This document shows positions 1 to 27,375 of a stretch of 27,375 nt of DNA, one piece after another (positions within the stretch are counted from its first letter, which is position 1; every line of letters begins with the position of its first letter). Position numbers and translations under genes: made by a program. The stretch comes from a virus: the IMG/VR virus record IMGVR_UViG_3300031772_002608, positions 1 through 27,375 of that record. One strand, written 5' to 3'. The notes under the pieces are model-generated. The model had not been told where the DNA came from, made no database searches, and saw only the letters and a list, made by a program, of their open reading frames with translations.

Positions 1-349
1 CACTGAATCGTTTAGATGCTTCTACGGAAGTTTCTCTAATTATTTCACTTCGTTCATTGAATTTTGATAATCTACCAACCGTTTCTAAATAAAACTTTTC
101 TTGGATATCATCTTCGGTATTTGCAATATCACTATAAACATTTGGGTCTTGATGTTTCCAACAATCGATGGAATATAATTTTTTTCCTTTCCATTTGTAT
201 AAAATGTATTCAGATCCTTCCCCAAAGTGGACCCCCACTTCGGCCCCCACCCCATCTATCTGTCCTATTCCCCATTTATTTAATAAAAACCCCATGTCAT
301 GCCTCCAAACACCAGGGCCTATTTCGTTTAATATTTGTTCGTCATTCAT
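1..349 (-). CDS. Class I SAM-dependent methyltransferase, 3' end missing
   Basis: The reading frame opens at ATG 349-347 and stays open for 116 codons to the left edge, so the C-terminal part is outside the window. Residues 34-50 (VGAEVGVHFGEGSEYIL) match the glycine-rich motif I that binds S-adenosylmethionine, and YSIDCW at 59-64 is the following acidic strand. The later text, with RLSKF and an R-E-T-S-x-E-A run, resembles Methyltransf_24-type enzymes common in polysaccharide clusters. It lies 4 bases after the stop of the KdsC-like gene and is the last visible gene of the minus-strand sugar cassette, so sugar or glycan O-methylation is a reasonable inference. The substrate is unknown. The two plus-strand frames here break up the methyltransferase motif and were discarded. 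Confidence 0.72.
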   Translation of the reverse strand, partial: MNDEQILNEIGPGVWRHDMGFLLNKWGIGQIDGVGAEVGVHFGEGSEYILYKWKGKKLYSIDCWKHQDPNVYSDIANTEDDIQEKFYLETVGRLSKFNERSEIIRETSVEASKRFS

Positions 350-353
350 GATT

Positions 354-893
354 TTACTTTCTCTTTTCTTTTTCCGATTTATCTACCTCAAGAAATTCTC
401 GGAATGTACATTCTTTAACCAATCCCTCAATAACAAGTTCATCGTATAGTTCGGATAATACACCGGTTCCTCCTGACCTAGTAAGAGTCTTTTTTGCTAT
501 CCTACGCACATCCAAAGTAGCATCAAATGGGCAGTAAGTATGAATCAATGCCTTCATTATTTCCGTATCTATATAATCGTCTCCTATAAATAGAGTCGTA
601 GATACATTAACTTTATATTTTTCAAATAACATGGGTAAAAAATCCTTTTTGCTCATATAACCACCTGTAGTGTGTGCATGATAGAAGTCGATACTTCGTT
701 TATTTGCTACGGATTCGTTAACATTTTTATCCCCACTCAAAAAACATACAGAAACACCGGACGCTTGTAATTTTTTGATTGCTACAAAATCTTTATCATT
801 GAATTGTTTTGAAATGGATTTACCATCTACATCCGTGACCTTTCTTCCATCTGTCAATACCCCGTCGATATCCAATATTGCTAATTTTATCAT
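354..893 (-). CDS. KdsC-like HAD phosphatase (copy 1)
   Basis: A 179-residue protein of the HAD superfamily, KdsC-like subfamily, which hydrolyses sugar phosphates such as KDO 8-phosphate. Motif I is DIDGVLTDG (residues 8-16), motif II is the SGD of CFLSGDKN, and motif IV is GDDYID with the metal-binding aspartates. FNDKD after motif I is also typical of KdsC. The length fits the family, which works as a cap-less tetramer. It is clearly a paralogue of the gene at 4594-5160, with long shared stretches (DIDGVLTDG, FNDKDF, SGVSVCFLSGDKNVNE). ATG 893 lies 3 bases after the upstream stop. In this cassette it probably dephosphorylates a sugar-phosphate intermediate; the actual sugar is not shown by the sequence. 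Confidence 0.85.
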   Translation of the reverse strand: MIKLAILDIDGVLTDGRKVTDVDGKSISKQFNDKDFVAIKKLQASGVSVCFLSGDKNVNESVANKRSIDFYHAHTTGGYMSKKDFLPMLFEKYKVNVSTTLFIGDDYIDTEIMKALIHTYCPFDATLDVRRIAKKTLTRSGGTGVLSELYDELVIEGLVKECTFREFLEVDKSEKEKRK

Positions 894-896
894 AAA

Positions 897-1634
897 TTAT
901 GTCCAGGGTCTTACAAATTCTATTTTGAAGTTTGGTATGGTGTCGGCCAAAATTCCAAATTGTTTAACTACATCGTGGATTAGAATTTCATTACACACCA
1001 ATCCGTCTCTTTTCATCCCTATGTCATAGGCGGCATCCATAAGATTGTAACAATCTGTGTAAACATTCATATTCTTGGTAGAAGATACAGCGAACCAATC
1101 ATCCAACATGTTAGGCTGCTGACGGTCATGACTAACATGAATTATATTGGGGTCCAACTCCATACAATTTAAAACTCTGGGTATAATAGCATCGAATCTA
1201 CATCTGATGACATAATCATACACAACGTCTTGTTCATATCTATAGATTTCTTTTACTGCATTAGCTTTGTGAATGCTATACCACATACAATGCATCATAT
1301 CTACAAAATAGTCCCTATTAAGATGACTACAAAATCTCTGAATGGTTTTATCTACGTTCCAACTCTTATTCTTGAATGTTTTTTGTTTTTCGAACAAGAA
1401 AGCTTTGGGTTTGTATAGGTTCAACAACAATTCCTCGGTATTTTCTGGAATCTTGTTATTTGGATGATTTGTCCATCCGGTATCATTACGGTAAGATTTG
1501 TTTACATCTTCTTTGGCGAACCAAGTATGAAAGAATACATCTGCACAATTAGGTACAATGAGATTGTTGTAGATATAAGGATATGCCTTTTCTACAAATC
1601 TTGGTTGACCAGATAAACATAATGCTACCCTCAT
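897..1634 (-). CDS. Glycosyltransferase-like protein of the 'SGQPR' type
   Basis: A 245-residue protein opening with RVALCLSGQPRFVEKAYP, an N-terminus I associate with uncharacterised glycosyltransferase-like proteins in phage and capsule gene clusters. A second conserved-looking block is DYVIRCRFDAIIPRVL (around residues 140-155), whose RxRFD resembles the region around the nucleotide-binding acidic residues in GT-A-type enzymes. There is no signal peptide or membrane segment, so it is cytoplasmic. The start overlaps the preceding cupin stop as ATGA, implying coupled translation. The location in a sugar cassette supports a transferase role, but the donor and acceptor are unknown and the assignment rests on the N-terminal motif and context. 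Confidence 0.55.
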   Translation of the reverse strand: MRVALCLSGQPRFVEKAYPYIYNNLIVPNCADVFFHTWFAKEDVNKSYRNDTGWTNHPNNKIPENTEELLLNLYKPKAFLFEKQKTFKNKSWNVDKTIQRFCSHLNRDYFVDMMHCMWYSIHKANAVKEIYRYEQDVVYDYVIRCRFDAIIPRVLNCMELDPNIIHVSHDRQQPNMLDDWFAVSSTKNMNVYTDCYNLMDAAYDIGMKRDGLVCNEILIHDVVKQFGILADTIPNFKIEFVRPWT

Positions 1635-1954
1635 ACTTCGTATTTATCTCCTGGTGCAGACGGAACACGAACCACAATCATGTCAGTATCTTCTAAAAAT
1701 TCCACGTCGGAGATTTCATTTGGTTCATAAATAAATGTATCTCCGGATTTTAAAACGTTTTTGTGGTTTAGTAGAATCATTCCACGGACGATGTAATTGT
1801 ATTCATTAGAAACCTTATGGTAGTGAGGAACCGAAATAAATCCTATAGGATGAAATTGGTGAGATACTTCAAAATCAGTAGTTTTTAGGATAGTAGGTTC
1901 AAAGTTACCAATAAACCAACCATTTTTAAATTTTAAGTCTTGAGTTATTTTCAT
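1631..1954 (-). CDS. Small cupin-fold protein
   Basis: A 107-residue single-domain cupin. The first cupin motif is visible as PHYHKVSNEYNYIVRG (metal-binding His pair, Glu, then Gly) and the second as LKSGDTFIYEPNEISDVEFLED. Stand-alone cupins of this size in carbohydrate clusters are often sugar epimerases, isomerases or ligand-binding proteins. The second motif lacks the usual PxxxxH histidine, having PNEISD instead, which makes metal catalysis doubtful and sensing or binding possible. Both ends overlap neighbours by ATGA, so it is part of the coupled operon. No specific reaction can be given. Confidence 0.7.
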   Translation of the reverse strand: MKITQDLKFKNGWFIGNFEPTILKTTDFEVSHQFHPIGFISVPHYHKVSNEYNYIVRGMILLNHKNVLKSGDTFIYEPNEISDVEFLEDTDMIVVRVPSAPGDKYEV

Positions 1955-2676
1955 TCCATCTCCACTAATTTTCTATTATAGAACACAACATCCGCTTCAG
2001 GTCCGGCATTTCTATTTGCACCATAATCTACAAAATCATAAACCGAAAATCCCAAGTCGTCCATATCTTTTATATCATCTTCCATAATTTGCTGACCTTT
2101 ATATAGAACAATCTCCTTGTTATGACTAGATACACATTCCATTTGTACAAAAAGAATTCTATTAAGATATTCCTTCATACTCTTTACCACATTTATATCA
2201 TTTCCTTGAGTATCAATTTTAACAAAGTGTATTAATCCTTCTTTAAAGTGGGGTATATCTGATAGGATAGAGTGCATCGATGATACACTTACATTCCTTA
2301 TTGTAGTTTTTTGTTCTTTTACTACGGCTAACTGTTCTGATGTTTTTCCGATATACCATTTTTTATCATATTCCGAAACATCTCCCGTCAATGCTTCCAT
2401 ATTCATTGGTAATAATGAATTACATCCAGTCTCGGCGTATTCATGAAATTGGCGGACTTCATCTTTATCCACATTATCCACTGCTTTATTTACGAAAAGA
2501 TTATACTCTCCACCTACACCATGATCACAAGCATCGATACCAAGCCAGAAACTATTTCTTGCTAGTGTACGTTTGAATCCATACATCCACCCAGCTTTGT
2601 GACAACCTACATCTATGATATTTAGATTGGGGTCGGTTAACTGATGTAAATAAGCTGCTACGTTGTCGTAATTCAT
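1951..2676 (-). CDS. FkbM-family methyltransferase
   Basis: A 241-residue class I methyltransferase of the FkbM type. Motif I is NIIDVGCHKAGW (residues 19-30). The family hallmark, the post-catalytic KIDTQGNDINVVKSM block, lies near residue 150, followed by the strand ILFVQMEC. FkbM enzymes O-methylate sugars and other small hydroxylated compounds, and they are common in capsule and LPS clusters. ATG 2676 overlaps the stop of the nucleotidyltransferase-RpiB gene by ATGA. The C-terminus (EADVVFYNRKL) is the usual final strand, so the gene looks intact. Methylation of the sugar made by this cassette is inferred from context. Confidence 0.8.
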   Translation of the reverse strand: MNYDNVAAYLHQLTDPNLNIIDVGCHKAGWMYGFKRTLARNSFWLGIDACDHGVGGEYNLFVNKAVDNVDKDEVRQFHEYAETGCNSLLPMNMEALTGDVSEYDKKWYIGKTSEQLAVVKEQKTTIRNVSVSSMHSILSDIPHFKEGLIHFVKIDTQGNDINVVKSMKEYLNRILFVQMECVSSHNKEIVLYKGQQIMEDDIKDMDDLGFSVYDFVDYGANRNAGPEADVVFYNRKLVEME

Positions 2677-3845
2677 AATGTTTCCAATTTAGATATTCTG
2701 ATTTGATGTCTTCCTCCGTCAAACGTTGCCGACTTCCATGCCAATACTATTTCGTTGAGAGATTTATCACTATTGTATTTAGCCGGTAAAGAAAAGAAAT
2801 TACAACAGTTATGACGAATGGCCATCTCTGCTAGATATCCATCACACACCCAAGCAGAACGAATACCTTTGATTTTATTGGCTGTAATATTCACACCCTG
2901 ACCACTACGACAAAAACCAAATCCAAAATTACAGTGTCCGTTTACAACCGATTCGGTAGCCGAACGAACATATTCGTAATAATCCCTATCGATGTTTTTA
3001 TCATGTACACCGAAATCTACAAATGATATTCCGTGGTCAGCCAATTTTTGTTTAAACAATTCCTTTGTTTCAAATCCTGAATGATCACTACATAATGCTA
3101 CAGTATGTTTTTTACTTGGCCAAGTTCTGAGACTGTTATTAACAAAAAATCTCAATTCTTCAGGAGTTCCAAACACATGCATTTTTTCTACTGGTTTAGT
3201 AAGAATTTTACAGTCTTTTTCAATAAAGATATTATAGAGAGGACAGATAAAAAATTCATTATTGGTTCGGATATTTCTTTGAATCATATCCTTAGCATAT
3301 TTAACAAAGTCACTTCCTTTTCTATACCAATAGATTCCCACGGCAGCGTTTGGACTAATAACCTGTTTTTCTGCGGTTTTGGTGACTAGAGATTGTTCAT
3401 TTAATTCGACGTAACTATAATTCTTACTATTCGATTTAAAAGTAAGTATCACACCATCAGTATCTACAGAATCGAATTGAGACGGATCGAACTTGGGTTC
3501 AAAATAAATATCTGAACAATGAATGATAAGAGGTAAATCATTATTGATATATTCCTCGGCCAATAAACACGAACAAACCGCTCCGTCTGTGGTCTTATCA
3601 ACAGGAATAATAGTTACATCATTTCCGAACCGAGTTTTTAGATATCCATCGATGTTGAAATCAACGATGTGTTCTTTTCTAACTATGAAAATGATATTAC
3701 ACTCAGAATGATCAACACAATCCATCGTCCATTCTATGATAGAACGGTTATCTACAAGAATTAGGGGTTTTGGAAGAAAATAATTTTCTTTTACGAATCT
3801 ACTTCCTAAACCAGCAATAGGAATTAACAAATTGTATTTCTTCAT
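2673..3845 (-). CDS. Fusion: sugar nucleotidyltransferase + RpiB/LacAB sugar-phosphate isomerase
   Basis: A 390-residue two-domain protein. Residues 1-240 form a Rossmann-like nucleotidyltransferase with the signature IAGLGSRF (10-17) and the phosphate-contacting lysine in LPKPL (24-28). Residues 247-390 are a complete RpiB/LacAB-family isomerase: ALCSDHSGFETKE (250-262), the catalytic cysteine in GFCRSGQG (Cys312), ANKIKGIR (322-329), RHNCCN with the ring-opening histidine (His345), and the C-terminal GGRHQIRISKL. RpiB-type enzymes interconvert aldose and ketose phosphates (ribose 5-P, allose 6-P, galactose 6-P). The fusion implies that the isomerised sugar is fed into nucleotide activation. 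Neighbours are a PfkB-type kinase and an FkbM methyltransferase, with ATGA overlaps on both sides. The nucleotide used is not evident. Confidence 0.85.
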   Translation of the reverse strand: MKKYNLLIPIAGLGSRFVKENYFLPKPLILVDNRSIIEWTMDCVDHSECNIIFIVRKEHIVDFNIDGYLKTRFGNDVTIIPVDKTTDGAVCSCLLAEEYINNDLPLIIHCSDIYFEPKFDPSQFDSVDTDGVILTFKSNSKNYSYVELNEQSLVTKTAEKQVISPNAAVGIYWYRKGSDFVKYAKDMIQRNIRTNNEFFICPLYNIFIEKDCKILTKPVEKMHVFGTPEELRFFVNNSLRTWPSKKHTVALCSDHSGFETKELFKQKLADHGISFVDFGVHDKNIDRDYYEYVRSATESVVNGHCNFGFGFCRSGQGVNITANKIKGIRSAWVCDGYLAEMAIRHNCCNFFSLPAKYNSDKSLNEIVLAWKSATFDGGRHQIRISKLETL

Positions 3846-4597
3846 AACTTATATTTTTTGACTAAAAACTCGTAAGCATTTTCGTGTGCAAATCGTATCG
3901 ATTCTTCTTTAGAATGACTTTTCATATATCGTTGAATAAATGAAACACAATACGCATCACCTGCTCCTAATATACAAATATCATCGTCTAATGGAATTGG
4001 ATTTTTTATATGTTTAAATCTTGCTTCACATTTATCCCAGAATGTTGTTCCTTCTGGAGAATGAATTATGGATTTAAATCGAAATTCATCAGGAATTTTA
4101 TTTGATTCTGTATCAGAAGTTATGATAAAATCCACCCAATTAAATATTGATGGGTCATAACGAAAATTGGCTCCACAAAAATCTATAGAAACTATTCCAG
4201 CCACATCATGCATAGGAAATATATCTTCAGCAACAAGATTTGGTAATGCGTCTATATAAGATATATGATGCCATCGTGATTGTTCGTGAACCAAATTTTG
4301 AGTATTTAATTTAGCATCACATCCCCATTTCACACAGCTAGATTTTCTTCTTTTTCCATCCTTTTTGTCAATAATCACTACTGCACTAGAAATGGGGTCG
4401 TCTTCTGACGGAGATACATATTCTACACAAAATTTTAAATCTAATGATGTAGAAGTTATGGCATCTACGTGATTTCCAATTCCTCCTACTGAGTTTATTA
4501 CCCTACAATCATTATTGGGCTGACCAATGATAAACTCTTTGTCATATAAACAAATTGTATCATTAATCTTATTTCCGTATAGAATTAAGTCTTTCAT
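3842..4597 (-). CDS. PfkB/ribokinase-family sugar kinase
   Basis: A 251-residue protein with the two PfkB hallmarks: an N-terminal GGIGNHVDA block (residues 38-46) and the C-terminal GAGDAYCVSF block (211-220) with the catalytic aspartate (Asp214) and the anion hole. It is short for the family (usually about 300 residues), mainly in the middle. Family members phosphorylate ribose, fructose 6-P, tagatose 6-P, heptose 7-P and nucleosides. Placement directly before the nucleotidyltransferase-RpiB fusion and after a KdsC-like phosphatase suggests one step of a sugar-activation route, as HldE or HddA kinase does in heptose pathways or LacC in the tagatose pathway. The substrate is not predictable. 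Confidence 0.8.
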   Translation of the reverse strand: MKDLILYGNKINDTICLYDKEFIIGQPNNDCRVINSVGGIGNHVDAITSTSLDLKFCVEYVSPSEDDPISSAVVIIDKKDGKRRKSSCVKWGCDAKLNTQNLVHEQSRWHHISYIDALPNLVAEDIFPMHDVAGIVSIDFCGANFRYDPSIFNWVDFIITSDTESNKIPDEFRFKSIIHSPEGTTFWDKCEARFKHIKNPIPLDDDICILGAGDAYCVSFIQRYMKSHSKEESIRFAHENAYEFLVKKYKL

Positions 4598-5160
4598 TTT
4601 TTTAACGCGGTCATAGATTCTATTTTATCAATCTTTACTACATCCTTAAATTCGGCTGGTATAATCAAATGTTTTCTAACCAAATCTTCATATAAATCTG
4701 AAACTACGCCTTCGCCGCCTTTCCGTTCTAATACTCCATTACACGATGCTTTACACCAAAGTTTAATATCATAAATTGCATCACTGGGACAATATGAATA
4801 TTTAACTTTCAAAATGATATCTAAATCGAATAAATCATCTCCGACATATACTGTAGTATCTTTATTGGCTCCGTATTTATCATATAAAAGAGGAAGAAAT
4901 GAACTCTTATCCAAAGAACCGTCAGCAGATCTTGAAAAATAAAAATCGATCCCCCTTTTATTAGCTATTTCTTCGTTTACATTTTTATCTCCGCTCAAGA
5001 AACAAACCGATACTCCCGAGGATTTCAGTCTCTTAATTGCAGTAAAATCTTTATCATTAAATCTTTTATGAGAAACTTTGCCTTCACTGTCATAAGATTT
5101 TGTCCCATCGGTCAGAACTCCATCAATATCAAGAATGACTAATCTTATCGGGTGTATCAT
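4594..5160 (-). CDS. KdsC-like HAD phosphatase (copy 2)
   Basis: A 188-residue HAD phosphatase counted from ATG 5160. Its start (MIHPIRLVILDIDGVLTDG) lines up with the start of the paralogue at 354-893. An upstream ATG at 5205 would add 15 unrelated residues and enlarge the overlap with the GDPD-like gene from 32 to 77 bases, so I prefer 5160. Motifs are DIDGVLTDG, FNDKDF, the SGD of CFLSGDKNVNE, and GDDLFD. The two copies are most alike in the catalytic half and differ in the C-terminal third, so they may act on different sugar phosphates. Its stop overlaps the PfkB kinase start by ATGA. There is no clear Shine-Dalgarno at either candidate start. Confidence 0.83.
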   Translation of the reverse strand: MIHPIRLVILDIDGVLTDGTKSYDSEGKVSHKRFNDKDFTAIKRLKSSGVSVCFLSGDKNVNEEIANKRGIDFYFSRSADGSLDKSSFLPLLYDKYGANKDTTVYVGDDLFDLDIILKVKYSYCPSDAIYDIKLWCKASCNGVLERKGGEGVVSDLYEDLVRKHLIIPAEFKDVVKIDKIESMTALKK

Positions 5161-5608
5161 ATAATTGGTATTTATATCTTTCAATAAAGTCGCTACAGAT
5201 TCCATAACATTGTTTTAAGTCTCCGTTGATTCCTAATTCAGGAAGAACGCATACAGACATAGGAATAAGATGTTTTGTAGAATGAACCCATATAACTCCT
5301 CTTGAGGTTATGGTATAATCATCATGCTGGTGCCAAAAGAAGTGACAGTGATTGCTATGTTCTCTAAAATAATTCAATGCGTCGGAATTTTTGGCATGAC
5401 ACCAAAACATAGGATTCATCAAATAGTCTAAATTAACAGGATGTTGTGGTTCATCATGACCCAACCACCATTTCCCTGTAGGCAATCTCCAAACGTCAAT
5501 TTCTACATCAAATCCTAACCTTAAAGCTTCTACAATATAAGAAGGTTTATTTTCTTCCGTAAGATTGATGCCGTGTACGTTTCCTCGGTGGGAAATCATT
5601 TTTATCAT
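5129..5608 (-). CDS. Compact glycerophosphodiester phosphodiesterase-like (GDPD) protein
   Basis: A 159-residue protein of the PLC-like phosphodiesterase/GDPD superfamily. The family's catalytic and metal-binding elements appear in order: SHRG (residues 6-9), a TEENKPSY equivalent of the usual ENT, VEIDVW with the Glu-x-Asp pair, and LGHDEP with the second histidine. Typical GDPDs are about 230-250 residues, so this one lacks much of the C-terminal barrel; similar short forms occur in capsule clusters. GDPD enzymes release glycerol phosphate and an alcohol such as choline or ethanolamine. ATG 5608 overlaps the upstream stop by ATGA; a second Met (residue 4) is an alternative start. Its role in the cassette is unclear. 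Confidence 0.68.
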   Translation of the reverse strand: MIKMISHRGNVHGINLTEENKPSYIVEALRLGFDVEIDVWRLPTGKWWLGHDEPQHPVNLDYLMNPMFWCHAKNSDALNYFREHSNHCHFFWHQHDDYTITSRGVIWVHSTKHLIPMSVCVLPELGINGDLKQCYGICSDFIERYKYQLYDTPDKISHS

Positions 5609-5997
5609 ATTTCAATATCTTCCATTCCTTTATTTCTTACCAGATTAATGGCTACAGCCATAGGTTCGTCACAATCTGTCTTTAAATCATTAATAAGAAT
5701 TCTCTGGCCACCGCCAATACCCATTACAAGTTGGTCATAACTAATACCTAATTTAAATAATTGCTTTTCTGTAGCTTCACGTAGGGATTCCCTTCTTCCG
5801 GTGGTCAATATGATATTATATCCCTTATCTTCCCATTCTTGTAATTTTTCTCTTACGCCAGGTAAAATATTCGGAGGTAGGATATAGGTTTTTTCATTAA
5901 GAGTAGCCAATAGAGGTTCGATTCCGCCGGCATGAGTTAATAGAGTCCCGTCTATATCACAGAAGATGGTTTTTTTAGTTGTAGGTGATAATGTCAT
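5605..5997 (-). CDS. Small HAD-superfamily phosphatase
   Basis: A 130-residue HAD hydrolase of a different subgroup from the two KdsC-like copies. Motif I is FCDIDGTLL (residues 12-20), motif II is LTTGRRES (around 63-70), and the C-terminal motif is GGGQRILINDLK, an arrangement seen in short HAD proteins of polysaccharide clusters and resembling polynucleotide-kinase-type phosphatase domains. There is no cap domain. The start ATG 5997 lies inside the end of the GatZ-like gene (23-base overlap in another frame). A sugar-phosphate substrate is likely from context only. Confidence 0.75.
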   Translation of the reverse strand: MTLSPTTKKTIFCDIDGTLLTHAGGIEPLLATLNEKTYILPPNILPGVREKLQEWEDKGYNIILTTGRRESLREATEKQLFKLGISYDQLVMGIGGGQRILINDLKTDCDEPMAVAINLVRNKGMEDIEI

Positions 5998-6961
5998 GTA
6001 TTCTCTCTTTCATTTTTGATTTTATATCATCATCCAATATTCTTAGATTCGAACGAACTTTTCTGTCGAATTCATCAGAGGAAAAAATGTAATGTCCACA
6101 GATTTTGATAAGTCTTTCTTTGTCGTTTACATCAAAAGAGGAATCAACCCATTTTTTCCACATATTAGACTTGTAACATAAGCTATATAACACATCCAGC
6201 AGTATCGGGTCAACTTGTTTTATTTCATTAATATAACATTCTGTCTCCATCATACCAAATTCAGGAGCAATGTTTATAGAGTCCAATCCTAGTTTAAACT
6301 TTTTATGAATCAATTCGGAAGGTAGATAATCTCCGTTGTGTTCTTTGGAGTGAAGGTTATAATCTTTACATCTATTTATATCCTTCATTAGTCTTCGTTC
6401 GTCAAAATTTCCGGTTTGAATATTTTCTTTCAAAGATGTACCAGATTGAATAACCGAATACAAGATTCTATTAAAAACTTTGCCTGGAATAGATGAATAA
6501 ACAAAAGAAAGCAATTCAATAAAGTCATCATGAGAAATTTTTCGTATAGCTTCTTCGGTTCCGATTTCAAATAGAATGTGAGGATTATCTATTCTACACA
6601 ACCAATAGACAGTTTCTTTTAAACAGTCACGAAAAGGTATATTTAATTTCCAGGGGTCAATGTGAATCATATCGAAACATTCATTATCCATCATAAACGA
6701 TTCAACTCCGTCGTCACTCGATGCTCCCTGTTGTGGACCTCCGTGATCTCTTTCTAAAGTTACTAAATTGGTTTTGGAATGAACATAATTAGTGAAAGTT
6801 GGAGTATTCCAATGATTGACATATCCTCCGTTGTAATCTATTTGTCGTCTGGAAGGAATCAATCCTAAAGGAGTATCATTCTCGTTGGCATACTCTATCA
6901 CCGCATCTACAGTATTTTTAGAAACGGGTCCAACATACAATTTAGGCAATCGGTAATTCAT
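5975..6961 (-). CDS. GatZ/KbaZ-like (tagatose-bisphosphate aldolase-type) TIM-barrel protein
   Basis: A 328-residue protein from ATG 6961. Sequence near the start (LGLIPSRRQIDYNGGYVNHW, residues 32-51) and the block LERDHGGPQQG (69-79), followed by DMIHIDPWK (97-105) and FEIGTEE (131-137), resemble the class II aldolase non-catalytic subunit family GatZ/KbaZ and related barrels. The Asp-His of RDHGGP sits where this superfamily has its catalytic or metal-binding group. An upstream in-frame start at 7030 would overlap the AroE-like gene by 89 bases and add residues unlike a barrel start, so 6961 (20-base overlap) is preferred. No GatY-type catalytic partner is visible, so it may be an aldolase or isomerase of unknown sugar specificity. 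Confidence 0.62.
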   Translation of the reverse strand: MNYRLPKLYVGPVSKNTVDAVIEYANENDTPLGLIPSRRQIDYNGGYVNHWNTPTFTNYVHSKTNLVTLERDHGGPQQGASSDDGVESFMMDNECFDMIHIDPWKLNIPFRDCLKETVYWLCRIDNPHILFEIGTEEAIRKISHDDFIELLSFVYSSIPGKVFNRILYSVIQSGTSLKENIQTGNFDERRLMKDINRCKDYNLHSKEHNGDYLPSELIHKKFKLGLDSINIAPEFGMMETECYINEIKQVDPILLDVLYSLCYKSNMWKKWVDSSFDVNDKERLIKICGHYIFSSDEFDRKVRSNLRILDDDIKSKMKERIHDIITYN

Positions 6962-7580
6962 ATCCTGTATATAGTTTAAATTGTTCTCTTGCTTGATATA
7001 CAAAGAACTCATGTCCTGTAGGGGTGTCAACCAAACAATCTATGTAAGTATTATTCTTTACATCCAAATCAACAGGAGTACAATTAAAAATGATCTTATC
7101 TGTATATTTAAACACATTATTAATCATTTGTCTATTTAAAATAACAAATTTGACTTTTCTTTCAATACAAGCTGCTTGATATGATTTGGATAGTCCACCA
7201 GAACCTAAGATGTAAACAGGTTCATTGTCAGGATTGTAAATTCCCAACATTCTATAGGCAGCAACGAAATCAGTATTGAACCCAATCATCTTATCGTCTT
7301 TGAAAATGATGGTATTCAAAGACCCACATCTTTCTACGGTAGTATCTAATTCATCTACATACTCGCATGCAGTCACTTTAAATGGCATTGAAATTCCACA
7401 CCCACTGAATTTTAGTGTTTTTGCAGCCAACAATGCATCATAGATGTTTCCTATAGAAAACGAACGATAAATTGCATTGATATTATATATTTTGAAATAC
7501 TCATTGAAGAATTTACACCCATTGTTTCCGGCATTCAATGAGAACGAACCATATAATTTGGTTTCTTTATTTATTTGCAT
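6942..7580 (-). CDS. Shikimate dehydrogenase-like (AroE-fold) protein
   Basis: A 212-residue protein from ATG 7580. The N-terminal substrate domain reads LYGSFSLNAGNNGCKFFNEYF. It is followed by GCGISMPFK, the equivalent of AroE's G-x-N-V-T-x-P-F-K with the catalytic lysine, then CGSLNTIIF and GFNTDFVAAY, the conserved NTD with the catalytic aspartate. The dinucleotide domain has YILGSGGLSKS, a glycine-rich GxGGxxK/S loop. AroE is usually about 270 residues; this version is shortened after the NADP loop. The start overlaps the upstream fusion gene by 14 bases (ATGCAAATAAATAA). A role in aromatic synthesis is unlikely in this context. AroE-fold oxidoreductases also act on other polyols, so a sugar-related dehydrogenase is inferred. 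Confidence 0.72.
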   Translation of the reverse strand: MQINKETKLYGSFSLNAGNNGCKFFNEYFKIYNINAIYRSFSIGNIYDALLAAKTLKFSGCGISMPFKVTACEYVDELDTTVERCGSLNTIIFKDDKMIGFNTDFVAAYRMLGIYNPDNEPVYILGSGGLSKSYQAACIERKVKFVILNRQMINNVFKYTDKIIFNCTPVDLDVKNNTYIDCLVDTPTGHEFFVYQAREQFKLYTGYELPIA

Positions 7581-9468
7581 GCAACATTTCAATTCCCTTA
7601 CACCATAAAGTTTTTCCAAATGATTCATCATGTAATGGAGCCATATTAATGAAAATCAAACCCGTCATTGTTTTTATGGTTTTTAAATACACTCCATGTT
7701 TTTCTGCCCACAAATCAAACAATTGATTCAACTCTATTAAATTCTTCGTAGTTGTAATGGAATAATTTATTTGAGGGAAGGATTCAGTAAATTTCAAATT
7801 TTTATTATCCTTCATCTTATCATAAGATATCAATAGACCACCATATAGTTTTGCTATATCGTAATACAAGTCTCCGTGGTCTGTATTTCCAGCAAAAGAC
7901 TCTCGCCAATCTAAATAATAGAATTTAGTCGTGATTTCATCATATACAATGTTATCAAACTGTAAATCTCCGTGGAATGCTTTATATCCAATATTACCTT
8001 TGAAATCAAATGGTTTCTCCATGATACTTTTCAACGAAGGAAAGATGTCACCGTTTATTAAAAGTGATTCAGTATAATACTTTTCTCCATATTTGGATAT
8101 GAATGCAGAGATTCTATCAGAGGTTTTAACTCCATAAAAATCTGACATATTTTGTGCACTCAATACTATTGGCTCCTTTGGTTCTTCAACAAAGGTATCC
8201 ATAAATTGTTTATAGAGTTCTAGGTTGTCGTGTTTATAGAGAGTTTTTCCATTCACCCAATCATAAGAGATGAAATGTTTTGTGGATTTGAAACGGTGAG
8301 GAATTTTCCCTCCTAAGTGTAAACCACGTTCTACACGATTCGTGGTAACAGATTCATTACAATTGAATTTTAAGAATTTATCATTTACATGATAGGTGAA
8401 CTCTCCTACATCCTTGGATAAAGATAAGGGTGGAACTCCTAATATCATCTGTGTCTTATTGAAATCGTCTAGGTTTCCCAAGTCAAACCACTCCAAAACT
8501 TTGATTTTTAATTGTGGATACTTGGATGCATTATACCACGCAGAAACCAATTCTCCGTTTTGTATAGCGGATGACAAACAATCCCAAAATACTTGATAAT
8601 CTCGTATGGCAGCAAGGCCAATAAAGGCCATATCAAATCCATCCGATTTCTTGTTTACAAGGGATAATACATCTCCGCTTTTTGTAGATTCTACCGTTGA
8701 ATATTTTTCAGGATAAGCCGTAGGATATACTCCTAACCAATTTCCATCCAATTGAGGTAAATCTACCGAAATTAGACAATCAGCGGTAACAATATAAAAT
8801 GGTCGCTGCAATAAGGATTTACATTGTAGTGCAGAATATCCCGGTCCTGTTCCTTCTCCTTCGAATTTATCAACATCAACGTATGTTATTTTTCTGTCAC
8901 TATGGGCAAGGTCACAATACTCCTTTAAACTTTCGGAAAGATGACCTACAGCTATAACAACATCATATTCTGTTGGAAACTTTTCTATAATATGAGATAT
9001 GACAGCTTTTTCTCCCAGTGGAACGAGAGACTTATTGACGTGTTTAGTTAATTTCTGTAATCGTGTTCCTAATCCAGCAGAAAGAATAAGAACAGCAGGA
9101 ACTTGGTGTTCACCATCTATCTTTCCGTCTTTTCTATTAGAATCATCATCTAATCTAATAACATCATCTACCTCCGGTGTAGATACTTCTTGAAGAATAA
9201 TATCCGACAAAGCAATTACTCGATGCTTTTTTGGTGGAGTAACATTGAAAAAGTCTCCTGCCTTCATAAGCTTTTTCTCTACTATTCCATTATCGTTTTC
9301 TAACCACACTTCTGCTTCTCCAGAAATGATATAGTTTGTTTCACGTTTGAAATTGTGATATTGAAAGCTGGTTTTGTATCCGGCGTTAATGTAAATTCGT
9401 TTGTAACAATAACGGTCGTTTAATTCTAACCATTCTTCTTTTCCCCACGGTTTATAAACTGTTTTCAT
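7567..9468 (-). CDS. Three-domain fusion: cupin + nucleotidyltransferase + APH/choline-kinase-like kinase
   Basis: A 633-residue protein from ATG 9468, preceded by AAGGA four bases upstream; a GTG at 9483 is less likely because it would overlap the GT2 stop. Residues 1-105 are a cupin resembling the C-terminal domain of mannose-6-P isomerase/GDP-mannose pyrophosphorylase (KPWGKEEW, FQYHNFKRETNYIISG). Residues 126-345 are a nucleotidyltransferase (LSAGLGTRLQKLT, NKSLVPLGEKAVI, and YIVTADCLI at the metal site). Residues 360-633 resemble aminoglycoside phosphotransferase/choline kinases: the catalytic loop HGDLQFDN (499-506) and the metal aspartate in YYLDWRE (Asp520). The last two domains recall the LicC and LicA pair. 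It probably phosphorylates and nucleotide-activates a sugar or an alcohol; which one is unknown. Confidence 0.83.
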   Translation of the reverse strand: MKTVYKPWGKEEWLELNDRYCYKRIYINAGYKTSFQYHNFKRETNYIISGEAEVWLENDNGIVEKKLMKAGDFFNVTPPKKHRVIALSDIILQEVSTPEVDDVIRLDDDSNRKDGKIDGEHQVPAVLILSAGLGTRLQKLTKHVNKSLVPLGEKAVISHIIEKFPTEYDVVIAVGHLSESLKEYCDLAHSDRKITYVDVDKFEGEGTGPGYSALQCKSLLQRPFYIVTADCLISVDLPQLDGNWLGVYPTAYPEKYSTVESTKSGDVLSLVNKKSDGFDMAFIGLAAIRDYQVFWDCLSSAIQNGELVSAWYNASKYPQLKIKVLEWFDLGNLDDFNKTQMILGVPPLSLSKDVGEFTYHVNDKFLKFNCNESVTTNRVERGLHLGGKIPHRFKSTKHFISYDWVNGKTLYKHDNLELYKQFMDTFVEEPKEPIVLSAQNMSDFYGVKTSDRISAFISKYGEKYYTESLLINGDIFPSLKSIMEKPFDFKGNIGYKAFHGDLQFDNIVYDEITTKFYYLDWRESFAGNTDHGDLYYDIAKLYGGLLISYDKMKDNKNLKFTESFPQINYSITTTKNLIELNQLFDLWAEKHGVYLKTIKTMTGLIFINMAPLHDESFGKTLWCKGIEMLHANK

Positions 9469-9469
9469 A

Positions 9470-10183
9470 TTATCCTTGACCACGGTTCTCTGATTCAGTA
9501 AATGTTTTTTGGTAGTTTAAATTAGTAGCAACTTGTAGTTCGATGGTTTTATCATGATACAAGGCATATTCTTCTTCTTTAGGGAGAACTACATATTGAA
9601 TGAACCCATCAATTTGTTCGTGTAATTTTTTCTTCCATTTAATACGAGGATAGTCATTTTTGAATATTCGTCCTTGATAATCACCTGTATTCCAATTGAC
9701 CAGCGGACGTTGTAATGTAGGAGACATAGATAAATTCCATCCCCATTGTTTTGCATGTTCTTCTGTCACTCCTTTGAAATCATTGACTCTAGGAATCCAA
9801 AATAATTCTGCTCCAGGATTGCTTCCTATAAGTAATTTAAGATTTTCTCCCAATAACGTCTCCGGAGGAAGTTCATCTCCGTCTATTTGAAAAATGAAAT
9901 CTCCAGAGCAATTTTCTACACCATAATTTTTATGAGCACCATAATCATTGTTTAGGGGATGAACTATGGATTTGAAGTTAGTTTTTTCCAATATACAATT
10001 TGGATGGCAAATAAATGTTCCTACGGTTTCGTATGATGGAGCACCAATCTTATCATGCAACGTATCTATTAGAATTACAACCTCGTCGGTAGGCACCGAA
10101 GAAATAGCATTATTTAGAGTCCACAATAGATTCTTTAATGTTTCCGACTCGGTACTACATGTAACTAAGTAACTTATTTTCAT
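9470..10183 (-). CDS. Family 2 glycosyltransferase
   Basis: A 237-residue GT-A-fold transferase. The N-terminus MKISYLVTCSTESETLKNLLWTL follows the GT2 opening strand and helix. The acidic nucleotide-sugar and metal site is IFQIDGDELPP, preceded by GAHKNYGVENCSGDF, the usual N-x-G-x-x-x-A-x-G-D pattern. KWKKKLHEQIDG near residue 185 resembles the C-terminal His-containing loop. It has no membrane helix, so it acts in the cytoplasm. One base separates its stop from the start of the fusion gene. Members transfer an activated sugar to glycans, lipids or proteins; the acceptor is unknown here. Confidence 0.82.
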   Translation of the reverse strand: MKISYLVTCSTESETLKNLLWTLNNAISSVPTDEVVILIDTLHDKIGAPSYETVGTFICHPNCILEKTNFKSIVHPLNNDYGAHKNYGVENCSGDFIFQIDGDELPPETLLGENLKLLIGSNPGAELFWIPRVNDFKGVTEEHAKQWGWNLSMSPTLQRPLVNWNTGDYQGRIFKNDYPRIKWKKKLHEQIDGFIQYVVLPKEEEYALYHDKTIELQVATNLNYQKTFTESENRGQG

Positions 10184-10201
10184 TAGTTAACTTCTTCGTA
10201 T

Positions 10202-11548
10202 TTAAACTGCTGTTGGTGGTGTCAGTTTAGTTAATTGTGGCAATTCCACTTTTTTGAGTTTTGGAAGCACCAATTTTTGTTCGACAGCAAACGTAGGAAC
10301 GTATTTATCAAATACTGAGTGTAATACCTTATCCATAGATTCCATCGAAAACTTCTGTTCGTTCTCAATTCTTAACTGTTCAGCCTTATCTACGAATGCC
10401 CCATGATGATATAATACATTTTTGAATGCATCGGCGGCGTTATTGTAGTTTACATTGAACCAGCCCGATTCTGCAATCAACCATTCATTTACAGATTCTC
10501 CAGGAATTTGTTTGACTTCACCCTCAAGCAATTTACAAAATTTTGGATTTAAGAAATCCAAATGTCCACTCCAATTAGGAACTATCAGTGGTTTTCCACT
10601 TAATGAGGATAATAAGAGAGGATGACCATAACCTTCTCCGTGAGTAAATGATGTATGAACTTTGACTTTTTTGTGGTTGTATAGAGAATTCATTTCTGCA
10701 TCAGTCAAACATCCATAAATCAAATAAACATTAGGCAATTCATTTACTTTATCAGGCGAACCAGCAATATTTTCTCGGATAGCCTTCACTTTAGCTATCA
10801 TATCATATTTGTCCATATTACAGATTGCAGCTCCACTGGTTTTAAGTAAAAGAGCAGGACGAGTATTGATATCTTTCCAATTACGGAAAGTTTCAGAGAA
10901 AGTTTTGATAAGATTACCGATATCTTTTCTATCTCCGAAGAGATTTCCGCTAGTCCACTGACCAACAAACAAAAAACAAAATTCTTCAGGAATCGAAGAC
11001 ATCACCGAATCTATTGTAGGCGAAGATTCATCTGTCTTTTTATAAACCTTAGTGTCGGCTCCCCAAAATACAACTTCCATCGGCTTTTCGGATTTTAATT
11101 GAACAGGAGGTTGATTAGCAGTATTTTTTGTATAAGATGCTCCCTCAAGGACATTCTTAGAATGAACTGAAGTAACGATATTCATATTCATTCGATTCAA
11201 TCCCTCTATCCAGTCTCCTTTAGCAACAGTCGTCTCAATACCCGCAGTCATTCCGATGTTAAATTTTGCTAGAGGTTGAAACTCTGGAGGAATAGAACAT
11301 TGGATATAAAGTTCAGGTTGTCTTGGTAGTTGTGAACGCAATATCTTTGAGAACAATGTCTTTTCTTCTACATCAGTGACTTCATTCATAAGATGTTTAC
11401 GATTGCATCCTCCCCAACGAGTAGGAATAAGATGTAAATCGAATTTATCATAACGAACTAAGCTTTTGGCTACTGCCATTGCCCAATCACCATATCCACT
11501 TCTTGTCCAGAGTGGAGCCTGAAATACACAAATAGGTTTATTACTCAT
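10202..11548 (-). CDS. GT4-type (GT-B fold) glycosyltransferase
   Basis: A 448-residue GT-B enzyme. The N-terminal glycine-rich acceptor loop is WTRSGYGDWAMAVA (around residues 14-27). The donor-site motif HTSFTHGEGYGHPLLLSSLSG (around 300-320) contains the E-G-x-G-x-P-L-L-L pattern equivalent to the GT4 E(x7)E region, followed by PLIVPNWSGHLDFL. Unlike many GT4 proteins, the second glutamate position is a serine (LLSSLSG), which may reduce or alter retaining activity. The stop lies 18 bases before the GT2 gene, and the start overlaps the Cys-rich small gene by ATGA. It is one of two GT-B enzymes in the block; the donor is unknown. Confidence 0.82.
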   Translation of the reverse strand: MSNKPICVFQAPLWTRSGYGDWAMAVAKSLVRYDKFDLHLIPTRWGGCNRKHLMNEVTDVEEKTLFSKILRSQLPRQPELYIQCSIPPEFQPLAKFNIGMTAGIETTVAKGDWIEGLNRMNMNIVTSVHSKNVLEGASYTKNTANQPPVQLKSEKPMEVVFWGADTKVYKKTDESSPTIDSVMSSIPEEFCFLFVGQWTSGNLFGDRKDIGNLIKTFSETFRNWKDINTRPALLLKTSGAAICNMDKYDMIAKVKAIRENIAGSPDKVNELPNVYLIYGCLTDAEMNSLYNHKKVKVHTSFTHGEGYGHPLLLSSLSGKPLIVPNWSGHLDFLNPKFCKLLEGEVKQIPGESVNEWLIAESGWFNVNYNNAADAFKNVLYHHGAFVDKAEQLRIENEQKFSMESMDKVLHSVFDKYVPTFAVEQKLVLPKLKKVELPQLTKLTPPTAV

Positions 11549-11772
11549 ATCATTACTTCTTCTAATTTTACTGATTCGTTGAACTCCGATTTTAGGAATT
11601 CTATAATTTTATCTGCACAATCATCACAAATATCCAATGTGATAGATTGTAAATCGTATTTACTACCATAACCAAAATCCATTTTGAGTCTTCCGTATGC
11701 TTTAACATCACTATGCTTATCACAATAATGTTCAGACTCCTCTATTACAGCTTGAACGGTTATTTTTTTCAT
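11545..11772 (-). CDS. Small hypothetical protein with CxxH/CxxC pairs
   Basis: A 75-residue protein I do not recognise. Two metal-ligand pairs can be seen, CDKH (residues 17-20) and CDDC near residue 50, about 30 residues apart, which would suit a small zinc ribbon. The middle (KMDFGYGSKYDLQSITLDI) looks like beta strands and the C-terminus like a helix. Both ends overlap neighbours by ATGA (dUTPase upstream, GT4 downstream), so it is certainly translated in this operon if the neighbours are. Function unknown; a small binding or regulatory protein is possible. Confidence 0.6.
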   Translation of the reverse strand: MKKITVQAVIEESEHYCDKHSDVKAYGRLKMDFGYGSKYDLQSITLDICDDCADKIIEFLKSEFNESVKLEEVMI

Positions 11773-12461
11773 TGAATTGACTGTTCTCTTTCTTTTACTA
11801 AAGATTCATAACTTTTAGGCAATTCGACTCTAATTTTTTCTTTCCATTTAGATACTAGATTAGAAATTTGTTCTGGTGTTTTAGTACCAACATCTATATA
11901 TTCTACTTTTCTTTCAGCAACCGTAGATAATCTTTCTGTTACTATCGAATCTTCATCTTTAATTTTATCTACTGTAGGCAAATCGGATATTTTTCTATTA
12001 GGATGAAAGAATCCTCCACCACGTTTAATAATCATCTGATCTCCTGTACTTCCGAAACCATCAGAACCACGTTCGGTTGTTTCCAAATTTTCTACAACAC
12101 TGAAATTTGAATCCATACATTGTTCAAAAATAATTTGTGCAATTTTATCTCCTACCGAAACTTTTTTCGTCTCGGTGGAGAGGTTGACTAACAACACGCC
12201 AACCTCTCCACGATAATCTGCATCTATTACACCAGCCAACACATCTATACCGTTTTTTAATGCTAATCCACTACGAGGGGCAATGCGACCATAAAATCCC
12301 TGTGGTATGGCCATTTTAACATGTGTACTGAATAATTTTCTTTCCATAGATTTTAATTCATATTCTTCCGTAGAATACAAATCATATCCAGCACAATCCA
12401 CACTTCCTTTTGTCGGAGTCTTAGCAGTAGGACCAATAAGTTGTAACGATATATTTAACAT
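11769..12461 (-). CDS. Trimeric dUTPase with a C-terminal extension
   Basis: A 230-residue protein. Residues 1-142 are a standard trimeric dUTPase with all five motifs: GYDLYS (motif 1), APRSGLALK (2), GVIDADYRGEV (3, with the catalytic Asp), the KIAQIIFE region (4) and RGSDGFGSTG (5). The enzyme hydrolyses dUTP to dUMP and PPi, keeping uracil out of phage DNA and feeding dTMP synthesis. Normal dUTPases end just after motif 5; here about 88 more residues follow, mostly charged and helical-looking, ending KEREQSIQ. The extension matches nothing I recognise. Upstream is a 44-base gap that may hold a promoter, while the downstream gene overlaps by ATGA. Confidence 0.92.
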   Translation of the reverse strand: MLNISLQLIGPTAKTPTKGSVDCAGYDLYSTEEYELKSMERKLFSTHVKMAIPQGFYGRIAPRSGLALKNGIDVLAGVIDADYRGEVGVLLVNLSTETKKVSVGDKIAQIIFEQCMDSNFSVVENLETTERGSDGFGSTGDQMIIKRGGGFFHPNRKISDLPTVDKIKDEDSIVTERLSTVAERKVEYIDVGTKTPEQISNLVSKWKEKIRVELPKSYESLVKEREQSIQ

Positions 12462-12466
12462 AACAC

Positions 12467-12510
12467 ACTATAATGTAATCTATATACCTTATATTTGTAA
12501 AGTATTTATA
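12467..12510 (-). promoter_or_regulatory. Possible promoter region before dUTPase
   Basis: The 44-base gap between two minus-strand genes is very AT-rich. On the minus strand it carries TATAAATA (12510-12503), identical to the T4 late-promoter core, and TATAGT (12472-12467), a good -10 look-alike only 5 bases before the dUTPase ATG. There is no convincing -35 at the right distance for the latter. The same TATAAATA string also occurs inside coding sequence elsewhere in this AT-rich window, so chance is a real possibility. No hairpin terminator was seen here. Confidence 0.22.
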
Positions 12511-13987
12511 CTACAATTTTTTCGATTTCAGATTTAAGTTTTTCTAAATCTATTCGGGGAATCTCAAACCCCATGTTTCCAGGCATTGTATGACCAACAT
12601 AATCTTTGTCGGTAAATAAACCAACATTTTTTACAGGTCGGAATTTTTCTAATGTATAATCCATACAAGTAACAAATTGATTACACATGTTCTCGGAATT
12701 AAGTCCGCCTTCATTCAATGACCACTGACGGCCTTTTAATCCACAAGCAATTCTTTTTTCTGGACCCATTACATACCAATACATGAGAGCTTCTGCGGCA
12801 TCTTCCCATTTAGCAATATCATCAAAAATATAAGGTGTAGGAATAGAACCCTGTACACATCTGACGGCCGGCCATACTGGTTTTGCCCAACATCCATGAC
12901 GACGATATTTACCACAACTATTAGAACCAAAATCTCTGTCAAAGACAATCGGAGAACCATCATCTTTAACTTGACCAATCTGGTCTTGTAATCCTCCTGT
13001 TGCTGCAACTACTATAGGAGTGCCTGCCATAATAGATTCTGCGGTCGAAAGTCCGAATCCTTCGTTGGATGACAAATTGATAGTTACATCAGCCATGTTA
13101 TACAAGAAATTCATATCTTCCGGAGACAATCTAGCCGTTGAGAATACGACATCATATTCAGGACAGAATGCTTCTTTAACAGCAACCAAATCCGTACCAG
13201 CATCTTGTCTTGGTTCGGTATGAAGAACCAATACACACTTCTTGGCTTCTTCTTTTGATAAATTATCACAAAACGTCTTATATGCTAAGAGTATGTTACT
13301 GGTACGTTTACGTTGAACGTTTCTGCTATTATAGAATACACAAAAATCATATTGTTTGCCGCCAAAAATTTCTTTCTTCTTCTTTAAGAGAAGTGGTTCA
13401 TCTTTTTGGAAAGGTTTGAAGACTTTTGCATTAATTCCATGAGGAACGTAATGTATTAAAGTTTTTCCGTTCATTTCCTTGTCTTCTACGGTACAACAAT
13501 TTTCTGGATTCATTACCCATTTATTAATGTTGTAGGTTTGCTTACTAATCGACATCAATAAGTCACAGGATTCGTAGAAAGGTCGATTGTACATCGGATA
13601 AGGAATATCATCCCAAATATTGAGATAGGTCAATGGAACGAAAGTTCTAATTTGTCTTTCGATGGCATATAACCAAGTCCAGAAACGTGGGTCGGTAAAA
13701 TGCATGATTGCATCAGGCTTTTCTTTATCAAGAATGTTGAAGAGAATATCTTCATTACCATATCCATCTACAGGATAAAGTGTCAACTTGGCATCTTTTA
13801 CTCCAGTCGATTGAACACATGCTGTGTCCATGTTAATGATTTTTCCGGCTTCCGGATGTTTGATGGCTCCAGCGAGTTGAACCCAATCATATCTATGAAG
13901 GGTTCCTAAAACCATTTCTCTGGACATAGTGGCAATACCGCTATGCATTCTAAGATCGTCTGATAGTAACAATATTTTCTTTTTCAT
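12506..13987 (-). CDS. GT4-type (GT-B fold) glycosyltransferase
   Basis: A 493-residue protein from ATG 13987 (MKKKILLLSDDLRMHSGIA); a GTG at 14029 would add 14 residues and overlap the ribbon-helix-helix gene, so it is not preferred. The N-terminal loop SDDLRMHSGIATMSREM is the GT4 acceptor-side glycine loop. The nucleotide-binding half contains VFYNSRNVQRKRTSNILLA and the donor motif SSNEGFGLSTAESIMAGTPIV, a textbook GT4 E-G-F-G-x(3)-E block with both glutamates. GGLQDQIG follows. It is therefore more orthodox than the GT-B enzyme at 10202-11548. It is separated from the sugar cassette by dUTPase and a small gene. Donor and acceptor are unknown; virion, DNA or host-surface glycosylation are all possible. 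Confidence 0.85.
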   Translation of the reverse strand: MKKKILLLSDDLRMHSGIATMSREMVLGTLHRYDWVQLAGAIKHPEAGKIINMDTACVQSTGVKDAKLTLYPVDGYGNEDILFNILDKEKPDAIMHFTDPRFWTWLYAIERQIRTFVPLTYLNIWDDIPYPMYNRPFYESCDLLMSISKQTYNINKWVMNPENCCTVEDKEMNGKTLIHYVPHGINAKVFKPFQKDEPLLLKKKKEIFGGKQYDFCVFYNSRNVQRKRTSNILLAYKTFCDNLSKEEAKKCVLVLHTEPRQDAGTDLVAVKEAFCPEYDVVFSTARLSPEDMNFLYNMADVTINLSSNEGFGLSTAESIMAGTPIVVAATGGLQDQIGQVKDDGSPIVFDRDFGSNSCGKYRRHGCWAKPVWPAVRCVQGSIPTPYIFDDIAKWEDAAEALMYWYVMGPEKRIACGLKGRQWSLNEGGLNSENMCNQFVTCMDYTLEKFRPVKNVGLFTDKDYVGHTMPGNMGFEIPRIDLEKLKSEIEKIVV

Positions 13988-14009
13988 ATTAGATATAACT
14001 TTTTTGGGT

Positions 14010-14219
14010 TTATGAACCGAAAGATCCACTGTGGCTTAATTTTGGAATAACAAATTCATCTACGACTGATTGAAATGAATCTTTGATTAGATATAGATTA
14101 ACACATCGTTCGACGAACGTTTGTAAAGTTAATTTCTTCCTAACTGTTTTGATTTTGAAGTCGTCGTATAAGTTGTTTTCCAACTTTACCGTTGTGGCTA
14201 TTCTTGTGTCTTTTTTCAT
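14010..14219 (-). CDS. Ribbon-helix-helix (Arc/CopG-like) DNA-binding protein
   Basis: A 69-residue protein. Residues 8-13 (ATTVKL) form a likely DNA-contacting beta strand, followed by helix ENNLYDDFKIKTVRKK, a turn at LTLQ, and helix TFVERCVNLYLI. This is the classic order and spacing of the dimeric ribbon-helix-helix fold. The C-terminal 20 residues (VIPKLSHSGSFGS) are a flexible-looking tail. It probably acts as a small transcriptional repressor. A perfect 14-base inverted repeat lies 8-21 bases upstream of its ATG, suggesting self-regulation. There is no Shine-Dalgarno. Confidence 0.7.
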   Translation of the reverse strand: MKKDTRIATTVKLENNLYDDFKIKTVRKKLTLQTFVERCVNLYLIKDSFQSVVDEFVIPKLSHSGSFGS

Positions 14220-14226
14220 ACTTTAA

Positions 14227-14240
14227 AACGTATTTACGTT
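14227..14240. promoter_or_regulatory. Inverted repeat, candidate operator of the ribbon-helix-helix gene
   Basis: AACGTA-TT-TACGTT is a perfect 6-base inverted repeat around a 2-base centre. It lies in the 73-base gap just upstream of the minus-strand ribbon-helix-helix gene (start 14219). Ribbon-helix-helix dimers commonly bind such short palindromes and repress their own genes. The position, within the leader, would also allow a block to transcription or translation initiation. A hairpin of 6 base pairs with a 2-base loop would be strained, so a DNA site is more likely than an RNA structure. Confidence 0.4.
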
Positions 14241-14292
14241 AATCCCTACGAATTTAAGTATGGATGAAATTAAGGAATCAGCCAAGAAAATG

Positions 14293-14529
14293 TTATTTTA
14301 TTTCAGACGAACGTAACCAGACCCAGAAAAACTTACTTCCTTTAGGAGATACTGTATTTTTTGGTGGAACACTAACCATTAATTTATTAGTTGATGAATT
14401 ATACAATAAAAGATGGTTAGGATTGATGGACTTTAATTCCTTAATCAATTCTTTGTTTTTGGGTTTTACAGAAGATACACGTTTTATTGCTTCTTTTACT
14501 GTACCAAAATTTTCGAGATATTCTGCCAT
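14293..14529 (-). CDS. Hypothetical small protein
   Basis: A 78-residue basic protein I do not recognise (MAEYLENFGTVKEAIKRV at the start). It looks helical in the first half (KEAIKRV, KNKELIKELKSI) and then has beta-rich sequence (LLLYNSSTNKLMVSV). Support for translation comes from the GGAG five bases before ATG 14529, formed by the end of the nuclease gene two bases upstream, and from agreement in strand with its neighbours. A plus-strand frame covering the same bases is longer but has no promoter or context. Function unknown; a nuclease partner is possible because of the coupling. Confidence 0.6.
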   Translation of the reverse strand: MAEYLENFGTVKEAIKRVSSVKPKNKELIKELKSINPNHLLLYNSSTNKLMVSVPPKNTVSPKGSKFFWVWLRSSEIK

Positions 14530-14531
14530 GT

Positions 14532-15497
14532 TTACTCCATCTCTTCTTTAGACAAATCCGACTTACCATCACAAGTAACTTTATGATGTGGACAGTATTT
14601 ACAGTTCTTTTTAGCTTTGCCAGGAATTTTAGGATACTTATCCAAAGTTTCATTGAACGTTCCATCTGATTTGAAACAATCAGTAACGAATTGTGAAAAG
14701 ATGTTAATCGTTTCCACTAAATTCTTAGTTGCATGTTTTGGAACGAACGTTTGAATATGACTTTGTGGATATGGATAATCTTTATAGAGCTTTCTCTTTA
14801 CAATGAAAAATTCTACGTCAATCTTATCTATTGGAATGTTGTGTTTCCTACTAAAGAATGATTTATAAAGTAGAATCTGTGCCACTTTAGATGGGTCTTC
14901 TTTTTGATACTTGTTCCAACCCATTCGGCTTGTTTTGATATCAAAAATTTTGTATCTACCGGTGTTTTTCTCTTTTAAAATAACGTCGATGTAACAAATG
15001 AAGTCAATATTGTTTTTGATAGGCATTATGATTTCATCTTCAATACCAAAGAACTCATATTTGTTCGATGGGAAGTGTTTCATCCTATTACTAACATTCT
15101 TAAAAGCATTGATAATGGCATCGCCGTCGTCCATGAATTCTTTTAGTTCTTCAGGAGTAGGAATCAATTTTCCCGATTCTATTTCTCTCTTGAATGATTC
15201 TTCGAAAAGAGGATATAATTCAATTTGGTCAGCTTTCAACACGCTTTCCTTATACATGACTTCAATGTATTTCTGAAATGCTTCATGGATAGCAGTACCA
15301 AAGCTCATACTCATGGAGGATTCGGTTTTCCTCAATCCTTTAACAAAATCAAGATACCACCTATGGGGACAATTGAACCAATTTGAAAATTGAGAATAGC
15401 TGACCTTCTTTTTTTTCTTTTCAATTGGTACATCTACAATGGCAACCGTTTCGGTGGTTGGAGATGTAGTCGATTCGATTTTATTTGGTTCTTCCAT
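14532..15497 (-). CDS. Cas4/RecB-like PD-(D/E)XK nuclease
   Basis: A 321-residue protein. The nuclease core is visible as GTAIHEAF (residues 67-74, the motif His), then an aspartate strand FICYIDVILKE and FDIKTSRMGW, which supplies the D-x-K of the PD-(D/E)XK motif, followed by QILLYKSFF. A cysteine in SNWFNCPHRW (Cys43) and three clustered cysteines in CKYCPHHKVTC near the C-terminus match the four ligands of the iron-sulfur cluster in Cas4/AddB-type nucleases. The first 30 residues are a low-complexity, Thr/Lys-rich leader. Such proteins in T4-related phages are thought to act as recombination or end-processing exonucleases. It is the first gene after the divergent promoter region. Confidence 0.83.
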   Translation of the reverse strand: MEEPNKIESTTSPTTETVAIVDVPIEKKKKKVSYSQFSNWFNCPHRWYLDFVKGLRKTESSMSMSFGTAIHEAFQKYIEVMYKESVLKADQIELYPLFEESFKREIESGKLIPTPEELKEFMDDGDAIINAFKNVSNRMKHFPSNKYEFFGIEDEIIMPIKNNIDFICYIDVILKEKNTGRYKIFDIKTSRMGWNKYQKEDPSKVAQILLYKSFFSRKHNIPIDKIDVEFFIVKRKLYKDYPYPQSHIQTFVPKHATKNLVETINIFSQFVTDCFKSDGTFNETLDKYPKIPGKAKKNCKYCPHHKVTCDGKSDLSKEEME

Positions 15498-15506
15498 TTG
15501 ACCAGA

Positions 15507-15535
15507 AGTATATATGTGTTACATTATTAAGTCAA
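15507..15535 (-). promoter_or_regulatory. Sigma70-type promoter for the minus-strand block
   Basis: On the minus strand the intergenic region reads TTGACT (15535-15530), a 17-base spacer, then TATACT (15512-15507). Each hexamer is one mismatch from consensus and the spacing is ideal. Only 9 bases separate the -10 box from the nuclease ATG (15497), so transcription would start about 2-3 bases before the start codon, giving a leaderless or near-leaderless mRNA. It is the only strong promoter I see for the left block. Confidence 0.5.
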
Positions 15536-15557
15536 TTTAGAATATATCGGATTTTAT
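15536..15557. other. Plus-strand side of the divergent intergenic region
   Basis: The whole gap between the two divergent blocks is 60 bases (15498-15557). Beyond the minus-strand promoter it must also drive the plus block, but no equally convincing plus-strand promoter is visible. The best weak candidate is TTACAT (15519-15524) with TATATC (15543-15548), 18 bases apart. No hairpin or Shine-Dalgarno was seen. Confidence 0.3.
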
Positions 15558-16289
15558 ATGAAAGAATTTTTATCATTGTTTTTATTGTTGTTGTTGCCTA
15601 CGGGACTGTTTGCCGAAGAATTCCAATCTGGAGCAGTTTACGTTTATTACGGAAATCCCATCGAACAATACACAGAGAAATTAAAAATGGGACAAACCTA
15701 TGTTCTGAATAACCCTCTTTCTATTCTTCCCGATACCAACCAATCAATACTGTATTTTTCGAATGAATTAATTGCAAAAATTGACACTAACACAACACTT
15801 AATATAGTAACATTTGATCAAGAAATATTACAGTTGAATCAACCACCTTCAAAATTGAAAGTAGGAAAACACTCTCTGATACTGAATCTGGTATCAGGAG
15901 AAGTAGTATTGAATTCTACTAAACCCATCGTAGATTCCTCAATTATCGTATCCACACCATTCGGAGATGTTGAAATCAACGGTTCTTCTACTATTCTCCT
16001 TCAAGTAAAAGATGGCTCTTTATTAGTTTTTTGTTATTCTGGAGAAGTTACGGTCTATTCTAACCGAGGGAATGGAGACGTAATTAGTAAAAATAAACAA
16101 TTGGTTGTCACTCCCAATAAATTTCCTATGAGAGGCGACAATCGAAAATATATTCTTAATAAGAAGACTCTCAGTAAAGAAGAACAGTCCCCGTTCAATT
16201 TACTTTTGCCAAGAGAAGACATAAACATTCGTGGGGATGTCTTTTTTGCTCTTATAAATAAGAAAGTCGTTGGTATTAATATACATTGA
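15558..16289 (+). CDS. Secreted FecR-like domain protein
   Basis: A 243-residue protein with a Sec-type signal peptide: Lys near the start, a leucine-rich core (FLSLFLLLLLP) and a likely signal peptidase I site after GLFA. There is no lipobox cysteine. The mature part is all-beta; residues about 133-190 (VSTPFGDVEINGSSTILLQV, GSLLVFCYSGEVTVYS, GDVISKNKQLVVTP) show the FecR pattern of T-P-x-G-x-V-E/A followed by G-x-V-x-V and a K-x-x-Q-x-V-V-x-x-G-like end. FecR domains are usually periplasmic sensors or carbohydrate-associated beta-helical segments. A secreted protein as first gene of a phage replication operon is unusual; an envelope role such as superinfection exclusion is only a guess. Confidence 0.7.
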   Translation: MKEFLSLFLLLLLPTGLFAEEFQSGAVYVYYGNPIEQYTEKLKMGQTYVLNNPLSILPDTNQSILYFSNELIAKIDTNTTLNIVTFDQEILQLNQPPSKLKVGKHSLILNLVSGEVVLNSTKPIVDSSIIVSTPFGDVEINGSSTILLQVKDGSLLVFCYSGEVTVYSNRGNGDVISKNKQLVVTPNKFPMRGDNRKYILNKKTLSKEEQSPFNLLLPREDINIRGDVFFALINKKVVGINIH

Positions 16290-16321
16290 CGAAATTTATC
16301 ACTCGGTGTAGAAGTACATCG

Positions 16322-16591
16322 ATGAGCATGAATCAATTAGCATCCCTATCCGAAGACGAATTGTGTTTACTTTTGTTTGTTTTAAACGAACGATTCCCAG
16401 CTAAATTTCCGATTGACAGGAACATGTTGTTATCTTATAATATTAAGTGTATGGTTCATTATCTACAGAAAATTTCTGGAGATGTAAAAGATGAATATAA
16501 ACCTTTATTTGAAAGTCTCTTCTTTAAGATAACTCATGAAATGGGTCATGAAGTAGAGGTAAAAGAAAATCTTCCTGTTTCAATTAACTAA
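16322..16591 (+). CDS. Hypothetical small helical protein
   Basis: An 89-residue protein (MSMNQLASLSEDELCLLLFV) that I do not recognise. It looks all-helical, with no metal or catalytic motif apart from an HEMGHEVEV run whose His-Glu-x-x-His spelling recalls metalloprotease HExxH (here HEMGH) but lies near the C-terminus. The start is uncertain: ATG 16322, ATG 16328, or TTG 16286, which would overlap the FecR stop as TTGA and add 12 residues. No Shine-Dalgarno precedes any of them. One base separates its stop from the DNA polymerase ATG, so it is co-transcribed with the polymerase. Confidence 0.55.
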   Translation: MSMNQLASLSEDELCLLLFVLNERFPAKFPIDRNMLLSYNIKCMVHYLQKISGDVKDEYKPLFESLFFKITHEMGHEVEVKENLPVSIN

Positions 16592-16592
16592 A

Positions 16593-19238
16593 ATGTATCA
16601 AAATATATTCATAGACCGAAGAACTTCCACTGTTTATTTGTGGGATGACGAACGGGGATTCAAAACTTTCCCCTATCAAAAATACGCATACAAGAAACAA
16701 GTAGGAGGAAAATATCGTTCGATTTATGGAGATGAATTAACCAAAGTTTTGAATTTTGATGATAAGAGTGCTGATTTGTTTGAATCTGATGTTCATGCAG
16801 AAATTCGAACATTAATTGATTTGTATGACACCGATGAACCATCCAAAGGTCATAAAATAGGTATAATCGATATCGAGGTTGACATTGAAGGTGGGTATCC
16901 AAACATCGAATTGGCCGACAAAACAATCATATCAATTGCTGTATTAGATAAAGCGACTTCCAAGTATCATGTTTTCATTCTTGATGTAGAAAAAAAAGTC
17001 GAAGAAATTGATAATAATGAATTATCATTGAGAGTGTTCGATGACGAAGAAACCATGTTGATGTCGTTTCTTGATAAATGGCAGGAATGGGGATTTACAA
17101 TTATTACGGGATGGAACGCAGATGGATTCGACATGCCTTATCTCTATACCAGAATAAAAGGATGTATTAATGCAAAGGCTGCCAAATGCCTTTCTCCTGT
17201 AGGATTATGTTACATCAACCCACACAAGAAATTATTGACAATCGCAGGAATATCAATTTTGGATTACCTTCTATTATACAAAAAGTTTAGTGGAAAGAAT
17301 GAACCAACCTATGCTTTGGGACCAATCGGAAAAAAGGTTGTAGGAATGGACAAGATCCAATATAAGGGAAATTTGGCGGATTTGTTCAGAACGGATATCA
17401 AAAAATTTATTGAGTATAACTTAACCGACGTTAAAATTGTAGATGCGTTGGATAAAAAGTTACAATTCATTGATTTGGCAAAACGTATTTGTCATGTAGG
17501 GCATGTTCCTTATGAAAGTTTCGCAATGTCAAGTAGATACCTTGAGGGAGCTATTTTGATGTTCTTGAAAAGAAATGGTGGATATATTGCACCGAATAAA
17601 TCTTTGACCGGAAGAGATGAATACGAAGAACAATTAGAGGAAGGATCCGAAGGATTTAGCGGTGCATACGTAAAAGAGCCTGTTCCTGGTAGATATGATT
17701 GGGTATTTGATTTGGATTTAACTTCCATGTATCCCAATATTCTAATTAGTTTGAATATTTCTCCAGAAACCAAGGCTGGTAAGGTAACAAAAATAACATT
17801 GTCTGAAGACGGAATAAAACAACGAACGAAACATTTGGTTGAAGAGTATAAGAGATTGAATGTTGACGTGACAATGGAAAACTTCATTGATAGAGAAATT
17901 AAGAAATTTGATACCGACTTATTCGTGAAAGGAAAGATTGATGTATATCAAGTCGGTGGAATAGATTATACAAGAGATGAATTCGAAAGATTGGTAAGGG
18001 ATTCAAATTATTCGATTAGTTCTAACGGAATTTTATATCGTCAAGACAAACGTGGTGTTATTCCAGAAATCTTGAGTAAATGGTTCCAACAAAGAAAGGA
18101 TATGAGAAAGAAGGCATCCGAATGTCGAAAATCAGGAGACATCGAAGGATATTTTTTCAACAATCAAATCCAACAAGTTTGGAAAATTTTGTTAAACTCA
18201 TTATATGGTGTATTAGGGTTGCCGGTATTTCGTTTTTATGATTTGGATAATGCTGAAGCGGTAACAACCACAGGCGTCTCGATTATTAGAACTACAGCTA
18301 GGGTAATCAATGAATATTACAAAAATGTATTGGAAGTTAATGAAGGAGATTGGGTCATTTACACCGATACCGATTCTTGTTTCGTAGATTCTATTCCAAT
18401 CATCCGAAAGAAATTTCCTGATATAGATTTTAAGGATGAAACAAAAATGACGGAAGCCATCTTGATTGTAACCGGAGAAGTTCAATTATTTGTTAATAAT
18501 TTCTATAATCTAATGGCAAAGAAATTTTACAATCTTGATTCTCATACATTTGATGCCAAACAAGAAGTTATTTCCAAGACTTCTGTATGGTTAGCTAAAA
18601 AAAGATATGCCCAATGGATTATTCATAAAGAAGGAATGTTATTAGATCATCCCGAATTGGAAGTTAAAGGAATCGATATAGTAAGAACATCATTTCCAGC
18701 TAAATTTAGAGAATTCATGGGTGGATTTGTTAAAGATCTTCTTAGAGGGGAACCACAAGAAAAATTGGACGAGGATATATTAACATTTAAAGAATCGGTA
18801 AAGACTCTTGATGTAATTTCTATTGCTAAGAATACGTCTGTTAAGTTTGTGAGCAACGACGGTAAACACAATTACAATCCGGATACGAGAAAACCATTCC
18901 AAAATGTAAAGGGTACTCCCGCGCAAGTAAAAGCATGTAATTATTACAATGACCTTCTCGATAAATGGGAATTAACTAAATCGGTAGAGCCAATCCATCA
19001 TGGACAAAAAATTAAATGGGTATATTTGAAAGAGAATCAATATGGTATTGATTGTTTAGCTATGAAGGCTGATGGGAATGATGCCGATAAGATAACATCG
19101 TTTATTAATGAATATGTAGATAGAACGGCGATGTTTGAGAAGGAATTGGTTAGTAAATTAGAAGACTTCTATAAAGTATTCAAATGGCAGTTTCCGAATA
19201 CATCCATGAAGACGGCTGAACAATTTTTTGAGTTTTAA
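16593..19238 (+). CDS. 43: Family B DNA polymerase (T4 gp43-like)
   Basis: An 881-residue replicative polymerase. The 3'-5' exonuclease shows Exo I IIDIEV (Asp93, Glu95), Exo II GWNADGFDMPYL (173-184) and Exo III YNLTD (275-279). The polymerase shows motif A FDLDLTSMYPN (372-382, Asp375), motif B KILLNSLYGVLG (around 530) and motif C YTDTDSCF (around 590). Length and order fit T4-type gp43. The C-terminus, MKTAEQFFEF, corresponds to the clamp-binding tail of T4/RB69 polymerase. Both proofreading and polymerising residues are intact. The operon continues directly into the Mom-like gene (one base between TAA and ATG), with clamp and clamp loader about 3 kb downstream. Confidence 0.97.
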   Translation: MYQNIFIDRRTSTVYLWDDERGFKTFPYQKYAYKKQVGGKYRSIYGDELTKVLNFDDKSADLFESDVHAEIRTLIDLYDTDEPSKGHKIGIIDIEVDIEGGYPNIELADKTIISIAVLDKATSKYHVFILDVEKKVEEIDNNELSLRVFDDEETMLMSFLDKWQEWGFTIITGWNADGFDMPYLYTRIKGCINAKAAKCLSPVGLCYINPHKKLLTIAGISILDYLLLYKKFSGKNEPTYALGPIGKKVVGMDKIQYKGNLADLFRTDIKKFIEYNLTDVKIVDALDKKLQFIDLAKRICHVGHVPYESFAMSSRYLEGAILMFLKRNGGYIAPNKSLTGRDEYEEQLEEGSEGFSGAYVKEPVPGRYDWVFDLDLTSMYPNILISLNISPETKAGKVTKITLSEDGIKQRTKHLVEEYKRLNVDVTMENFIDREIKKFDTDLFVKGKIDVYQVGGIDYTRDEFERLVRDSNYSISSNGILYRQDKRGVIPEILSKWFQQRKDMRKKASECRKSGDIEGYFFNNQIQQVWKILLNSLYGVLGLPVFRFYDLDNAEAVTTTGVSIIRTTARVINEYYKNVLEVNEGDWVIYTDTDSCFVDSIPIIRKKFPDIDFKDETKMTEAILIVTGEVQLFVNNFYNLMAKKFYNLDSHTFDAKQEVISKTSVWLAKKRYAQWIIHKEGMLLDHPELEVKGIDIVRTSFPAKFREFMGGFVKDLLRGEPQEKLDEDILTFKESVKTLDVISIAKNTSVKFVSNDGKHNYNPDTRKPFQNVKGTPAQVKACNYYNDLLDKWELTKSVEPIHHGQKIKWVYLKENQYGIDCLAMKADGNDADKITSFINEYVDRTAMFEKELVSKLEDFYKVFKWQFPNTSMKTAEQFFEF

Positions 19239-19239
19239 A

Positions 19240-20043
19240 ATGATCATAAAGGTAATAGATAATCTAACTGCATTGGAATTGATATTCAATAACCATTACA
19301 GTAAGATTATGCCTCGTTTAACTAAACATTGTCTCGGAGCATACGAAAATGATAAATTAGTTGGTATATTGACTTTGGGGTGGGGTACCAGACCATTACA
19401 TACTATTAAGAAATTGTTTCCTTCATTGACAAGTAAGGACTATTTTGAAATAGGTAAAATGTGTATGTTAGAATCCATGCCTAAGAATTCCGAGTCACAA
19501 CTCTTATCTGCAACAATTGATTGGATAAAAAAGAATCAACCACAGATAAAAATCCTTTTTACTTGGGCCGATGGAATATTAGGGAAGCCAGGATATGTCT
19601 ATCAATCGGCTAACTTGCTTTACGGAGGATTCATCTGGACCGACTTGTATATTACTGCCGAAGGAGAAAAAGTTCATCCAAGGACATCGCAAGGATTAAC
19701 GAACAAAGGAGATAAAATTTGTGGTCACAGACCAACTAAAGATTTCATGATTAAAAACGGATGGAATCATTACAAAGGCAAACAATTCCGTTATTTATAT
19801 TTTCTATGCAACAAAATAGAAAAAAAGAAATTATTGACAGTATCAACAGTTCAGTGGACTATAGATTATCCCAAGAGTAAAGATTTGGAATGGCAAATAC
19901 AAGACCTGACTACCAGAGAATGGAAGTTCACCGATAATATTCTTTACAATAAAGAAGCAGTGAGTGTAGCCAATAAAAAAGTTACATCAAATACTAATAA
20001 GATTGAAATTGTTAAAACTGCTAGACAATTCTTTGAATTTTAA
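19240..20043 (+). CDS. Mom-like GNAT-fold protein, possible DNA adenine-modification enzyme
   Basis: A 267-residue protein from ATG 19240. The pattern HYSKIMPR, GAYENDKLVGILTLGWGT, EIGKMCML, and then ADGILGKPGYVYQSANLLYGG (around residues 109-129), RTSQG and KGKQFRYLYFL matches the Mom family, as in phage Mu, which converts adenine in DNA to N6-methylcarbamoyl-adenine and protects against restriction. Many phage GNAT-like proteins of this type are unstudied, so the reaction is inferred. After the catalytic part (up to about residue 195) a tail follows, ending KTARQFFEF, nearly the same as the polymerase C-terminus. This suggests attachment to the sliding clamp and modification behind the fork. 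It starts one base after the polymerase stop. Confidence 0.65.
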   Translation: MIIKVIDNLTALELIFNNHYSKIMPRLTKHCLGAYENDKLVGILTLGWGTRPLHTIKKLFPSLTSKDYFEIGKMCMLESMPKNSESQLLSATIDWIKKNQPQIKILFTWADGILGKPGYVYQSANLLYGGFIWTDLYITAEGEKVHPRTSQGLTNKGDKICGHRPTKDFMIKNGWNHYKGKQFRYLYFLCNKIEKKKLLTVSTVQWTIDYPKSKDLEWQIQDLTTREWKFTDNILYNKEAVSVANKKVTSNTNKIEIVKTARQFFEF

Positions 20044-20044
20044 T

Positions 20045-20308
20045 ATGAAAACATCTGATTATCCATACGGTAGAGTAACCAAGACATTGAAAAAGGCGGC
20101 CGCATATCTCAATAGAAATTATAAATCCATTATCAATGAGTCGTTTAAATTGGAGCCGGATTTAACTTACGATGATATTGCTCATTCATTTGATTATCCA
20201 TGTTATTTAGATATGCCTAAATCCATATTCGGTAGATTAAATACTGATGAAGTCGATTGGTTACAGGAAGGATGGTTCGATTTAGTTGAAAGGCATAAAA
20301 AGAAATGA
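20045..20308 (+). CDS. Hypothetical small protein
   Basis: An 87-residue protein from ATG 20045, one base after the stop of the Mom-like gene. It begins MKTSDYPYGRVTKTLKKAAAYL; the middle (LEPDLTYDDIAHSFDYPCYLD) is acidic and aromatic and the end is basic (ERHKKK). I recognise no domain. It is linked to the next gene by an ATGA overlap, so it belongs to the replication operon. No Shine-Dalgarno. Function unknown. Confidence 0.6.
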   Translation: MKTSDYPYGRVTKTLKKAAAYLNRNYKSIINESFKLEPDLTYDDIAHSFDYPCYLDMPKSIFGRLNTDEVDWLQEGWFDLVERHKKK

Positions 20309-20757
20309 AAATATTATTTTTAGATATAGACGGTGTTCTTAATCGACTCAAACCACAAAGAAACGGATACTGTGGTTTTGACCCAATTTGTGTAGAAAAT
20401 TTGAATTATGTATTGTTGACTATACCCGACCTTTATATTGTCATATCATCTTCTTGGAGATACATGATATCTCCCAGAACTATGACATTAGAAGGATTTG
20501 AATTCATGTTATTAGCAAGTGGAGTTTGTTGTAAGGCGAGAGTTGCTGGTGCCACAGTTCGGGATGATGCTATTCCAGAAAGATCGGACCAAGTTAAACA
20601 TTGGTTGGATACTCATCCAGAAGTCACCAAACACTTGGCATTAGATGATATGTGTTGGGAATTTGGTTCACGAAATGTAATTTCTCTAAGAACAGATTCA
20701 CATGTTGGATTGACGGAAAAAGAATCAAAACAAATTATTAATCACTTTAAATCATGA
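20305..20757 (+). CDS. HAD domain protein of the 'Swiss army knife' RNA-repair type
   Basis: A 150-residue protein opening MKILFLDIDGVLNRLKP (HAD motif I, nucleophile Asp7, acid/base Asp9). VISSSWR (around residues 46-52) is motif II with the phosphate-binding serine, and LALDDMCWEF (around 112-121) is the C-terminal aspartate motif. The LDIDGVLN plus SSSWR combination fits the HAD subgroup first described as a domain of RNA-repair proteins and frequent as a stand-alone phage protein. A phosphatase on nucleic-acid ends or nucleotides is plausible. Its start and stop both overlap neighbours by ATGA. Confidence 0.75.
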   Translation: MKILFLDIDGVLNRLKPQRNGYCGFDPICVENLNYVLLTIPDLYIVISSSWRYMISPRTMTLEGFEFMLLASGVCCKARVAGATVRDDAIPERSDQVKHWLDTHPEVTKHLALDDMCWEFGSRNVISLRTDSHVGLTEKESKQIINHFKS

Positions 20758-21182
20758 CACCATACGTTTTAGGATATGCGTTTTACAATAAAGAGGATGG
20801 ACTTTATGTTGCTCTTATAGAGAAAACAAGACCAGACTGGCAAAAGGGCAAATTGAATGGAATAGGTGGTAAGATTGAACTGAACGAAAATCCTTTGGAT
20901 GCTATGCGCCGAGAATTTGAAGAAGAAACTTCGGTCAGAAATATGGGGTGGAAATTATTTTGTCAATTTCATGACGATAAAGATTTTTACATTTATTGTT
21001 ACATGTCATTTCCTGATGTCGAACCAAAAACTATGACGGATGAAAAGGTTGGATTATATATGGTAAATAAATTACCAAACAATATCATCCCAAATCTACG
21101 ATGGTTGATACCTATGTCTTTGTCATTTAACTACGGAGAGCCGGCAGAACAATTCGTGGTTAAAAAGTGTATAAAATCTTGA
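20754..21182 (+). CDS. NUDIX hydrolase
   Basis: A 142-residue protein. The NUDIX box spans residues 38-60: GGKIELNE, then REFEEETSV. The consensus is G-x5-E-x7-R-E-U-x-E-E-x-G-U; all metal-binding glutamates are present, while the final glycine is threonine. The N-terminal strand (VLGYAFYNKEDGLYVALIEKTRPDW) and W-Q-K-G-K-L-N-G-I-G-G lead into the box as usual. NUDIX enzymes cleave nucleoside diphosphates linked to another group, such as oxidised dNTPs, ADP-ribose or NADH. With a MazG-like and a macrodomain protein directly downstream, nucleotide-pool cleaning or ADP-ribose removal are the main options. Confidence 0.88.
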   Translation: MTPYVLGYAFYNKEDGLYVALIEKTRPDWQKGKLNGIGGKIELNENPLDAMRREFEEETSVRNMGWKLFCQFHDDKDFYIYCYMSFPDVEPKTMTDEKVGLYMVNKLPNNIIPNLRWLIPMSLSFNYGEPAEQFVVKKCIKS

Positions 21183-21211
21183 TTCTTCCATTTGATGTCG
21201 TAAAATATATC

Positions 21212-21469
21212 ATGAAAATACAGTTTTTTGCTAGTGATGTAAAATTAGAGTTGGAAAAGCTTCGAGAGAAAGATACAAATCCTGTACATTCTGTTCATGA
21301 GGGTTATGCACAAATTCTTGAAGAAGTGGATGAACTTTGGGAAGAAGTTCGAAAAAAATCTAAAAATAGGGATTACCGATCAATGTATATTGAATTGGTT
21401 CAAATTTCTGCACGTTCACAGAGATTAGCAGAAGATATAGTAGTAAATCGCATTAATAAAGTCGTATGA
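21212..21469 (+). CDS. MazG-like nucleotide pyrophosphohydrolase
   Basis: An 85-residue all-alpha protein from ATG 21212. The block SVHEGYAQILEEVDELWEEV (around residues 27-46) has the E-x-x-E-x(12-28)-E-x-x-D-like metal-binding arrangement of all-alpha NTP pyrophosphatases (MazG/dUTPase-2 superfamily). EIVQISARSQRLAED-like text follows, providing the second helix pair. These enzymes hydrolyse non-canonical or regulatory NTPs, and phage MazG-like proteins have been proposed to lower (p)ppGpp or damaged nucleotides. The gene starts 29 bases after the NUDIX stop and ends with an ATGA overlap into the macrodomain gene. Confidence 0.72.
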   Translation: MKIQFFASDVKLELEKLREKDTNPVHSVHEGYAQILEEVDELWEEVRKKSKNRDYRSMYIELVQISARSQRLAEDIVVNRINKVV

Positions 21470-22023
21470 GTTTCCAAATTATAGATACATCTCTTTTCGA
21501 TACCAAGGTAGGAGCTTACGTAAATACCATTAATTGCGTCGGTGCAATGGGCGCTGGGGTAGCATTGGAATTCAAGAAACGATATCCAACAATGTTTTCT
21601 GACTATAAACAAAAATGTTATCTAAAAGAAATCAAACCAGGAGATTGTTACGTCTATAAAGAAGTAGATGGAGTTTACATTTTGGGGTTAGCCGTAAAGA
21701 ATGACTGGAAACAATGGAGTACTATGGAATGGATTGACCAGAGTATTAAATCCATGAAGTTAATAATAATGGAAAGTGATATCAAATCGGTATCAATGCC
21801 ATTACCTGGTGGAAAGAATGGGAGAAGAGGCCCTTACGGTCCCGTTCCAAACTTCACCGTTCCAATTGAAGACAAGATTGAATTAACTAAATTCATAGAA
21901 AAACAACTATCCTCGTTTGCCGATAAATTTAACATAGAAATTAACTTATGCATTCCGTCTGATGTTGTAGTTGCCGTTCCTAAGAAAGACGATTTGACGT
22001 TGGACCAATTCTTTTCGGTATAA
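21466..22023 (+). CDS. DarG/TARG1-like macrodomain protein with a C-terminal clamp-binding-like tail
   Basis: A 185-residue protein. The ADP-ribose-binding core is YVNTINCVGAMGAGVALEFK (residues 18-37) with the asparagines and glycine loop of macrodomains of the DarG/TARG1 type. LAVKNDWKQWS (75-85) corresponds to the DarG F-P-T-K-x-x-W block, and Lys78 lines up with the catalytic lysine that removes ADP-ribose from DNA. SVSMPLPGGKNGRRG (109-122) is the second phosphate loop. Residues 150-176 look like a linker, and the C-terminus is LTLDQFFSV, similar to the polymerase tail. I infer a DNA-ADP-ribosyl hydrolase that may counter DarT-type host toxins at the fork. Confidence 0.78.
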   Translation: MSFQIIDTSLFDTKVGAYVNTINCVGAMGAGVALEFKKRYPTMFSDYKQKCYLKEIKPGDCYVYKEVDGVYILGLAVKNDWKQWSTMEWIDQSIKSMKLIIMESDIKSVSMPLPGGKNGRRGPYGPVPNFTVPIEDKIELTKFIEKQLSSFADKFNIEINLCIPSDVVVAVPKKDDLTLDQFFSV

Positions 22024-22063
22024 AAAATAGACAATTACATCAAACACACTTAAACTAAACATT
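22024..22063 (+). other. Short intergenic leader of the sliding clamp gene
   Basis: A 40-base A/C-rich gap with no hairpin, no Shine-Dalgarno and no convincing promoter. It is one of the longest gaps in the plus block, so a clamp-specific transcript or an unstructured leader is possible, but nothing in the sequence proves either. Confidence 0.3.
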
Positions 22064-22810
22064 ATGGAAAAATCACAAATAGACTCATTCATTAAAAAGT
22101 ATTATCTCAATGGAACCTTAAACCAAGTTCGTTGGGTTAGTAAAGATAAAACATTATCAACCACGGCTATGACGCCTGACCGAAAGTTCTTGGCTCAAGT
22201 AGTATTAGATAAATTCGATGCATTTGAAGATGTTGAAGTCGGGGTGTTGGATACGTCAACCTATTTAAAGATGTTAAACGTAGTTGGTAGCGACGTTACA
22301 TTCAATCTTACTCGTGACCCGGATGATAATTCGAGAGTGACTTCGGTTACTATTGCTGATGCAAAAACGGAATCATCCATTGTTGCCGGTGATTTATCGG
22401 TTATTGCCGAATCTCCAAAGATGAAAACAATTCCAAATCCCGAAGTGGAAATTAAACTCAATGAAGACTTTATCTCAAGGTTCTTGAAAGCGAAAAATGC
22501 TCTTCCTGACGTGGATTTGTTCACTCTTGCTATGAACAAGAAAAGAGGTCGCCTCGAAATGGTTTTGGGATTCAGCACTTCCAGCAATATCAATAGAATT
22601 TCCCTTGAAGTCGAAACGGCAGATGGAAAGGATAAGGTCACTAAACCTATCAATTTCTCCGCTAAGATTTTAAAAGAAATCTTAACAGCCAATCCTGATT
22701 GTAAGGACAATATCTTGAAAGTATCCGAACAAGGATTGTCATTCGTAGAATTTACGAGTGGGAATGTATCAACGAAGTATTACATGATTAAGATAGACTC
22801 CGAGGATTAA
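22064..22810 (+). CDS. 45: Sliding clamp, DNA polymerase processivity factor (T4 gp45-like)
   Basis: A 248-residue protein. The size and two-domain repeat pattern fit the T4 gp45 clamp, which forms a trimeric ring that tethers the polymerase and other proteins to DNA. The N-terminal half includes GVLDTSTYLKMLNVVG and VTFNLTRD, and the C-terminal half includes VDLFTLAMNKKRGRLEMVLGFS and ISLEVETADG, ending in FVEFTSGNVSTKYYMIKID. Its position immediately before a gp44-like clamp loader (2-base gap) strongly supports the call. In T4 relatives the clamp also activates late transcription. The leader before ATG 22064 is A-rich and has no Shine-Dalgarno. Confidence 0.87.
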   Translation: MEKSQIDSFIKKYYLNGTLNQVRWVSKDKTLSTTAMTPDRKFLAQVVLDKFDAFEDVEVGVLDTSTYLKMLNVVGSDVTFNLTRDPDDNSRVTSVTIADAKTESSIVAGDLSVIAESPKMKTIPNPEVEIKLNEDFISRFLKAKNALPDVDLFTLAMNKKRGRLEMVLGFSTSSNINRISLEVETADGKDKVTKPINFSAKILKEILTANPDCKDNILKVSEQGLSFVEFTSGNVSTKYYMIKIDSED

Positions 22811-22812
22811 TT

Positions 22813-23790
22813 ATGAATGATTTCTTGACTGACGACCTATCTCCGTTAGAGAAAGCTTTAGAGAAACGTTCTAAGAATTCTCTTTGGGTGGAAAAGTATC
22901 GGCCATCGATGTTGACCGAATATCTTGGCCATGAAAGCATAAAAGAACAAGTTCAATCATTTATAGAGAAAAAAGATATACCCCATCTTTTATTATACGG
23001 ACCTGCAGGAACAGGAAAAACTTCGTTGGCGAAATTGATTGTTCAAAACATTCCGTGTGACGTTATGACAATCAATGCATCGGATGAAAACGGCATTGAT
23101 ATAATTCGAGAAAAAATCAAAAATTTCGCTTCGTCGGCTGGATTCAGACCTTTAAAAGTAATCATATTGGATGAAGCAGATTTTTTAACTGCCAATGCTC
23201 AAGCAGGTCTTCGTAATACATTAGAGACTCATTCTGCCCATACAAGATACATCTTGACTTGTAATTACTTGGAGAAGATTATTCCAGCGATTATATCACG
23301 AACTCAATCATTTGAAATAAAGCCGTTGAGTAAATCTGAAACAGCAGTCAAGTTGGTAGAAATATTACAGAGTGAGAATGTAACATTCACACAAGAGGAT
23401 GTAGTATTTATGATAAATTCCTTTCATCCTGATATTCGTAAGGTTATAAACTTTGCACAACAGTCTAATGTTAATGGGGCATTAAAGATATCTAAACAAT
23501 CCTTCGTGGGTCAAGACTTTATGGATAAGATTGTGGAAATACTAAAAACTCCATCAAAGCCTACTTCATTTTCAGATATTCGACAAATTATTGCCGATTT
23601 TGATCCATCTTCGTTCGATGCCTTATACAAACATCTATTTGAAACCGTTGAGGTTTATGGAAAAGGAAAAGATGCTTTAATTATATTAGAATTAGCTGAG
23701 TCTTTATATCAATCTGCATTAGTTATTCCAAAGGCTAGAGACATCACGTTTTTAGCCTGTATATATAAAATCTTGAAACATCTAAAGTAA
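22813..23790 (+). CDS. 44: Clamp loader ATPase subunit (T4 gp44-like, AAA+)
   Basis: A 325-residue AAA+ ATPase. WVEKYRP (25-31) is the hallmark start of RFC-type loaders. Walker A is GPAGTGKTS (63-71), Walker B is VIILDEAD (116-123), sensor 1 is ILTCNY, and the SRTQ arginine-finger region follows (the SRC equivalent is S-R-T). The C-terminal helical collar covers about residues 235-325. It opens and loads the gp45-type ring at primer ends. ATG 22813 is preceded by GAGGA six bases upstream, one of the few good Shine-Dalgarno sites here. The usual small partner subunit gp62 is not next to it. Confidence 0.95.
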   Translation: MNDFLTDDLSPLEKALEKRSKNSLWVEKYRPSMLTEYLGHESIKEQVQSFIEKKDIPHLLLYGPAGTGKTSLAKLIVQNIPCDVMTINASDENGIDIIREKIKNFASSAGFRPLKVIILDEADFLTANAQAGLRNTLETHSAHTRYILTCNYLEKIIPAIISRTQSFEIKPLSKSETAVKLVEILQSENVTFTQEDVVFMINSFHPDIRKVINFAQQSNVNGALKISKQSFVGQDFMDKIVEILKTPSKPTSFSDIRQIIADFDPSSFDALYKHLFETVEVYGKGKDALIILELAESLYQSALVIPKARDITFLACIYKILKHLK

Positions 23791-23820
23791 TGATGTAAAG
23801 TAAATCAACAAAAGAAAATT

Positions 23821-24048
23821 ATGAACTTACCAAAAAATGAAACCGACCGTCAAATTCTAGCTGAATTTATCAATAAATATCACACATCTCAGTGGCTTCG
23901 TGGAGCAAATGTTATTGAGAATCACCCAACACGTTTTTGTAAAACGATTGAGGTACACGTCAATTATCGTCCTGTAAATTCAATGGTAGAACTTTTATCA
24001 TTCGCAGAATCAAAAGGTTGTGCTCTCGAATTCATTCAAGTTCAATAA
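23821..24048 (+). CDS. Hypothetical small protein
   Basis: A 75-residue protein (MNLPKNETDRQILAEFINKY) that I do not recognise. A helix at the start is followed by a beta-alpha-beta-like segment: FCKTIEVHVNYRP, then MVELLSFAESKGCALEFIQV. It follows the clamp loader after 30 bases with an A-rich leader and no Shine-Dalgarno. It is too short to be gp62 (about 187 residues in T4) and shows no resemblance to it that I can see. Function unknown. Confidence 0.55.
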   Translation: MNLPKNETDRQILAEFINKYHTSQWLRGANVIENHPTRFCKTIEVHVNYRPVNSMVELLSFAESKGCALEFIQVQ

Positions 24049-24051
24049 GAA

Positions 24052-24771
24052 ATGTCCACGACATTAGCATGCGGCGACCCTCCTTGGTGGATGGTTCAAA
24101 ATAATGCAACGGGCCAATGGTCTGATATCAGAAAAACGTCATTAGAAGAAGAAGGTTACACAATTATGGAAAACACACATAAAAAACTGTTGTTAGGAAA
24201 TTCCAAAGATTCTACTGTCGCTTATAAAACTTCAGAAAATGTCCTATATAGAACACGTTGTTATCTTATTGGTCACATGCAATACTCTGATGGTAGAGGA
24301 TGGAGAGACGATGTTAAATCGAGATTAGGAGACAGAGGAATCACTTTCTTTGACCCATATCACAAACCTTTTATTCATGAAATTCCAGAAGATGAAAAAT
24401 CAAGAGACGAGATGCATAATTGGATGGAAACTGAACAATATGATTTAGTTCAACAAAGAATGTGGCACGTTCGTTCTCATGATTTGAGACTGTGTGATGT
24501 GTGTGATTTCTTTATTGCACATATTATTCCAGAAAAAGCATCTTGGGGTTCTGCTGAAGAGATAACAACAGTTATCAGACAAAAGAAGCCATTATTTTTA
24601 TCAATTGAAGGCGGAAAGAAACGTACCCCGCTTTGGCTTATGGCGATCATGCCACATAAATACATCTATAACAATATGGATGAAGTAGTTAGTATGTTAT
24701 CATCTATTGATGATGGTATTGTTCGTATTAATAGCGACCGATGGAAACTTTTAAAGCCGGAATTGAGATAA
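24052..24771 (+). CDS. Nucleoside 2-deoxyribosyltransferase-like protein
   Basis: A 239-residue protein. From about residue 70 the Rossmann-like DRT fold is visible: CYLIGHMQYSDGRGWRDDVK, FFDPYHKP, a DLRLCDVCDFFIAHI segment with the substrate-side aspartates, then PEKASWGSAEEI with the glutamate expected of the catalytic position. It ends with KPLFLSIEGGKKRTPLWLM. DRT-family enzymes move or hydrolyse the base-deoxyribose bond, and relatives include phage proteins of unknown role. The first 60 residues (DPPWWMVQNNATGQWSD) form a separate, Trp-rich segment. Nucleotide salvage or base exchange is the likeliest job; NAD-like substrates cannot be excluded. Confidence 0.7.
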   Translation: MSTTLACGDPPWWMVQNNATGQWSDIRKTSLEEEGYTIMENTHKKLLLGNSKDSTVAYKTSENVLYRTRCYLIGHMQYSDGRGWRDDVKSRLGDRGITFFDPYHKPFIHEIPEDEKSRDEMHNWMETEQYDLVQQRMWHVRSHDLRLCDVCDFFIAHIIPEKASWGSAEEITTVIRQKKPLFLSIEGGKKRTPLWLMAIMPHKYIYNNMDEVVSMLSSIDDGIVRINSDRWKLLKPELR

Positions 24772-24772
24772 T

Positions 24773-25240
24773 ATGAGCAATCTACCTAAATTTAGAATCT
24801 GTTACACTGCCCAAAATGGTAGTAAATCACTTATCTACAATAGTGATAAATTCCTCATAGGAATGGATGGTAAAATTTACGAGAATTATGGAACAGATTG
24901 GAAACATCCGATGTGGGAAGAACCTTTCGATGTAGTAGTTCCACTGTTCATAGAAAGATCTACTGGATTGATGGATAAAAACGGCATTGAGATATACGAG
25001 GGAGATATCGTAAAGGTTGCCAGAAGTCATACAAAGTCTATTGAAACTCAGAAGAATTGTTTTAAGGTAGAATTAGTAGAAGACGGAATAGAAATTGGAT
25101 TGATTTTTTGGGCTCCTTACAAATTCTCTTTTGCTGTCTCTTTTGAACACATAAGATATGATGATTGTGAGGACTTGGTATCCAATCAAAGTCGTTACGA
25201 AGTTATTGGCAATACATTTCAAAATCCAGAATTAATATGA
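24773..25240 (+). CDS. YopX-family protein
   Basis: A 155-residue protein with the YopX signature: ERSTGLMDKNGIEIYEGDIVKV (around residues 61-82), where members read R-T-G-L-x-D-x-N-G-K-E-I-Y-E-G-D-I-V, and the C-terminal YEVIGNTFQNPEL, where members read YEVIGNIYENPEL. YopX proteins are common in phages and prophages; their function is not established. One base separates it from the DRT-like gene, and it overlaps the next gene by ATGA. Confidence 0.85.
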   Translation: MSNLPKFRICYTAQNGSKSLIYNSDKFLIGMDGKIYENYGTDWKHPMWEEPFDVVVPLFIERSTGLMDKNGIEIYEGDIVKVARSHTKSIETQKNCFKVELVEDGIEIGLIFWAPYKFSFAVSFEHIRYDDCEDLVSNQSRYEVIGNTFQNPELI

Positions 25241-25590
25241 ATAATTCACTGATATACTTGGCCTGCCCCTACTCCCATCCTGACAAAGATGTTCAACGTG
25301 AACGATTTCATGCTGCCAACAAAGCGGGTGCATTTTTAATGTGTAAAGGATTGTTTGTCTTTTCTCCGATTTCTCATACTCACCCTATGGCAGAAGATGC
25401 AAATTTACCAGGCCACTGGGAATTTTGGAAGTCATACGATGTTGCTATGATAGCACGATGCCAAAAATTAATGGTATTGAAATTAGATGGTTGGGAACAA
25501 TCTACAGGTGTCACCGCCGAAATTAAGATAGCTAAAGAATTTGGAATTCCTATAGAATACATGGAACCACTCTTTCATTTTATAACATGA
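25237..25590 (+). CDS. DUF1937-like protein (deoxyribosyltransferase-like fold)
   Basis: A 117-residue protein. IYLACPYSHPD (residues 6-16), RERFHAANKAG, FVFSPISHTHPMAE, LPGHWEFWKSYDVAMI, then LMVLKLDGWEQSTGVTAEI are the successive conserved blocks of the DUF1937 family. The fold resembles nucleoside 2-deoxyribosyltransferases; the glutamate in GVTAEI corresponds to the DRT catalytic site. It may therefore act on nucleotides, but no activity is known to me. It overlaps both neighbours by ATGA and is the second DRT-like protein within 1.5 kb. Confidence 0.82.
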   Translation: MNNSLIYLACPYSHPDKDVQRERFHAANKAGAFLMCKGLFVFSPISHTHPMAEDANLPGHWEFWKSYDVAMIARCQKLMVLKLDGWEQSTGVTAEIKIAKEFGIPIEYMEPLFHFIT

Positions 25591-25766
25591 AAACCACATT
25601 AAATTCAAATACTATTATAGAGGACTTGCAAAAAATCATAGCCGAACACGGCCCTGTTACAATAGAAAAGATATATCCTCCAGGAACTCCTGTAGATGAC
25701 GTATCCTTATCTCATTCTCAAGAAAAACTAAAAAATTACATCATTAAAATAAGTTATGGTAAGTGA
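25587..25766 (+). CDS. Very small hypothetical protein
   Basis: A 59-residue frame, MKTTLNSNTIIEDLQKI at the start, ending KISYGK. It is linked to the upstream gene by an ATGA overlap and to the next by an 11-base overlap, and it fills an otherwise empty stretch of about 165 bases, which is the main support. A short helix (TIIEDLQKIIAEHG) is followed by VTIEKIYPPGTPVDD. No family recognised. Confidence 0.55.
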   Translation: MKTTLNSNTIIEDLQKIIAEHGPVTIEKIYPPGTPVDDVSLSHSQEKLKNYIIKISYGK

Positions 25767-26097
25767 AATCAAAAAACCTATCCAATGTCTTCTATTGTCA
25801 GAATCTTTAATTGATTTGGCTATGAACGGAGAAAAAAGGATAACAATAAAAGAGGGTCATAGAGACTTTAGACCAGGTAAGGTTATTCTAGCATGCCCTG
25901 ATGTAAATTGGTGTAAAGAAATGCAGATTTTTGGTGTAAGACATACAACACTCAATGAAGTAACCGCAAAAGAATATACCGAAGATGGATTCATATCCAG
26001 AACAGATATGTTTGAAGGAATAAAAGCTTTCTATCCTGATTTAGACTTGACTTCGCCTGTAACGGTTATTTTATTAAAAGAAAGTTGGGAAGAATAA
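25756..26097 (+). CDS. ASCH-like domain protein
   Basis: A 113-residue protein. IDLAMNGEKRITIKEGHRDFRPGKVILA (around residues 18-45) resembles the ASCH pattern I-x-x-G-x-K-x-x-T-I-R-x-G-x-R-x-x-x-P-G, and the end SPVTVILLKESWEE corresponds to the final strand. ASCH domains are RNA-binding folds related to PUA, and some are nucleases or amidohydrolases. Here it might bind RNA or a modified nucleoside. The start overlaps the tiny upstream gene. Three bases separate it from the next gene. Confidence 0.65.
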   Translation: MVSEIKKPIQCLLLSESLIDLAMNGEKRITIKEGHRDFRPGKVILACPDVNWCKEMQIFGVRHTTLNEVTAKEYTEDGFISRTDMFEGIKAFYPDLDLTSPVTVILLKESWEE

Positions 26098-26100
26098 ATT

Positions 26101-26436
26101 ATGCCATATATTAAACAAGAAGATAGAAAAAGATTAGACCCCATGATTGAATTGTTATGTAGAGAGTTTGGAGTGAAAGAATTCAAAAATGATGGAACGT
26201 GGCCCAGCCCAAAAGTGGAATACTTAAAAAATTATGAAATTCCTTCTGGAGACATAAACTATGTAATTTCTAGTATTTTCTGGAAAATTCTTGACATGAA
26301 TAAGAAATACAAGACTGCTAATGATTTAATTGGAGTATTGGAGTGTATAAAAATGGAACTTTACAGAAGAAAAATTTCTAATTACGAAGATGAAAAGATT
26401 GGAGAAAATGGAGATATAAATCATGAAAAAACGTAA
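26101..26436 (+). CDS. Conserved hypothetical protein (DUF6899-like)
   Basis: A 111-residue protein. MPYIKQEDRKRLDPMIELL at the start, SGDINYVISSIFW in the middle (around residues 49-61) and IGVLECIKMELYRRKISNYEDEKIGENGD at the end form a pattern I recognise from phage and bacterial hypothetical proteins assigned to DUF6899. No function is known. It is helical throughout. Its end overlaps the next gene by 14 bases. Confidence 0.68.
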   Translation: MPYIKQEDRKRLDPMIELLCREFGVKEFKNDGTWPSPKVEYLKNYEIPSGDINYVISSIFWKILDMNKKYKTANDLIGVLECIKMELYRRKISNYEDEKIGENGDINHEKT

Positions 26437-26662
26437 GAAGTTTATTATAGAATGTGATATGGAAGAACGGTGGGTTCCTCACTTCCTTGCAATGCTAAAG
26501 TATATGGAACAATTAGGAGGATTGGGAGGCTCACGAACGATATCATTCTATTCTGATGGTGATGGTGACTTTAGACCCAAATTTAAATGGGATGAATCAT
26601 TGCCTGCCGATGGTAAACCTATAAAAGATGATAATGGAGACAGAACCTATGATGCGGGATGA
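26423..26662 (+). CDS. Conserved small hypothetical phage protein
   Basis: A 79-residue protein. MKKRKKFIIECDMEERWVPHFLAMLKYME leads into GLGGSRTISFYSDGDGDFRPKF, a block I associate with small phage proteins of unknown function; the GDGDFRP acidic turn could bind metal. ATG 26423 has GGAG nine bases upstream within the preceding gene. The C-terminus is overlapped by the next reading frame. Function unknown. Confidence 0.62.
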   Translation: MKKRKKFIIECDMEERWVPHFLAMLKYMEQLGGLGGSRTISFYSDGDGDFRPKFKWDESLPADGKPIKDDNGDRTYDAG

Positions 26663-26900
26663 TATATCAGATTTTGGTAAAGACGTTCCAAAGAAGAATA
26701 AACAGTATTGGAAGGATTATTTCAATAAAATTAAATATAGAACAGGCTCTCTAGATCCTGCTATAGATCCAATTCATCAAATTAATAGTATAAACTTTCC
26801 AGGAAAATATCAGATATTTTATATGATAGAAAAAAAACATACAAAAAATGAGATAATAATCGACTTGATGTCTAAACATATAGAAGTAGAAGAATTATAA
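26649..26900 (+). CDS. Hypothetical small protein
   Basis: An 83-residue protein if started at ATG 26649, which has GGAG nine bases upstream; ATG 26652 and ATG 26628 are alternatives. It is charged (FGKDVPKKNKQYWKDYFNKIKY) and ends in a helix (EIIIDLMSKHIEVEEL). I recognise no domain. It is the last gene of the tightly packed series; a 55-base gap follows. Confidence 0.5.
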   Translation: MMRDDISDFGKDVPKKNKQYWKDYFNKIKYRTGSLDPAIDPIHQINSINFPGKYQIFYMIEKKHTKNEIIIDLMSKHIEVEEL

Positions 26901-26955
26901 TTAATATCAGCAAAGTTGTCTTCCCTTTCCTTTTTGTCCACACTATTTATATAGT
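26901..26955. other. Intergenic region before the right-edge gene
   Basis: This 55-base gap separates the small-gene series from the gene at the right edge. It is pyrimidine-rich (CTTCCCTTTCCTTTTTGTCC), then has ACTAT-TTAT-ATAGT, a 5-base inverted repeat (26942-26955) touching the next ATG. On the plus strand, TATAGT at 26950-26955 directly abuts the start codon. There is no Shine-Dalgarno and no clear terminator hairpin. It may mark a change of transcription unit. Confidence 0.3.
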
Positions 26956-27375
26956 ATGGATAAAAATCTCCAAGAAAATTCATTTGATGGCGCACCCGGT
27001 GGTACTGCCGGAGCCTCCTCTGTAGGACCAGGTTGGGGTACCCCCGCTGGAGGCAATACAACTCAAAATCCCGCTTTCTTTTCTGCCTACGAAAAGGGAA
27101 CCAATCACATGAATAATGATGCAAGTGGTTCACAACACATGCAACCAAAACCCATAACAGGGCCCGATTCAAAATCCATCGACCATCAAGTTAATAAATT
27201 GTTTCAAAAGAAGATAACACCATCTACAGATGAAGTGATGATGGGATTACAATACGAATTAAACAATATGGTAAGAAGAGATAAAAGTATTGCCAAACAG
27301 ACTGTATTAAATAATCTTAAAAAAGACCCAACATACTATAGTAGATTAGGAATGTTAAATATTGACGACGATAAG
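26956..27375 (+). CDS. Hypothetical protein with Gly-rich N-terminus, 3' end missing
   Basis: From ATG 26956 the frame is open for 140 codons to the right edge, so the C-terminus is not seen. Residues 10-35 are rich in Gly, Ala, Pro and Ser (GAPGGTAGASSVGPGWG) and look disordered, with C- and G-richer codons than the neighbours. A helical, charged part follows (SIDHQVNKLFQKKITPSTDEVMMGLQYELNNM) and then VLNNLKKDPTYYSRLGMLNIDDDK. I associate the last block with T4-like phage structural or packaging-region proteins but cannot name it. The opposite-strand frame covering its first part has no supporting context. Confidence 0.65.
   Translation, partial: MDKNLQENSFDGAPGGTAGASSVGPGWGTPAGGNTTQNPAFFSAYEKGTNHMNNDASGSQHMQPKPITGPDSKSIDHQVNKLFQKKITPSTDEVMMGLQYELNNMVRRDKSIAKQTVLNNLKKDPTYYSRLGMLNIDDDK

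Follow-up and report, generated by a model that had tools for sequence, protein, structure and literature searches.

The enzyme genes between positions 354 and 9483 of the virus record IMGVR_UViG_3300031772_002608 form two separate, independently conserved modules, A and B, rather than one pathway. The record, itself a fragment, was analysed whole (27,375 bp; the window). The genes are intact and co-linear in a single minus-strand run, and most open reading frames, mainly those of module A, are joined by 4-bp overlaps (5605–5608, 4594–4597, 3842–3845, 2673–2676, 1951–1954 and 1631–1634). The window proteins were placed in families with Pfam, NCBIfam and PHROGs profiles:

2–349, minus strand: open reading frame cut by the window end, methyltransferase-like by eye; no Pfam match
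354–893, minus strand: another KdsC-type HAD (HADa), sharing 51% identity with its paralogue HADb
897–1634, minus strand: putative glycosyltransferase (phrog_13607 type), a function with weak support
1631–1954, minus strand: module A, small cupin (cup107), by profiles; H44/H46/E51 invariant in 60 homologues
1951–2676, minus strand: FkbM-family methyltransferase, by profiles; variable member
2673–3845, minus strand: module A, fusion of an RmlA-type NTP-transferase (NTP1) with an RpiB/LacAB isomerase (NTP::RpiB), 390 aa
3842–4597, minus strand: module A, small PfkB-family sugar kinase, 251 aa, by fold and GAGD Asp
4594–5205, minus strand: module A, KdsC-type HAD phosphatase (HADb), by profiles and catalytic residues
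5129–5608, minus strand: module A, GDPD-like protein; no Pfam match, invariant motifs
5605–5997, minus strand: module B, small HAD phosphatase (HADc), by profile; homologous to RB69 ORF051c
5975–6961, minus strand: module B, GatZ-like barrel with a predicted role as C4-epimerase of a ketose (phosphate); the listed frame opens at 7030, but 6961 is the likely start
6942–7631, minus strand: module B, AroE-like dehydrogenase, an optional member; its closest relative of solved structure is HI0607 SDH-L (1npy)
7567–9483, minus strand: module B, fusion of a cupin (PMI type II-like), an RmlA-type NTP-transferase (NTP2) and an APH-type sugar kinase, 638 aa
9470–10183, minus strand: GT2 glycosyltransferase, by profile; presumed user of an activated sugar
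10202–11548, minus strand: GT1-type glycosyltransferase, weak match (15.7 bits)
12506–14029, minus strand: GT4/GT1-type glycosyltransferase, by profile

The open reading frames and families given for 354–9468 in the first-pass annotation are present on the minus strand, and the assignments hold in profile searches (weakly for PfkB, whose fold was supported by a model). They include three HADs (two KdsC-type and one small), two NTP-transferase domains, two cupins, the FkbM methyltransferase and GT2/GT1 glycosyltransferases. The 638-aa fusion, with a probable ATG start at 9468, matched Pfam MannoseP_isomer and NTP_transferase; the APH-type kinase domain at its C-terminus had been missed earlier, as had the GDPD-like protein at 5129–5608. 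The nearest relative of the B-family DNA polymerase of the window was found in Microcystis phage Mel-JY01 (42% identical), and a phage megablast with the window gave no match.

Viral contigs, all metagenomic fragments, were collected via three alignments, and gene orders were then read by profile search. The PfkB gene lay directly upstream of NTP::RpiB in 70 of 72 distinct viral fusions, a KdsC-type HAD gene was within four genes of it in 67, and GDPD and cupin genes were nearby in 57 and 54 of the 72, respectively. Module A is also present next to glycan genes in two phages of Synechococcus, SynMITS9220M01 and Bellamy. In module B, an APH kinase was encoded no more than four genes from the GatZ-like gene in all 107 distinct viral loci, with HADc near 101 of these genes, a cupin near 99 and AroE near 48. 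To guard against selection by the partner gene, the associations were recounted in sets that a single gene had retrieved, with near-duplicates removed: APH was near GatZ in 63/63, GatZ near NTP2::APH in 41/43 and PfkB near the NTP::RpiB fusion in 24/25. Among the loci examined, this record and IMGVR 3300019458_000191 (L006 and copies) were the only ones to combine both modules, and about 70 distinct viral loci carried module A without GatZ. The recurrence of these gene orders in dozens of viral contigs is far beyond chance. The first-pass annotation treated 354–9468 as one coupled operon; the viral gene orders split it into two independently conserved modules.

Catalytic residues, tallied over 45–110 homologues per family, were invariant or nearly so; the departures were the second Asp of NTP1, Lys279 and Glu136 of GatZ and an Arg beside the RpiB Cys. 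When the window was compared with L006, pN was 0.08–0.27 and pS 0.61–0.79 in all 12 genes (dS is saturated and the ratios are rough), and sequence change in the cassette genes is mostly synonymous. Remnant or decayed genes were ruled out by the kept residues together with pN below pS, rough as these saturated values are. The first-pass annotation had raised lost catalytic residues or scattered remnants in related phages as grounds for doubt; the residues are kept across the families, and in related viruses the genes are an ordered unit.

The RpiB domain of module A scored above the cut-off of TIGR00689 (108.1 vs 88.3 bits) and below the LacA and LacB equivalog cut-offs (50.5 vs 181 and 42.6 vs 313 bits). 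Its catalytic D, H, Cys base, His and two Arg were kept in 68/68 homologues, in whose alignment an invariant Arg adjoins the catalytic Cys. In NTP1 the usual second metal Asp is absent, and an invariant Met-His stands there in all homologues counted. The PfkB-like protein, which is short, was under the Pfam cut-off (18.6 vs 25.8 bits); the gene in the PfkB operon position of the bacterial locus L038 reached 34.2 bits against the same cut-off. The model of the window protein has a ribokinase/ketohexokinase fold (TM about 0.7), and the catalytic Asp of the GAGD motif, D214, was kept in 72/72. Both KdsC-type HADs were below the KdsC cut-off of TIGR01670 (77.5 and 74.2 vs 106.95 bits), with the catalytic Asp residues kept. 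In the GDPD-like protein, whose gene is also found in L038, the HR, E-x-D and H motifs were invariant in 81 homologues. The roles of GDPD and the cupin in module A are guesses.

In module B, the APH kinase motif HxDxxxxN...D was invariant in 110 homologues, and the APH profile gave no match among PDB sequences. Both metal Asp of NTP2 were likewise invariant. The NTP2 profile failed to distinguish its members from RmlA-type enzymes in general, and NTP2 matched the MurU equivalog weakly, far below its cut-off (35.8 vs 250 bits). In the cupin cupN, one His of the usual cupin motif is missing; a putative isomerase role of the cupins is unproved. The AroE-like protein was below the equivalog cut-off for shikimate dehydrogenase (88.5 vs 200 bits) and that of PRK12550 (108.7 vs 306 bits), and its K85/N106/D121, the catalytic Lys, Asn and Asp of the superfamily, were kept in 48/48 homologues.

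The GatZ-like protein gave no match in the PDB by sequence alone. The best structural matches of its AlphaFold model (pLDDT 94) were of the GatZ/KbaZ type (2fiq, Z 29.8; 3txv, Z 28.2), followed by tagatose 4-epimerase (9kcs, Z 25.0) and the tagaturonate epimerase UxaE (6il9, Z 24.8), whereas the best class II aldolase reached only Z 21.7, below both epimerases. Judged by the model, the protein looks nearer to ketose 4-epimerases than to aldolases. E. coli GatZ and KbaZ are reported to be fructose-6-phosphate C4-epimerases with predicted chemistry at D87/H88/E171/H257 (PMC11907403). The equivalents D72, H73 and H208 were found in 107/107 viral proteins, and E136 in 102, with D in the other 5. 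The window protein thus has the fold and D/H/E/H active-site set of E. coli GatZ/KbaZ and UxaE-type 4-epimerases; it differs from them in being shorter (about 320 aa), in its biosynthetic neighbourhood and in having Asn in place of Lys279, a change seen in 107/107 viral GatZ-like proteins. It was absent from the Pfam PF08013 listing at the curated score, while its bacterial relative in locus L299 scored 39.9 vs 26.7 bits, and it is filed as a relative of PF08013 rather than a member.

We consider it probable that these are two independent nucleotide-sugar modules, A following a heptose-like bisphosphate route and B a re-phosphorylation route, which feed the neighbouring glycosyltransferases; the substrates, step order, product and destination of both are inferred. 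In module A, the RpiB domain would turn a ketose phosphate into an aldose phosphate by isomerisation, PfkB would phosphorylate C1, the KdsC-type HAD would remove the distal phosphate and NTP1 would make the NDP-sugar. The GDP-D-glycero-D-manno-heptose pathway (isomerase, kinase, phosphatase and HddC) has the same logic, but module A has an RpiB-type isomerase, a PfkB kinase, a KdsC-type HAD and NTP1 fused to the isomerase. In module B, the GatZ-like protein would epimerise a ketose phosphate at C4 by retro-aldol/aldol chemistry, the cupin may isomerise the product to an aldose, HADc would remove the phosphate, the APH domain would add a new phosphate at C1 of the free sugar and NTP2 would make the NDP-sugar, with AroE, where present, supplying a redox step. 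The order of HAD phosphatase, anomeric kinase and nucleotidyltransferase is also that of MupP(HAD)–AmgK–MurU, documented in anabolic MurNAc recycling in Pseudomonas (PMC5371407), although in module B the kinase and transferase are fused and an epimerase is added. The earlier proposal of an isomerase–kinase–phosphatase–nucleotidyltransferase logic that fits no standard pathway is supported for a viral sugar-activation cassette. In the literature searched, with most subscription journals outside its coverage, neither module was described. If this reading is right, the modules define how these viruses build unusual sugars that mask surfaces or DNA.

Part of module B has relatives in phages that arabinosylate their DNA. 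In RB69, an isomerase together with ORF053c and ORF052c was proposed to make UDP-arabinose, the biochemistry being called unclear (PMC6024577), and in 2026 the full arabinose-donor pathway was still described as uncharacterised, a kinase and an NTP-transferase being noted (PMC13390438). Profiles of the module B viruses matched RB69 ORF052c (APH, 48.5 bits) and, at 52.9 bits with the small HAD profile, ORF051c, whose annotation reads "phosphoheptose isomerase"; the match to ORF053c (54.1 bits) is not specific. Across Straboviridae, the APH profile gave 36–53 bits and the HAD profile 53–63 bits; in the controls, SrkA, a member of the APH family, was not matched by the APH profile, and HisB reached 21.8 bits with the HAD profile against 53–83 for HAD. 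Relatives in phages of Acinetobacter, Proteus, Pseudomonas, Klebsiella and Escherichia encode NTP::APH as one open reading frame followed by HAD, several of them with an upstream SIS isomerase gene, and S-SRM01 has SIS, NTP::APH and HAD within a glycan cluster. Module B and the RB69-type core of Straboviridae (ORF055c SIS, ORF053c/052c NTP::APH and ORF051c HAD) both pair an NTP::APH kinase with a neighbouring small HAD of one family, and the APH domain and HAD of the RB69-type core are homologous to those of module B. The RB69-type locus has the SIS isomerase where module B has GatZ and a cupin, no SIS arabinose-5-phosphate isomerase gene having been found in the window cluster, and it adjoins thymidylate synthase-family genes and DNA polymerase rather than glycan genes. 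The homology suggests that ORF051c is the missing phosphatase of the arabinose-donor route, one of the concrete enzymes that the modules predict; this prediction could already be published.

Bacterial counterparts of both modules were found as well, in the loci L038, L299 and L300. L038, on a contig of a Holophagaceae MAG (GC 65–70%), has GDPD, HAD, PfkB, NTP::RpiB and cupin in module A order, its GDPD, HAD and cupin being read from sequence and profiles. NTP::RpiB is uncommon in bacteria: scanning genomes gave seven loci, only two with the full fusion, and of these only L038 looks bacterial. The other, L037, was rejected as a bacterial carrier: it belongs to a Bacteroidota MAG, but all signs point to a cyanophage contig (NTP-RpiB 91% identical to SynMITS9220M01). 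The fusion occurred in 1/396 Acidobacteriota genomes and NTP2::APH in 2/395 Bacteroidota genomes; both modules are recurrent in dozens of aquatic viral contigs and rare in the bacterial genomes sampled. Of the Bacteroidota loci, L299 has a KdsC-HAD, a GatZ-like gene, a glycosyltransferase-like gene, a cupin and NTP::APH, and L300 has a KdsC-HAD, HxlB, Rpe (the latter two above cut-offs) and NTP::APH. The replacement of GatZ by HxlB and Rpe is consistent with an upstream ketose-phosphate epimerisation, in which the ketone would move from C2 to C3 and the neighbouring carbon be inverted; the pair could also invert C4.

HADc with NTP::APH may be a portable, reusable activation core with a swappable front end (SIS, HxlB+Rpe or GatZ+cupin), the upstream isomerase or epimerase setting the sugar that enters. 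We put this forward tentatively, as an appreciable possibility: the core would serve aquatic viruses, T4-like phages with arabinosyl-cytosine, a cyanophage and polysaccharide clusters of bacteria, with RB69 ORF051c as the phosphatase and ORF053c/052c as the kinase-transferase, and module B would yield a C4-epimeric rare sugar, for example NDP-talose or another tagatose-derived sugar.

The most likely destination of the product is a host surface glycan, because genes read by eye as GDP-mannose-dehydratase-, glycosyltransferase- and methyltransferase-like are frequent neighbours of GatZ, and phage-borne glycan clusters are known from cyanophages. The LPS/capsule clusters in the consulted part of PMC7824862 contain cupins, PfkB kinases, nucleotidyltransferases, HADs and glycosyltransferases, as here, but in that part the nucleotidyltransferases are of the HIGH superfamily and modules A and B are not mentioned. 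No flippase or polymerase gene was found in the window. Decoration of phage DNA, as in arabinosyl-cytosine phages, would agree with the RB69-type homologues of HADc and the APH kinase and with a thymidylate synthase-family gene on the L006 contig; it is nevertheless unlikely, since such genes were absent from 9/13 records searched (many of them fragments), the window included, the common neighbours of GatZ are those named above and module A stands in cyanophage glycan clusters. It is rather less likely still that virion proteins or tail structures are decorated: module B lies beside very long open reading frames without an assigned role in several loci, but this is not general, and in the window no gene next to the cassette was recognised as encoding a virion protein.

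The two modules could also act in series, GatZ providing tagatose 6-phosphate, a LacAB substrate made by GatZ relatives (PMC11907403), which RpiB, PfkB, HAD and NTP1 would convert to a galactose-type NDP-sugar. The modules are adjacent in the window and L006, yet both come with a phosphatase, a kinase and an NTP-transferase of their own, and all other loci examined have one module without the other, which makes this arrangement improbable. A tagatose-6-phosphate catabolic route (LacAB, LacC and GatZ) feeding host or virus is highly implausible even though all three families are in the window, as no LacD/GatY aldolase turned up in the proteins scanned from the window, which is a fragment, the RpiB domain falls short of LacA and LacB, NTP-transferases are fused in both modules, and the set named in the first-pass annotation has no support, with GatZ in module B and RpiB/PfkB in module A, modules that meet only in this lineage and are apart in nearly all other loci, and a GatZ-like protein that looks like a ketose 4-epimerase. 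Photosystem genes, taken as a host marker, were present in one of ten contigs, and that contig carries module A.

When the profile of the small HAD phosphatase of module B was compared with other loci, it matched ORF051c of phage RB69 (NC_004928, locus L304, 3709-4095) and its relatives in loci L305, L306, L307 and L311 with 53-63 bits. ORF051c is annotated as 'phosphoheptose isomerase', as are several of the relatives, and a Pfam search of RB69 ORF051c gave no match. In L104, L059, L064, L072 and L069, very long ORFs of 1331-1494 aa lie directly downstream of this phosphatase gene, after module B. The long ORF of L104 has, judged by eye, a cytidylyltransferase-like stretch at its start.

The locus L037 (PACT01000001.1) was binned as a Crocinitomicaceae MAG (Bacteroidota). 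Its NTP-transferase–RpiB fusion is 91% identical to that of Synechococcus phage SynMITS9220M01, and a contig of 15,998 bp, equal in length to L037, is present in IMG/VR; by all signs, it is a cyanophage contig inside a Bacteroidota MAG bin.

Further genes were found in the window:
12506-14029, minus strand, glycosyltransferase (Pfam 'GT4-conflict' match)
19228-20043, plus strand, Mom-family protein (adenine modification; 163 bits)
20305-20757, plus strand, HAD_SAK_2
20754-21182, plus strand, NUDIX
21466-22023, plus strand, Macro domain
24052-24771 and 25237-25590, plus strand, two nucleoside 2-deoxyribosyltransferase-like proteins

Given the Mom-family protein, this virus may carry out a DNA base modification that does not depend on the sugar genes. 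The last five proteins listed are encoded near one another.
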